Shown in pieces: positions 1-55,543 of a DNA stretch of 55,543 nucleotides. The notes below the pieces were generated by a model. The model was not told the DNA's origin, searched no databases, and saw only the letters and a list, made by a program, of their open reading frames with translations. Source of the stretch: Nitrospirota bacterium (lineage in GTDB: Bacteria; Nitrospirota; UBA9217); contig JAOUEV010000017.1 of assembly GCA_029858565.1 (NCBI GenBank), positions 1-55,543 of the forward strand, in the 5' to 3' direction. The position numbers and the translations under genes are program-made. Numbering within the stretch: the stretch's first letter is position 1; each line of letters begins with the position of its first letter.

Positions 1-438
1 CGACAGCACATTGATCGATATGGTAAAGATGATGAAGGTGAACAGGATCCGCGTATAGTCGAAGAGGATCGTCTGGACCTCCCCGCCTGCTCCCAGAAAC
101 GCCGCAGCCCTCCAGCCGAAGAGATATCCTAGTATCATGATCGCGACCGATGCAATGATGACAAAGGCCATTGCCTGATAAGAGACCTGGGCCGCATCGC
201 CCTTCCGTCCCGCGCCCCAGAGCTGGGACACCAGGACCGTTGCGCCGGTGTTTATCCCCCAGGACACGCTCATGACCACAAAGACCATGATCTGGGCAAT
301 GCCCACCGCGGCAATGGAAGTCGCGCCGAGCCCGCCCACGAGAAAGATGTCCACGATGCCGACGGAGCGCTGCAGCAGGCTCGAAAGTACGACCGGCAAT
401 GCAAGCGAAAAGACCTGTTTTCTGACGCTTATTCCCAT
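1..438 (-). CDS. MATE family efflux transporter, N-terminal part (cut by window edge)
   Basis: The 146 visible codons encode the N-terminal third of a multidrug and toxin extrusion (MATE) antiporter of the inner membrane. After a short cationic start (MGISVRKQVFSLALP) come alternating hydrophobic helices and the early MATE pattern LPVVLSSLLQRSVGIVDIFLV, then INTGATVLVSQLWGAGR at about residues 63-79. Family members couple Na+ or H+ influx to drug export; the substrate cannot be told here. The ATG at 438 lies 14 bases after the nfo stop, so the gene is probably the distal part of the ligA-nfo transcript. The frame is open to base 1. Family call is good; the C-terminal two thirds lie outside the window. 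Confidence 0.85.
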   Translation of the reverse strand, partial: MGISVRKQVFSLALPVVLSSLLQRSVGIVDIFLVGGLGATSIAAVGIAQIMVFVVMSVSWGINTGATVLVSQLWGAGRKGDAAQVSYQAMAFVIIASVAIMILGYLFGWRAAAFLGAGGEVQTILFDYTRILFTFIIFTISINVLS

Positions 439-452
439 GATGGAGGGTGGAC

Positions 453-1295
453 CTACTTTTTCTGGAGGGAGCGGACCTTCTTCAGGTTCCGGGGATCGTC
501 CTCATCGGTTTCCTTGGGTGTTTCCATGATCTTCGGCACATGGCGGAACAGCGGATGCGCCAGGAACGCCCGGAATCCATCCTCGCCGATTTTCCCTTCG
601 CCGATGTGCCAATGACGATCAACGCGGGATGCGAATTCCTTAAGGCAGTCGTTCAGATGAATGCCCTTTAACCGGTCAGCGCCGACAGTGGTCGAGATCT
701 CTTTCGCAAGGGCTTCGACGCCTGCAGGCGTGCGGATATCGTAGCCTGCCGCGAATCCGTGGCAGGTATCATAGCAGATGCCGATGTTCTCGCTATGAGC
801 AAGTCCGGCGATCACATCCTGCACCTGCTGAAGCTCGTAACCCACGTCGCCTTTCTCGCCGGCAGTGTTCTCAAGAAGGATCACGGCACTGGGCTTATGG
901 AGCTTCATTGCCATGTTCAGGGCAACCGTGACCCGTTCTATCATCCACTCCGGTTCCCTGCCGCTCGCGGACCCGAGGTGGGTCACCAAATATTCCGCAC
1001 CAAGCTTCTCCGTGCGCTCCAGGTCAATGACGAATTGTTCGATCGACCGCTCAAAAAGGTCTGGTTTGGGCGAAGCCAGATTGATGAGGTAATTCGTATG
1101 CACGAACACCGGACCGATGTCCCATTGTTCGCGCAGTTTTTTGAACTCAGCCGCATCGGCCGGATCGATCGGTTTGACGGTCCAGCCGCGCGGGTTGCGG
1201 CTGAAGATCTGCATGCAGTTGCAGCCCAGCTCGTGAGCGCGCTGCACGGCAAGAGAGAATCCGCCGGAGATGGAGACATGAAATCCTAATCGCAT
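453..1295 (-). CDS. nfo: Endonuclease IV (apurinic/apyrimidinic endonuclease)
   Basis: A 280-aa TIM-barrel AP endonuclease that cleaves 5' of abasic sites in base excision repair, a typical length for the family. The tri-zinc ligand set is complete: H66 (VFVHTNYL), H106 (VTHLGSASG), E142 (LLENTAG), D176 and H179 (CYDTCHGFAAGYD), H213 (GIHLND), D226 and H228 (RVDRHWHIGEGKIG) and E258 (IMETPKET). It starts 4 bases after the ligA stop, so AP-site incision and nick sealing are encoded together. I see no lesions and expect a functional enzyme. Confidence 0.96.
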   Translation of the reverse strand: MRLGFHVSISGGFSLAVQRAHELGCNCMQIFSRNPRGWTVKPIDPADAAEFKKLREQWDIGPVFVHTNYLINLASPKPDLFERSIEQFVIDLERTEKLGAEYLVTHLGSASGREPEWMIERVTVALNMAMKLHKPSAVILLENTAGEKGDVGYELQQVQDVIAGLAHSENIGICYDTCHGFAAGYDIRTPAGVEALAKEISTTVGADRLKGIHLNDCLKEFASRVDRHWHIGEGKIGEDGFRAFLAHPLFRHVPKIMETPKETDEDDPRNLKKVRSLQKK

Positions 1296-1299
1296 CGCA

Positions 1300-3315
<2,016 letters not shown>

Positions 3316-3334
3316 TTAAAAATGTGAATTTGGT

Positions 3335-4075
3335 CTACTTTTTCAATACCGCTTCCGCTGCGATATGACCTGCGAGTGTTGTCACAAATGATTTTAGCCC
3401 CGTCAATTCGCTCATCTCGGCATATGATCCGGATTTGGATGCTGACCGCGGCGAAAGGATAACAGCGGCCGAAGTATAGAGGTTCTCAGCCATCAGTTTC
3501 CGACACAGGATATTATAGCGCTCAGCATAAGATGCTCCCTTAAATTCAGGGAACACGGGAAAGTTCGGCGAGCTATCAGAAACCGGTGAACGGGAAGCGT
3601 CAACATCCTCAAGCAACATCACATACCCGACAAAAGGTTTTCTACTCTCGCCAAAAGCCCCTTCCCTGAAAGCTGTCCAAAGGTCAATAGCAGTTCCGAG
3701 CGCTTCCTCGCAGCGGTTATTGGCATTGTTGCCAAAGGAGGGTCCTACCTGTGATTTAAATTCAACAGCTGCAATCAGTTTCTCTTGATTTAATACCAGC
3801 AGATCCCACAATTTCGTTGGGCGAAAATATCCAGGCAAGGTCAAGACCTTCCGTTTCAGCATAATGTCGGCTTTAGGCAGGCCATTGGCGTGTACGATAT
3901 CAACAACAAGGTCAATAAAACCGTTCATATTACTGCCTGCAGTTACCGCGCTTCGTTCACCCTGGTCTTTCCTACCAGCCGCACGCTGTTTTTTCGCAGC
4001 CTTCTTTCTCCCGGACCAGAAGCTTTTCACAGCGGCACCAGCTTTAACATCATAGCCAGCAAGGTCAAGCGGCAT
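3335..4075 (-). CDS. XhoI/PaeR7I-like type II restriction endonuclease
   Basis: A 246-aa protein resembling the XhoI/PaeR7I family, whose known members cut CTCGAG. The PD-(D/E)xK site is visible as D91 ([10 protein letters not shown]) followed by E105 and K107 (AAVEFKSQ); the adjoining [20 protein letters not shown] block is also typical. ATGs at 4096, 4093 and 4090 exist, but the ATG at 4075 has an AAGGAG six bases upstream and gives a family-like length, so I use it. It then overlaps the methyltransferase stop by 11 bases, placing cleavage after methylation in the transcript. Base composition is more AT-rich than the flanking ligA and regulator genes, suggesting acquisition. CTCGAG specificity is inferred from the family. 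Confidence 0.85.
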
Positions 4076-5801
4076 ATATCGCTCCTTCATCATCATTAAC
4101 CGACAGAATCGCGCGCTCTTCTGCAGAGAGATTATAAAGCTCGCAGGTTAAAGCATTGCAGGCCGCAATATCTCTTATGTCAGCAGCATCTCTTAGCTTC
4201 TTTTTGAGATGCTCCGGCACATCCTGCCATCGGGGGATATGAATGCGCCTCAGATATTGCGCCTGGAACCTCAAATATCCACCTCGCATCTTAGTGGAAT
4301 AAGTCGTAATAAATACACGGGTAATATCCGAAAGCAATACAGCCTGAAGAGCTTTCAAATCCCAAGTCTCGGATGTTATGTAGTAAAGATTATGGTGAGG
4401 GTAATACTTGCCCTCCTCGTAAACAATATTTGCTTCCCCTTTAATATCAGGGATCAAGAGTTTCGGCGTATGCGTGATCTTAGGCGTAATTCTATCAATG
4501 GTCCTATACCAACGCTCGCTGCTGCGCTTGGCCACATTACGGTTGCATATTACTGCCTTATGCTCATTTAAATACGCAGCGAGTTTTGGGTATTTCTTCA
4601 GGTCAACGAGGCTACCATCATCATTAAATGGATTAACAACACCCATTCCGCGCCACTCAACCTTACCAGTACGAATATCCTTTGTCATAACCAAAGGCAG
4701 TTTACGGTCCTTTTCCACATCAAGTTGACGATACTCACCTACGTAAACTTTGTCAGCACCTGTTGCAACCCCAATCCCTACCTTGCAGCCAGCTTCTTCC
4801 AATGTCGGATAAACACTCTCTATGCGTCTGAGAATAGTCAACTGATCAAATGATTCAAGGACCCATGGCTCATTATCACACATTATCCCCGATACTTCAT
4901 GAATAGCGCTATTCGGCTTAATTGTCCGAACCCGCATATCATGAGCAAGACTGACTAACGTTTCTTTATCCACCTGCGGCCTATGTGTAATACGAGTTGC
5001 ACCTGATAGTTCCTTGCTGATTACGGTAATTGCCGGGTATGCGGATACTTCAGAATGGAAAGCATCGGTATTCACCATATCAACGTAATATTTTAAATGA
5101 AATCCTTTTGCTACCATCTGACGAAGTGGTCCGCCGTAACGATTCTTCATCCAACGGTCAGAGCAGATGAAGCCAACAGAGCCCTTCTGTCCGAGATGCT
5201 TCAATGAGTGCTCTATGAAGGGAATATATAGGTCAGCACGATCATAAAGTGTATCAAAACGATGCCGGTATTCTGCCAGTAAAATATCAGGAATCATCTC
5301 CTGACGCACATACGGAGGATTTCCTACAATATGAGTGAAATCAAAAGGGAAATCAGCAAGAAGGAAATCACCATGAATCAGCCACGTATCGAGTAGATTT
5401 TCCGTTGCTGATTGAGAAATGCCATTCCCCTTTAGCATGCTACTAAGTTGCATACGTGTGCCATTAAAGCTTGATTGATGCAATTCAACAGCTCGAATAG
5501 AATCTTTAAGTTCGGCAACAAGGTTAGTATGGTTCTGCGTATGTTTAAAGTACGACGCAAGCAGCCGCTCCACTGCAATAAGAAGAAATGCACCCTCTCC
5601 AAATGAAGGTTCAAGAAAACGTTTTTTCTGGAGAGCAGAATCAGTTGTGTAGCCAGTTAAATCTAATATAAACTCAACCACTTCGCGCCGCGTGAACACA
5701 GCACCGCGCTCATCAATGCCAGCAGAAGCTAACTGTGCGACTGCAGATTGTAGCTTGTCCATGCCTGGTAACGCTATTTGTGATACACGAAGTGATGTCA
5801 T
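4065..5801 (-). CDS. Type II N6-adenine DNA methyltransferase, partner of the XhoI-like enzyme
   Basis: A 578-aa class I amino-methyltransferase. An N-terminal SAM-binding region ([25 protein letters not shown] is the FxGxG-type motif I) is followed by the catalytic NPPY motif ([11 protein letters not shown], about residue 158) and a long C-terminal target-recognition region, as in M.XhoI/M.PaeR7I and Eco57I-type enzymes. It should methylate the adenine of the restriction site and protect the host. Start choice is uncertain: ATG 5801 has only a weak ribosome site, and an in-frame ATG lies 13 codons in ([10 protein letters not shown]). It is transcribed before the endonuclease. Low GC and position between two chromosomal operons point to horizontal transfer. 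Confidence 0.85.
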
Positions 5802-5825
5802 CTTATTAGTTTGTTGATTAGAAAA

Positions 5826-7208
5826 TCAGTCTCCACTCTTGTCTTCCAACTGGTAATCCTTGATCTTCGTGAGCAGGGTCTTATAGCTCACCTGCAGGAC
5901 CTCGGCGGCCCTGGTCTTGTTCCCGCCGGTCTGTTTGAGCACCTGCCGGATCCTGCGGGACTCGGCGATGCGCGTTGCCGCGGCCGCGATCTCCTGAAGC
6001 GGACCTTCCATGGGTACATTCTCCGCCAGCGCCTCAAGCACGCTCTTCTCGCTGATCCCGAGGTCCTTGGACCGTATCATCCCGCCTTCGGCGTAGATCA
6101 TTGCCCGCTCGATCACGTTCTCCAGTTCGCGGACATTGCCCTTCCAGGGAAACTTCATCAGGATATCCATGGTGTCGTCGGCGATGAGCATCGGCCCCTT
6201 GCGTACTTCGGCGCTGTACTTGGCCAGAAAATGCTGTGCCAGCGGGGGAATGTCGTCACGCCGTTCGCGGAGCGGCGGGATCGTGATGGGAAACACATTG
6301 AGGCGGTAGAACAGGTCCTCACGGAATACCTTTTGTTCCACAGCCTTCTGCAGGTCCTTGTTCGTGGCAGCCACGACGCGCACGTCGATCTTGATAGACC
6401 TGTTTCCCCCGACCCGTTCGATCATCTGGTCCTGGAGCACCCGCAGGATCTTCGCCTGAAGCGCAAGGTCCATGTCGCCGATCTCATCAAGAAATACCGT
6501 GCCTTTATCTGCAAGCTCGAGCTTGCCCAGCTTCCTCGCTTCAGCACCGGTGAAAGCTCCTCGCTCATACCCGAAGAGCTCGCTCTCCAGAAGCTCCCGG
6601 GGTATCGCGGCGGAGTTGATGGCAACAAATGGACCGTCCTTGCGGTTGCCGAGATAATGGATCGCCCGCGCGAAAAGCTCCTTGCCGGTACCGCTTTCCC
6701 CATGCAACAGGACCGTGGCGTTGGTGGGAGCGACCTTCTGAATGGCCGACGTGATATCCTGGAGCTGTTTGCTCCTGCCGATGATCTTGGGCAAACCGAA
6801 CTTGTCCGCGAACTCGGACCGCAGAAGGATGTTCTCCGTTGCCACGCGGTAGGAATCGAACGCCCGCTTTACCAGAACGATCAGATGGCCCGTGTCAAAG
6901 GGTTTTGCCAGAAAATCATAGGCCCCGTCCTTGACCGCCTTCACCGCGTTCTCGATGGTGCCGTAGGCGGTCATAACGATGACCGGCAGGAGCGGATTCT
7001 CGGCCTTTGCTGTTCTCAGCACCTCGAAACCGTCCTTTTTCGGAAGTTTGAGGTCCGTCAGCACCAGGCCGATCCGTTCATCGGCCAGCTTTTTAATACC
7101 CTCGGCGCCATCGCGCGCGGGCACCACCTGGAACCCTTCTCCTTCCAGGGTCTTGGTAAGCATGGTCAGCATGCTTTCTTTGTCTTCGATCACCAGGATC
7201 GTATCCAT
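5826..7208 (-). CDS. Sigma54-dependent response regulator (NtrC/PilR type)
   Basis: A 460-aa three-domain activator. The receiver domain has phospho-acceptor D52 (VLTDLKLPKKDG). The AAA+ domain has Walker A GESGTGKE, the sigma54-contacting loop GAFTGA (YERGAFTGAEARK) and Walker B GTVFLDEIGDM. A Fis-type helix-turn-helix lies at the C-terminus (GGNKTRAAEVLQVSYKTLL). I use the ATG at 7208 rather than 7238, because a GGGAGG lies just upstream and the receiver domain begins at MDTILVIEDKE. It starts 22 bases after the kinase stop and is its likely partner. With a prepilin peptidase in the same operon, a PilR-like role in type IV pilus control is a reasonable inference, but target promoters are not visible. 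Confidence 0.93.
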   Translation of the reverse strand: MDTILVIEDKESMLTMLTKTLEGEGFQVVPARDGAEGIKKLADERIGLVLTDLKLPKKDGFEVLRTAKAENPLLPVIVMTAYGTIENAVKAVKDGAYDFLAKPFDTGHLIVLVKRAFDSYRVATENILLRSEFADKFGLPKIIGRSKQLQDITSAIQKVAPTNATVLLHGESGTGKELFARAIHYLGNRKDGPFVAINSAAIPRELLESELFGYERGAFTGAEARKLGKLELADKGTVFLDEIGDMDLALQAKILRVLQDQMIERVGGNRSIKIDVRVVAATNKDLQKAVEQKVFREDLFYRLNVFPITIPPLRERRDDIPPLAQHFLAKYSAEVRKGPMLIADDTMDILMKFPWKGNVRELENVIERAMIYAEGGMIRSKDLGISEKSVLEALAENVPMEGPLQEIAAAATRIAESRRIRQVLKQTGGNKTRAAEVLQVSYKTLLTKIKDYQLEDKSGD

Positions 7209-7230
7209 ACCCTGCCTCCCGAGCCGGATA

Positions 7231-8487
7231 TCAGCCAACCGGCAGCGTTATGGTAAATGTCGTACCCCGTCCCTTGCCGCTATCTACCACAATGGTCCCG
7301 CCGTGCGATACGACGATCTTGTGGACCAGTGCGAGACCCATCCCCACACCCCGGTCCTTGGTGGTGAAGAACGGAAGAAAGATGCGCTGGATCGTCTCTT
7401 GAGGAATGCCGATGCCGGTATCGCTGATCCTTACCTCCGCCTTCCCGCCTTCCCTCCGCGACTCGAGCGTGATCGTACCGCCGTCGGGCATCGCATCAGC
7501 GGCGTTCTGGATAAGATTGCAGAAAGCCTGCCGCAGCAGGCCTTCATCGGCAAGGATGACCGCGTTTTCCATTTTTTCGAGGATGCGGATCTCCCCGCCT
7601 CCGCCCGCCTGCAGGACCGAGGCAACGCATCCGGACAGCAGTTCCCCGAGGTTCACTTCTCCCGAGTTCAGCGCCGCAGGCCGGGCAAAGGTCAGCAGAT
7701 CGCCGATGATCCGGTTCATTGTCGCGATCTCCATCTGCACATCACCGATGATCGCGCGGCCCTGCTCATCCTGGTCCTTGGAAAGCAGGTTCAGATACCC
7801 TGAAATGACCGCCATGGGATTCCGCAGTTCGTGGGCAATGCCCGCGGACATCTCCCCCAGCGCCGTCAGCCGTTCCTTGAGCTCGACCTGTTCCTGGAGC
7901 CGCTTGATGTCGGTGAGGTCGGAAAAGGACAGGATCACGCCCTGGCGTTCCCCCTGCCGGTCCGTGAGCAAGGCAGTGTTAAAACCCAGCCAGAGACGTC
8001 CGCCATCCCGTTCCAGCGCCGTCTCCATCCTGATCGTGGGGACCTTGTTGTCGAAGGTTTCCTGTACGGCACTGCAGATGTCGCTGTTCCCGAACAGATC
8101 GGGGCATCCGGTGCCGATGGCCGCGGTCCGCGAGGCGCCCAGTAGTTCCTCGGCAGCCCGGTTCATCGTTTGCACCTTGCCCTTCTGGTCGAAGGTTATC
8201 ACACCATTGGACACGCACTGGAGGATGTTCTCATTGAGACTTTCAACGGTCTCCGCACGGAGCTCCGCAAGCGCCTTGAGACGCTGCAGCTCCTTTTCCT
8301 TTTCCTTGAGCTGGCGGGTGACATCCTGAAAGGCATTGATGATGAAGCTGACGTCAGGGGTCTTCTCCTGGTCCTGACCTTTCAGGTCCATTTCCTGGCG
8401 GTATTTTCGAAGTGAGGCCATGATGACCACTACTCCCAGAATGACCGCTGAAGAAGCGAACAGTATGGTAAGGATATGCTGGTTCAT
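7231..8487 (-). CDS. PAS-domain sensor histidine kinase (NtrB/PilS type)
   Basis: A 418-aa sensor kinase. One N-terminal membrane helix (ILFASSAVILGVVVIMASL) is followed by a short coiled coil, a PAS domain (NGVITFDQKGKVQTMNRAA), a HisKA dimerisation helix with phospho-His in GIAHELRNPMAVISGY, and a HATPase domain with N box (NLIQNAADAM) and G1 box (DTGIGIP). There is no large periplasmic domain, so the signal is probably cytoplasmic or membrane-derived. Start ATG overlaps the prepilin peptidase stop by four bases (ATGA), implying translational coupling. The response regulator follows directly. Confidence 0.93.
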   Translation of the reverse strand: MNQHILTILFASSAVILGVVVIMASLRKYRQEMDLKGQDQEKTPDVSFIINAFQDVTRQLKEKEKELQRLKALAELRAETVESLNENILQCVSNGVITFDQKGKVQTMNRAAEELLGASRTAAIGTGCPDLFGNSDICSAVQETFDNKVPTIRMETALERDGGRLWLGFNTALLTDRQGERQGVILSFSDLTDIKRLQEQVELKERLTALGEMSAGIAHELRNPMAVISGYLNLLSKDQDEQGRAIIGDVQMEIATMNRIIGDLLTFARPAALNSGEVNLGELLSGCVASVLQAGGGGEIRILEKMENAVILADEGLLRQAFCNLIQNAADAMPDGGTITLESRREGGKAEVRISDTGIGIPQETIQRIFLPFFTTKDRGVGMGLALVHKIVVSHGGTIVVDSGKGRGTTFTITLPVG

Positions 8488-9308
8488 GGTCGAAGAAGTC
8501 CGAAATACCAGTCAATGATCTCCGGGCCGGCGAACAATGAGGCAAGAGCGCCTGCGGCGAGAAATGGTCCAAAGGGAATATAGGAACCGGACTCATGCTT
8601 TTTCAGGAGGATGAGCACACCCCCGACAAGGGACCCGGCCAGCGCACCGAGCATGATGGTCAGGAGCGCTCCCTGCCATCCGATGAAGCTTCCGACCATA
8701 CCCATGAGCTTGATGTCCCCCCCTCCCATGGCCTCCACTTTCCGAAGCTTCTGCCAGAGCCAGCCGATGAGAAAGAGCGGAGCGCCGCCGGCCAGAAGAC
8801 CGAGGACCGAATTTACGAGACCCCGCAGGTAAGGGCCGTCAGGCAACACGGTTGAGAGGCCGAAGGGAAGCGGCTCCATGAGCGCGGTCATAAAGAACGG
8901 AGCTGCCGCGAGGCCGATCACCATCCCGGGCAGACTTATCTCATCAGGTATGATCTGGAAATCGAAGTCAATGAAGGTAATGACCACGAGCGCCGAGCAG
9001 AGCAGCATTACCAGCACCGCCTCGCCTCCCATGCCGAACCACTTCACCGCTCCGACGTAGAGCATACCGTTGAGGGCCTCGACAAGCGGGTAACGCCAGG
9101 AGATCGGCAATCCGCAGCTCCTGCATTTTGCGCGGAGCAGCAGAAAACTCAGGACCGGGATATTATCGTACCACCGGATGGATGCATTGCAGCGGGGGCA
9201 GCGTGACGCGGGTCGGACGACCGATTGTTCCCGTGGAAGACGGAGGATACAAACGTTCAGAAAACTTCCGATCACCAGACCAAAGAACAGCGCGAGGAAA
9301 TCGATCAT
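8484..9308 (-). CDS. pilD: Prepilin peptidase / N-methyltransferase (type IV leader peptidase)
   Basis: A 274-aa inner-membrane aspartyl protease that removes type III signal peptides from prepilins or pseudopilins and methylates the new N-terminus. The cytoplasmic methyltransferase loop carries four cysteines (C37, C40, C62, C65). The two catalytic aspartates are visible: D114 (TFIDFDFQIIPDE) and D198 in the GxGD motif (AMGGGDIKLMG). About eight hydrophobic helices are seen. Start and stop overlap both neighbours by four bases. No pilin genes lie in this window. Confidence 0.94.
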   Translation of the reverse strand: MIDFLALFFGLVIGSFLNVCILRLPREQSVVRPASRCPRCNASIRWYDNIPVLSFLLLRAKCRSCGLPISWRYPLVEALNGMLYVGAVKWFGMGGEAVLVMLLCSALVVITFIDFDFQIIPDEISLPGMVIGLAAAPFFMTALMEPLPFGLSTVLPDGPYLRGLVNSVLGLLAGGAPLFLIGWLWQKLRKVEAMGGGDIKLMGMVGSFIGWQGALLTIMLGALAGSLVGGVLILLKKHESGSYIPFGPFLAAGALASLFAGPEIIDWYFGLLRP

Positions 9309-9673
9309 GCATGCTTCCCTTCAGGCTGCTTGGGTTTCGCCTTGATCGCGTCCGCCTCGCGGCTGAGCTCTTCAAGAAGACCGTCGGCCTCTTTTTCCAG
9401 TTGCGCGATACGTTCGAGCAATGACGCGATCTCGCCCTGTTTAAAGAATGCAGCAAAGTTCGCCGGCAAGGTCCCGCCCGTGCTCTGTTCCAGCAGGCGT
9501 TCGCCGACCTTCCGATGCTGTTCTCCGATAGCCTTTTGCACCCGGTCCATCTGCATCCTGATCCGGATGATGGCGATATCCGACTTCACGCGTTCAGACA
9601 GCGTCCCGGCAAAGGAAGTGACCCGGGTATACCCCTTTTCCATGTTCACCAGCGCTTTTTCCCAAACGGTCAT
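9305..9673 (-). CDS. Small coiled-coil protein of unknown function
   Basis: A 122-aa soluble, highly charged protein I do not recognise. It is predicted mostly alpha-helical, with a strong heptad-like stretch near the C-terminus (EIASLLERIAQLEKEADGL) and a lysine-rich tail. The start is supported by GGAG eight bases upstream of the ATG at 9673, and the stop overlaps the pilD start by four bases, so it is translated with the prepilin peptidase operon. A role in pilus or envelope biology is only suggested by that linkage. Confidence 0.7.
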   Translation of the reverse strand: MTVWEKALVNMEKGYTRVTSFAGTLSERVKSDIAIIRIRMQMDRVQKAIGEQHRKVGERLLEQSTGGTLPANFAAFFKQGEIASLLERIAQLEKEADGLLEELSREADAIKAKPKQPEGKHA

Positions 9674-9789
9674 GATGGCTCTCCGATCATCACGCCACGT
9701 CTTGCCTGGGAGACGTTTGGCAGTGATATCAATTCACAATCAAGATGGTCCACTCCTGCTCGATAATCTATCAGAACGCCTCCTAAATA

Positions 9790-12222
9790 TCAACTTACCA
9801 TGATCAGCCCGAGCCGGCCCCGCCACTTTTTCCCCACCAGTTCCCTGAGCGCAGGATACGCTTTCAGCGACGGATCACGAGCAAGCAGATCAAAGGCCTC
9901 TGCCCGTGCTTTTTCGAGCAGTTCTGCGTCTCGCAGGATGTTCGCTGCCCGGAGGTCGGGCAGACCGGACTGCCGGGTCCCGAAGAACTCTCCCGGTCCG
10001 CGCAGCCGCAGGTCCTCCTCGGCGATCTTGAAACCGTCCGTGGTCCTGGTGAAGGAATTCAGCCTGTCGCGTGTTTCCTCGGTGAACATGCGCGGCCCCA
10101 TGAGGACGCAGTAGGACTGATGGCCTCCCCGTCCCACCCTTCCCCGAAGCTGGTGCAGCTGGGCAAGACCGAACCGTTCGGGATGTTCGATCACCATGAC
10201 CGTCGCATTCGGCACGTCAACACCCACCTCAATGACCGTTGTCGAGACCAGCAGATTGGTCGCGCCTGTCTTGAACGCGGCCATGACCGCGTCCTTTTCT
10301 GATGATTTCATCCGCCCATGCAGCAGGCCCACGCTTGATTTCGGGAAAATGTCCTTCTGCAGATGCGCCGCCATCTCGGTCGCTGCCTTCAGATCGCTCT
10401 TCTCGGTCTCTTCGACCAGCGGATAGACCACATAGACCTGACGACCGGCGGCAAGCTCACCGTCGATGAGCCGGTACGCCTCGCTGCGTCTGCTCTCGAA
10501 ATAGAGTCGGGTGATGACCGGGCTTCTTCCCGGCGGCATCTGGTCGATCACCGACACATCGAGATCGCCGTAGACCGTGAGCGCCAGGGTCCGGGGGATC
10601 GGCGTCGCGGTCATGACCAGAACGTCCGGAGACAGCCCCTTTGCTTTCAATGTCGATCGCTGCAGGACCCCGAAGCGATGCTGCTCGTCGATGATCGCGA
10701 GCCCCAGCTTGTGGAACTGCACATCGCCTTCTATCAGCGCGTGAGTCCCCACGATGATCTGTGCCGTGCCGGCGGCAAGTTCCGCAAGCAAAGCCTCACG
10801 GTCCTTCTTCTTCATGCTGCCGGTCAGGGACCGTACGTTCACGCCGAGCGTGCCTGCAAGGGCGCTGATGTTCCGGAAATGCTGCTCCGCGAGGATCTCC
10901 GTGGGCGCCATGAGACATGCCTGGTACCCGTTCTCGACAGCCATGAGGCAGGCCATGAGCGCTACAACGGTCTTTCCGCATCCCACATCGCCCTGCACCA
11001 GCCTGTTCATGGGCCGGTCCGCGGTCATATCCTTCTTGATCTCCCTGATGACCCGTTCCTGCGCTTCAGTCAGCGTAAAAGGCAGCTTCTTCCGCAACTC
11101 TGCCTCGATACCGCCCCCCTCTTTGAACGAGATGCCCTTTTGATCAGCCTCGGTCCCTTTTTTCCTGAGGCCAAGTCCCAGTTCCAGGACGAACAGTTCC
11201 TCAAAACTGAGCCTTTGATGGGCCGCATCGGATCCCCGGTTCAGCAGAAAGATGTCTTTCTCCATTGTCGGGAAATGGACCTCCGCAAGTGCCCTGTGGG
11301 CGGGCATGAATCCGTATTTTGCCATGATCTGCTGCGGCAGAGCTTCAGGCACCGCGCCAGCGCAGGAATCGATGAGGGTCTTCATCATGCTCCTGATGGC
11401 CCTGACCGAGAGGCCGGCCGTTGCCCGGTAGATCGGCACGATCCTGCCTACATGGATCAAAAGGCTTTCCTGATCATTGTCATCGATGATCTCATATTCA
11501 GGGTTGTCCATCTGGGGCCGTCCGCCCTTGTAGGCATTGGCTTTCACGATCCCTGAGAGGATGACCTTCTGGCCGACCGCAAAGGCCTTTTTCATGAATG
11601 GCTGGTTGAACCACGAACCGGTAAGCATTCCGCTCCGGTCGGTGATCACCAGTTCGAAGACCTTGACCCGTATCCGCTTTGTCTGGACTACTTCCGCGGA
11701 AACGATCTCTCCCATGACCGTCTCAAAGGACCCATAGGACAGCCGTGCTATCTTCCTGAGGTTTCCCCGGTCCTCGTACCTCCAGGGGAAACAGGAAAGC
11801 GCGTCCTCGATCGTGGTAATGTCGAGCTTTTTGAGCAGCTCGGACCGCTTGGGCCCGATGCCCTTGCAGAACTGGATCGGCGTATCAAGGGGCAGCGCCG
11901 GTGCGGCAGCGGTCATTGCCGCAGCAGCCGGCGCCGGAGACCGGATCGTTTTCCCCTGCTCCCTGTCCCTGATAAGGTCAAGAGCCCCTGTGATACGATC
12001 CTTTTTCTCGCTTTCAGAACAGTTGTCGAAACCGTCGAACAAGCGCTCCAGATCGGCTGAAATGGATTCCTGGCCGCCGAGAGCCCTGAGTTCCTGGACC
12101 TGCGCGGTCATGAATACCTCGACGGCGGCAAGATTCTTCAGGTGCGCGAAGCCCGATTGGGACGCGTAGACAAGCGGTCTTTTGATCCTGTCGAGAATGT
12201 CCTGGATGGATGAAGAAGCCAT
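9790..12222 (-). CDS. recG: ATP-dependent DNA helicase RecG
   Basis: An 810-aa superfamily 2 helicase that regresses stalled forks and processes branched DNA. The wedge/OB domain (about residues 120-350) is followed by motor domains with Walker A (QGDVGCGKTVVALMA), DEQH box (AIIDEQHRFGV), TATPIPRTLA, HGRMKSSEKD and the QLRGRVGRG motif VI, then the RecG C-terminal region. It is longer than the roughly 690 aa of E. coli RecG because of an extra N-terminal segment of about 110 residues, which I see as helical and of unknown role. It is transcribed away from rpmB. The 117 bases to the next gene hold no clear terminator. Confidence 0.96.
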   Translation of the reverse strand: MASSSIQDILDRIKRPLVYASQSGFAHLKNLAAVEVFMTAQVQELRALGGQESISADLERLFDGFDNCSESEKKDRITGALDLIRDREQGKTIRSPAPAAAAMTAAAPALPLDTPIQFCKGIGPKRSELLKKLDITTIEDALSCFPWRYEDRGNLRKIARLSYGSFETVMGEIVSAEVVQTKRIRVKVFELVITDRSGMLTGSWFNQPFMKKAFAVGQKVILSGIVKANAYKGGRPQMDNPEYEIIDDNDQESLLIHVGRIVPIYRATAGLSVRAIRSMMKTLIDSCAGAVPEALPQQIMAKYGFMPAHRALAEVHFPTMEKDIFLLNRGSDAAHQRLSFEELFVLELGLGLRKKGTEADQKGISFKEGGGIEAELRKKLPFTLTEAQERVIREIKKDMTADRPMNRLVQGDVGCGKTVVALMACLMAVENGYQACLMAPTEILAEQHFRNISALAGTLGVNVRSLTGSMKKKDREALLAELAAGTAQIIVGTHALIEGDVQFHKLGLAIIDEQHRFGVLQRSTLKAKGLSPDVLVMTATPIPRTLALTVYGDLDVSVIDQMPPGRSPVITRLYFESRRSEAYRLIDGELAAGRQVYVVYPLVEETEKSDLKAATEMAAHLQKDIFPKSSVGLLHGRMKSSEKDAVMAAFKTGATNLLVSTTVIEVGVDVPNATVMVIEHPERFGLAQLHQLRGRVGRGGHQSYCVLMGPRMFTEETRDRLNSFTRTTDGFKIAEEDLRLRGPGEFFGTRQSGLPDLRAANILRDAELLEKARAEAFDLLARDPSLKAYPALRELVGKKWRGRLGLIMVS

Positions 12223-12252
12223 GTAATTCGTGATATTTTATTGATTTTTCAC

Positions 12253-12281
12253 TTGCATGCGATCAGGGGCTATGGTAGCAT
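12253..12281 (+). promoter_or_regulatory. Sigma70-type promoter of rpmB
   Basis: TTGCAT (12253-12258), a 17-base spacer and TAGCAT (12276-12281) lie about 48 bases before the rpmB start. Both boxes match the consensus moderately. Confidence 0.5.
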
Positions 12282-12328
12282 GGGCCTGCTTTTTAAGCAA
12301 TCATTTTCAGTTTCAGGAGGACGTTCCC

Positions 12329-12523
12329 GTGGCCGGTAAGTGTCAAATATGCGGAAAAGGCACGCTCAAGGGCAACCAGGTGAGCCATGCCAATAACAAG
12401 ACCAAGAAAATGTCCAAGCCGAACCTGCAGAGCGTGAAGACCCTGGGCCCCAATGGCCAGCATACGCGCATGAACGTCTGCACCCGCTGCATCCGCTCGG
12501 GCAAGGTAAAGAAGGTCGGTTGA
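12329..12523 (+). CDS. rpmB: Ribosomal protein bL28
   Basis: A 64-aa 50S subunit protein. The sequence begins [11 protein letters not shown] and keeps the two cysteine pairs (CQIC, CTRC) of the zinc-binding form of L28. A longer reading frame starts at 12257, but the GTG at 12329 has AGGAGG eight bases upstream and gives the usual length, so GTG is the start. It is a single-gene unit closed by a strong terminator. Confidence 0.95.
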
Positions 12524-12553
12524 TCGTTCCGAACAATCATCTGTTTTGTGCGA

Positions 12554-12583
12554 CCCCGCCGAATACCGGCGGGGTATTTTTTT
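12554..12583 (+). terminator. Rho-independent terminator of rpmB
   Basis: A perfect 8-bp GC stem (CCCCGCCG/CGGCGGGG) with a 5-base loop is followed by TATTTTTTT. It starts 31 bases after the rpmB stop. Confidence 0.92.
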
Positions 12584-12610
12584 GCCTTGAAAAGAACAAC
12601 AGCATGCTTC

Positions 12611-12687
12611 TTTGACAGGATAACGGGATAAGAATCTGATGAAGGCAGTAATCCGTTATATCCTGGTGGTCCTGCCATCCTGTCAAA
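12611..12687. repeat. MITE-like 77-bp inverted repeat between rpmB and rfaE2
   Basis: Perfect 11-bp terminal inverted arms, TTTGACAGGAT (12611-12621) and ATCCTGTCAAA (12677-12687), enclose further imperfect pairing (AACGGGAT against ATCCGTTAT). It codes for nothing recognisable. A shorter related string, TTTGACAGG followed by CCTGT, occurs near 17798. A dispersed miniature element is likely. Confidence 0.6.
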
Positions 12688-12715
12688 ATAGATTTTTGAT
12701 GTTATGCCGAACCTC

Positions 12716-12744
12716 TTGCGAAGGATCATTTTTTATATTATAGT
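12716..12744 (+). promoter_or_regulatory. Promoter of rfaE2, -10 box almost touching the start codon
   Basis: TTGCGA (12716-12721), 17 bases, TATAGT (12739-12744). The ATG is at 12750, so transcription should begin at or next to the start codon. No Shine-Dalgarno precedes the ATG. Confidence 0.55.
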
Positions 12745-12749
12745 ACGCC

Positions 12750-13229
12750 ATGCAAACCAAAGTTAGGACCGTTCCCGAACTCGTTCCCCTGCTCTCCATC
12801 CTGCGCGCTGCCGGCAAGAAGATCGTCTTCACCAACGGCTGCTTCGATCTCATCCACCCAGGCCACACGCGCTATCTCGCCATAGCAAAATCCCTGGGCG
12901 ACATTCTCGTCATCGCCGTGAACAGCGACTCATCGGTCCGCACCATCAAAGGCCATAAACGGCCGATCAACAACCAGAACGACCGGGCAGAGACCCTGGC
13001 CGCCCTCGAAGCCGTGGATTTTGTCACGATCTTCGACGAGCCCGATCCTTACCTGGTCATCTCGGCTCTCCAGCCGGACGTGCTGGTGAAAGGCGGCGAT
13101 TGGCCGATCGAGAAGATCATCGGACGGGACGTGGTGCAGGCGCGGGGCGGCAGGGTCGTGAACGTGCCTTACGTGGAAGGAGCTTCAACAACGGGGATCA
13201 TTGAGAAGATTTTGAAGACTTACAAATAG
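12750..13229 (+). CDS. rfaE2: D-glycero-beta-D-manno-heptose 1-phosphate adenylyltransferase
   Basis: A 159-aa cytidylyltransferase-fold enzyme, equivalent to the C-terminal domain of E. coli HldE. It transfers AMP to heptose-1-phosphate to form ADP-heptose for LPS inner core. The nucleotide-binding motif is FTNGCFDLIHPGHTRYL (HxGH type), with later NSDSSVRTIKGHKRP and VKGGDW. The length fits the stand-alone RfaE2 form. The start is required by the conserved N-terminus and has no ribosome site, consistent with a leaderless mRNA. No heptose kinase domain is nearby. Confidence 0.94.
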   Translation: MQTKVRTVPELVPLLSILRAAGKKIVFTNGCFDLIHPGHTRYLAIAKSLGDILVIAVNSDSSVRTIKGHKRPINNQNDRAETLAALEAVDFVTIFDEPDPYLVISALQPDVLVKGGDWPIEKIIGRDVVQARGGRVVNVPYVEGASTTGIIEKILKTYK

Positions 13230-13234
13230 GAACT

Positions 13235-13624
13235 CTATTCTTTTCGCTTTTTCCTGGCCTTTTCATCCTCTATAGCATAGAGAGTTGCATCATCATACCC
13301 GAAATAATGCCCGATCTCGTGCATGACCGTGTCCAGCACGATCTCTTCGATCTCAGTGTCCGTCCGGCTGTCCCGTTCGATCGGCCGCTGGTAGATCACG
13401 ATCCGGTCCGGCAGCATATTCCCGTAGTTCCATTCCCGCTCGGTCAGCGGCGTTCCCTGGTACAGGCCGTAGAGCGAACCGTCATCGATCCCCAGGTCTT
13501 CCAACAGGTCTTCCGAAGGTTCGTTCTCCACTTCCACGATGATATTGCGCAGCGCCGTGCTGAACTTCCTGGGAAGCCGTTCCAGGGACCGTTCGACGAG
13601 TTTTTCAAAGGCAGGACGGTTCAT
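13235..13624 (-). CDS. Small zincin metallopeptidase-family protein (Zincin_1)
   Basis: A 129-aa soluble protein with the metal-binding HExxH helix in VMHEIGHYFGYDD near the C-terminus. This matches the small metallopeptidase family once called DUF1025; substrates are unknown. The open frame extends upstream, but the ATG at 13624 (MNRPAFEKLVE) begins the conserved part, and the upstream extension overlaps the neighbouring gene. It converges on rfaE2 with stops 5 bases apart, and starts one base before the end of the membrane protein gene upstream. Confidence 0.8.
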   Translation of the reverse strand: MNRPAFEKLVERSLERLPRKFSTALRNIIVEVENEPSEDLLEDLGIDDGSLYGLYQGTPLTEREWNYGNMLPDRIVIYQRPIERDSRTDTEIEEIVLDTVMHEIGHYFGYDDATLYAIEDEKARKKRKE

Positions 13625-13625
13625 A

Positions 13626-14099
13626 TCACGGTCGCCTCTGCCCCCCGCTCTTCCGCCGGTGCCATTCCTCCCACTGACTGAATTTGGGAAAGTTCGTGCC
13701 AAAGAAGAATGAGGAGATGAGCAGGAAAAGATAGAAATCCGTGGTGTTCCTTCCCAGAACGTACAAAACCAGGCCGAAGATCGCCGGGACTTCGCAGAGC
13801 GCAAAAGTGACGATGGCCGCTGTCGTGAGCGGACCGAACTCCGCGGGACTGCCGGTCTGCGAGGCGTCGGCGTTGATGATCCTGCTGCTCAGAAAACGCA
13901 TCAGGGGAAAGAGTGCCGCCGAGATCCCCAGGAAAACGAACTTGATCATATCCAGCATGCCGCCCGCCATCGCCGTTCCTCCGAGCGGAATGGTCCCGTT
14001 CTCGAACAGGCCCACGATGACCGCGTAGACCACCAAGCTCGCCATGATCGCCAGGCCGATGATCACCACAACGCGGTATGCAGCCCGAAGCTTATCCAT
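13626..14099 (-). CDS. Four-helix integral membrane protein, unknown function
   Basis: A 157-aa protein with four hydrophobic segments: VVVIIGLAIMASLVVYAVIV, MIKFVFLGISAALFPLM, TAAIVTFALCEVPAIFGLVL and FYLFLLISSFFFGT. Its tail is basic and soluble (WHRRKSGGQRRP). The layout recalls small membrane proteins encoded with ATP synthase or respiratory genes, but I cannot name a family. It precedes the zincin gene with no gap. Confidence 0.7.
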   Translation of the reverse strand: MDKLRAAYRVVVIIGLAIMASLVVYAVIVGLFENGTIPLGGTAMAGGMLDMIKFVFLGISAALFPLMRFLSSRIINADASQTGSPAEFGPLTTAAIVTFALCEVPAIFGLVLYVLGRNTTDFYLFLLISSFFFGTNFPKFSQWEEWHRRKSGGQRRP

Positions 14100-14111
14100 T
14101 CTGTTCCTCCT

Positions 14112-14252
14112 TTAGATCAGGATGCTTTGCTCCAATGTTTTCTTAGTTTCCGCTGTCTGACTGACACCGACAGCCTCACTCCAGGCGACTTCAAGCGAAA
14201 TAAGAGTTATTGCCAGAATGATCAGAGATGTAAGCCTTGTCAGTTTTGTCAT
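14112..14252 (-). CDS. Possible 46-aa secreted or membrane-anchored peptide
   Basis: The ATG at 14252 gives MTKLTRLTSLIILAITLISL followed by AWSEAVGVSQTAETKK, which looks like a signal sequence with a short polar tail. A longer reading to 14366 runs through a palindromic repeat and is unlikely to be translated. GAGG lies nine bases upstream of 14252. It could be a real small protein co-transcribed with the next gene, or chance. Low confidence. Confidence 0.3.
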   Translation of the reverse strand: MTKLTRLTSLIILAITLISLEVAWSEAVGVSQTAETKKTLEQSILI

Positions 14253-14273
14253 AGGCAAGTGCCTCAGTGGCAG

Positions 14274-14381
14274 GTCGGGTAGAGCAAGGCGAAACCCGAC
14301 AAACTTCTCATTCTTTACCGCAGCGGAAGAAATCGCGACATTTACGCACTGCATGTCGGATTTCACTGCGTTCTATCCGAC
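14274..14381. repeat. BIME-like pair of 27-bp palindromic units in opposite orientation
   Basis: Unit 1 (14274-14300) has arms GTCGGGT/ACCCGAC; unit 2 (14355-14381) has arms GTCGGAT/ATCCGAC. The inner sequence of unit 2 reversed (AGAACGCAGTGAA) resembles that of unit 1 (AGAGCAAGGCGAA), so they are inverted copies separated by 54 bases. This is the layout of REP/BIME elements. No REP-associated transposase is seen in the window. Confidence 0.7.
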
Positions 14382-14427
14382 ATTCGAATTTCCTTCCGCC
14401 GCCTGTTAATCTCCTACCTATGGCTGA

Positions 14428-14619
14428 TTATTGTCGAGTCCGATAGATATGCCCGCTTCCAATGAGTGCGACGGCAATGCTCCAGTCGAGCACAGCCACG
14501 CCGAGCAGGAAGGCGTACTTTCCGGCGGCAAGCAGAAGACTCCCTTTTGTCATCAGTACGATGCCGCCGCTAAACCACAGGGCTGCGGCCAGTATCTTCA
14601 GAGTATGATGTTTTTCCAT
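14428..14619 (-). CDS. Small two-helix membrane protein, unknown function
   Basis: The ATG at 14619 gives a 63-aa protein, MEKHHTLKILAAALWFSGG..., with two hydrophobic stretches (ILAAALWFSGGIVLMTKGSLL and FLLGVAVLDWSIAVALIGSG) and a basic C-terminus (YRTRQ). The frame is open back to 14835, but that part has no protein-like character. No Shine-Dalgarno is evident. Function unknown. Confidence 0.5.
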   Translation of the reverse strand: MEKHHTLKILAAALWFSGGIVLMTKGSLLLAAGKYAFLLGVAVLDWSIAVALIGSGHIYRTRQ

Positions 14620-14870
14620 TATGAGAAATTCATTTTGCTGCAAATCATTGTCAAGCCCAACCAGTGTTTGTCTAGTTGGGGCTAAGTCGTAAAGACCGGA
14701 TTTTCGGTGTATACCAACCTGGCAATCAATATGCCAGCTGGCAGGTTGTGTGAACAACGTGAAGCCAGAAAGCTTCTGCCGTAATTCATGCCGGACGCAC
14801 GAACGTACCCGACAAGTCTCATCTACCTCACCCACCCCGTATTATTCGCCCAGCATACCTCTATCAATCA
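14620..14870. other. Gene-poor spacer upstream of the eno terminator
   Basis: I see no credible gene here. It contains TTGACA on the minus strand near 14658, which might belong to a promoter for the 63-aa gene, but no well-spaced -10 box. Confidence 0.4.
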
Positions 14871-14903
14871 AAAAAGCCGGAGACTTTTCAATCTCCGGCT
14901 TTT
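14871..14903 (-). terminator. Rho-independent terminator of eno
   Basis: The stem AGCCGGAGA/TCTCCGGCT with an 8-base loop is flanked by A-rich and T-rich tracts, so it can work in both directions. It lies 25 bases after the eno stop. Confidence 0.88.
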
Positions 14904-14927
14904 GACGTTTACGATCATGCTCTCCTT

Positions 14928-16220
<1,293 letters not shown>

Positions 16221-16265
16221 TCAGTGTGGATGATTTCGGGCTTCAGATTATCGGGGGTGGTGTTA

Positions 16266-16289
16266 AATCCGCAATCCGCAATCCGCAAT
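16266..16289. repeat. Tandem heptamer repeat (AATCCGC), 3.4 copies
   Basis: Three AATCCGC units plus AAT lie directly against the phosphohexomutase stop codon, in the gap before eno. The same heptamer family recurs at 19687-19714, 20539-20573 and, reversed, at 31517-31544. Confidence 0.8.
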
Positions 16290-17720
16290 TTACTTGCCTA
16301 ACACGTACTTCCTTCCCGCTTCGATCAGGTCTTTGATCTTCTCTTCAGATGAGGACTCCACATAGACCCTGACCACGGGCTCGGTGCCCGAGGCGCGCAT
16401 CAGGACCCAGGAATCGTCGTCGATCATGTATTTGGTGCCGTCAGCGGTGGTTTTCTTGCCTTTCACCCGGAAACCGTTCAGCTCGGTCATCGGCAGGCTC
16501 AAACGCTCGCCCACTTCCTTGCGGTTCGATTCATCGAGGTGGATGTTGATGCGATGGTTGATGATCGTGCCAACTTCCTTGAAAAGCCGCTTCAGCAGCT
16601 CCTTCAGGGTCTTCCGCTCCTTGGCCACCATCTCGGCCATGAGCAGGCAGGCGATGATCCCGTCCTTCTCAGGAACATGGTCCTTGATCGTGAGCCCGGC
16701 GCTTTCCTCGCCCCCGAAGATGATCTTTCCCTGCACCAGCAGGTCGCCGATGTACTTGAATCCGACGCCGGTCTCGTAAACCTCGATGCCGTGCTTCTTT
16801 GCCACTGCATCAACAAGGTGGGACGTGGCGATAGAACGCGCGGCGCCGCCCTTCCATCCGCGGCTTCGGCAGAGATAGTCGAGCACCAGGGCAAGAACCT
16901 GGTTCGGGTTGATATAGGTGCCGTCCGTGTCCACGATGCCAAAACGGTCAGCATCGCCGTCCACCGAAAGGCCGATGTCGAACTTGCCCTTTTTCAGGAT
17001 ACCCGCGAGCTCCGTCAGGTTCTCCTCGGAGGGTTCCGGCGCGTGTCCGCCGAAGAAAGCGTCGCGATGGCCGTGGATCGCCGTGACAGCGCAGCCGGCA
17101 TCATTCAGCACCGCGTCAAGATATCCCCTGCCTGTGCCATACAGGAGATCGACGCCGACCCGCAGCTTCGCCTTCCTGATCAGATCGAAATCGATCTTCT
17201 TCCGCAGGTCCTCGAGATAGCACTTGCGGAAATCAATTTCCTCGATCAGCCCTTTGGACTTCGCATCTGCCAGACCGAGAGACGGGATGTTATTCTTCTC
17301 AAGAAGCGCATTCGCCCGGGTTTCGATGTCCTTGGTCGTTTCAGGAAGCGCGGGGCCGCCCCAGGCAGGAGAGAACTTGAGGCCGTTATATTCGGGCGGA
17401 TTGTGGCTAGCCGTGAAGTTGATGCCGCCGGCTGCCTTGCGGCGCAGTATTTCGAAGGACACCACCGGGGTCGGCACATCGCGGTTAGACAGGAACGACC
17501 GCATGCCGTTCGCAGCGAACACACGCGCCGACTCCACCGCGAACCGCTCGGAAAGGAACCGGGTGTCGTATCCGATGACAACACCCTTCTCTTTCAGTCC
17601 CTGCGCAGCAAGGTGGTCGGCAATTGCCTGCGTGACCGCGCGCACTCGCGCGAAGGTAAAATCATCGGCGATCACGCCGCGCCATCCTGATGTGCCGAAC
17701 TTTATCTTAGGTGACGTCAT
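16290..17720 (-). CDS. Phosphoglucomutase/phosphomannomutase (alpha-D-phosphohexomutase)
   Basis: A 476-aa enzyme that interconverts hexose 1- and 6-phosphates for polysaccharide or LPS precursor supply. The catalytic phosphoserine is S105 in NFTASHNPPEYNGLKF, the metal loop is LSVDGDADRFGIVD, the sugar-binding loop is GGEESAGLTIKDHVPEKDG, and the C-terminal phosphate-binding loop is RASGTEPVVRVYVE. Glucose versus mannose preference cannot be decided. Upstream TTGCAA, 17 bases, TATTTT ends 10 bases before the ATG and there is no Shine-Dalgarno, so the leader is very short. Confidence 0.93.
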   Translation of the reverse strand: MTSPKIKFGTSGWRGVIADDFTFARVRAVTQAIADHLAAQGLKEKGVVIGYDTRFLSERFAVESARVFAANGMRSFLSNRDVPTPVVSFEILRRKAAGGINFTASHNPPEYNGLKFSPAWGGPALPETTKDIETRANALLEKNNIPSLGLADAKSKGLIEEIDFRKCYLEDLRKKIDFDLIRKAKLRVGVDLLYGTGRGYLDAVLNDAGCAVTAIHGHRDAFFGGHAPEPSEENLTELAGILKKGKFDIGLSVDGDADRFGIVDTDGTYINPNQVLALVLDYLCRSRGWKGGAARSIATSHLVDAVAKKHGIEVYETGVGFKYIGDLLVQGKIIFGGEESAGLTIKDHVPEKDGIIACLLMAEMVAKERKTLKELLKRLFKEVGTIINHRINIHLDESNRKEVGERLSLPMTELNGFRVKGKKTTADGTKYMIDDDSWVLMRASGTEPVVRVYVESSSEEKIKDLIEAGRKYVLGK

Positions 17721-17817
17721 CTTGATTCAAAAAATATCATAACCGCATCATCTTTGCAACAGAAAACGCCGGAACCGAAAAACAAATATGAGATCCTTTG
17801 ACAGGAAGAACCTGTTT

Positions 17818-18297
17818 CTATATCTGAATGATCTCCGCCCGGATATCATCTCCGAGCGTCACTATAGCAACGGAATTGTAGGGAGCGTGCACCTTGTCCG
17901 TCGGACTTCCGGGATTCAGGAACAACATGTCCCCGTGCTTTCCAAAGAAAGGCTGGTGCGAATGACCGTACACGATCAGGTCCACCTTGTCGAACTCCTT
18001 CCGGATCATGTCCCGCTGAATGTCTATCTTATACTTTCCGTGGATCAGACCGACGTGGTATTTGCCGAGCTGCAGGACCTTCTTCTGGGGAAGCCGCTGT
18101 TGTTCCGCCGGGCCGTCCATGTTCCCGGCCACAGCCTCGACCGGCGCAAGGCTGCGAAGTTCATCAAGGACCGCAAGCTCGGTGATGTCACCGGCATGAA
18201 GAATGAGGTCAACATCCTGAAAAAGCTCGAATACCTTTGCGGGAAGATGGTGGTGTGGAACAGGGACGTGGGTGTCGGAAAGAACGCCGATTTTCAT
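17818..18297 (-). CDS. YfcE/MJ0936-family metallophosphoesterase
   Basis: A 159-aa calcineurin-like phosphodiesterase. Metal-binding motifs are visible in order: GVLSDTHVP (DxH), ILHAGDITE (GD), VAGNMD (GNxD) and VYGHSHQPF (GHxH). Members of this group hydrolyse phosphodiesters of uncertain physiological identity. I start at the ATG at 18297, which has GGAG ten bases upstream; a TTG three codons earlier is less likely. It follows hisS and precedes the phosphohexomutase. Confidence 0.85.
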   Translation of the reverse strand: MKIGVLSDTHVPVPHHHLPAKVFELFQDVDLILHAGDITELAVLDELRSLAPVEAVAGNMDGPAEQQRLPQKKVLQLGKYHVGLIHGKYKIDIQRDMIRKEFDKVDLIVYGHSHQPFFGKHGDMLFLNPGSPTDKVHAPYNSVAIVTLGDDIRAEIIQI

Positions 18298-18388
18298 GAG
18301 CAACAAGCTCCAAACGCAGAATGATGTTTCGATACTGAGGGTACTGAAGATAATTCGAACTTTTCCGAATCTTCCGTGGCTGATAAAT

Positions 18389-19639
18389 CTATGTTTTAAC
18401 TCGTGATCTTACCTCTTCAACGACCCTGTCCAGCGAGACCGCGATCTGCTCCTTGGTCGCCATGTTCCGCAGAACCGCTGTCCGCGAGACCATCTCCTGC
18501 TCACCGACGATAAGGGTGTAAGCGGCTTCGTACTTGTCAGCCTTTTTCATCTGGCTCTTGAGGCTTGCGCCGGTGTAATCGGTCTCAACGCCGATCCCCT
18601 CGTTCCGCAATGCATGGACCACCGGCAGCATGAGACCGACCGCCGCGTTTCCGAGCGCTGCTATGTACAGCTGCGGTCTTCTGGGCTTGAGCAATTCGGT
18701 GTTCAAGAGAGAGACAGCGCGCTCCACTCCCAGTGCGAATCCGATGCCCGGGATGGCCGGCCCGCCGATCTCTTTCACCAGCCCGTCGTACCGTCCGCCT
18801 GCTGCGACCGTGTTCTGGGCGCCGGCGTGTTCCATCACGAGCTCGAAGGTGGTACGCGTGTAATAGTCGAGCCCCCGCACCAGACGCGGGTTCACCACAA
18901 AGGGAATGCCGAGGGTTTTCAAGCCCGTTTCAACGACCGCGAAGTGGTCCTTGCAGTCGCCGCACAAATGGTCCAGCATGACCGGAGAGTCCGCGAACTT
19001 TTCCGCGTCAACCTTGCAGTCCAGTACGCGGAGCGGATTGGTCTCGTACCTTCTCTGGCAATCAGCGCAAAGATCAGGAAGTTTTGCCTTGAGATACCGC
19101 TTTAACACATCACGGTATCCGTCCCTGCAGGCAGCATCGCCAAGGGAATTCACCTGCAGCGTAAGACCGGTTATCCCGAGCCTTGCGAACAAACGGTGGA
19201 GCATTACCAGGATCTCAATGTCAACGTGCGGGTGCGTGCCGCCGAGGGATTCCACGCCGACCTGGTGGAACTGGCGGTATCTCCCCTTCTGCGGCCGCTC
19301 GTGCCGGAACATGGGCCCCATGTAATAGAGCTTCACGAGCTGGTTGTCGGCATAGAGCTTGTGCTCGATGAGTGCCCGCACAACACCGGCGGTTCCCTCG
19401 GGACGGAGGGTAAGCTTCCTGCCGTCACGGTCATCAAAGGTATACATCTCCTTCTCGACAATATCCGTGGAAGCGCCGATGCTGCGCGCAAAGAGTTCCG
19501 TATATTCGAACACCGGCACCCTGATCTCCGAGAATCCGTAGTTCTCGAATATCTCGCGAGCAATCTTTTCCAGATGCTGCCACGCCGGCATGTCAGCCGG
19601 AAGAATGTCCTTGACGCCTTTAATAGCCTGTATGCTCAA
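18389..19639 (-). CDS. hisS: Histidyl-tRNA synthetase
   Basis: A 416-aa class II aminoacyl-tRNA synthetase that charges tRNA-His. Motif 2 region is MFRHERPQKGRYRQFHQVGVE, the histidine-binding motif is LVRGLDYYTRTTFE, motif 3 is GIGFALGVERAV, and an anticodon-binding domain is C-terminal (ETDYTGASLKSQMKKADK). The start is TTG (LSIQAIKGVKDILP): AAGGAG lies six bases upstream, and the ATG between the two is out of frame. It follows mlaD. Confidence 0.96.
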   Translation of the reverse strand: MSIQAIKGVKDILPADMPAWQHLEKIAREIFENYGFSEIRVPVFEYTELFARSIGASTDIVEKEMYTFDDRDGRKLTLRPEGTAGVVRALIEHKLYADNQLVKLYYMGPMFRHERPQKGRYRQFHQVGVESLGGTHPHVDIEILVMLHRLFARLGITGLTLQVNSLGDAACRDGYRDVLKRYLKAKLPDLCADCQRRYETNPLRVLDCKVDAEKFADSPVMLDHLCGDCKDHFAVVETGLKTLGIPFVVNPRLVRGLDYYTRTTFELVMEHAGAQNTVAAGGRYDGLVKEIGGPAIPGIGFALGVERAVSLLNTELLKPRRPQLYIAALGNAAVGLMLPVVHALRNEGIGVETDYTGASLKSQMKKADKYEAAYTLIVGEQEMVSRTAVLRNMATKEQIAVSLDRVVEEVRSRVKT

Positions 19640-19686
19640 CGCATGCTCCTTACCGCAATCGAAGTTCTTTGAATATTGGTGCTGTT

Positions 19687-19714
19687 ATTCCGAAATCCGC
19701 ATTCCGCAATCCGA
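19687..19714. repeat. Tandem heptamer repeat (ATTCCGA/AATCCGC), 4 copies
   Basis: The units ATTCCGA, AATCCGC, ATTCCGC and AATCCGA lie in the gap between mlaD and hisS. They belong to the same family as the repeat before eno. Confidence 0.75.
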
Positions 19715-19721
19715 AATTATC

Positions 19722-20522
19722 TTATGGTTTTCTCAGCAGTTTCCAGGGATGTTTCTTCACTTCTGCGGTGAAGTCCTTGATATTATCGGAAACTTCCTTC
19801 ATGTTCTCCATGGTGGCATCGACCTGCTTCCGGTTCTCTCCCATCAGCACATCGGTCTTCGCGCTCACATCGCGCAGATTCGCGATACTTTCATCGAGCT
19901 TTTTGATCATCTCAGGAAGCGTCTTGAGAGCAGCGGCGACCTCGTCCTTGCTCGAGGTCATGGTCTTGACGTTCGCCGTCACATCCTGCACGTTCGCGAT
20001 CGTGGCTTTGATCTTTACGGCCATCTCCGGGTCACCGGCAATACGGTCCAGGTTCGCTGCGATGTTCTTCAGCTTGTTCACGACCTCCATGCCAGCCTTG
20101 GTCAGATCCTCCATCTTGAGCGATTCTTCTCCCTTGATCACGGATCCTTCCTTCAGCATCTTTGCCGTCGAGGTTCCGCTGGTCAGCTCAACGTATTTCC
20201 CGCCGACCAGCCCCAGGCTCTTGATCGCCGCCTTGGAGTCCTCCCGCACGACCGCGTCGCTGAACACGCTCAGGCTCAGCTCGACCTGGTCCCCTTTGTC
20301 GGGATTCACCCGGATGTCCGTGACCTTTCCTACCTTGATGCCCGAGATCCTGACCTGGGCGTTCTTCTCGATGCCGTCGCTGAAAGAGAAGACGACCTTC
20401 ATCTCCTTCTTCTTCTTGAACAGGCTCTGGATATCGCTCACCGCGAACACCATCACCACAAGGATGGCAAAGGCGGACAGGAGGAAAATACCGGCCCGGA
20501 TCTCACTTCTTCTGTATTCCAT
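19722..20522 (-). CDS. mlaD: MlaD/MCE-family lipid transport protein
   Basis: A 266-aa periplasmic substrate-binding component of an MCE transporter. One N-terminal membrane anchor (GIFLLSAFAILVVMVFAV) is followed by a single MCE domain at about residues 38-115 (VVFSFSDGIEKNAQVRISG, GLVGGKYVELTSG) and a long helical C-terminal region with repeated 'AxxKTLPEMIKKLDESIANL'-like heptads. It is longer than E. coli MlaD (about 180 aa), as is common outside Enterobacteria. With mlaF and mlaE upstream it forms a phospholipid-trafficking ABC system between the two membranes. Confidence 0.9.
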   Translation of the reverse strand: MEYRRSEIRAGIFLLSAFAILVVMVFAVSDIQSLFKKKKEMKVVFSFSDGIEKNAQVRISGIKVGKVTDIRVNPDKGDQVELSLSVFSDAVVREDSKAAIKSLGLVGGKYVELTSGTSTAKMLKEGSVIKGEESLKMEDLTKAGMEVVNKLKNIAANLDRIAGDPEMAVKIKATIANVQDVTANVKTMTSSKDEVAAALKTLPEMIKKLDESIANLRDVSAKTDVLMGENRKQVDATMENMKEVSDNIKDFTAEVKKHPWKLLRKP

Positions 20523-20538
20523 AATTTACCTCTATACA

Positions 20539-20573
20539 AATCCGAAATCCGCAATCTACAATCCGCAATCTGA
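20539..20573. repeat. Tandem heptamer repeat (AATCCGA/AATCCGC), 5 copies
   Basis: The units AATCCGA, AATCCGC, AATCTAC, AATCCGC and AATCTGA fill the mlaF-mlaD gap and end against the mlaF stop codon. Confidence 0.78.
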
Positions 20574-21359
20574 TCATCCTACCAGCAGATCCTCGCGGTA
20601 GTCCTTGCTCGACGCGCTGAAAGAGATCGGTCCGTCAGGACTTCCGGTGATGAACTGCTGCACCAGCGGATCGGCGCTCTGGCGTATCTCCTGGGGCGTT
20701 CCCTCGGCAAGCACCTTTCCCATGTACAGAATGACGATCTTATCGGCGCTTTTCATGGCTTCTTCGACCGCATGGGTCACCACAACACAGGTGATTCCCA
20801 GCAGACGGTTCAGGTCCGAGATGAGTTTGGTGATCACCGAGGTCATGATCGGATCGAGCCCGGAGGTCGGCTCGTCAAAGAATACCACTTCCGGGTCCAG
20901 CGCCAACGCACGGGCCAGGGCTACGCGCTTCTGCATTCCGCCTGAAAGATGGTTCGGCAGCAGGTCTTCGAAATCGCGGAGTCCCACCATCTCAAGCTTC
21001 ATCTTGACCATGATCTTGATGATGTTATCGTCAAGCGTCGTGTGCCAGCGCATCGGAAGCGCCACGTTCTCGCCCACCGAGAGCGCGTTGATCAGCGCTC
21101 CGTGCTGGAACAGCATGCCGATCTTCTTGCGATAAGGATCGAGCCCCCGGCCGTGAAGACCGGTGATATCGGTGTCGTGAAACAGGATCTGGCCGTCATC
21201 GGGCTTGAGCGCGCCCACCATGGCCTTGAGCAGCGTGCTCTTGCCTCCGCCGCTCGTGCCGAAGATGTAGGTCACCTTCTTCTGCTCCGCGGTGAACGAG
21301 ACGCCGTTCAGTATCCTGCGGTTACCGAAGGACTTATGGATGTTCTTGACGGTGATCAT
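20574..21359 (-). CDS. mlaF: MlaF ABC transporter ATPase
   Basis: A 261-aa cytoplasmic ATPase that powers MCE-type phospholipid transport. Walker A is FGTSGGGKSTLLKA, the signature is LSGGMQKRVALARAL, Walker B is VVFFDEPTSGLDP and the switch His is in VVVTHAVEEA. The ATG at 21359 begins the conserved MITVKNIHKSFG and has AGGA upstream. It sits between the permease gene and mlaD. Confidence 0.93.
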   Translation of the reverse strand: MITVKNIHKSFGNRRILNGVSFTAEQKKVTYIFGTSGGGKSTLLKAMVGALKPDDGQILFHDTDITGLHGRGLDPYRKKIGMLFQHGALINALSVGENVALPMRWHTTLDDNIIKIMVKMKLEMVGLRDFEDLLPNHLSGGMQKRVALARALALDPEVVFFDEPTSGLDPIMTSVITKLISDLNRLLGITCVVVTHAVEEAMKSADKIVILYMGKVLAEGTPQEIRQSADPLVQQFITGSPDGPISFSASSKDYREDLLVG

Positions 21360-21365
21360 TACCAA

Positions 21366-21530
21366 TCCTATTCAAAATAGCATAACCACAGGCGGCTGCG
21401 CCGCACACAGATTGAATCAAGGTCAACATCTCTGTTGATCAGATAGCCGCCGATAGCAGCCTATCTGCAGATATTCTGCTCCGCATCTAACCGTGTTCAT
21501 CCGTGGTTATTACCGGCAGATATGGCCCCA
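21366..21530. repeat. Repeat-like spacer between mlaE and mlaF
   Basis: This 165-base gap holds no gene. It begins ATAACCACAGG and ends CCGTGTTCATCCGTGGTTAT, so related ATAACCAC/GTGGTTAT ends face each other. Inner hairpin-like strings include GGCGGCTGCGCCGC and AGATAGCCGCCGATAGCAGCC. It looks like a dispersed non-coding repeat inserted in the operon. Confidence 0.5.
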
Positions 21531-22319
21531 TTAACCATAGAACGCCGTGGTCATCACCGTGTCCAGGATGATGATGGCCAGGGTGGACCAGACGACCGAG
21601 ATCATGGTGGACTTTCCGACCTCTTCGGCGCTTCCTTCGACCACCAGGCCCCGGTAGCAGCCGATCATGACGATCGCCATGGCAAAGACCGTTGCCTTGA
21701 CCACGCCGGAAGCAACATCAGTGAAGCTCAGCACTTCCAGGGTCTCGCGTACGTAGGTGTCCGGCCTGATCCCGAGCCGGGTCGAGCCGAACAGGAATCC
21801 ACCCAGGACCGCGGTAAAGCTGCCCAGGACGGTTAGCGCAGGCAGTGCGATGAGCAGGCCGATGAACCGTTGCACAACAAGGAATCGCACGGGATTGATC
21901 GCCATGGTCTCGAGCGCAAGGATCTCTTCTGACACCTTCATCGTGCCGATCCGCGCCGTGATCGCCGCGCCCACCCTGCCGGCCACGATAAGGGCCGTGA
22001 TCAGGGGGCCCATTTCCCGGAAGATCGCGACGCTCACGAATCCCGGTATATAGCTCAGACCGCCGAGTTCCTTGAGCTGGAACGAGATCAGAACTGTCAG
22101 CGCGATCCCCAGGAGCGATGTGACGATCAGGACAAGCGGCAGCGAGTGCGTGCCGACCTCATCGACCGCCTGTAGAACGTTCGTTTTCCTGAACTTGGTC
22201 CGGTCGGAGAAGAGCGCCACGGTCTGGGAGACCGTTTCACCGAACAGATAGGTGAGGCTCGAGAGGTCCTGCAGGAAGGTGAAGAACATCCTGCCGACAT
22301 AACCAAAGAGTTTTATCAC
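21531..22319 (-). CDS. mlaE: MlaE-type ABC transporter permease
   Basis: A 262-aa integral membrane permease of the MlaE/YrbE family. It has the amphipathic N-terminus, about five or six membrane helices and the family core GPLITALIVAGRVGAAITARIGTM, with the conserved EE in KVSEEILALETMAI. It partners MlaF and MlaD in phospholipid transport. The RsbV-like STAS gene ends 67 bases upstream. Confidence 0.92.
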   Translation of the reverse strand: MIKLFGYVGRMFFTFLQDLSSLTYLFGETVSQTVALFSDRTKFRKTNVLQAVDEVGTHSLPLVLIVTSLLGIALTVLISFQLKELGGLSYIPGFVSVAIFREMGPLITALIVAGRVGAAITARIGTMKVSEEILALETMAINPVRFLVVQRFIGLLIALPALTVLGSFTAVLGGFLFGSTRLGIRPDTYVRETLEVLSFTDVASGVVKATVFAMAIVMIGCYRGLVVEGSAEEVGKSTMISVVWSTLAIIILDTVMTTAFYG

Positions 22320-22386
22320 TTACATCCCCATGTTCGCTTCAGATCTCCCTTCGCGATGCATATCGGCGATCGGGGGTCCGAAAATC

Positions 22387-22728
22387 CTATATACCGTTCA
22401 AAGCGTCGTTCATGCTCGGAAAGATCTGGAAGATGCTGGAAAGCCGGGCGAGTTCGAACACATCGCGCACCGAGGGACTCGGTTCCACAAGCCGCAATTT
22501 CATTCCCTGTTTCATGCAGTTCTGCATGGTCTCAACGAGCGTTGCTATTCCGGAGCTGTCCATGTAGCGAACGCCGGAGAGATTGATCAGAAGCGCCTTG
22601 GATCCACCCGTTTTGAACACCTCTGCGATGCTGGTGCGCACATCCGGAGAGGTGTTCATGTCCACATCTCCTATGAGCTTGACCACCGTGCCCGCGCTGA
22701 TCTTTTCCGTTATGATCTCTACCTTCAT
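22387..22728 (-). CDS. STAS-domain anti-sigma factor antagonist (RsbV/SpoIIAA type)
   Basis: A 113-aa STAS protein. The phosphorylatable serine lies in VRYMDSSGIATL (S58/S59), which RsbW-type kinases phosphorylate to switch partner binding. Its start overlaps the kinase stop by four bases (ATGA), so it belongs to the RsbU-RsbW-RsbV unit. It is also immediately upstream of mlaE. Because MlaB of the Mla complex is a STAS protein, a second role as MlaB substitute is possible but unproven; the serine motif favours RsbV. Confidence 0.85.
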   Translation of the reverse strand: MKVEIITEKISAGTVVKLIGDVDMNTSPDVRTSIAEVFKTGGSKALLINLSGVRYMDSSGIATLVETMQNCMKQGMKLRLVEPSPSVRDVFELARLSSIFQIFPSMNDALNGI

Positions 22729-23168
22729 GTTTTCACCTGCTGTTTTTGCTTGTCCAGCGTCAGGAGCGTGCCCTGCTCCAGGCTTGTGTCATAGGTGACC
22801 GCTTCAAATACCACTGCCATGAAATGGGTCCCCAGACCGCCCGGGCGGATGTCGTCAAGCGCGCGCGGCGCAATGGCGGAGCGGTCCGCTTTCTTCCCGT
22901 AGTCGCGGAGGGAGACCACGAACCGTTCGGGCTCATCGAGGACCGTGATGGTGACGGCCTTGTCGGGATCACCCCCGTATGCGTGCCTGATGATGTTCGA
23001 GCATGCCTCGTCCACGGCCAGCACGATATGGCGGGCCCCCTTCTTCCCGAACCCGGCATCCACGGCGAGCGGATAGAGCATGCTGCGGATGATGTAGAGA
23101 AAGCGCGGATGGCTCGGCACGGTAAGGGTGACCGCTTGCGGCTGCACTGTCGTTCTTGTGTCCGTCAT
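22725..23168 (-). CDS. Anti-sigma factor serine kinase (RsbW/SpoIIAB type)
   Basis: A 147-aa GHKL ATPase. The N box is VLAVDEACSNIIRHAYGGD and the G1 box lies in LRDYGKKAD, with a G2-type loop in RPGGLGTHFM. These kinases bind a sigma factor or other output and phosphorylate the STAS antagonist encoded next. No sigma factor gene lies in the window, so the output is unknown. Overlaps its neighbour RsbV gene. Confidence 0.87.
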   Translation of the reverse strand: MTDTRTTVQPQAVTLTVPSHPRFLYIIRSMLYPLAVDAGFGKKGARHIVLAVDEACSNIIRHAYGGDPDKAVTITVLDEPERFVVSLRDYGKKADRSAIAPRALDDIRPGGLGTHFMAVVFEAVTYDTSLEQGTLLTLDKQKQQVKT

Positions 23169-23190
23169 CTGTCGCTCTTCCCCGGGACGG

Positions 23191-24474
23191 TCATTTCAGC
23201 GCTCCCAAGCACACGAGCGTCATATCGTCATGTTGCGGGCTCAATCCCGTGAACCGGTTCACTTCGTCGATGATCGCCTTCTTGAGGACCGAGGGATCGG
23301 CCGGGCTGGAAGCGATGAGCGCCTCGAACCGTTCATATCCGTACAGTTCTTCCCTGGCGTTCATGGCCTCGACGATGCCATCGGTATAGAGGACCACGGT
23401 CTCGCCCGGAGCGAGCGTCACCGACTCCTGCGTGAATTTCATTCCGTTCAGCATTCCCAGGGGAGCACCCCCGGCTCCGGCAAGACGCGCGACCGAGCCG
23501 TCGGCCTTCTTGATGATCGGCGGCAGATGGCCGGCGTTGGCCATGACCAGCGTGCGGCTGTTCGCGTCCAGTTCCAGGTAGAGCAGCGTGGCGAACATGC
23601 CCCGCCGGCTCCGGGCCGCCAGAAGATCGTTCAGCCTCGCGAGCGCCGCGGCCGGTACCTTCTCGGTAAAGGCCAGCGTGCGCATGTCGCTTCCCAGCTT
23701 TGCCATGTACAGGGCGGCAGGAACGCCTTTGCCGGACACATCGCCGATCACGATCCCGGTACGGTCCACGTCCAGGCTGATGAAATCGTAAAAATCGCCG
23801 CCTACCTCCAGCGCCGGCGTGTAGTGAGCGCTGAAACTGAAGTTCCGTACCTCGGGCGCCTGCTGGGGCAGAAAGCTTTCCTGCACGGTCCGGGCGAACT
23901 CCATGTCCTTCACGAGCCGCTGTTTCTCCATCAGCGACTGGTGCATTCTGGCATTCTCGAGCGCGATGGCGGCCATGCTGGAAAGGGCCTGGAAGAGCTC
24001 CAGATCATCGGTATCAAAAGGTTTTCCATCGAGACGGTTGATCACCTGGGCAACACCGGTGATGCGGTCTCCCACCTTGAGCGGCACCGTGATCATCGAT
24101 TTGGTGCGGTAGCCCGTCTTTTCATCATTACCGCGAAAGAACTTGGGATGGTCATAGGCATCCTCGAGCAGGAGCGGCTTTCCCTCCTCGGCCACGGTCC
24201 CCGCGATGCCCTGCCCCATCTTGAGCCGCACTTCCTTCTTTAATTTTTCACCGACAGAGCCTTGCGCCACCTGGTAGATAAGCTCGTTCGTTTGCGGATC
24301 AATACGCATGAGGCTGGACGCGTCAGCGTTCATCACCTTCTTCGATATGGTCATCACGTTTTCGAGAATGGTGTCCACATCGAGGGATGAGCTGATCACT
24401 TCATTCACATCGACAAGCGAGGAAAGGCGCTTGATCTTGCTCTTTAACCGTGCGATTTCATTCTTCTTTTCCAT
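23191..24474 (-). CDS. GAF-domain PP2C phosphatase (RsbU/SpoIIE type)
   Basis: A 427-aa signalling phosphatase. A short coiled coil (EIARLKSKIKRLSSLVDV) is followed by a GAF domain (about residues 20-170, ADASSLMRIDPQ... KSMITVPLKVGDRI), a linker helix and a SpoIIE PP2C domain with metal aspartates in VGGDFYDFISL, IVIGDVSGKGVPAALYMA and VLYTDGIVEAMN. It should dephosphorylate the STAS protein in response to a GAF ligand. The ATG at 24480 abuts a -10 box, so I prefer the ATG at 24474. Confidence 0.9.
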   Translation of the reverse strand: MEKKNEIARLKSKIKRLSSLVDVNEVISSSLDVDTILENVMTISKKVMNADASSLMRIDPQTNELIYQVAQGSVGEKLKKEVRLKMGQGIAGTVAEEGKPLLLEDAYDHPKFFRGNDEKTGYRTKSMITVPLKVGDRITGVAQVINRLDGKPFDTDDLELFQALSSMAAIALENARMHQSLMEKQRLVKDMEFARTVQESFLPQQAPEVRNFSFSAHYTPALEVGGDFYDFISLDVDRTGIVIGDVSGKGVPAALYMAKLGSDMRTLAFTEKVPAAALARLNDLLAARSRRGMFATLLYLELDANSRTLVMANAGHLPPIIKKADGSVARLAGAGGAPLGMLNGMKFTQESVTLAPGETVVLYTDGIVEAMNAREELYGYERFEALIASSPADPSVLKKAIIDEVNRFTGLSPQHDDMTLVCLGALK

Positions 24475-24480
24475 GGCCAT

Positions 24481-24509
24481 ACATTAGCACAGCAGGTTAT
24501 GAACGGCAA
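24481..24509 (-). promoter_or_regulatory. Promoter of the rsbU-like gene, leaderless arrangement
   Basis: On the minus strand TTGCCG (24509-24504), 17 bases, TAATGT (24486-24481). The -10 box touches ATG 24480 and is six bases before ATG 24474. There is no Shine-Dalgarno, so transcription probably begins at the coding start. Confidence 0.55.
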
Positions 24510-24515
24510 GAAAAT

Positions 24516-24635
24516 TCAGGGCTAGAGGGCTAAAGGTCTAAGTGGTAAGTTGGATTTCTATCCCTGCTTCACCTAGCCCTCTAATCCTGCCTCTCCTACC
24601 CCCGATTCTTCTATCCCTGCCTCTCCTAGCCCTTC
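24516..24635. repeat. CT-rich repeat array at the 3' end of the M48 gene
   Basis: Two near-identical 25-base copies, TTCTATCCCTGC(T/C)TC(A/T)CCTAGCCCT, lie near 24555 and 24609 with a third partial copy between. A reverse version (GGGCTAGAGGGCTAAAGG) is at the left edge. The last copy runs into the final codons of the protease gene. Confidence 0.65.
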
Positions 24636-25861
24636 TTTATCCTTCTTATCCTTTCCACCACCGGCGGATGGGAATAGTAAAAAGCAGCATACAGCGGATG
24701 AGGATGGAGGTTCGACAGGTTCTCTTTTGAGAGTTTGACCAGGGCTGAGGCCATGGCCTCGGCGGTTCCGGTCAGTTCAACGGCAAAACGGTCCGATGCA
24801 TGCTCGTCCCTGCGGGAAAGCCAGCTGAAAAGCGGCGTCACGGGGAACAGGATAATGGACAACAGGAATCCGAGCACCAGCACTTTTGCATAGAACGATA
24901 ACCCGCCGGATATCCCCAGAAGGCCCGGCAACAGGTCTCCCTGGACCAGGTAATAGGCCATGAACAACCCGGCAAAGGCCATGACCTCGGTCATGACAAT
25001 GCGCTTGAGCACATGCTTCTTCTTCCAATGCCCTACCTCATGGGCCAGTACCGCGAGGACTTCCTCCTGGCTCATCTGCTGCAGCAGCGTATCGAACAGG
25101 ACGATCCTCTTTACCTTGCCGATTCCGGTGAAGTAGGCGTTCGAGTGCCTGCTCCTGCGCGATGCATCCACCTGGAATACCCGGCTCACCTTGAGGCCGG
25201 CCTTTTCCATGAGCATCTTGATGCGTTCCTCCAGCCCTTCCACCGTGAGCGGCTCGAACTTGAAGAACAGCGGTTCGATCAGCACCGGAGAGATATACAT
25301 CATGAAAACGCTGAAGCACAGGAAGAACAGCCAGACCCAGAACCACCACAGTCCGGGGCTCCACAACACGATCGACAATGCTCCGAGAACCGTGACCGTT
25401 CCGAGCACTGCGCCGATTGCCAAACCCTTCAGGAGGTCGGTGAACCAGAGCGTGAGGGTCATCGTATTGAACCCGTACTTGTTCTCGATGCGGAAATTGC
25501 GGTACAGGCTGAACGGGATGCCGAGTGCCGTCTCAACAACGGTCAGCAGGAGCGCGAACAGCACTCCTTTCCAGAGGAAAGAGTCCGTCAGGGTTGCGAT
25601 CCACCGGTCATACGCTGTAAGAAGGCCGCCGAACAGGAACAGCAGAAGCACAATAGTATCGAAGATAGACTCGATGAATCCGAATCGGCTGTTCTCGACC
25701 GTGTAATCCGATATCTTTCCGAGCAATTGCGGATCTATGACGCTTTCGAACTCCGGCGGCACCGCATGACCGTGGATCTTCAAGTGCGAAAGGTTCAGGT
25801 ACTTGAGCCAGTAACCGAAAGCTACGATGAAGAGATAGGCAAGAAGAATAATCGTGGTCAT
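24626..25861 (-). CDS. M48-family membrane zinc protease (Ste24/CAAX protease-like)
   Basis: A 411-aa integral membrane metalloprotease. Zinc motif HEVGH is in LAVLAHEVGHWKKKH, and the third ligand region is SRRDEHASDRFAVELTG. Six or more membrane helices surround it, matching Ste24-type proteases, which in bacteria are linked to membrane-protein quality control. AAGGG precedes the ATG. The C-terminus (HPPVVERIRRIKKG) is the usual family ending, although its last codons overlap a repeat array. Confidence 0.9.
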   Translation of the reverse strand: MTTIILLAYLFIVAFGYWLKYLNLSHLKIHGHAVPPEFESVIDPQLLGKISDYTVENSRFGFIESIFDTIVLLLFLFGGLLTAYDRWIATLTDSFLWKGVLFALLLTVVETALGIPFSLYRNFRIENKYGFNTMTLTLWFTDLLKGLAIGAVLGTVTVLGALSIVLWSPGLWWFWVWLFFLCFSVFMMYISPVLIEPLFFKFEPLTVEGLEERIKMLMEKAGLKVSRVFQVDASRRSRHSNAYFTGIGKVKRIVLFDTLLQQMSQEEVLAVLAHEVGHWKKKHVLKRIVMTEVMAFAGLFMAYYLVQGDLLPGLLGISGGLSFYAKVLVLGFLLSIILFPVTPLFSWLSRRDEHASDRFAVELTGTAEAMASALVKLSKENLSNLHPHPLYAAFYYSHPPVVERIRRIKKG

Positions 25862-25890
25862 AAGTTCCCTTTACAGCGGCATTTTTTTAA

Positions 25891-26379
25891 TCAAGCGCCG
25901 CAGCACTTCTTGAACTTCTTGCCGCTGCCGCAGGGACAGGGATCGTTCCGACCTGCCTTCGGTCCCTCGCGCTTCACCGGCGGAGCGCCCATCGGTTTGC
26001 CCTCGGTAAAGTACCAGGCTCCGTCGATCTTTTCAAAATTCGACCGTTCCCGATGCTCCTGCGCAACACCGTTCTCCATGAATTTCACGATGAATTCCAC
26101 CTGTCCCTTTGTGTCGGACGGACCTCCGGCGACGGTGTTCACAATGGCAATGCCCTGCCATTCCGCCCGCTCGGCCCAGGACCGGGTGGTGGCCTCGTTG
26201 AAATCAGCCCGGTTGGCCGGATGCAATGATGCACGAAGCCAGGGAATCTCCTTCATGACATAGGCGCTGTACCGGGATCGCATGAGCTCTTGAGCAGTCT
26301 CGGCGCGCCGTTGACCGGCGATCACGGGACCGCAGCAATCCTGGTAGGTGCGGGTCGAACCACAGGGGCAGTTACTCAT
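25891..26379 (-). CDS. YchJ-family protein with two SEC-C motifs
   Basis: A 162-aa protein with an N-terminal SEC-C zinc motif ([13 protein letters not shown]), a central NTF2-like YchJ domain ([26 protein letters not shown]) and a C-terminal SEC-C motif ([17 protein letters not shown]). The role of YchJ proteins is not established. It is a separate minus-strand gene between the M48 protease and PpsR genes. Confidence 0.9.
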
Positions 26380-26429
26380 GGGAGCTCCTTCTGTATTTGA
26401 TCTGTATCCGGACAGATGCGCGCGGATAT

Positions 26430-27260
26430 TTAACTGTACTCATCGTGCTCCTCGCCACAGACCAGATGAATGATCTCCCAGGCGGTTTCTTCGATCGATT
26501 TGTTCGTTGTATCCACAACCTTCCAGGTCCTGTGCTTCCGCACCAGTTCCCAGACAGACTCGACCTCTTCAAAAACGTTCCTCAGGTCGCTGTAGCTCGG
26601 CTTGAGACCCGAGTTCTTCTGCCTGACCTTCCGTATCTTCTGCAGCACTTCAGGTTCTATCTGCAGGCAGACGATCTTGCCCTGATCGATCTCCTGAAGC
26701 TCCTCGGGCAGCGCGATTCCGGGAACGATCGGCACATTCGCGACCTTGTACCCCTCCTGGGCAAGGTAGAAGGAAGTCGGCGTCTTCGAGGTACGTGAAA
26801 GTCCCACGAGCACGATGTCCGCTTCTTTTAACCGCTCCGCTCCCCTGCCGTCGTCATGGCCGATGGTGTACTCGATCGCGTCGATCCGCCTGAAGTAACG
26901 TTCATCGACCTTCCTGAGCAGGCTGGGCGTTTCCAGCGGTTCCATGTGGAGATAGGCGGACAGATTGAAGATCAGCGGTCCCAGGATGTCATGGCTCAGG
27001 ATCTCGTGTTTACGGCAGTATTCGCTGGCAAAATCGCGCATCTCTTTTTTCACAAAGGTGAAGGCGATCAAGGCCTTGTCGGTCCGCGCCTGGTCCAGAG
27101 CCTTCTTAAGACTGGCCTTGGTGTCGATGTCGTGAAACATGGTCATTTTCAGCCGGGTCTGTTCGAACTGGACAATCGCAGCCCGCAGGATATGCAGGCC
27201 GCTCTGGCCGGTTGCATCGGACAGGATGTAGATCTTTTTTGATAACATTTTCTTTCCCAT
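26430..27260 (-). CDS. ppsR: PEP synthase/PPDK regulatory protein (kinase and pyrophosphorylase)
   Basis: A 276-aa DUF299-family enzyme that inactivates PEP synthase or pyruvate phosphate dikinase by ADP-dependent threonine phosphorylation and reactivates it by Pi-dependent phosphorolysis. Conserved parts are [13 protein letters not shown] at the start and the P-loop-like [19 protein letters not shown] use the ATG at 27260 because AGGAG precedes it; the frame extends 12 codons further. Its target enzyme is not in this window. Confidence 0.9.
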
Positions 27261-27570
27261 GGTCTTTCTCCTGGCAAGGTCATGCCTCCACAGCATGACG
27301 CGGTGCCCTCATACTGCCACAGTATCCGTCTCCTATCAAGACATAATGTTCTTGCTGCATCCAGCAGCGAGCGTTAATTCCGGACCGTGCAAACAGCACG
27401 CACTTCAACTCAAAATGAAGAATGTACCGGTTTTCCCGACGCATCTGGTCGGATTATATTCCGGAGCAATTCACCCACATTCCGACTGGCGGCAATAAAT
27501 TGCATTTTTAATCGTTGACGAAGCCGCGATACCATATATATACTTTTAGCTATTATCGGAGGTTATATAC
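27261..27570. promoter_or_regulatory. Divergent spacer with PadR-operon promoter
   Basis: No gene is seen in these 310 bases. Near the right edge TTGACG (27515-27520), 18 bases, TATACT (27539-27544) form a good sigma70 promoter on the plus strand. GGAGG is eight bases before the padR ATG. TATATAC occurs twice (27537-27543 and 27564-27570), flanking the expected start of transcription; it could be an operator for PadR autorepression. Confidence 0.6.
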
Positions 27571-28113
27571 ATGTCGGTCAAATACGCCATGCTCGGTATC
27601 CTTGCAAAAAAGGACCTTCACGGTTATGAACTCAAAAGCAGATTCGACGAGAAGGTCGGCGAATTCTGGAGTCTGAACTACGGACAGATCTATACTACCC
27701 TCGACCGGCTTGAGAAAGAAGACCTCGTCACCCACGACCGGCAGACCCAGGACAGGCGGCCGGACCGGAAGATCTACAGTATCACGCGCAAGGGCAGGAA
27801 AGAGCTCGACGAGTGGCTGACAGCGCCGGTCAATCGCGTCCGAGCGCTCAGGGATGAGTTCTTTGTGAAACTTGTGTTCATGGACAAGGACGATCCCGCC
27901 CCGGTCCTTGACCTGATCGAAAAACAGAAAGCCCTTTATCTCAGGCAAATGAACCGGCTTACCCATCAGAAAGTGGACCTCAAAAAGAAGCCAAACAACC
28001 GTGACGCGCTGATCACGGAGCTTCTTATGGACGCCGGATTGTTCCATGCAGAAGCGGACATCAAGTGGCTGAACCTGTGTGAGGCGAAGATAAAAGCGAA
28101 GTCAAAGAAGTGA
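27571..28113 (+). CDS. PadR-family transcriptional regulator
   Basis: A 180-aa PadR protein. The winged helix-turn-helix is N-terminal (MLGILAKKDLHGYELKSRF, YGQIYTTLDRLEKEDLV, KIYSITRKGRKELDEWL) and a C-terminal PadR helical dimerisation domain (about residues 90-175) follows. Such regulators usually repress an adjacent transporter until a ligand binds. The ABC operon begins 118 bases downstream and is the likely target. Confidence 0.9.
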   Translation: MSVKYAMLGILAKKDLHGYELKSRFDEKVGEFWSLNYGQIYTTLDRLEKEDLVTHDRQTQDRRPDRKIYSITRKGRKELDEWLTAPVNRVRALRDEFFVKLVFMDKDDPAPVLDLIEKQKALYLRQMNRLTHQKVDLKKKPNNRDALITELLMDAGLFHAEADIKWLNLCEAKIKAKSKK

Positions 28114-28231
28114 TCCTTTGGCCATAAAAAAAGACACGTGATGCACCAGGGAAAGCTACGGCTCATTATTGAGATATACCGCAGGTGATTTCTGTGAATT
28201 TTGTGGCTAACTATAGTTTTAGGAGATGATC

Positions 28232-28921
28232 ATGATCCAGCTAAAGAACGCAAGCAAGTCCTATATGCAAGGCGCGCGCGAGGTCCATGCCTTGCGGAAC
28301 GTTTCTCTCAATATCGGGAAAGGCGAATTCCTGTCCGTTATGGGAGCCAGTGGATCGGGCAAAAGCACCCTCCTGAACCTGATCGGGGGACTCGATCAGC
28401 CGAGCGGCGGCGAAATATTCATGGACGGCAAACCGCTGCATGGCATCTCGGACGATGAACTCACGCTCATCCGCAGACGGCGCGTTGGTTTTATTTTCCA
28501 GTTTTTCAACCTGCTGCCGGTCCTGACCGCGGCTGAGAATGTCAGCCTTCCCCTGCTGCTCGAAGGCACCCCTTTCTCGCAAATACAACCGAAGGCCGTC
28601 GATCTGCTGAAAAAGATGGGGCTGGAAGAACGGGTCGATCACCGGCCCGAGCAGCTCTCGGGCGGCGAAATGCAGCGCGTGGCCATTGCCCGTGCCCTCG
28701 TGACAAATCCCGCGGTGCTCCTGGCTGATGAGCCCACGGGCAACCTCGATTCCCACACCAGCGAGGAAATCTTCATGCTTCTTAAATCGCTTCATGAACA
28801 GGGCCAGACCATCGTGATGGTGACCCATGATCCCCGCGCTGCCGCCTACGGCTCCCGCATCGTCACCCTGAAGGACGGCGCCATCTCCGAAGATATCACC
28901 ACCGGAGGACTTGAGGCATGA
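28232..28921 (+). CDS. ABC transporter ATPase of LolD/MacB type
   Basis: A 229-aa ATPase. Walker A is [13 protein letters not shown], the Q-loop is [18 protein letters not shown] (typical of the LolD/MacB/FtsE group), the signature is [15 protein letters not shown] and Walker B is [13 protein letters not shown] use the ATG at 28232, six bases after AGGAG; an ATG two codons earlier overlaps it. A 10-bp palindrome AACTATAGTT (28209-28218) upstream might be a regulator site. The stop overlaps the permease start by four bases. Confidence 0.93.
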
Positions 28922-31509
28922 ACATTCTGCAGCTCCTCCGCCATATCAGCGTGAAGCACCTCAGACACCAGAAGGCACGCTCCCTCATGGCCTTGATCGG
29001 CATCGCGCTCGGCGTGGCCGCCATGGTCTCGATCGATATCGTGAACATGAGCGTGCTCCGCTCCTTCGAGGACAACATCAACCGCATTACCGGTCGCGCG
29101 GTGCTGCAGGTCACCGACGCGGAATCGGGATTTCCCGAGGCCATGCTCGATGTAGTGCAGAAGGTCCCGGGTGTGGAGTACGCGGTCCCGGTGATCGAGA
29201 CGAACGGCTGCCTTGCCTGGGGCGACGAGCGCGCCTTCGCGGTCCTGGGCGTGGACGTGCTGCAGGACGGCAATATCCGCGACTACAGCATCACCGACGA
29301 GAGCTCGGACATCCCCGATCCCCTGCTGTTCCTGGCCCGGCCGGACTCTATCCTGCTGACCCGGGAAATGGCCGCACGCGAGCACATCGCGATCGACCAG
29401 CAGATCAAGGTCCAGACCGTGCAGGGCACCAGGACCTTCACGGTGCGCGGACTGCTCGAACCCGACGGACCTGCCAAGGCGCTCGGCGGGGACATCGCGG
29501 TCATGGACCTTTATGCGGCACAGCTGGCATTCGGCAAGGAAGGCAGGATCGACCGCATCGATGTCAGCATCCTCCGCGGAGAGTCCCTCGACACGATGAA
29601 GGAGCGCATCCAGGCCGCCCTGCCCGAAGGGTATAATATCGACACGCCTGCAGGCAGGTCGCGCCAGATGGAGAACCTGATGGGCCGTTTCAGGAAGAGC
29701 ATGGACATGATCGGCTATCTCGCGCTCTTCGTGGGCATGTACCTTATCTATAACACCGTCGCCATCTCCGTGGTCCAGCGCGGCAGGGAGATCGGCATCC
29801 TGCGCGCCCTCGGCGCCACACGGCGGCAGGTCAGCGGACTGTTCCTCGGGGAGACCGTCGTCCTGTCGCTTGCCGCATCGCTTCTCGGCATCGGTCTCGG
29901 CATCATCCTTGCCAAGATCTCGATCACCGCGGTAGCCAGGACCGTCTCATCCATGTACGGCCGTTCATCGATCACGGACCTGACCATCATTCCCCTGCAT
30001 CTGGCGAAGGACATCGCCATCGGAGTAGCCGCCAGCGTCATTGCGGCGTTTTTCCCCTCCCGGTCGAGTTCGCGCATATCTCCCATCTCGGCGATCCGTT
30101 CGACGCCCTATTCGTCGGACGCCCTCCGGCGCCACCGCGGCCTGACAATCGCGTCTCTTGCGTTCATCGGCATAGCCGGCGCGATCCTGCTCGTGTACAA
30201 GACCGCGGCGCATGCCTCTCCCCTGAGGAGTTCGTCCATGACCATCGCGGCCATGCTCTCGCTCTTGCTCGGCATCTCGCTCTCCACGCCCCTGTTCCTG
30301 CGCCGGTTCATCAGCATGTTCCACCGGCTGTTCGCCGGAAGGCTCGGCGCAGGAGGCAGGCTCGCGGGCCTGAACCTGGAAAAGAACCTGACCAGGAACG
30401 CCGTTGCCGTGGCAGCGGTCTTCTTCAGCATCTCCCTGTCCGTGAGTTCGTCAAGCCTGCTCTTCAGCGTTCAGAAAGGGCTCATGGACTATATCGACGA
30501 TGTGGAGCGAAGCGACGTTCTGATCACCTCGGGCCATCCATTGGCCTCGGCAGGCGCCCAGACCATCCCCATGCCGCTCGAGATGGCGCTGGAAATAGAG
30601 GCCATCCCCGGCGTGGATGCGGCCGACCCTTTCCGCAAGCTCTTCATCACGATCTCGGGTAGACGCGTACTGCTGGAAGCGATCGATATCCCCCGGTGGC
30701 TGAAGCGCAACACCGTCAAGGTCGTGAAAGGCATGCAAGGCGATGTGGGCACGATGATGCCCGGCAAGGACGTGATTTCCGTGAGCGAATCCGTGGCCAG
30801 CCGCTACGGTTTGAAACCCGGGGACCATTTCACCCTTCCGACACCCCAGGGCCCGGTGCGGTTCCTCGTGATCTCGGTGGTCGTCAGCTTCGCCTCCGAT
30901 TCCGGCGTGATCTTCATCGATTACCAGACCTTTCGCCGCATCTGGCAGGACCACAATGCAGACATGTTCTCGGTCTACGTAAGGCCGGGCAATGATGTCA
31001 TAGACGTGCGCGACGCCATCCGGGAGCTGTACAAGGACAAGCGCAAGATGTTCGTTCTCGATTCCCGGGAGTTCCGTGCCGAGATCAAGAAGCTTCTGGA
31101 CCAGTCCTTTGAGATGAACAACGCCGTGAACCTGCTCACCCTGGCCATCGCCGGCTTCGGGATCATCATCACGCTTCTGGCATCGGTCTTCGAACGCACC
31201 CGGGAGATCGGCATCCTGCGCTCCATCGGAATGAAACGAGGCCAGGTCTCCGGCCTGGTGCTGATCGAATCAGCCCTCCTGGGATTGGCCGGCGGGCTCC
31301 TGGGGACCTTTGCAGGCGTCCTGACCGGCTGGATCAACCTCGAAGGGTTCTTCCGTCTCGATTTCGGCGACAGCATCTCCTACCAGGTTCATTACCTGTC
31401 GATCTGCTGGGCGCTGCTGCTCGCCGTCGGGCTCGCGGTCCTGGCGGGTCTGTATCCCGCGCGCCGCGCCGCAAAGACCAATATCACGGAGGCCTTAAGC
31501 TATGAATAG
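28918..31509 (+). CDS. Large FtsX-type ABC permease (MacB-like, duplicated)
   Basis: An 863-aa inner-membrane permease with two FtsX modules. The first has an N-terminal helix (MALIGIALGVAAMVSIDIV), a periplasmic domain and three helices with the typical REIGILRALGATRRQVSGLFLGE. The second repeats this order and ends with FERTREIGILRSIGMKRGQVSGLVLIE and GLYPARRAAKTNITEAL. The double form resembles mechanotransmission-type ABC systems that move lipids or lipoproteins rather than import solutes. It works with the upstream ATPase; the substrate is not shown. Confidence 0.9.
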   Translation: MNILQLLRHISVKHLRHQKARSLMALIGIALGVAAMVSIDIVNMSVLRSFEDNINRITGRAVLQVTDAESGFPEAMLDVVQKVPGVEYAVPVIETNGCLAWGDERAFAVLGVDVLQDGNIRDYSITDESSDIPDPLLFLARPDSILLTREMAAREHIAIDQQIKVQTVQGTRTFTVRGLLEPDGPAKALGGDIAVMDLYAAQLAFGKEGRIDRIDVSILRGESLDTMKERIQAALPEGYNIDTPAGRSRQMENLMGRFRKSMDMIGYLALFVGMYLIYNTVAISVVQRGREIGILRALGATRRQVSGLFLGETVVLSLAASLLGIGLGIILAKISITAVARTVSSMYGRSSITDLTIIPLHLAKDIAIGVAASVIAAFFPSRSSSRISPISAIRSTPYSSDALRRHRGLTIASLAFIGIAGAILLVYKTAAHASPLRSSSMTIAAMLSLLLGISLSTPLFLRRFISMFHRLFAGRLGAGGRLAGLNLEKNLTRNAVAVAAVFFSISLSVSSSSLLFSVQKGLMDYIDDVERSDVLITSGHPLASAGAQTIPMPLEMALEIEAIPGVDAADPFRKLFITISGRRVLLEAIDIPRWLKRNTVKVVKGMQGDVGTMMPGKDVISVSESVASRYGLKPGDHFTLPTPQGPVRFLVISVVVSFASDSGVIFIDYQTFRRIWQDHNADMFSVYVRPGNDVIDVRDAIRELYKDKRKMFVLDSREFRAEIKKLLDQSFEMNNAVNLLTLAIAGFGIIITLLASVFERTREIGILRSIGMKRGQVSGLVLIESALLGLAGGLLGTFAGVLTGWINLEGFFRLDFGDSISYQVHYLSICWALLLAVGLAVLAGLYPARRAAKTNITEALSYE

Positions 31510-32368
31510 CTTACCAGTGCAAAGTGCGAAGTGCGGAATGCGGAATGGACGGCAACTGCGGAATGCACCACAGCCTCGCTCGACAAGCGCCGCCCTTGTC
31601 TTTCTCCGTGTCCTCTGTGTCTCCGTGGTCATATCCGTATTTTCTTCACCCGCTTTTGCCATAAGCGGGAGGGACATTTTCGAGAAGGTCCATGAGGTGA
31701 GCGTCAAAGGGCTCGACCACGAGATCTCCATGACCATGGTGCTCTTCGACAAGAACGGCGGCAAGCGTACCCGTACGCTCACGTCCTACAGCAAGAACGC
31801 CGCGCCTGAAGCCTACAAGGCGCTTGCGGTGTTCAAGACCCCGCCGGACCTGAAGAACGTCGGATTCCTGGTCCATGCCCGCACCTTTTCCAATCGGGAC
31901 CTCTGGGCCTACTTCCCTGAGTTCAAACGCGTGCGGCGCATCGCCAATACCTCACAGGACGATTCCTTTTTCGGTTCCGACCTTTCCTATGACGACTTCA
32001 CCGGCCCCGCGAACCTCGACGATTTCAAATTCTCCCTGGAGCGTGAAGAGGTCGTTGACGGCAAACCATGCTACGTCGTGGAAGTAACACCGAAGACCCG
32101 CCGAAAATACACCAGATATCTCGCCTGGGTGGCAAAGGACCTGTGGGTCCAGGTGAAGATCGAGTATTATCAGGACAGGGACATCTACCGTTCGGGGACG
32201 TTCAAGAATGTCAGGTTGATCAACGGGATCCCTACGCCGTTCCGCAGTGAGATGGAGAACCGTAAAACGAACCACCGCACCGAACTGACGATCGACAACA
32301 TCAGGTACAATACGCAGTTCAGCGACGATCTTTTCACCCAGCGGTCGCTGGAGCGGGCGGGGAAATGA
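31502..32368 (+). CDS. LolA-like outer membrane lipoprotein-sorting protein
   Basis: A 288-aa exported protein. After an unusual polar stretch a signal sequence is seen (LVFLRVLCVSVVISVFSSPAFA), then a LolA/LppX-like half-barrel domain (TMVLFDKNGGKRTRTLTSY, LWAYFPEFKRVRRIANTSQ, SFFGSDLSYDDF, YVVEVTPKTRRKYTRYLAW). Such proteins carry lipids or lipoproteins across the periplasm. The ATG at 31502 overlaps the permease stop by eight bases; codons 5-25 and the signal region are made of repeat-like DNA, so an internal start (MRNGRQLRN) is possible. Works with the ABC permease and the barrel encoded next. Confidence 0.85.
   Translation: MNSLPVQSAKCGMRNGRQLRNAPQPRSTSAALVFLRVLCVSVVISVFSSPAFAISGRDIFEKVHEVSVKGLDHEISMTMVLFDKNGGKRTRTLTSYSKNAAPEAYKALAVFKTPPDLKNVGFLVHARTFSNRDLWAYFPEFKRVRRIANTSQDDSFFGSDLSYDDFTGPANLDDFKFSLEREEVVDGKPCYVVEVTPKTRRKYTRYLAWVAKDLWVQVKIEYYQDRDIYRSGTFKNVRLINGIPTPFRSEMENRKTNHRTELTIDNIRYNTQFSDDLFTQRSLERAGK
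31517..31635. repeat. Heptamer repeat and CTCTGTGTCTCCGTGG-type repeat inside the LolA-like gene start
   Basis: GTGCAAA, GTGCGAA, GTGCGGA and ATGCGGA (31517-31544) are the reverse-strand form of the heptamer repeats elsewhere. Further on, CTCCGTGTCCTCTGTGTCTC (from about 31603) is a TCTGTG/TCCGTG-type tandem. Both lie within the reading frame. Confidence 0.6.
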
Positions 32369-32403
32369 TCCGATCAGGGACCGTGGATGACGGAACGAGG
32401 ATC

Positions 32404-33777
32404 ATGAAGAGCTTCGCCTGCTATGTTTTCATGGTTCTATCCAGTATTGTCGCATGCGCACCGATAATCTATGCAGACGATCTTCTCTCCATGTCAGGAA
32501 GGCTTGATCTTCGCAGCGTACATGCCCTCCAGGATGATAGTGTGCCAGAACACCCTTCCCTGGATGGCAGGATCAAGGTCAGCGCAGAAGGCACCTCATG
32601 GAGATTCCACTCCTGGATCGAGGGCGGATGGGACGGGAGCGTCAAAGGTCCTGATCACGAGCATGGAAGGATCATGAACTTCGCTGACCTGTACCAGCGG
32701 TCCACACCGTATCTGGAGTTCAAGGAACTCTGCCTGTCCTATTCGACGCAGGCACTTGATCTACGGGCAGGGATCCAGCGTTTTGCCTGGGGCCGGATCG
32801 ATGAATATCCATCGAACGATCTCCTGAATCCCTGGGACTATACGCGCTTCCCCCGCAAGCCGCTTGAGGACAGGAAAATAGGAGTTCCTTCGCTTTCCGC
32901 CAGCATCAATAACGGGGACTGGACCGTGGAAACGGTCTGGGTCCCGGTTTTCGTGCCTTACCGCCTTCCCCTGCCTGATGAACGCTGGTCCGGGACCTCC
33001 ATTGCAGCAACTATGGCCCAGATCCCCAATGCCGAGATCACGGTCCAGGAACCTGATCTGCCTGACCGGACCTTCAAGAACAGTACGATCGGCATGCGCA
33101 TGAAATATCTCGGTACGATGGAATGGTCGTTCAACCTCTTTCATGGCTATGATCCCAAACCCGTGTTTAAAACCACATCCCTAGCGATCGTACCGATAGG
33201 TAGTTCGATCGTTATCGACCCCGGGTATGTTCCGGATTTCCATCGCATGGCCACCGCCGGCTTCGATGCCTCCTTCGTGACCGGCGGCTGGAGCCTGCGG
33301 GCGGAAGCATCCTACGCCTTTCACCGGTATGTGAATATCAGACATGAGCTTTGGGGATATCCAACAAATCCCGGTCCCGGAGTTTATCCGCTCGATCCGG
33401 CGGAAGAAATACATGACAGCATTGATTACGGGATAGGAGCGGATTACCGGCTGTTCGAGGACGGTCACCTGACCGTGCAGGGTCAGCAGACCATGACGCT
33501 GGGAAATGTAGATGATTTATATGAACGGAAGATCGAGTCGATACTGTGGGCGAACTTGAAAACGACCTTCATGAACCAGAAGATCGAAACAAATATGAGC
33601 GCCGCGTTCAATCCCGAGCACAATGATCGCATGATAAAGATCAACGGGTGGTATGTTGTTTCAGATGCGTGGAAGGCCGGGGCAACCTGGATAGCATTCA
33701 CAGGACCGGAACAGTCGTTTTTTGGAAGGTACGCAAGAAACGACCGGATAGAGGCTGAAGTTCGGTATTTCTGGTAA
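32404..33777 (+). CDS. Outer-membrane beta-barrel protein (DUF1302-like)
   Basis: A 457-aa exported protein. The signal peptide is MKSFACYVFMVLSSIVACAP...YA and the rest has alternating beta-strand character ending in aromatic F-W (EAEVRYFW), the usual C-terminal strand of an outer-membrane barrel. The segment DLRAGIQRFAWGRIDEYPSNDLLNPWDY resembles DUF1302-family barrels. The ATG at 32404 has GAGG upstream and starts the signal peptide; an ATG at 32365 overlaps the previous stop. These barrels often occur with LolA-like proteins and a transporter, as here, which suggests one envelope-spanning lipid export system. Confidence 0.78.
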   Translation: MKSFACYVFMVLSSIVACAPIIYADDLLSMSGRLDLRSVHALQDDSVPEHPSLDGRIKVSAEGTSWRFHSWIEGGWDGSVKGPDHEHGRIMNFADLYQRSTPYLEFKELCLSYSTQALDLRAGIQRFAWGRIDEYPSNDLLNPWDYTRFPRKPLEDRKIGVPSLSASINNGDWTVETVWVPVFVPYRLPLPDERWSGTSIAATMAQIPNAEITVQEPDLPDRTFKNSTIGMRMKYLGTMEWSFNLFHGYDPKPVFKTTSLAIVPIGSSIVIDPGYVPDFHRMATAGFDASFVTGGWSLRAEASYAFHRYVNIRHELWGYPTNPGPGVYPLDPAEEIHDSIDYGIGADYRLFEDGHLTVQGQQTMTLGNVDDLYERKIESILWANLKTTFMNQKIETNMSAAFNPEHNDRMIKINGWYVVSDAWKAGATWIAFTGPEQSFFGRYARNDRIEAEVRYFW

Positions 33778-33827
33778 AGCGTAGCCAGAGATATTAGGCC
33801 ACTTTTGATCTGAAGTGATAATTCCTT

Positions 33828-34226
33828 TTACCTGCGGGCCATCCTGCGGCGCATCCACAACCATAGCAATAGCAGCGCAAGGAGACCTCCGGGAAGTGCT
33901 GGCAAGCAGGGCTCTTCCTCAGGGATCGCCGGCGACACGATCGGGCGGGAAATTGCTGATGCCACCTGCGTGACCGTGGCTTCGGACACAGGTTCTGCAA
34001 CGGGCTCGGCAGCAGCTTTCCCAGGGACTTTCCTGAGCCTTTTCTTTCCCTGGACCCTGACCGGTCGTCCCTCTTTGTCATGGAGGTGGTATTCACCGTA
34101 GTACAGGTCCCACTCCGCGCACTCCTTCAGGCAACGGTGGCCTCCCTGGTAGTCGGTCTTTCCCGGATGAGCATGGGTCTCAGGCGGGAAAAGCAGAATG
34201 GTCAGGAACAATATCAGGATCAGCAT
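33828..34226 (-). CDS. YHYH-domain secreted protein with C-terminal membrane anchor
   Basis: A 132-aa protein. A signal sequence (MLILILFLTILLFPPETHA) is followed by the YHYH-type motif HPGKTDYQGGHRCLKEC...YYGEYHLHD, a proline/alanine-rich spacer and a C-terminal tripartite tail: PALPGG, the helix LLALLLLWLW and MRRRMARR. The tail looks like an anchoring or sorting signal. Function is unknown. The ATG at 34226 is preceded by a promoter, not by a ribosome site; the frame itself is open to a TTG that forms part of the -35 box. Confidence 0.65.
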   Translation of the reverse strand: MLILILFLTILLFPPETHAHPGKTDYQGGHRCLKECAEWDLYYGEYHLHDKEGRPVRVQGKKRLRKVPGKAAAEPVAEPVSEATVTQVASAISRPIVSPAIPEEEPCLPALPGGLLALLLLWLWMRRRMARR

Positions 34227-34233
34227 GGGTGGG

Positions 34234-34262
34234 AGTGTACAGGAAGACCCCCTACCTGTCAA
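34234..34262 (-). promoter_or_regulatory. Promoter of the YHYH gene, leaderless arrangement
   Basis: On the minus strand TTGACA (34262-34257), 17 bases, TACACT (34239-34234). The ATG follows after 7 bases, so transcription should begin at the start codon. Confidence 0.6.
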
Positions 34263-34290
34263 TATGACCTGTAAAATACGCTTTTTTTAT

Positions 34291-34319
34291 TTGACAACCC
34301 CTGCCCCCGATGTTACATT
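34291..34319 (+). promoter_or_regulatory. Sigma70 promoter of tRNA-Ala
   Basis: TTGACA (34291-34296), 17 bases, TACATT (34314-34319), 26 bases before the mature tRNA 5' end. Confidence 0.7.
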
Positions 34320-34345
34320 ACCCCTCGCCGTTGCAGATAAAATGT

Positions 34346-34421
34346 GGGGCTGTAGCTCAGCTGGGAGAGCACAAGGCTGGCAGTCTTGGGGTCAGGGGTT
34401 CGATCCCCCTCAGCTCCACCA
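34346..34421 (+). tRNA. tRNA-Ala(GGC)
   Basis: A full 76-base cloverleaf with encoded CCA. The acceptor stem is GGGGCTG/CAGCTCC (one G-U), the D stem GCTC/GAGC, the anticodon stem CAAGG/TCTTG with loop CTGGCAG (anticodon GGC, decoding GCC), and the T arm AGGGG-TTCGATC-CCCCT. It is the intact attachment gene for the island to its right; its 3' half is repeated at 34586, 52587 and 54347. Confidence 0.95.
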
Positions 34422-34495
34422 AAAACAACAAATGGGTTGGCGTAAGCCAGCCCTTTTTTGTTTTTGATCAAGTGGGGATCGAACGAGAGGGTCTG
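34377..34495 (+). repeat. Attachment-site repeat, copy A (intact tRNA 3' half plus terminator)
   Basis: From the anticodon loop (CTGGCAG) through the CCA end and terminator to GAGAGGGTCTG, 119 bases match copy C at 52587-52705 with only a few changes. This is the left end of the first 18.2-kb element. Confidence 0.85.
34434..34465 (+). terminator. Terminator of tRNA-Ala
   Basis: GGGTTGGC-GTAA-GCCAGCCC (one G-T pair) followed by TTTTTTGTTTTT. It is copied with the attachment repeats at 34618 and 52653. Confidence 0.88.
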
Positions 34496-34585
34496 GGAGA
34501 GAAACTCTCCCAGGCTTCGGGGGTAACAGGCCGGATTCATCGGCCGCCATAGGGGGCTGGCCCCCTGTGGAAGCGAAGCGCGTAA
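34474..34585. mobile_element. Multi-hairpin miniature element between attachment copies A and B
   Basis: GGGGATCGAAC (34474-34484) is a perfect reverse copy of the T-arm string GTTCGATCCCC (34399-34409). Then come three hairpins: CTGGGAGAG/CTCTCCCAG (34493-34513), GGCCG/CGGCC (34529-34545) and AGGGGGC/GCCCCCT (34551-34566), ending in GAAGCGAAGCG. Copy B resumes the tRNA exactly within the T loop. A related unit splits copy D near 54373-54473. Non-coding. Confidence 0.55.
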
Positions 34586-34668
34586 GATCCCCCTCAGCTC
34601 CACCAAAAACAACAAATGGGTTGGCGTAAGCCAGCCCTTTTTTGTTTTTGAGCAAGTGGGGATCGAAC
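34586..34668 (+). repeat. Attachment-site repeat, copy B (tRNA 3' end from the T loop)
   Basis: 83 bases from GATCCCCCTCAGCTCCACCA through the terminator to GGGGATCGAAC match copy A (34402-34484) with one difference, offset by exactly 184 bases. It lacks the 5' part of a tRNA and is not a second tRNA gene. Confidence 0.85.
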
Positions 34669-34690
34669 CAAAGGGTTATGGGGAAAGATT

Positions 34691-35065
34691 CTATCGCTTC
34701 TTCACATATTTCACGCCTTCAACATCTTTCAAGTCACTGTCCTGTGTCCAGATAACCGCGTCATGAATTCTGGCGGTTGCCACAATCACTGCATCCGCCA
34801 TAGGTAATTTTGTTTCATAGCCAATCTTCGCGGCAGTAACGGCGGTCCCGCTATCAAGGTCAATCACCTGTCCCTGCTGCATCAAAGCAACAGCCTGCAA
34901 TGCCGCATCCTCGCCTCTCTGCTGCAAAATCCGCTTGAATACCTCCAGAATGCAGAGCGTCGGGACAAGCAGATCATCGACGTCTTCAATGGCAGGAGCG
35001 AAGAAACCCGCATTCGGTCCATCGGCAAGATATTCGAGCCATCCACAGGAATCGACGAGGTTCAT
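34691..35065 (-). CDS. VapC-like PIN-domain toxin
   Basis: A 124-aa PIN-domain ribonuclease. Acidic residues of the active site are visible: D5 (NLVDSCGWLEYL), E41 region (CILEVFKR), D90 region (PMADAVIVATA) and D108 region (IWTQDSDLKDV). Its start overlaps the antitoxin stop by four bases. It probably cleaves RNA when released from the AbrB-type partner. It sits at the left edge of the island, where such pairs stabilise mobile DNA. Confidence 0.88.
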   Translation of the reverse strand: MNLVDSCGWLEYLADGPNAGFFAPAIEDVDDLLVPTLCILEVFKRILQQRGEDAALQAVALMQQGQVIDLDSGTAVTAAKIGYETKLPMADAVIVATARIHDAVIWTQDSDLKDVEGVKYVKKR

Positions 35066-35268
35066 ACGCGGTCTTTCTCCCTGTTCACCGTGGTATCAAT
35101 CCCCTTCAGAAATCCGCGCATGGACTTCACTTTTTTCACCGGCACGAGCTCGATCCGGTTTGCGTAATTGATGACCTGCATCTTCTCTCCCGGCTTGATG
35201 CTCAGAGTCTCCCGAACATCACGCGGGATTACAACCTGGTACTTCGGGGAAACAGTGACGGTTTTCAT
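35062..35268 (-). CDS. AbrB/MazE-type antitoxin
   Basis: A 68-aa swapped-hairpin DNA-binding protein: MKTVTVSPKYQVVIPRDVRE followed by IKPGEKMQVINYANRIELVPV. It neutralises the adjacent PIN toxin and likely represses the pair. GGAGG five bases before the ATG at 35268 supports this start over the frame's ATG at 35280. Confidence 0.9.
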   Translation of the reverse strand: MKTVTVSPKYQVVIPRDVRETLSIKPGEKMQVINYANRIELVPVKKVKSMRGFLKGIDTTVNREKDRV

Positions 35269-35320
35269 GGCGACCTCCATCGATAGTCTATGCGTAATAC
35301 TATATCATCATCGATGCCCC

Positions 35321-36070
35321 CTGACAAGAGAAAATACATATCTGCCTCTCCTGTCATCACTGCGAGACAGAGGCGCATATCTCAAGAAACAGCGCGAGCT
35401 GAGCGACATGTCCCTGCGGGACGCGGGCGCAGCAGCCGGGCTTTCGCACGTCCACGTCAAGGAAATCGAGGACAGCGTCACCACCCCGTCGTTCGACAAG
35501 GTGATGCGGCTGGTAAAGGCCTACCATGCTGACCTGCAGGACTTCCTGAGGGCGACCGGCTACCTGCCGAAGAACACGGAGGTCGCGTCAATCGGCAAGA
35601 TGCGGAAGATCCCGGTCATTTCCTGGGTGGCTGCCGGCAGGTGGACCGAAACAGGCGAGATGTTCCTTGAGGAAGATGTAATCGAGTGGATCGAGACCGA
35701 CGTGAAGGGCGAGCACAACTTCGCGCTGCATGTGAAAGGCAATTCCATGGAGCCGGAGTTGAGCTCCCCTGAAGCAATTGGGCTCGTCTCTCAGGGTGAG
35801 TAAGCTTTTCCGTATCCGCTCGCCGCGCTCACTCCAGAGTTCAAGGAAGGCGAAACTCTCGTTATCAGCCCTACTGCGAAAGCGGAGAACGGCGACTACA
35901 TTATCGTGAAGAATGACGAGGAAGAGGCGACGTTCAAGCAGTATAAGAGATACGACAGTATGAAAATCCTCCACCCCCTCAATCCTCAGTATAATGACAT
36001 CGTCCTGAATAAGGATAAGGAATACCGGGTCGTCGGGGTGGTGATGGAGAAGAAGAAGAGGTATAAGTAA
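35321..36070 (+). pseudogene. Interrupted Xre/S24 (CI/LexA-like) repressor
   Basis: An N-terminal helix-turn-helix (AYLKKQRELSDMSLRDAGAA, GLSHVHVKEIE) is followed by an S24 peptidase-like domain with nucleophile Ser in VKGNSMEPE and Lys in ATFKQYKRY. Between MEPE and FKEGETLV an 81-base in-frame insert brings a TAA at 35801-35803. Without the insert the frame runs intact to the TAA at 36070. At the 5' end no in-frame ATG, GTG or TTG lies close to the helix-turn-helix; an ATG at 35314 is in another frame. So the gene is probably inactive, or makes a truncated DNA-binding protein without the sensing domain. It may have controlled the island. Confidence 0.8.
35759..35839. other. 81-bp insertion in the S24 domain, with 5-bp direct repeats
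   Basis: GAGTT occurs at 35756-35760 and again at 35837-35841, bracketing the extra DNA as a target duplication would. The insert has no coding sense and carries the stop. Its right part, reversed, reads TGAGCGCGGCGAGCGGATAC. Confidence 0.65.
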
Positions 36071-36098
36071 GCCAGCTGTTCGTTGGTTACATTTTTTT

Positions 36099-37307
36099 TC
36101 ACATCAGCGTTACGTGAAAGTTCATCGGACGAAGCACATAGCCGGCGCTTCTCAGGGATGGCCTTTGCAGCGGAAGCACTTTCGGCGCCTTGCTGCTTGC
36201 CCGAAAAACGAGATAGATATGATAATTTGCCAAGCTTTCGGATTTGTCCAGCTCATTTGTTGAAATGTAAAAGCCTCCGCTCAGATTAGCAGCGCTTGTT
36301 GATTTCACTTCAATCGGTCGTTCACTTCCATCTACATCGAATGAGAGGATATCATAACCAGCACCGGCGTTTCTCTGAGATACGTGAACGATCCTTCTAG
36401 CGAGCTCTCTTTTACCCGCATCGATGAATCTCTTTTTCTCAAGTTCGAGGACGACTGCTTCTCCTCGGTCACCAATCCGCCTCAATTGTTTCTGACGCAT
36501 TTCGAAATCACCGGGACCCGTGTTGCCTCGTTCAGGAGTCGTGCGTTGCATGGGCGGCATCTCATCGATAAAAGCCGCCCCCTCTATGGCGTCACTGAGA
36601 ACCGGATAGGAGCCAGTCGCAGTAGCAGTAGCGGATGCGGCCTGATCGGGCGGATATCCAAACACGTGGTACAGCAACCGCATATATAAATAGATCGGTT
36701 GAGACGTTAGATCCGGCCATGTGGAACGGTATTCCATCAGGGCTTTCTGCATCGCAACTTCGGAATCAAAAGTTCCCGGAAGATTGAGCTCAGAAACGAA
36801 ATGCTGAAGATGACGTTTTGAGTAAATGGGCGCGAATCTATCGGGATAGTACAGGAAAAGGATCTTCCCTTTGAACATAGGGGATATCTTGTTTTCTTTG
36901 ATTGCGGCCATGTCATCTGTTTTCGCCGCATCCAGGAGCTGAACAAGAGCAGCCTTTATGTTATCGAAGGCCTGCGTATGATTGCCTCCCCAATGTGCTG
37001 CATGGCGGTATCTCTCTCTGTGGTCGCTCTTCGTTTTGCCGTAGTAGACGCCGAACTTAGCAGCCGTCGCACCCAGGATACGGCCGCATTTATCTAACTC
37101 GCGCTCTAATCTATAGCAAAACGATCGGTTGTCTCTTCCCCTCCCAATTACGAAGTCGTCTATCCGCATCTGCGCTATCTTACGCGGTGTATAATCGGAC
37201 ACAAACCGCCGTCGGCGCTCCTCAGTAGCTCTCCATTCTTCGCGGTCTCTCTCAACAAGAATCGGCACCTGCGCGTTGATCTGTTCTGCCATTTCTATGC
37301 GATTCAT
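36099..37307 (-). CDS. DUF3883-domain protein, PD-(D/E)xK nuclease-like
   Basis: A 402-aa protein. The N-terminal 250 residues are unrecognised, helical and contain GKILFLYYPDRFAPIYSKRHLQHF. The C-terminal domain is DUF3883/NO VEIN-like: GDRGEAVVLELEKKRF, then GAGYDILSFDVDGSERPIEVKST, with D and ExK placed as in restriction-type nucleases. It could be the DNA-cleaving part of the defence operon. AAGGA is seven bases before the ATG, and it starts 49 bases after the helicase stop, so it is probably co-transcribed. Confidence 0.75.
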   Translation of the reverse strand: MNRIEMAEQINAQVPILVERDREEWRATEERRRRFVSDYTPRKIAQMRIDDFVIGRGRDNRSFCYRLERELDKCGRILGATAAKFGVYYGKTKSDHRERYRHAAHWGGNHTQAFDNIKAALVQLLDAAKTDDMAAIKENKISPMFKGKILFLYYPDRFAPIYSKRHLQHFVSELNLPGTFDSEVAMQKALMEYRSTWPDLTSQPIYLYMRLLYHVFGYPPDQAASATATATGSYPVLSDAIEGAAFIDEMPPMQRTTPERGNTGPGDFEMRQKQLRRIGDRGEAVVLELEKKRFIDAGKRELARRIVHVSQRNAGAGYDILSFDVDGSERPIEVKSTSAANLSGGFYISTNELDKSESLANYHIYLVFRASSKAPKVLPLQRPSLRSAGYVLRPMNFHVTLM

Positions 37308-37356
37308 GATTAGTCCTTTTTGCTATGGGACATAAAGGAGTGTCTGTTTCTTTCGG

Positions 37357-40170
37357 CTATCCTACATGTATCCCGACTAACGCCGTCGTCACTCGCGCCC
37401 GTTTCTGGCGGTCCGGGATCCATTCCAGGATTACGCTCTTCATGGCTTCATCAAAACGCGCCTGAAGCCTGTTGACATCAAGACCTGCCAAAGACGGCGG
37501 GTTGGCAACACTCTCGGCCTTTGTCCATTCTATACGTTCGCATTCCTCTATATTCCCTTCCGGAACACCCCGCAAAGTGAGCACGCGCGAGGTTGCATGT
37601 CCTGGCTTATCTTCATATCGGACAAGATACCGGGCGTAGATTACTACTTCACTGCCGATCTGTGAAACCTCACCTGTAAAGCTCGGCTCAGACACCTCTT
37701 TTAGAAGAGCATCAATCAACGGATGCCCGATGCCGCCCAGCTCACTGCCGCGCTTTCTGAGAGACAGCGCACGATCAAAGCATACGTTCTCGTAGCGCGG
37801 CGCAAGATGATAGCGGCGCTGCAAGGATTCAGGAACATGGAATGTCCATAGTTCACCTTCCGGCATTGCTGCACCACCGAGACGAAGGATGGTGCTTCGC
37901 ACCCACTGACCCAACTCGTCCATCGTATGTCTGCCCTCGATGCGACGGTAATTTTCCAGGTTGAACTGGGTCAGATCCTGAGAAAGAGCGCTCAGTGCTT
38001 CCCGAGCCCGGTTTGCCTCCTTGATCATCTCAACCATGTCCTTCTCTGTCCTTCGGTAATCCCGATCAACCAGAGCGCGTTTGTACAATTCCTGATAATC
38101 GGGACGGCTTCCTAACAGACCGAGGATTTCGCTTTGAAAATCTTCCCGCACATGCCCTTGTTCATCCACCTTGCCGATGGACTCCGCAATCTCAGTTAAT
38201 TTATATTGAAGCATGTCATAGATACGTTCTTCTACTGTATCGTCGGCAAAAAGGTTGTACACCTGCACTGTCTCAAGCTGGCCGTAGCGATGAATGCGGC
38301 CGATGCGCTGCTCCACAGCCATGGGATTCCAAGGCAGGTCGTAATTGAACAGTATTCTACCGATCTGCAGGTTGATGCCTTCGCCTCCTGCTGACGTGCA
38401 AATCAGGAAGCGCGCACCGTTCTCTTTCCAAAAAGACTCCATCGCAGCGATCTTGTCTTCAAGCGGACCGCCTTTAATATTCGCGATAAAACCATGACCA
38501 AAAATGCGGCCCAATTCCTCGGAAAGAAATTCGAGCGTATCCCGATACTGCGTGAAAATAACAAACCGCTCAGCTGGATTGTCCCGTGATAGATCACTAA
38601 TCGCGCGCACTAGCGTTTCAAAGCGGCGGTCTGTGCCATCCGGCACATGGCTGATGAGATCGCGTACTTTCCGTATCTCATCCGGAATGTCAGTCTCAGC
38701 GAACACTCCCTCTTCGCCTTCTTCATCACCGTCGAGCGACCAGTCGGTCGTCTCTGCCTGTTCCTCTCGCTTCTGCAAACGCCGCCTGACGCGGCCAACA
38801 TAGGCCTCGGCATCACTGTTCGTTGCTGACGCTTCCCCGAGGATCGCCCGGGCCACGGCTTGCGTCTCATCCTGGAGGCGCATGATCTCTTCTGCAAAAG
38901 ATGCAGCTTTCGCGGGTGTCTGCGTACTGCGTCGTCGGGTTTCCAATTCAAGCTGTTTGCGTACGAGCAAGACCAAGAGCCGCCGCCGCAGTGCCTGGCG
39001 GATAGCTCGCGGACTGGAAGACATGATCTTCTGGAACGTCGCCATAACAAAGCCGATCGCCCGCTGCTGGCTTGTAGTCCTCTTTTGATCGATACCAGCT
39101 GCGCTGTAGCCTTCGCGCAGATACTCACTCAATTGATCGTAAAAATGCCGCTCGCGTGGGGCAAGCGAGAAACGTTCGGTATGCACCTGACGCCTGCGGA
39201 AGATCGGCTCGCCGGATGAATCAGTCACTTCGCGTTTTGTGCGCCGGATCATGACACGGTTCAAGAGACCCATGCGGTTATTAACCGCTTCCGGGTCCGC
39301 AAAGAGCTGGTCATCGAGAATCTGGATCAAAGACCAAAACTGAAACGCGTTGCCCTGATGAGGTGTAGCGGAAAGGAAGATAAGATCGCGCGCGTGGTTC
39401 CGCAAGGCCTCTGCAAGTTTGTAGTTTTGCGTGGTCACCGTCTTCTTGCCGCTCTTGGTGCGTGAAACATGGTGCGCCTCGTCGATGATCACTAGGTCCC
39501 ACGGAGCAGCCGCAAGCATCCGCTGCATACGGCGCGGCACTTTAAGCGTATCTATCGAAACGATGACCTGATGGTGACGTTCCCAGGCAGCAGAACCATG
39601 GTCCTGAAAATCCCGGCCCAAGATATCGAAATGCAGCCGGAAACAGCTATCGAGTTCCCTGCGCCAGTTCTCGACCAGGCCGGCAGGGGTCACGATCAGG
39701 ATGCGCTCTACGTCTTTACGCGCTATCAACTCGCGGATCAGCATCCCCGTTTCGATGGTCTTTCCAAGACCGACTTCATCAGCGATCAGCACTCGGCGGG
39801 GAGATTGATTGACCAGATCATGAACCATGAGGATCTGGTGCGGAAGCAAATCCACCCGGCTTGCGGAAAGTTCGCCGCCCGTGTTGGCAAAGCTCATATC
39901 AAGGGCCATCTGCTTGATACGATAGTCCCGGGGATCGTCAAAGCTCCCGGCAGCAAGTCTCTCCCACAAGTCAGCGGCCTTCTCCAGCCATTCAATCGGC
40001 ACGTTCTCGACTCGCTCGCCATCTGCTGTTTTAAAAAGCACCTTGGCCTGATAAACGCCTAACTCTTCGGAGACGCGTATTACCTCTCCGACACCCCACT
40101 CTGGATGGCTCTTCACGCGGACTTTGTCGTCCCGATTGATTGCTATATATGCTGTACTCGTCTCACTCAT
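37357..40170 (-). CDS. SNF2-family helicase/translocase (BrxHII/DrmD-like)
   Basis: A 937-aa superfamily 2 motor. An N-terminal beta-rich segment (DDKVRVKSHPEWGVGEVIRV) is followed by Walker A (IADEVGLGKTIETG, K137), VSIDTLK, IIDEAHHVSR, FLSATPHQGN, FVIFTQYRDTLEFL, CTSAGGEGINLQ and the arginine-finger motif QRIGRIHRYGQ. A coiled region (about residues 430-500) separates the two lobes. This architecture matches the large SNF2 helicases of BREX and DISARM loci, which act with a DNA methylase. Start overlaps the previous stop by four bases. Confidence 0.88.
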   Translation of the reverse strand: MSETSTAYIAINRDDKVRVKSHPEWGVGEVIRVSEELGVYQAKVLFKTADGERVENVPIEWLEKAADLWERLAAGSFDDPRDYRIKQMALDMSFANTGGELSASRVDLLPHQILMVHDLVNQSPRRVLIADEVGLGKTIETGMLIRELIARKDVERILIVTPAGLVENWRRELDSCFRLHFDILGRDFQDHGSAAWERHHQVIVSIDTLKVPRRMQRMLAAAPWDLVIIDEAHHVSRTKSGKKTVTTQNYKLAEALRNHARDLIFLSATPHQGNAFQFWSLIQILDDQLFADPEAVNNRMGLLNRVMIRRTKREVTDSSGEPIFRRRQVHTERFSLAPRERHFYDQLSEYLREGYSAAGIDQKRTTSQQRAIGFVMATFQKIMSSSPRAIRQALRRRLLVLLVRKQLELETRRRSTQTPAKAASFAEEIMRLQDETQAVARAILGEASATNSDAEAYVGRVRRRLQKREEQAETTDWSLDGDEEGEEGVFAETDIPDEIRKVRDLISHVPDGTDRRFETLVRAISDLSRDNPAERFVIFTQYRDTLEFLSEELGRIFGHGFIANIKGGPLEDKIAAMESFWKENGARFLICTSAGGEGINLQIGRILFNYDLPWNPMAVEQRIGRIHRYGQLETVQVYNLFADDTVEERIYDMLQYKLTEIAESIGKVDEQGHVREDFQSEILGLLGSRPDYQELYKRALVDRDYRRTEKDMVEMIKEANRAREALSALSQDLTQFNLENYRRIEGRHTMDELGQWVRSTILRLGGAAMPEGELWTFHVPESLQRRYHLAPRYENVCFDRALSLRKRGSELGGIGHPLIDALLKEVSEPSFTGEVSQIGSEVVIYARYLVRYEDKPGHATSRVLTLRGVPEGNIEECERIEWTKAESVANPPSLAGLDVNRLQARFDEAMKSVILEWIPDRQKRARVTTALVGIHVG

Positions 40171-40589
40171 GTCAAATTAAACCCCACAAGATAAAATTCA
40201 TTGCCTGCCCGATCCTGTTTGTGCGGTGAACCGAAGATGCGACGCAGGGAAATTCGTTCCAGTCCTACTTCGAACCAGAAGTCGTCGGCTTGATTCAATT
40301 TCCGTTTGAATACGATCTGTACATAGCCGCCCATTCGTTCCAGCTCATTTGCCCGCGATGCTAATAAATCGTGAATGTATGAAGAAACAGAATCCCGATT
40401 CTCCCCTGCTGCTATCAGCACATCTTCGACACCTTCGATGAGGATCTTATGGCCTCGCGGAAAGTGGAACGGCTCTTCCCGCAGTTCGCGGAGATAATCC
40501 AGAAAGCCCATCCGGACTTGATTCGGCTCAATGCCGCCTTCTCTTTCATCCTTCAGAAACTTAGTTTCGATAAGCAGGTATCCTGCCAT
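40167..40589 (-). CDS. 140-aa accessory protein between methylase and helicase
   Basis: I do not recognise the family. The ATG at 40589 shares one base with the methylase stop (TGATG) and the stop overlaps the helicase start, so expression is coupled on both sides. The protein (MAGYLLIETKFLKDEREGG...) is soluble with mixed alpha/beta pattern and no P-loop or metal motif. It is therefore not BrxF. Its position recalls the small DUF3780-like proteins found with DUF1156/DUF499 genes, but that is a guess. Confidence 0.7.
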   Translation of the reverse strand: MAGYLLIETKFLKDEREGGIEPNQVRMGFLDYLRELREEPFHFPRGHKILIEGVEDVLIAAGENRDSVSSYIHDLLASRANELERMGGYVQIVFKRKLNQADDFWFEVGLERISLRRIFGSPHKQDRAGNEFYLVGFNLT

Positions 40590-43500
40590 CAGATCGCCCC
40601 TCCATGGCGCAACAGAGGCGCGCCCTCTATGACCCCGATCACCCGGTCGATTGCGCCTTCCCAATCCGACCGAAGCTGCCGTACATACCGCAAACCGGCA
40701 AGAATTTCAGAACGCCTGGCATCGAACCGTTCGAGCCACGGCAGAACACTCTCTCCTGCATCTGACAATGCGATAAGAGCATGCAGCAAGTCTACCAGCA
40801 GCACTTTGTTATTCGACGGCAATTCGCCCTCAAACAGCTCTTCCTGCGTTTCGCCGGTTTTCGCTCTCAGTATTGAGAGTACATCTTCCAGCCGTTCCCT
40901 TGGTTGTTTTACCTCGTAGGTACGACCGCGTCCGGTCCTCCCTTTCACTATCAGTCCTGCCTTTTTCAGATCCTCTGTGCTCACTTGAAGCGCCCGCGTA
41001 CTCTTGGTGATCTTGTCCATGCTCACTTCGCGGCTATGCCCGGCCAAAAGTCGCAGCCACGCATAAGTGAGAAAATCCACCTCTTCCAGTTCCGGCGGCA
41101 AAGGCCGCTCGCGCGTCACGAGTTGATCAACGATGCTGCTGATGTCCTGAAGCGCCTTATGGAGAGGATAAGTCATTCCTTCATGGTCCAGCACCTTGTC
41201 ATAGTGCGTGCTGTAAAGTTCCAGACACTTGCCGATGCAGATCAACCGCACATCCGGTTCCGGCAATGGTTTGTTCCCGTATCGCCCAGCCTCAATAGCC
41301 AAAAGTTCCGCCCGTGCAAGACGACGAACTTCCTGTCGAATGCCCGCCCATGATCGCGCAGTCGGGTCTTCCTTGCGCTTACGGCAGACGTGGATAAGGT
41401 CAAATGAAATATTTTCTTTATCCATCAAGTGGAGGGATGATTCTGCTTCGCTATGAACTGGGTAAACAGCGGCAATTTCAAAGCCAGTATCGCACAATGA
41501 CTGGAGCAACCCTTCCCACACAGTGCCTGCCTGGTCAGTGTGATGAAACGTAAAAATCAATAACCCGTCTTCCGGCAATTGGTCATGAACACGCTGAAAT
41601 ACAGTGGAAAGTCCCTTATAAAAATCTTCCCGGCTTTTTCCGCGTGTCCGATTTTCGACAACCTCTTCCGTTTTTGGGGTATATTCCGGCGCAAACCAAG
41701 AGTAATGGCCTTTAAGTGCCAGCCGCAGCCAAACATAAAAGAAGTCGGCGAGCTCCGAGTAATTGACGTTGCCAACGTAAGGCGGATCAGTAACAACAAT
41801 CGTGGGTGTTTCCGATGATACTTCTGCTGAATTCGCGCAATGCAACAAACGACTAGCATCAGTCAATTTATCGGTTTGAATTTTAACACGGTTCTCATCA
41901 TCAGTATTCGCTTTAAAGTCCCATCCTTCTGTTTGGTAATCAACACCGCCAACTACGAGCCCATATTCAGACAAAAAGGACCCAGCGGCGATACTCGGCA
42001 AACCAAAAACATTATTTTCCGCTGTCGTTATTTTTGTTTGGAAGTCGTGCCGTGCAAAAACGCCCTCAGCGGTCAGACTGCCTACTGCAGAGCGAGATAC
42101 ACGGTGGCGTGTAAATAGATTGTTAGCTTCCAGCGTATTTGAATACGCACACAACAGCATCTCCATCAGCTTCTCGTCCTTCTCAGCCATGATACCTTCA
42201 AGCAATGTTGAAAGCGCAAGAAGCTGGCGCGTCCCAAACATATCGTGCCATTGATTGTAGTGATGTTGAAGCAGTCGCGCAGTTTCTGCCCCATTTGGAA
42301 TAACACTCTTGGGATATGGCAGGCCTGCCTTGTTCTTCTCCCACAGGCGTTCTGCATTTTGTAAACGTGCCTGATCGGAGGCTGACCAGCGCTTAAAGAA
42401 CTTGCCATTTTTAGGAAGAAGCAATCCCTTTATTTCATCATTAGAAAGGGTACCTGATGCTTGTGACAAAACGCCGAACATCGTTTGCTGACTATCATCC
42501 ACCTCTTCTACCGGCAGGACATAGGCTTGAAGTGCATAAGGACGAACTGGCAATCTGCGCTCCTGCGGAAGCAGTCTAATGCTTTCAATGATCCTATCCT
42601 TGTTTCCACAGCGGCACTGGAAATAACCCTTCTCAGGAAGATTGCCTTTGCTCGGATCATAGTTATGATTGCACGCGGGGCAAGATAATTCACCCTCGGG
42701 TAGGGGGCCGCGCCACTGCCATACCGCTTCACAGGATGGGCAAAGCATCACAGTGATCTGAACTTTTTTCCGTGCCTTCTTCTTGTCCCACGGAACCCTT
42801 GCCTTGAAATTCTTCTCACAGTGAGGACAATCCAGCGTCACAAGGCTTTCATTTGATTTTTTCTTAGGCTTGGGGGGCTCGACCGTGTAAGTCCATGCCG
42901 TAGTAGGCCTTCCTTCGCCGCCGGACCCGCGAGAGCTGTTAACCATCATTGCCGGTTCAGCAATAAGTGAAGCAACATCCACTTCCCAATCAAAGGTCTT
43001 CTTGCATTCTGGACATTTTGTATCGCGATGATAGCGTACAGAAACCGTCTTTGCGGCTACGAAATAATCCTTGAACAATGGGACTTCTTTTTTACAGGTG
43101 GGATCTGTGCAAATCGCATGTTTGACCCAGAAGGTATAGATGACATCCGCATCAATGCCGGACGCTACCTCGGTCTTGTACAGATCAAGAAGCGTCTCGC
43201 GCATGGGCTTTCCGTTATTCCAAGCTACAGGTCGCGCTGCCAGTCTTTCGAAGGCTGCCTTGAGCGCATCGATTTCGACCGGTTCCACTTCTGTCTTGAC
43301 GATGAACCAGGCAACCGGATTCAGGTCTATTCCCACGACCTTACAGCCAAGCCGCAGCGCCTCCACCACAGTCGTACCGCCACCCATGAACGGATCGAGC
43401 ACCACCTTGCCCGTGGTATCCGGGTCTTTGTTGTGGTCCTTGTAGAACTCCGCCATGAGGTCAACCGGCGTTCCGTCTTCTTTGTATGCCGGTTTGAGCG

Positions 43501-43675
43501 CACCGAGCAGAATCGCCCGAAACACGCACGACGCCCGCCGAGCAAACCATTTGTGCATCTGGTAGATCGGCTTAAAGCTGCTCCTCTCCGGCTCGGCAAG
43601 ACGGTTTATTTCGACAATCGGAAAGCCGACCTCGATGGCGCGGCGCGAATGGATTTGTGACTTGTTATCACTCAT
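40589..43675 (-). CDS. DUF1156 adenine-specific DNA methyltransferase (PglXI-like)
   Basis: A 1028-aa methylase. The N-terminal DUF1156 segment (SFKPIYQMHKWFARRASCVFRAI) leads into SAM motif I (VLDPFMGGGTTVVEALRLG, residues 92-110). A large insert with several CxxC pairs (CPECKKTF, CPHCEKNF, CPSCEAVW, CPACNHNY) looks like zinc ribbons. The catalytic VTDPPYVGNVNYSE lies near residue 630. The C-terminus is helical. This family is the methylase of type 3 BREX and of related DUF499 loci, marking self DNA on adenine. Start overlaps the ATPase stop by four bases. Confidence 0.9.
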   Translation of the reverse strand: MSDNKSQIHSRRAIEVGFPIVEINRLAEPERSSFKPIYQMHKWFARRASCVFRAILLGALKPAYKEDGTPVDLMAEFYKDHNKDPDTTGKVVLDPFMGGGTTVVEALRLGCKVVGIDLNPVAWFIVKTEVEPVEIDALKAAFERLAARPVAWNNGKPMRETLLDLYKTEVASGIDADVIYTFWVKHAICTDPTCKKEVPLFKDYFVAAKTVSVRYHRDTKCPECKKTFDWEVDVASLIAEPAMMVNSSRGSGGEGRPTTAWTYTVEPPKPKKKSNESLVTLDCPHCEKNFKARVPWDKKKARKKVQITVMLCPSCEAVWQWRGPLPEGELSCPACNHNYDPSKGNLPEKGYFQCRCGNKDRIIESIRLLPQERRLPVRPYALQAYVLPVEEVDDSQQTMFGVLSQASGTLSNDEIKGLLLPKNGKFFKRWSASDQARLQNAERLWEKNKAGLPYPKSVIPNGAETARLLQHHYNQWHDMFGTRQLLALSTLLEGIMAEKDEKLMEMLLCAYSNTLEANNLFTRHRVSRSAVGSLTAEGVFARHDFQTKITTAENNVFGLPSIAAGSFLSEYGLVVGGVDYQTEGWDFKANTDDENRVKIQTDKLTDASRLLHCANSAEVSSETPTIVVTDPPYVGNVNYSELADFFYVWLRLALKGHYSWFAPEYTPKTEEVVENRTRGKSREDFYKGLSTVFQRVHDQLPEDGLLIFTFHHTDQAGTVWEGLLQSLCDTGFEIAAVYPVHSEAESSLHLMDKENISFDLIHVCRKRKEDPTARSWAGIRQEVRRLARAELLAIEAGRYGNKPLPEPDVRLICIGKCLELYSTHYDKVLDHEGMTYPLHKALQDISSIVDQLVTRERPLPPELEEVDFLTYAWLRLLAGHSREVSMDKITKSTRALQVSTEDLKKAGLIVKGRTGRGRTYEVKQPRERLEDVLSILRAKTGETQEELFEGELPSNNKVLLVDLLHALIALSDAGESVLPWLERFDARRSEILAGLRYVRQLRSDWEGAIDRVIGVIEGAPLLRHGGAI

Positions 43676-45507
43676 ATCACAGAGTTATTTGCAATAGCAG
43701 AGAATCCCGTGAATATATCCACTACATCTTGCAATGCTTGCGGTTTTGATTTCATAGCAATGTCCACATATGCCTCTCGGATTCGCGTGTGGTCTGACTG
43801 GAAAAATTCACCGCAGAATCTATTAAAAATCAATTTACCAGGAAGCATCAACTTAAATGCATCCGATTCAAGCGATTTACGAAGCCGCTCATGCTCGGCT
43901 CTTATCGCAGCATCAAGCGCTTGAGGGCTTAGTGATGACGATATTGTGGAAAAAGAAGATGCCACTTGGCTTGAAATATCATTGATAACTTCATCAATCG
44001 ATAAACGATCAATATTTCGAACAGTTGGTTGAGGTAAAGCGCCCATGAGCCGTATATGCTCTCGTACATTCCATAGCACGGCAGGCATCAAACTGGATGC
44101 CGCAGTATGTACCAGGGTCTCTCTTATTTTGCTTGGGTCTCTACGATCTGTTGGCAAATACAAGGTCTTAGCCACTTCGGAAAGTACATGTTCATCAAGA
44201 AAATAATTTTCTACATGGCGCGCAGGAAGACACTTAAACCGCTTGTTTGTTTCCAAGGTTGCAATAACATCGTTGGATAGTCCGTCGCGATCGCGAACGA
44301 GAAATAGCTCAATGCCAAATATCGCGCTGCCAAGTTCATCAATGACCGATCGGAGCGCGATGATGTTTTCAACAGAACCAATTGGCATTAAGTAGGAATC
44401 AGGAAAGGTCGTTTGTGCGACCTTATGATATACAAGACGGTCGATGCTTGCGGTATTGCCTTCGATAAACACCAGCCGTTTGCCCACAGCAAACAAGCCA
44501 AGATTGGCACCAGCGGATCGGGTCACAGCAGAATTAATATCATTTAATGAGCTTAATTTATGAGCTTGATTGCCGTTTGTCGCGGCAGCATCGATAAAGA
44601 AAACATTTCCAGCAGAGTAATAAGTTGAAATCAGATCGGCAGAATGTGTGAACAGAATAAGCTGATTGGTTCCTCCCCCAAAATCCTTTAATGTTTCAAT
44701 TAACCGAAACGCGAGTGTGGGGTGAAGATGGAGCTCTGGTTCATCGATGAGAATAATAGAATGCGTAATTTGCTTCCAAACCAGGTCAAACGCAATCTTA
44801 ACGACTTCCTGCTCCCCCGAACTCAGCGCGCCGAAAGCCATGGGCTGAGACGTACCAATCCTGTAGTGAAATTCCCGTGGCGCTTTAGGATCTATTGGCT
44901 CTAATGTCTTTCCCGGTAAAAGGCGGGTAAACATCTCCTGGTAGGCAAGGAAAGGATCTGGATGTTTTAGCAAAGCTTCACTACCAAGTCGGTCTGGATG
45001 TGCCTTTATAAAATTTGCAATCTTTTGATCCCGGTTTGCGGCCTTCTTATATATTTTATTAACGAGTTCCTGCCAGCGTCCAATAAATGGGTTCAAATAC
45101 CATGAATAAGGTGTATCTTGGTCATCTGGGTCTGGTGTGGCCAACGTGAATTGCTCGAATCGCACCGGTTGAACGGCTCTATTGGAGTCAATTTGAATGA
45201 CTGCGCCTGTATATGCCTGATTGCCACGACGAGACGCAAGATATTGCTCTAGTTGTTGGCACCTTTGCTGGACATTGACGGCGATCGACATTGATTTCCA
45301 TGCATCTTCCTCTTCTTGCCGTGTAGCCGACAATCCCATTGTAACGCTCGGCGAACCTGGCGACTGAAACGTACTAACTATGGCTTGTTTGAGTCGCGTC
45401 TTTCCAGAACCGTTGGCGCCAGCAATAATGACAACATTCGATGACGCTTCTATTTCCAAAGCGCGAATTGGTGGATAGTTCTTAATAGCGATGCGATCCA
45501 GCCTCAT
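43672..45507 (-). CDS. AAA ATPase with DUF4435/Toprim-like C-terminal region
   Basis: A 611-aa OLD-like ATPase. Walker A is IAGANGSGKTRLK (K36), an ABC-type signature is FGALSSGEQEVVKIAF, and Walker B is IILIDEPELHLHP. The second half has KRLVFIEGNTASIDRLVYH, LFLVRDRDGLSND and LPARHVENYFLDE, matching the DUF4435 pattern (a Toprim-like acidic site). Such proteins are frequent defence effectors. AT-richer than the genes around it. It begins 61 bases after the cyclase-like gene and overlaps the methylase start, so it links the cassette with the BREX-like part. Confidence 0.85.
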   Translation of the reverse strand: MRLDRIAIKNYPPIRALEIEASSNVVIIAGANGSGKTRLKQAIVSTFQSPGSPSVTMGLSATRQEEEDAWKSMSIAVNVQQRCQQLEQYLASRRGNQAYTGAVIQIDSNRAVQPVRFEQFTLATPDPDDQDTPYSWYLNPFIGRWQELVNKIYKKAANRDQKIANFIKAHPDRLGSEALLKHPDPFLAYQEMFTRLLPGKTLEPIDPKAPREFHYRIGTSQPMAFGALSSGEQEVVKIAFDLVWKQITHSIILIDEPELHLHPTLAFRLIETLKDFGGGTNQLILFTHSADLISTYYSAGNVFFIDAAATNGNQAHKLSSLNDINSAVTRSAGANLGLFAVGKRLVFIEGNTASIDRLVYHKVAQTTFPDSYLMPIGSVENIIALRSVIDELGSAIFGIELFLVRDRDGLSNDVIATLETNKRFKCLPARHVENYFLDEHVLSEVAKTLYLPTDRRDPSKIRETLVHTAASSLMPAVLWNVREHIRLMGALPQPTVRNIDRLSIDEVINDISSQVASSFSTISSSLSPQALDAAIRAEHERLRKSLESDAFKLMLPGKLIFNRFCGEFFQSDHTRIREAYVDIAMKSKPQALQDVVDIFTGFSAIANNSVI

Positions 45508-45568
45508 TTTGATTCAACCTCCTTGCTGCCCGAGCATCTTCTTTCTGACCAGATACGATTCTGCGACA

Positions 45569-46432
45569 TCAGATAGCACAATCCTTGATGAATCCATTCT
45601 CTTCGCATATCGTATTGTGGTATTGAGCCAGCCATTCGTATTTGGCTCGGACATGAGTGTCTGAAATATTTTTCGACGCTGTAGTAATCGCGTCTCTGTG
45701 CCGTTGTAGCAATTTAATCGCATTTGATCGGTAGCCAATGGTCATTATTTCACTTTTTCGTTCACCTGTTGCCTGCCTATACTCTTCAATTTGCTTCATG
45801 GAAGTATGCCATCCTACTGACTGCATACATATATTCAGATAGTCGATAAAGTACTTCGGTGTCTTGCTTTTTGTCTCTGCATATTTACGGAACGTCATTG
45901 GTATCGGGTCTATATCATTGCTATAATGCTTTCTGTGTTTGTGCTTTTCAAAGTAGCCGTAAACCTGGTCAGAAAGCATCAACACCGGAACATTGGCTTC
46001 ACGTTCAAGATTATATGCATTTGCCATTGCTGGACTAATCAACAGATCGCCGTCCGCATACCACCAGCCGAAATCGATGCCTCCGCGCAAGAAATAGCCA
46101 TTGAGTACACTATTACCTTGAGCATATGCGAAGGAAGTGAATTCGCTCATTATTGAATCGAATGCCCCCTCCGTTTCGGTCATATCTGATTTTATTGGTA
46201 TAGATATGACTATACAGTCGGAAAAAGCCAACACTTCTTTCTTATATAATGCATGCATTCGTTGAATATCAATGTCAGAAGATCGATACTCGAACTCATC
46301 ACGGACTTTCCGTAGTGCTTTTTCGATTTCTTCAAGTTCTTCCTTGGAACGAACCGATCGCACTTTATCAGAAAAACCGAGCAAATCGACGAACGCGCTA
46401 ATCGTGTGGCACAGCTTTGACTCATCTATCAT
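45569..46432 (-). CDS. Class III nucleotide-cyclase-like protein (Pycsar-type candidate)
   Basis: A 287-aa protein with the core pattern of class III nucleotide cyclases: SAFVDLLGFSDKV (D16), VLAFSDCIVISIP (D72), then YFLRGGIDFGWWYADGDLLISPAMANAYNLE. The two aspartates occupy the metal-binding positions. The N-terminal VDLLGF form and RGG/AYxLE block recall the stand-alone cyclases of Pycsar defence. The substrate (cCMP, cUMP, cAMP) cannot be read from sequence, and it could also be an inactive relative. The ATG at 46432 follows GGAG and sits 13 bases after the previous stop. No cyclic-nucleotide-binding effector is recognised beside it. Confidence 0.6.
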   Translation of the reverse strand: MIDESKLCHTISAFVDLLGFSDKVRSVRSKEELEEIEKALRKVRDEFEYRSSDIDIQRMHALYKKEVLAFSDCIVISIPIKSDMTETEGAFDSIMSEFTSFAYAQGNSVLNGYFLRGGIDFGWWYADGDLLISPAMANAYNLEREANVPVLMLSDQVYGYFEKHKHRKHYSNDIDPIPMTFRKYAETKSKTPKYFIDYLNICMQSVGWHTSMKQIEEYRQATGERKSEIMTIGYRSNAIKLLQRHRDAITTASKNISDTHVRAKYEWLAQYHNTICEENGFIKDCAI

Positions 46433-46445
46433 GCCGTTCCTTCTC

Positions 46446-46787
46446 CTACAGAGCCGCAAATATTTGTCGTACGATCTTGTTTGTCATCGTATTGGAAAAA
46501 GACGCCACAACGCTTCCTTGCGTCGTTCCCTGCCGTAGCTCTACCTCGCCTGTATCATGGTTGTATGAGAGAGCGTATCTTTTCCCGGCCACCTTGAACC
46601 ACAAAACGTTCTTCATTTCACCTTCACGTACCATAATTTCAAGTGGATCATTATCCTTCCGCCATAACACACCGCCCGCTATGGCCAATGCTACTTCGTT
46701 AACATCTTGCGCGTGATGGTCTGCCCTATCAACAACGCCCTTAAGATAATCTCTCAAAAGATCAACATCAGTTATTTGCTGTGGCAT
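46446..46787 (-). CDS. 113-aa protein of unknown function in the cyclase cassette
   Basis: Not recognised. An N-terminal helical part (LLRDYLKGVVDRADHHAQDV) is followed by a beta-rich part (VLWFKVAGKRYALSYNHDTG, EVELRQGTTQGSVVASF). No membrane segment or catalytic motif is seen. The ATG at 46787 has a purine-rich GAGGGG upstream; a GTG three codons earlier is an alternative. It lies 35 bases after the HEPN-like gene and 13 before the cyclase-like gene, so the three form one unit. Confidence 0.7.
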   Translation of the reverse strand: MPQQITDVDLLRDYLKGVVDRADHHAQDVNEVALAIAGGVLWRKDNDPLEIMVREGEMKNVLWFKVAGKRYALSYNHDTGEVELRQGTTQGSVVASFSNTMTNKIVRQIFAAL

Positions 46788-46822
46788 GTGAGCCACCCCC
46801 TCACGCTTATTTTGATGCGTGT

Positions 46823-47662
46823 TTATTTTCCGGCTGCTTTTGCTGTTTTTTCTACTTTAGTTAGCAAGCGGATCGCGGCATGATACGTTGCTAAATAAAA
46901 ATGAAACATCCATGCATACCAGATGTTCTTGTCATAGTTTGATTTCTGCTTCGGATCGTGATGACGTATGGAGAAATTGTTCGCTATATCAAACAGCGCA
47001 GACTCATCCTTGCCGTCAAGCACTTTATCGAGGCCCTTGGTCTTCTTGAGCCACTCGAAGACATCCGCCATCTCCCGAACAGCTTCTTTCTTTTCTGTAA
47101 AAGACAAATGGCGATTTCGCCATTTTGTAATTGCATTTCTCACCTTGCTATCCACATTGGCTTCATCGTATGGGAGTATTTCAGCATCAAGTATGTGTTG
47201 TAGTCCTTGAGAACCAATAGCGAGGATAGTCCCGTCTTTCATCAGTTCGTATCCTGTCTTGTAATCACAAAGGAACGAGTTAGCCGTGTCTCTGAATTCT
47301 GAACGGCCGGCGTCGCTATCATAAGAACCGTAGTCTGAGTAGTTCCACCCCGAATCCGACACGAAGTCTTCCAATTTGCCCGGCTTAGACACGTGGTCAT
47401 AAAGAAACTCAAGCGCATCGAAGATATGATCCTCGGTAATTATTTCTTGCGCCCATTTCGTTATCGGAAAAGGCTGGAATGTCAATGCAATCGCAGCTTC
47501 GTGCTTTATAGAATCAGGGATGCCAGTTTCCGTAATCCCAGCCTTTTCTTTAAAATAGTCTTTGCTGCGAAAAAGCAGAAATAGATTCTGCATCTTCCAA
47601 TAAAGCTCTTCCAGAGTTAGGCTCGTCTGATTCTTTCTTGAACTATAATATCGTTTCGCCAT
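46823..47662 (-). CDS. Abi/HEPN-like protein (putative effector)
   Basis: A 279-aa soluble protein. The C-terminal part, ALFDIANNFSIRHHDPKQKS...WYAWMFHFYLATYHAAIRLL, resembles abortive-infection C-terminal/HEPN-type helices, where an Arg-His-containing loop can form an RNase site. The middle has GYELMKDGTILAIGSQGLQHIL. The N-terminus is helical. Family assignment is from pattern only. It is first in the three-gene cyclase cassette, so it is a possible effector. Confidence 0.55.
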   Translation of the reverse strand: MAKRYYSSRKNQTSLTLEELYWKMQNLFLLFRSKDYFKEKAGITETGIPDSIKHEAAIALTFQPFPITKWAQEIITEDHIFDALEFLYDHVSKPGKLEDFVSDSGWNYSDYGSYDSDAGRSEFRDTANSFLCDYKTGYELMKDGTILAIGSQGLQHILDAEILPYDEANVDSKVRNAITKWRNRHLSFTEKKEAVREMADVFEWLKKTKGLDKVLDGKDESALFDIANNFSIRHHDPKQKSNYDKNIWYAWMFHFYLATYHAAIRLLTKVEKTAKAAGK

Positions 47663-47679
47663 ACTGTGATTCCAGATTC

Positions 47680-47838
47680 CTATTGCACACTATATTCCAG
47701 ATCAGCTCTACCCGAATCCCAAGTATGAATGTAGGACAGTCCGATATGTGCTACTGACAGAATACAGACCAGCAATACGTGATACTTGTTCAGCCAGATT
47801 CTTGCATTTTGGACTACTCGCTTCATTTTATTGTCCAT
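47680..47838 (-). CDS. 52-aa single-pass membrane protein
   Basis: The ATG at 47838 has AGGAGG eight bases upstream, which is one of the strongest ribosome sites in the island. The product is MDNKMKRVVQNARIWLNKYH followed by one membrane helix (VLLVCILSVAHIGLSYI) and a short acidic tail (TWDSGRADLEYSVQ). The stop is 17 bases before the Abi/HEPN-like start. It could be a membrane-acting toxin, an anchor or a regulator of the cassette; there is no homology to decide. Confidence 0.6.
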   Translation of the reverse strand: MDNKMKRVVQNARIWLNKYHVLLVCILSVAHIGLSYIHTWDSGRADLEYSVQ

Positions 47839-47954
47839 AGTCGTTCCCTCCTGATTGTTGGTATTCGGGACCGCCCTACAGACATACTCGGTAGCCACCA
47901 GGCCATGTAGTTCGGGAATCGAGTACAACTGATCTGTTTATCCTCCTCTAATAA

Positions 47955-48470
47955 TTACAATCGAAGGTCCGTCGGATAGTGGACCGCGATCTCTGTTACC
48001 CCATGAAATGCCTTATCGCTCGACACGAGCACATCCGCCTTCAGCCTCAGTGCTACCGCCAGCACTACTGCGTCATTCGTGAGAAAGCCGTACTTCTCCT
48101 GCATCTTGAACGCGGTCTTCGTGAGGTCTTCCAGTGTGCAGGCCGCGAACCCAAGTCCAAGGTCCACGAGTGCATTGACCTTTGCCCGGTAGAGGCTCAG
48201 GCCTTTGACGACCTCTGGTTTTGACGCAAGGCGCAGTGCCGGTTTTCCCTCCGCGACGAGGCCCTTCATCATTGCCTCTGCAAGCATCAACTTGTGAGTC
48301 AACTCCTGCCACACGGTCTGCGGCAGAATGCCTGACAACTCACCCTGGGCGCAGCGCCGGATAAATCTCTGGGCCTGGACCGAAGAGCCTTGCTCCGCAT
48401 AGAGCAACACATTCGTGTCGATCACGCAGACGCTGCCGCTCGGGATATCATCGAGATTTACAGATCCCAC
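47955..48470 (-). CDS. PIN-domain toxin
   Basis: A 171-aa PIN protein. The acidic site is D18 (VCVIDTNVLLYAEQG), E55 region (TVWQELTHKLML), then FLTNDAVVLAVAL and VLVSSDKAFHGV. It overlaps the antitoxin gene by 13 bases. It is longer than typical VapC (about 130 aa) because of a helical insert at about residues 65-100. It lies between the PglZ gene and the cyclase cassette, so it may act as an addiction device holding the locus together. Confidence 0.87.
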   Translation of the reverse strand: MGSVNLDDIPSGSVCVIDTNVLLYAEQGSSVQAQRFIRRCAQGELSGILPQTVWQELTHKLMLAEAMMKGLVAEGKPALRLASKPEVVKGLSLYRAKVNALVDLGLGFAACTLEDLTKTAFKMQEKYGFLTNDAVVLAVALRLKADVLVSSDKAFHGVTEIAVHYPTDLRL

Positions 48471-48700
48471 GCATCCTCCTCAAGAACCGCCTTGAACTGC
48501 GCAGAGGTCAACTTCATCGGTCGATCGCAAAAGAGTTGATAAGCGGCATCTCGTTTTACCGGATCGGCGCCCTTGGGAGACAGATAGTTTTCGAGTGCTT
48601 CCTGGATCACATCGCTCAAGGGGCGCCCTTCATCTGCAGCTCGGCGTTTTGCCCGGCGCAGCACGTCTTCTTCCAACAGTGTTCCGACTTTCTGTTTCAT
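48458..48700 (-). CDS. Ribbon-helix-helix antitoxin
   Basis: An 80-aa protein with an N-terminal RHH DNA-binding fold (KVGTLLEEDVLRRAKRRAAD, GRPLSDVIQEALENYLS) and a C-terminal tail (LTSAQFKAVLEEDAWDL) that probably wraps the PIN toxin. It starts 12 bases after the PglZ stop, so it is likely co-transcribed with the defence genes upstream as well as autoregulated. Confidence 0.85.
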   Translation of the reverse strand: MKQKVGTLLEEDVLRRAKRRAADEGRPLSDVIQEALENYLSPKGADPVKRDAAYQLFCDRPMKLTSAQFKAVLEEDAWDL

Positions 48701-48712
48701 ACGACACCTCCG

Positions 48713-49705
48713 TTAATTCACCGGTCCCAGCACGATCCACGGCGTGAGCATTTCCATGAGCGTCAATGCACCGTGCCGATAGACGGACTGCGCGCCCGGC
48801 CCTTGTATCCTGTTGTGCCCTCGTCCTGCGATCACCGCCAGCCGCATGGCAGGATCGACCCACAGCCCATCACCTGCCTTTGGCAGCTGTTCGGTTGGTC
48901 CGAAAAAACGATAGCGCTTTCCTTCCAGAGCCCGGTCTACGTCTTTCAAACCGGGATCGCTCAAGCCGGGGCCAAGAAATATATATCCATGGTCGCTCGT
49001 TACGAGTACTTTTCGATCCGGCGGCACCGCCTGGACCGTGCGCTTCCATGCCTGCTCCAGCCCGTCCCAAATGCCGTCGAACATCGACTCATCGGTTGCG
49101 GTGCTGTCGGTGTAGCGCTGGTCCGGAAACCGGGACCAGAGAAGCATTGACTCGTCGCCGTCTCTGATCGTGTGATGATCGCTGGTCTGGCCAAAGTAGT
49201 AAAACCGGATATTCCTTTGCTTCAATTCTCCACGGCCGGTGAGCTGCGAGGGACCAATATCCTTCGGCAGGCCAAGGCCGAGACGCTCGGATATGAAATA
49301 TTCGGTCTCGCTCGGCACAGCAGCGCGGCTGCACCCGCTTTCCAGAACAGCGCGCCGGGAGTCCTTAGCCAGGGCGATTAGCCTCGGCATCTCCCGAAGC
49401 GAACAGCCGTCCAATATCACGACAGCGCTTTTCTGGTTGCGCCCGAAGAAGGAGGCGACCGTCCTTTCCGCTGACGGCGGCGCAGTCAGCTCAGCAAAAA
49501 GCGATGAAGCCGAGCTTCGTAAAGCATTTTCCCTCTCATTCACCAGTACTTCACCGCGCCGCAGATAGTCCTTAGGCGAGTTGCCCGATGCGGCAAACGC
49601 GTCCTGGGACCAAACTTCATTAAGCAGCCAGTTTTCAAGTCCCGACAGACGCGGGCCAGGCTGCGTGAGGCGCTCAATGAGGGCGCGATCCAGCGCGGCT
49701 TTCAT
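48713..49705 (-). CDS. pglZ: PglZ-domain protein (short form)
   Basis: A 330-aa alkaline-phosphatase-superfamily protein. Metal-ligand positions are visible: D99 in AVVILDGCSLREMP, D238-H239 in VLVTSDHGYIFLG, and H311 in VYRHGALTLMEMLTPWIVL, the usual PglZ ending. PglZ is the hallmark of BREX and Pgl defence. BREX type 1 PglZ is over 800 aa, so this is a short variant with only about 90 residues before the domain. It follows the DUF499 gene by 2 bases and is presumably coupled to it. Confidence 0.87.
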   Translation of the reverse strand: MKAALDRALIERLTQPGPRLSGLENWLLNEVWSQDAFAASGNSPKDYLRRGEVLVNERENALRSSASSLFAELTAPPSAERTVASFFGRNQKSAVVILDGCSLREMPRLIALAKDSRRAVLESGCSRAAVPSETEYFISERLGLGLPKDIGPSQLTGRGELKQRNIRFYYFGQTSDHHTIRDGDESMLLWSRFPDQRYTDSTATDESMFDGIWDGLEQAWKRTVQAVPPDRKVLVTSDHGYIFLGPGLSDPGLKDVDRALEGKRYRFFGPTEQLPKAGDGLWVDPAMRLAVIAGRGHNRIQGPGAQSVYRHGALTLMEMLTPWIVLGPVN

Positions 49706-49707
49706 TT

Positions 49708-52320
49708 TTATGCACCCTCCCGGTTTCTGCGGCCTTCATTCTGAAGCTCAACGCTGAAACGCGCCATGTAACTTGCCCCCGACAGGTTGGGAAGTTTTTC
49801 ACAATGCTGTTCCAATCCTGCCTTGGTCATCGGTCCAGGCACCATGATATCGAGTTGCACCCCTACATCACCGGACCCTGAAAGCGCGCCGCGATACGCG
49901 GCAGGCAGACTGGACAGGTCCTGGCCTTTATAATCCGCAAAAATGGTGAAACGCACTGTTCGGACGATCGGATCGTCCATATCAGTGAGCCGAGCGGCGG
50001 TCTGCTGACGAAGCTCGCCAAGACTGCGACAGGACGGAGTGCTTCTCTCTTCAACCGTGACCGCGGGAGTGGATGGCGGCTGTTCTCCGGGTTCCACGTC
50101 CGATTCTGCTGGCTGATCCGTGGTCGTAGCAGGTGTAGTACCGGGCTGTGACGGGCGCTCGGGCCTCTCAGCCTGTGTCTGCCAGGGTGTGCTGACCACT
50201 GCCTGATTCAGTTCAGAATCCGTAAGCGATACACGTTCACCGCAGAAATTCCCTCTCGGATGCTGTAAACCAAGAACAGGATTTCGATCCGCTGCAAGAG
50301 AACGGAGAATATCCGTTACCACGGTTACAGTAAGCGGAACAGGATAGCCTAAAGAGTTCCGATAGGCACGCTCGATCTGCTCTACCCGCTGTCCGAAGAA
50401 GACCGAAAGATTTCTCCGGAGATGTTCTTCGATCAACGAAGGCGGAAAGACCTGAGAGCGAAGATAGGTAAGCACTTCCTCCTTGCTGCCGGCCTGACCC
50501 AGATTTTCTTCCTCGAACTGCGTTTGGGAAACCTGATCGCCCCAGCGCTCGATCCTGATGTACAACAATCCCGCTGACTTTAACGTGCGTTGGATCTGCT
50601 GCACCTGCGCCCGCTCGATCTGTTCGAACTTCGTTCGGCGTTCAGCGTTAGAAGATGATGCGGCAAGCAACCGCGCAGCCTTGAGGCGCTTGGCAAGCGC
50701 CAGCAGGTCGGGATTTGTAAGATGATCCACTCTCGGGTCGCGCGGCTCAAGCAGGAGCACCTGGTTCCTGAGCTCAAGCCCCTGATAGAGAGCGAACCGT
50801 TCAGCCTGTGACAAGCGGCGAGGCGCTAAGACATATCGCTGACCGTGCCTGGAGAAGCCCTGAAGCGCTAGCTTTGTTTCTTCCAGATCGCGGTAAATGG
50901 CCGCCTGATGATTCTCCCGAAATACCTCCTGCAGCCAAAGTTGAATGACCTGCTCGCGCGCTGTGTCGTCACTGTGCCGCATAGCGTCGAGCTCGACCTT
51001 GGCGTATTCATTTTCCACTAGATCGAAAAGGAAACGGCCTTCGCGTTCGTGGAAATAGGTCCCATATCTTCTGAACGCCTCGAGACCGGCATGATACTGA
51101 TTCGGATCATCGCCGGGCTTGACAACATGCCGCACAAGCTCATCGGTCGTCATGCCGACAGCGCGACCGCCCGGAACCAGGCTCGCCAGCAGTACCGCAG
51201 ATGCAATAGCTTCCGCATACGGCTGTGCGGCAAGATCACGGTAATTGCCGGCAGCGGGATTGATCAGCGATCCGCCGGGGTCGAGATCAGAGAGACGGTC
51301 CGCGCAAACCGGATCGGTCACGCGACAATTGGATGCGGTCATCAAATAGGAACCTTCGGGAGTCGCGTCCAGCATGGCGCCGAGCAGGCCTAATGCGCTT
51401 CGTGTGCCTTGAAATCCGCCACTTTCCGTTATACGCTCAAAGACCAGTTCTATCAGATCGGGGAGGAACGGGAAGGACTCCTCCATACGACCGACGTAGC
51501 CATCGGGCACTTCCATCCCAAAGCGACGCCATGTGTTGATGTATGATTGGATAAGCGAACGTGCAGACTCCTTGTCATAGCTATCGGCGTTCTTAAACAG
51601 CCGGTGCCGAACAATGGATGCCCGATCCTGAGGTTTGCGGAAATGTAATTCTATTCTCTGCGTCCGCTTGAGCGTGGAACCTGGCTCCTTGTTGCCGTCG
51701 TAAACAGCAGCGAAGAGAGTCAAATGACTCCCCTCACGTCCTGCCTCCTCGCTCAGCATCTGGAGGAACGCTATATTCTGACTTCGCTTGGTCGAATCGG
51801 GTATAATATCAATGCCCCGTTCCAACTCATCGAGTATAAGAACCAGGTGGCAGTCCTTAATGGCAGCCCGGAAATCATCGAGGTCAGGTGCCCGCTCTGC
51901 GCTCCACTTGGCCTTGAGCCGCTGACCAATCAGCATCCAAAGCGCATCGCTCGGCATGGATTGATCGGTAAATTTATGGACGATGACTTCGGGATTCTTC
52001 GGTGGGGACCAGTCGTAACCGGCCTTCGCGGTCCAGGCTTTTGCTTCGGCAAGGCTCGCGAAGAGATGATAGCCTAAGAGAAGAGTATGAGATTTCCCGA
52101 GACCCTTGACCGCTTGGGCTAGGACTGTCCCCGGACCAGCCCCCTCTTTGAATCTCCTGCTGAGTCCCTTGAGAACCTTATGGAGGTCCTCGGAAAGATA
52201 CGTCAGCTCGAAGAACCGTTTGGCACTGCGCTCAAGACTGTCCGCAGGACCGGACCTAAGACGTTCGAGGTCGATAACACCATCTAGAGATTCTGTTGAT
52301 TCATAGCGTCGCTCTATCAT
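49708..52320 (-). CDS. DUF499-type P-loop ATPase (BrxC/PglY-like position)
   Basis: An 870-aa ATPase. Walker A is AVKGLGKSHTLLLGYHLF (K76), a Walker B-like segment is CHLVLILDELERGID, and the N-terminus (DLERLRSGPADSLERSAKRFFELTYLSEDL) is typical of DUF499. The C-terminal third includes a low-complexity Pro/Thr linker (about residues 735-785) and a small beta domain. Large ATPases of this kind accompany PglZ and DNA methylases in BREX-like loci. I use the ATG at 52320; the frame's earlier TTG is the -35 box of its promoter. The gene leads the defence operon. Confidence 0.85.
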   Translation of the reverse strand: MIERRYESTESLDGVIDLERLRSGPADSLERSAKRFFELTYLSEDLHKVLKGLSRRFKEGAGPGTVLAQAVKGLGKSHTLLLGYHLFASLAEAKAWTAKAGYDWSPPKNPEVIVHKFTDQSMPSDALWMLIGQRLKAKWSAERAPDLDDFRAAIKDCHLVLILDELERGIDIIPDSTKRSQNIAFLQMLSEEAGREGSHLTLFAAVYDGNKEPGSTLKRTQRIELHFRKPQDRASIVRHRLFKNADSYDKESARSLIQSYINTWRRFGMEVPDGYVGRMEESFPFLPDLIELVFERITESGGFQGTRSALGLLGAMLDATPEGSYLMTASNCRVTDPVCADRLSDLDPGGSLINPAAGNYRDLAAQPYAEAIASAVLLASLVPGGRAVGMTTDELVRHVVKPGDDPNQYHAGLEAFRRYGTYFHEREGRFLFDLVENEYAKVELDAMRHSDDTAREQVIQLWLQEVFRENHQAAIYRDLEETKLALQGFSRHGQRYVLAPRRLSQAERFALYQGLELRNQVLLLEPRDPRVDHLTNPDLLALAKRLKAARLLAASSSNAERRTKFEQIERAQVQQIQRTLKSAGLLYIRIERWGDQVSQTQFEEENLGQAGSKEEVLTYLRSQVFPPSLIEEHLRRNLSVFFGQRVEQIERAYRNSLGYPVPLTVTVVTDILRSLAADRNPVLGLQHPRGNFCGERVSLTDSELNQAVVSTPWQTQAERPERPSQPGTTPATTTDQPAESDVEPGEQPPSTPAVTVEERSTPSCRSLGELRQQTAARLTDMDDPIVRTVRFTIFADYKGQDLSSLPAAYRGALSGSGDVGVQLDIMVPGPMTKAGLEQHCEKLPNLSGASYMARFSVELQNEGRRNREGA

Positions 52321-52327
52321 GACTGGT

Positions 52328-52356
52328 AGAATAGCACAGAATTCTTGAAGTGTCAA
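52328..52356 (-). promoter_or_regulatory. Promoter of the defence operon, leaderless
   Basis: On the minus strand a consensus TTGACA (52356-52351), 17 bases, TATTCT (52333-52328); then 7 bases to the ATG at 52320. Transcription should begin at or within a base or two of the start codon, and no Shine-Dalgarno is present. Confidence 0.7.
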
Positions 52357-52440
52357 GAAAAATTATGCACGCAGACGGTATCGCTGGGACATTCAGGAGG
52401 GAATAATACAGAGGGTCTTGGGCTCACCCAGTTACTTATT

Positions 52441-52705
52441 GTGCTAAAATTGTGCTAAAACGTATCCGAACAGGCATAATCATCGTAATAGCCGTAATCA
52501 CCGTAAGGTCACAAACTCCTTGATTCACTGGCAAAAACGGGAAACCAGGTGATAACTCAAGGATTGTGATTTTCAGCCCTGCCCTACTGGCCGTCTTGGG
52601 GTCAGGGGTTCGATACCCCTCAGCTCCACCAAAAACAACAAATGGGTTGGCGTAAGCCAGCCCGTTTTTGTTTTTGATCAAGTGGGGATCGAACGAGAGG
52701 GTCTG
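52441..52705 (+). repeat. Attachment-site repeat, copy C with element-specific arm
   Basis: Two parts. 52441-52586 is an arm starting GTGCTAAAATTGTGCTAAAA that matches 54201-54346. 52587-52705 is the tRNA-Ala 3' half plus terminator and flank, nearly identical to 34377-34495 (T-arm base changed to GATACCCC, T tract changed to GTTTTT). It marks the right end of the first element and the left end of the second. Confidence 0.85.
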
Positions 52706-52718
52706 CGATTAGGGGACG

Positions 52719-52925
52719 TTGATACGTGAGCTGCATTTATCTCTAAGAACCAACTTCTTCGAGCCTAACCCGGGAATCGCGAGCAGGCCAGACTTCAGAA
52801 TTAATATTCTCTTCCGAATATTAGACAGTGAGATGAAAGAGGAGCTTGCGCGGATGGAGAAGGATTTGCAGCTTGGCGGTGGACCCTACTATCACTCACG
52901 AGATGAGCTGCATGAGCGTAACTGA
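52719..52925 (+). other. Possible gene remnant right of attachment copy C
   Basis: A short open frame ends in MKEELARMEKDLQLGGGPYY followed by HSRDELHERN, which has protein-like character, but the upstream part does not and no ribosome site is seen. It may be the 3' end of a truncated gene left from an integration event. The rest of 52706-52949 shows nothing. Confidence 0.25.
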
Positions 52926-52949
52926 TAAAAGCATCGTCACATCCATCTT

Positions 52950-54122
52950 CTAAACGAGCGCGGAAAGAAACTTCCCCGCGGAAACGATCCTTGCCCCTTT
53001 TTCAATCTTATCCACTCCGCTCTTCTTCACCACCTGATAGACGAACGGGATCGAGAGCCTCTCTTTGAAATAGGGGATATGCGGGGATAGTGTTGCATCG
53101 TTGAGTTTTACTTCGACCGCGAACCAGGGCCTGCCGCCTATGGTCACAAGAAAATCGACTTCACGCTTATCAACATCCCGCAGATAATAGAGCTCCGCCT
53201 TGTGTCCTTCGTAATCAACAAGAAAGTGAACGTATTTCAAAAGATGGGAAGCTATAAGGTTCTCGAAGCGCGCGGCCTCGTCCTCCACTTCCGACCAGTC
53301 CCATAAATAGAGTTTGGGCTCCTTTTTCAGCGAACGGATCTTTTTCGCGGTAAACGGATATATTCGGAAGTGATAGTAAAAGGTCTCCAGAATGTCCATC
53401 CAGTGCGACACCGCGCGGAAGCTGACCTCGAGGTCTTCCCGCATGGCGTTGACCGACAGCAGCGAACCGACTTTCGACGGCAGAATATCGCTCAGGAGCT
53501 TCATGTTGCCGATGTCCCTTATGGCCTCAATGTCCTGAATATCCTCGCGGAACATTCTCTCCGTTTTTTCGTTATGCCATCGCCGAAGCAGCCGCGTATT
53601 CTGCTTCAGGAATGGTTCGGGAAACCCCCCGAAAGCATCAAGCGTGTCCAGTGCGCTCTGATGGCTGCCCTTCCCGATCGGCAATTCCTTCTGCAATGAC
53701 GACACATAGGCAATCCGCTCAACCTCCGCCAGCGTGAAGGGATGGAGACGGTAATAATGATACCTGCCTTGCAGCGAATCGCCCCCGCGCCGATAGAGAT
53801 CGAGCCGGGCGCTGCCGGTCACCAGGAATTTATAGGTTTCCTTCAGTTTGTCGTATTCGCCTTTGACAAGACCCTTCCACTTCCGGTATTTGTGTATCTC
53901 GTCGAGGATAAGAAGCTCCGTATCCCCCGGCCATGAAGAAGCGGTAATGGCCTTCCGGTCCGTCCGGTTGTCCCAGTTGAAATAGGCGTGATTGCTGAAA
54001 TGCGTCGCCACGAAGTTTCGGCAGAGGGTCGTCTTTCCGACCTGGCGCGGGCCGCCGACAAATACCATCTTTTCCCGCAAGTCTTCCACAATGAACGGCG
54101 TCAAATACCGGTCTTTTTGCAT
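52950..54122 (-). CDS. AAA_14/DUF4143 ATPase
   Basis: A 390-aa protein of the widespread two-domain family: an N-terminal AAA_14 domain (MVFVGGPRQVGKTTLCRNF, LLILDEIHKYRKW, FLVTGSARLDLYRRGGDSL) and a C-terminal DUF4143 domain with a PD-(D/E)xK-like end (KREVDFLVTIGGRPWFAVEVK). The role of the family is unsettled; it is common on mobile DNA. The ATG at 54122 is six bases after TATAGT, with no ribosome site; ATGs at 54137 and 54158 are also in frame. It is the only complete gene of the second element. Confidence 0.87.
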   Translation of the reverse strand: MQKDRYLTPFIVEDLREKMVFVGGPRQVGKTTLCRNFVATHFSNHAYFNWDNRTDRKAITASSWPGDTELLILDEIHKYRKWKGLVKGEYDKLKETYKFLVTGSARLDLYRRGGDSLQGRYHYYRLHPFTLAEVERIAYVSSLQKELPIGKGSHQSALDTLDAFGGFPEPFLKQNTRLLRRWHNEKTERMFREDIQDIEAIRDIGNMKLLSDILPSKVGSLLSVNAMREDLEVSFRAVSHWMDILETFYYHFRIYPFTAKKIRSLKKEPKLYLWDWSEVEDEAARFENLIASHLLKYVHFLVDYEGHKAELYYLRDVDKREVDFLVTIGGRPWFAVEVKLNDATLSPHIPYFKERLSIPFVYQVVKKSGVDKIEKGARIVSAGKFLSALV

Positions 54123-54128
54123 GTCAGT

Positions 54129-54158
54129 ACTATACATTATTTTTTTGCCTGAAAGCAA
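54129..54158 (-). promoter_or_regulatory. Promoter of the AAA/DUF4143 gene, leaderless arrangement
   Basis: On the minus strand TTGCTT, 18 bases, TATAGT (54134-54129), then ACTGAC and the ATG at 54122. No Shine-Dalgarno precedes that ATG. Confidence 0.5.
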
Positions 54159-54200
54159 ATATTTAAGCGTATATTTTTGCCTTCGGGTTATGAATCCACT

Positions 54201-54372
54201 GTGCTAAAATTGTGCTAAAACCTGTCCAAACAGGCATAATCATCGTAATAGACGCAATCATCGTAATGTCACAAACCCCTTGATTCACCGGTAAAAACGG
54301 GAAACCAGGCGATAACTCAAGGATTGTGATTTTCAGCCCTGCCCTACTGGCAGTCTTGGGGTCAGGGGTTCG
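54201..54372 (+). repeat. Attachment-site repeat, copy D (left part)
   Basis: 172 bases match 52441-52612 at about 160 positions (about 93%), offset 1760. The match stops inside the tRNA T loop (GGGGTTCG), where a hairpin element begins. Confidence 0.85.
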
Positions 54373-54473
54373 GCTTGCCGAACCAAGGGAGTTTGAGGGA
54401 AGGACTTCCCTCATGTTTTGGGGGAGTACACGAGGGGGCTGGCCCTTTCGTGAAGCGAGCATGCGAGCGCGCG
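54367..54473. mobile_element. Multi-hairpin miniature element splitting copy D
   Basis: Starts with the palindrome GGTTCGGCTTGCCGAACC (54367-54384), then the hairpin GAGGGAAG/CTTCCCTC, then GAGGGGGCTGGCCC and GAAGCGAGCATGCGAGCGCG. Its right part resembles the element at 34551-34585, and both end against the T-loop half of the tRNA. Confidence 0.55.
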
Positions 54474-54555
54474 AGATTCCCCCTTCAGCTCCACCAAAAA
54501 CAAAAAACAGGGCTGACCGAAAGGTCAGCACTGTTTTTTCAAAAAGTTGTGATCG
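54474..54555 (+). repeat. Attachment-site repeat, copy D (right part) with variant terminator
   Basis: GATTCCCCCTTCAGCTCCACCA resumes the tRNA 3' end with two changes. The hairpin ACAG-G-GCTGACC-GAAA-GGTCAGC-A-CTGT plus TTTTTT (54507-54539) replaces the terminator of copies A-C, followed by GTGATCGAAC. Confidence 0.75.
54507..54539 (+). terminator. Rho-independent terminator in copy D
   Basis: An 11-bp stem with one mismatch, a GAAA tetraloop and a T6 tract. Confidence 0.8.
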
Positions 54556-54871
54556 AACACATGGATTATGAGGAAAGGAATTTCCCATTGATGTGGAGCA
54601 GCTTGGGATAAGTTGGGCTTTTTCGTAATAAAAGCGTGAAATATTACTACTAGTTCCATAAGAATCGCAAAGGGGCAACGATTACCCCTGGTCCCTGCAT
54701 TACGCTACCCCTCTCACTATTGAACTGTTCAGTTTCATGATATCCCTGCTAGATCCGCTATGAATGTTCCTTTCCAACTACCATCCAGCGCAACAACTAC
54801 AACAGGAGTTGACATCCCGGGTCTTCGAGGTAATATAGTGGACTTCGGGAGCACTGCTGTATCAGGAGGAA
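54556..54871. other. Spacer between the island and the M20 peptidase gene
   Basis: No convincing gene. The string TGCATTACGCTACCCCTCTC (54697-54716) resembles the region just before tRNA-Ala (TTACATTACCCCTCGCC), possibly an old copy of its flank. A promoter for the peptidase probably lies here, but I cannot assign one. Confidence 0.35.
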
Positions 54872-54874
54872 ATG

Positions 54875-55543
54875 ATGTCAGGCGGAGCATCAGAAAAGGC
54901 ACTGCAGCATTTTCAGGACCATCGCAAGGACTATCTGAAGGACCTTAAGGACCTTGTGACCATACCGAGCATCAGTTTCCCGGGATTTGAGGCTGCGCCG
55001 CTCAGAACCTGCGCTGATGTCGTGGCCGGACTGATGCGCTCCCATGGTCTGCCGGATGTGCATATTCTTGAGACCGGTGCGGGATATCCCGCGGTATTCG
55101 GCCAATGGCTGGGCGCGCCAAACCAGCCTACCCTGCTGCTCTATGCCCATTACGATGTCCAGCCTGTCGGCACCTCCGGCAAATGGACCACCCCGCCTTT
55201 TGAACCTTCAGTACGGGAAGGCCGGTTGTTCGGCCGCGGGACATCCGATGACAAAGGCGGGGTGATGATGCACATCGCGGCGATCTCGTCCTGCCTGAAA
55301 AGCTCAGGATCCCTTCCCATCAATATCAAGGTCCTGATCGAGGGAGAGGAAGAGGTCGGGTCGGTGAATCTGGAGAAACTGCTGGCGACCCACCGGGAGC
55401 TGCTCGCCGCCGATGCCGTGGTGATCGCGGACAGCGAGAACTTCGACACCGGATATCCGTCCCTGACCGCGTCGCTCCGGGGCATCGTGACCGTAACCGT
55501 TGAAGTGCGGTCCCTTTCCTCGAGCGTCCATTCCGGCACCTGG
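54875..55543 (+). CDS. M20-family dipeptidase/deacylase, N-terminal part (cut by window edge)
   Basis: The 223 visible codons show an M20 zinc aminoacylase/dipeptidase. Zinc ligands and catalytic residues are H92 and D94 (LLYAHYDVQPVG), D126/D127 (FGRGTSDDKGG) and E158-E160 (IEGEEEVGS). The insert domain begins at SLRGIVTVTVEV. AGGAGG lies five bases before the ATG at 54875; an ATG one codon earlier is too close to it. Substrate unknown. This appears to be the chromosomal gene to the right of the island. Confidence 0.88.
   Translation, partial: MSGGASEKALQHFQDHRKDYLKDLKDLVTIPSISFPGFEAAPLRTCADVVAGLMRSHGLPDVHILETGAGYPAVFGQWLGAPNQPTLLLYAHYDVQPVGTSGKWTTPPFEPSVREGRLFGRGTSDDKGGVMMHIAAISSCLKSSGSLPINIKVLIEGEEEVGSVNLEKLLATHRELLAADAVVIADSENFDTGYPSLTASLRGIVTVTVEVRSLSSSVHSGTW

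Follow-up and report, generated by a model that had tools for sequence, protein, structure and literature searches.

Among short palindromic repeats, REP families that carry GTAG or CGTC tags have been described, including intragenic ones (PMC3733652), in-frame insertions of Rickettsia palindromic elements (RPE) have been summarised (PMC10969869), and a 2025 survey tabulates Nitrospirota species with REPs (PMC12306157). The portion of the literature covered by our search held no description of a two-hairpin repeat family in Nitrospirota, the REP table of the 2025 survey lying outside that comparison. The Nitrospirota repeat described here is similar to REP/BIME and REPIN elements (RAYT/TnpA-REP) in being short, palindromic, dispersed, mostly intergenic and present in many copies, both as singles and in tandem clusters. 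However, its consensus A3 lacks the GTAG and CGTC tags of those families (PMC3733652), its unit has two non-identical hairpins in 105–118 bp, and a full copy flanks none of the 50 Y1 transposase loci examined (one partial match over 27 model positions at E = 0.0012, and two matches at E = 0.085–0.45), so that we draw no link to RAYT. Like RPE, it is palindromic and can be inserted in frame within genes, adding coding sequence (37 codons in locus L061), whereas most Nitrospirota copies look intergenic and the copy in the present locus brings a stop. It shares with MITEs a non-autonomous, gene-less nature and a direct repeat at the insertion site, but neither long terminal inverted repeats nor a parent insertion sequence was recognised for it. 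The interrupted gene itself resembles lambda CI and PHROG family phrog_4 in its HTH, its Ala-Gly linker and its S24 domain with Ser and Lys, with a conserved operator by the start in relatives; in contrast to these, the present copy is interrupted and lacks both start and operator.

We interpret the locus as a REP/MITE-like Nitrospirota repeat inserted in a lambda-CI/LexA-like repressor gene, which is decaying and most likely gives no working product (probability about 0.85). The window, that is, the whole stretch analysed, comprises 55,543 nucleotides, with the following features:

34377..34498, forward strand: likely left end of an island, the 3' part of tRNA-Ala and following bases, 122 bp
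34691..35065, reverse strand: PIN-domain toxin, forming a pair with a MazE/AbrB-type antitoxin
35062..35280, reverse strand: MazE/AbrB-type antitoxin, divergent from the repressor
35360..35758, forward strand: 5' piece of the CI/LexA-like repressor, with HTH, Ala-Gly linker (SWVAAGRW) and the start of S24 up to GNSMEPE; CTG at 35360
35756..35760, no strand: left GAGTT, target sequence (codon GAG plus TT)
35761..35836, forward strand: 76-bp core of the insert, a short variant of the palindromic repeat that lacks the second hairpin
35801..35803, forward strand: in-frame TAA in the insert; the nearest relatives, in genome G010, have TGA at the corresponding place and the same right-end frame
35837..35841, no strand: right GAGTT
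35837..36070, forward strand: 3' repressor piece (EFKEGETLVISPTAK...), the remaining S24 with the catalytic-Lys motif TFKQ
36099..52356, reverse strand: defence-type block convergent with the repressor, encoding a NOV_C/PD-T4-1-like protein, an SNF2 helicase (HmaA/BrxH-like), a DUF1156 methylase (HmaB-like), an AriAB-like ATPase, a weak PglZ-like protein and a DUF499/HmaC-like ATPase
52587..52708, forward strand: likely right end of the island, the second 122-bp direct repeat

The preliminary description reported an Xre/S24 repressor in frame around an 81-base insert that carries a TAA and is flanked on both sides by GAGTT, and the sequence, the reading frames and the Pfam matches agree with it. 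The 81-bp insert amounts to 27 codons and leaves the reading frame the same on both sides, with the stop following the 15th added codon. The two GAGTT copies lie 81 bases apart, and we estimate the chance of a 5-base direct repeat exactly at the insertion junction at ∼0.5%. In the 5' frame, ...FALHVKGNSMEPE-LSSPEAIGLVSQGE is followed by a stop, with GNSMEPE preceding LSSPEAIGLVSQGE, and the 3' frame, in the same phase, reads (FPYPLAALTP)EFKEGETLVISPTAK...KKKRYK up to its stop (also written ...EFKEGETLVISPTAKAENGDYIIVKNDEEEATFKQYKRYD...). HTH_31/HTH_3 and then Peptidase_S24 were matched on the two pieces, profile positions 1–55 of Peptidase_S24 falling on the left piece and positions 45–116 on the right one. 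No continuous frame holds both catalytic residues: in an alignment with lambda CI, the left piece has the Ser of GNSM and the right piece the Lys of TFKQ, with the TAA at 35801 between them. Because these residues are on opposite pieces, self-cleavage of the repressor is impossible.

The insert was absent at the same codons from seven sequence records, namely a paralogue on contig C61 of the source genome and six Nitrospirota homologue records (L016–L021; G042 is apparently the same record as L021, with identical nucleotides). The joins read SMEPEFNDGD in the paralogue, SMEPEFKEGE in G042/L021 and L020, SMEPEFREGD in L017 and L018, and SMEPEFKEGV in L019, bearing out the predicted MEPE-F join. 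We looked for homologues with the same insert and found none. Given that the paralogue and the homologues lack it, the insertion is polarised at this site as a gain in the window lineage. The other doubt raised beforehand, that the TAA might be an assembly error, is unlikely to be justified since the insert is a recognisable member of a repeat family. Among intact relatives, L017 matched the lambda repressor structure 3bdn; their best solved-structure match was lambda CI and their PHROG match was phrog_4, a transcriptional repressor. The paralogue shares 80% and 76% DNA identity with the window repressor on the two sides of the insert and lacks the HTH start. Its locus (L012; G000:C61, 1501–12000), in which the first part of the HTH is missing, adjoins a defence-like cluster with a Z1-type helicase, an Hsp90-type ATPase, a Vsr-like nuclease and a C5 methylase, named by eye from translations. 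Both repressor copies of the source genome are thus damaged.

The surroundings of the window gene give a different picture from the "repressor of the island" proposed in the preliminary description. A 122-bp direct repeat (34377–34498 and 52587–52708, 96.7% identical) begins inside tRNA-Ala (34346–34421) and likely marks the ends of an island of about 18 kb, whose defence-type genes are similar to Hma and BREX parts; further partial copies of this repeat occur at 34586–34676 and 54433–54577. The block at 36099–52356, a mixture of Hma-like (HmaA/B/C), BREX-like (BrxH, weak PglZ), AriAB-like and PD-T4-1-like proteins, is possibly a variant of a known system. The repressor is transcribed toward the island genes, convergently rather than divergently, and has its upstream region in common with the toxin-antitoxin pair. 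The operator motif of its relatives, AACTATAGTT, was not found in the island with up to one mismatch. Homologues adjoin genes read as Mu-like phage genes in L016/L021, L019 and L020, whereas in L017 and L018 the neighbours are helicase or restriction genes. A role as repressor of the island is therefore unsupported by the convergent orientation, the operator search and the Mu-like neighbourhoods of several relatives, and it is simpler to regard the gene as a captured regulator of prophage type. The sole exact AACTATAGTT in the window (28209–28218) lies just before the ATG (28226) of an ABC transporter ATPase gene and may be merely a −10 box.

The preliminary description had suggested a search of the genome for other copies of the 76-base core. 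With the raw core, the best match in the source genome was 16 bp, at chance level, because the copies have diverged. A search of 396 Nitrospirota genomes with the core found a relative in G010 (E = 6e-9) in two copies 80 bp apart. When the G010 copies, and after them a full-length copy from G006, served as probes, a dispersed family came to light, including diverged copies in the source genome itself. Another match from the core search, in G155, lay in a sensor-kinase-like ORF, possibly shares only a palindrome, and was set aside. A hidden Markov model built from the G010 copies, with the window excluded, matched the window at 35759–35852 (E = 1.3e-10, 36.6 bits), compared with E = 0.7 for the best of 30 shuffled windows. 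The window copy was not reported at E ≤ 0.01 by a profile from full-length copies alone; it is diverged and short, lacks the second hairpin as do the short G010 copies, and is tied to the full-length family via these G010 intermediates.

The family is a non-coding, two-hairpin palindromic repeat of about 80–118 bp, whose full unit reads ATTGAAGCTCCCTGCAGCAAGCTGCAGGGAATCTTCGA...AAGG...TTCGCTCGCTAACCCCGCAGCAAGCTGCGGGGAATGCGCTCGCT..., with short, solo-hairpin and tandem forms. Tandem arrays with a period of about 108–110 bp were observed at G009:C29:17402–17740 and G010:C217:17178–17407. Scored copies numbered 42 in G006, 53 in G009 and 47 each in G010 and G012, four related species, and 5 in the source genome, with none in G001, G005, G007, G008 and G013; the full-length family was found in 44 of the 396 genomes, representing 36 of 170 genera. 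Hairpin pairing is conserved with covariation: 93.5% of cells were paired, seven pairs had changed on both sides, and both-side cells numbered 22 versus 5.5 in shuffles, with none of 500 shuffles as high. When the single window copy was folded on its own, it did not surpass shuffled sequences, so that the hairpins are evident only from the family alignment. Rfam returned nothing relevant to the repeat, neither the insert nor the family hairpin, searched as exact patterns, had a match in viral contigs, and searches of plasmids and phages gave no significant match. A resemblance of GGTGAGTAAG...CCAG to a eukaryotic intron was dismissed as coincidence.

Four orthologous pairs of filled and empty sites were identified, with the copies in G006 or G009 (L061/L119, L080/L139, L096/L142 and L088/L145). 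The empty sites carry (A/G)TTNA (GTTGAA, ATTGA, ATTCA and ATTAAA), and the window target GAGTTCAA fits the same pattern, as judged from homologues such as L020 (GAGTTCAAAGAAGG). The comparison of filled with empty sites shows that copies have been gained or lost at (A/G)TTNA, in a direction that we infer outside the window. RPE-like in-frame insertion is clear in one of the pairs, L061/L119: in G006 (L061, 1419–2162) a full-length copy lies in frame within a hydrolase-like gene and adds 37 codons, giving the protein GLKHKLGLK...FKVNFLNWPEYRG versus GLKHKLGLKVNYLNWPEYRG without the copy, while the G009 orthologue L119 is empty. At both of its ends, the copy in the window shares the frame of the L061 copy, but it has the TAA inside. 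Most other copies appear intergenic; those in L063, L047 and L080 closely precede start codons and are not within genes. The copies in L057, L053 and L051 are crossed by long open frames, which we consider likely to be spurious or antisense.

Alternatively, the insert could be a MITE that belongs to a DDE insertion sequence and duplicates strictly 5 bp of its target, a reading that we consider unlikely although it fares best among the alternatives. In its favour, GAGTT lies on both sides of the window insert, and GGATT lies on both sides of the L061 copy, with GGGTT in the empty orthologue. However, there are no clear terminal inverted repeats beyond TTGAA/TTCAA, and most copies other than those in the window and L061 have only (A/G)TT common to both edges, so that only part of the GAGTT repeat is demonstrated as target duplication. 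At the right edge, the family has GAATTC or GGATTC and the window has GAGTTC, identical to the target; given the GAATTC of related copies, the window edge requires either a true duplication or a change. Overall, the GAGTT pair is a direct repeat consistent with target duplication and is no proof of a DDE transposase.

Apart from the insertion, the repressor gene has lost its normal beginning. The palindrome AACTATAGTT lies just upstream of the repressor in all six homologue records, in three copies in G042/L021 and L019, and the homologue genes have short leaders and ATG starts. In the window, AACTATAGTT is missing from this place and CTG (35360) stands at the conserved start, with no ATG, GTG or TTG there. 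The gene is thus damaged twice, by the insert and by the loss of start and operator. Given that it has lost both a normal start codon and the operator/promoter motif found in its relatives, we read it as decaying, and most likely no working repressor is made. Since synonymous sites were mostly saturated, dN/dS values for the two pieces carried no information. CI/LexA proteins dimerise through the C-terminal half of the S24 domain. The expectation that the S24 domain would be lost stands in so far as the split removes its second half, but the stable, uncleavable repressor proposed as one consequence is unlikely given that a usable conserved start, the conserved promoter/operator and the dimerisation half are all gone.

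A truncated protein of HTH and half of S24 that acts as a non-inducible repressor and alters the damage response of the island is accordingly very improbable, even though the HTH and linker are intact and the open frame runs upstream to in-frame ATG/TTG codons within or before the antitoxin gene: no site like the relatives' operator AACTATAGTT was found in the island, in addition to the missing start codon, operator/promoter and dimerisation region. We give still less credence to readthrough of the TAA, by which the in-frame insertion would preserve the protein as it does in L061. The length of 81 bp maintains the frame, which is also the one used by the family in the L061 hydrolase; however, the nearest relatives of the window copy also have a stop (TGA) at the corresponding place in that frame, so that the element most likely brought the stop with it, and the gene is also damaged at its 5' end. 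Filler DNA from a repair event, with no link to a mobile repeat, would fit the first search of the source genome, which gave no second copy, but is hardly credible against the HMM match obtained with the window left out and the end-to-end resemblance of the insert to its relatives, unless the family is convergent.

In the mechanism that we propose for the REP/MITE-like insertion, a trans-acting enzyme would have moved a non-autonomous palindromic repeat, using as intermediate a hairpin of single-stranded DNA, and the repeat was inserted at GAGTTCAA in a prophage-type repressor gene. The insertion left GAGTT on either side and brought in 27 codons, the 15th of which is followed by a stop; translation ends between the catalytic Ser and Lys of S24, so that neither a dimer nor a self-cleaving protein would be possible.

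By itself, the broken repressor is an ordinary case of a gene decaying within a genomic island. What the insert exposes, on the other hand, is a dispersed repeat common across Nitrospirota, with filled and empty sites in sister species, which both breaks genes and extends them in frame. Tentatively, these may be previously undescribed, phylum-wide, two-hairpin mobile repeats with a preference for (A/G)TTNA(A) and in-frame lengthening of proteins. They offer a testable case of the movement of such repeats and of the new protein sequence that arises from them outside Rickettsia.
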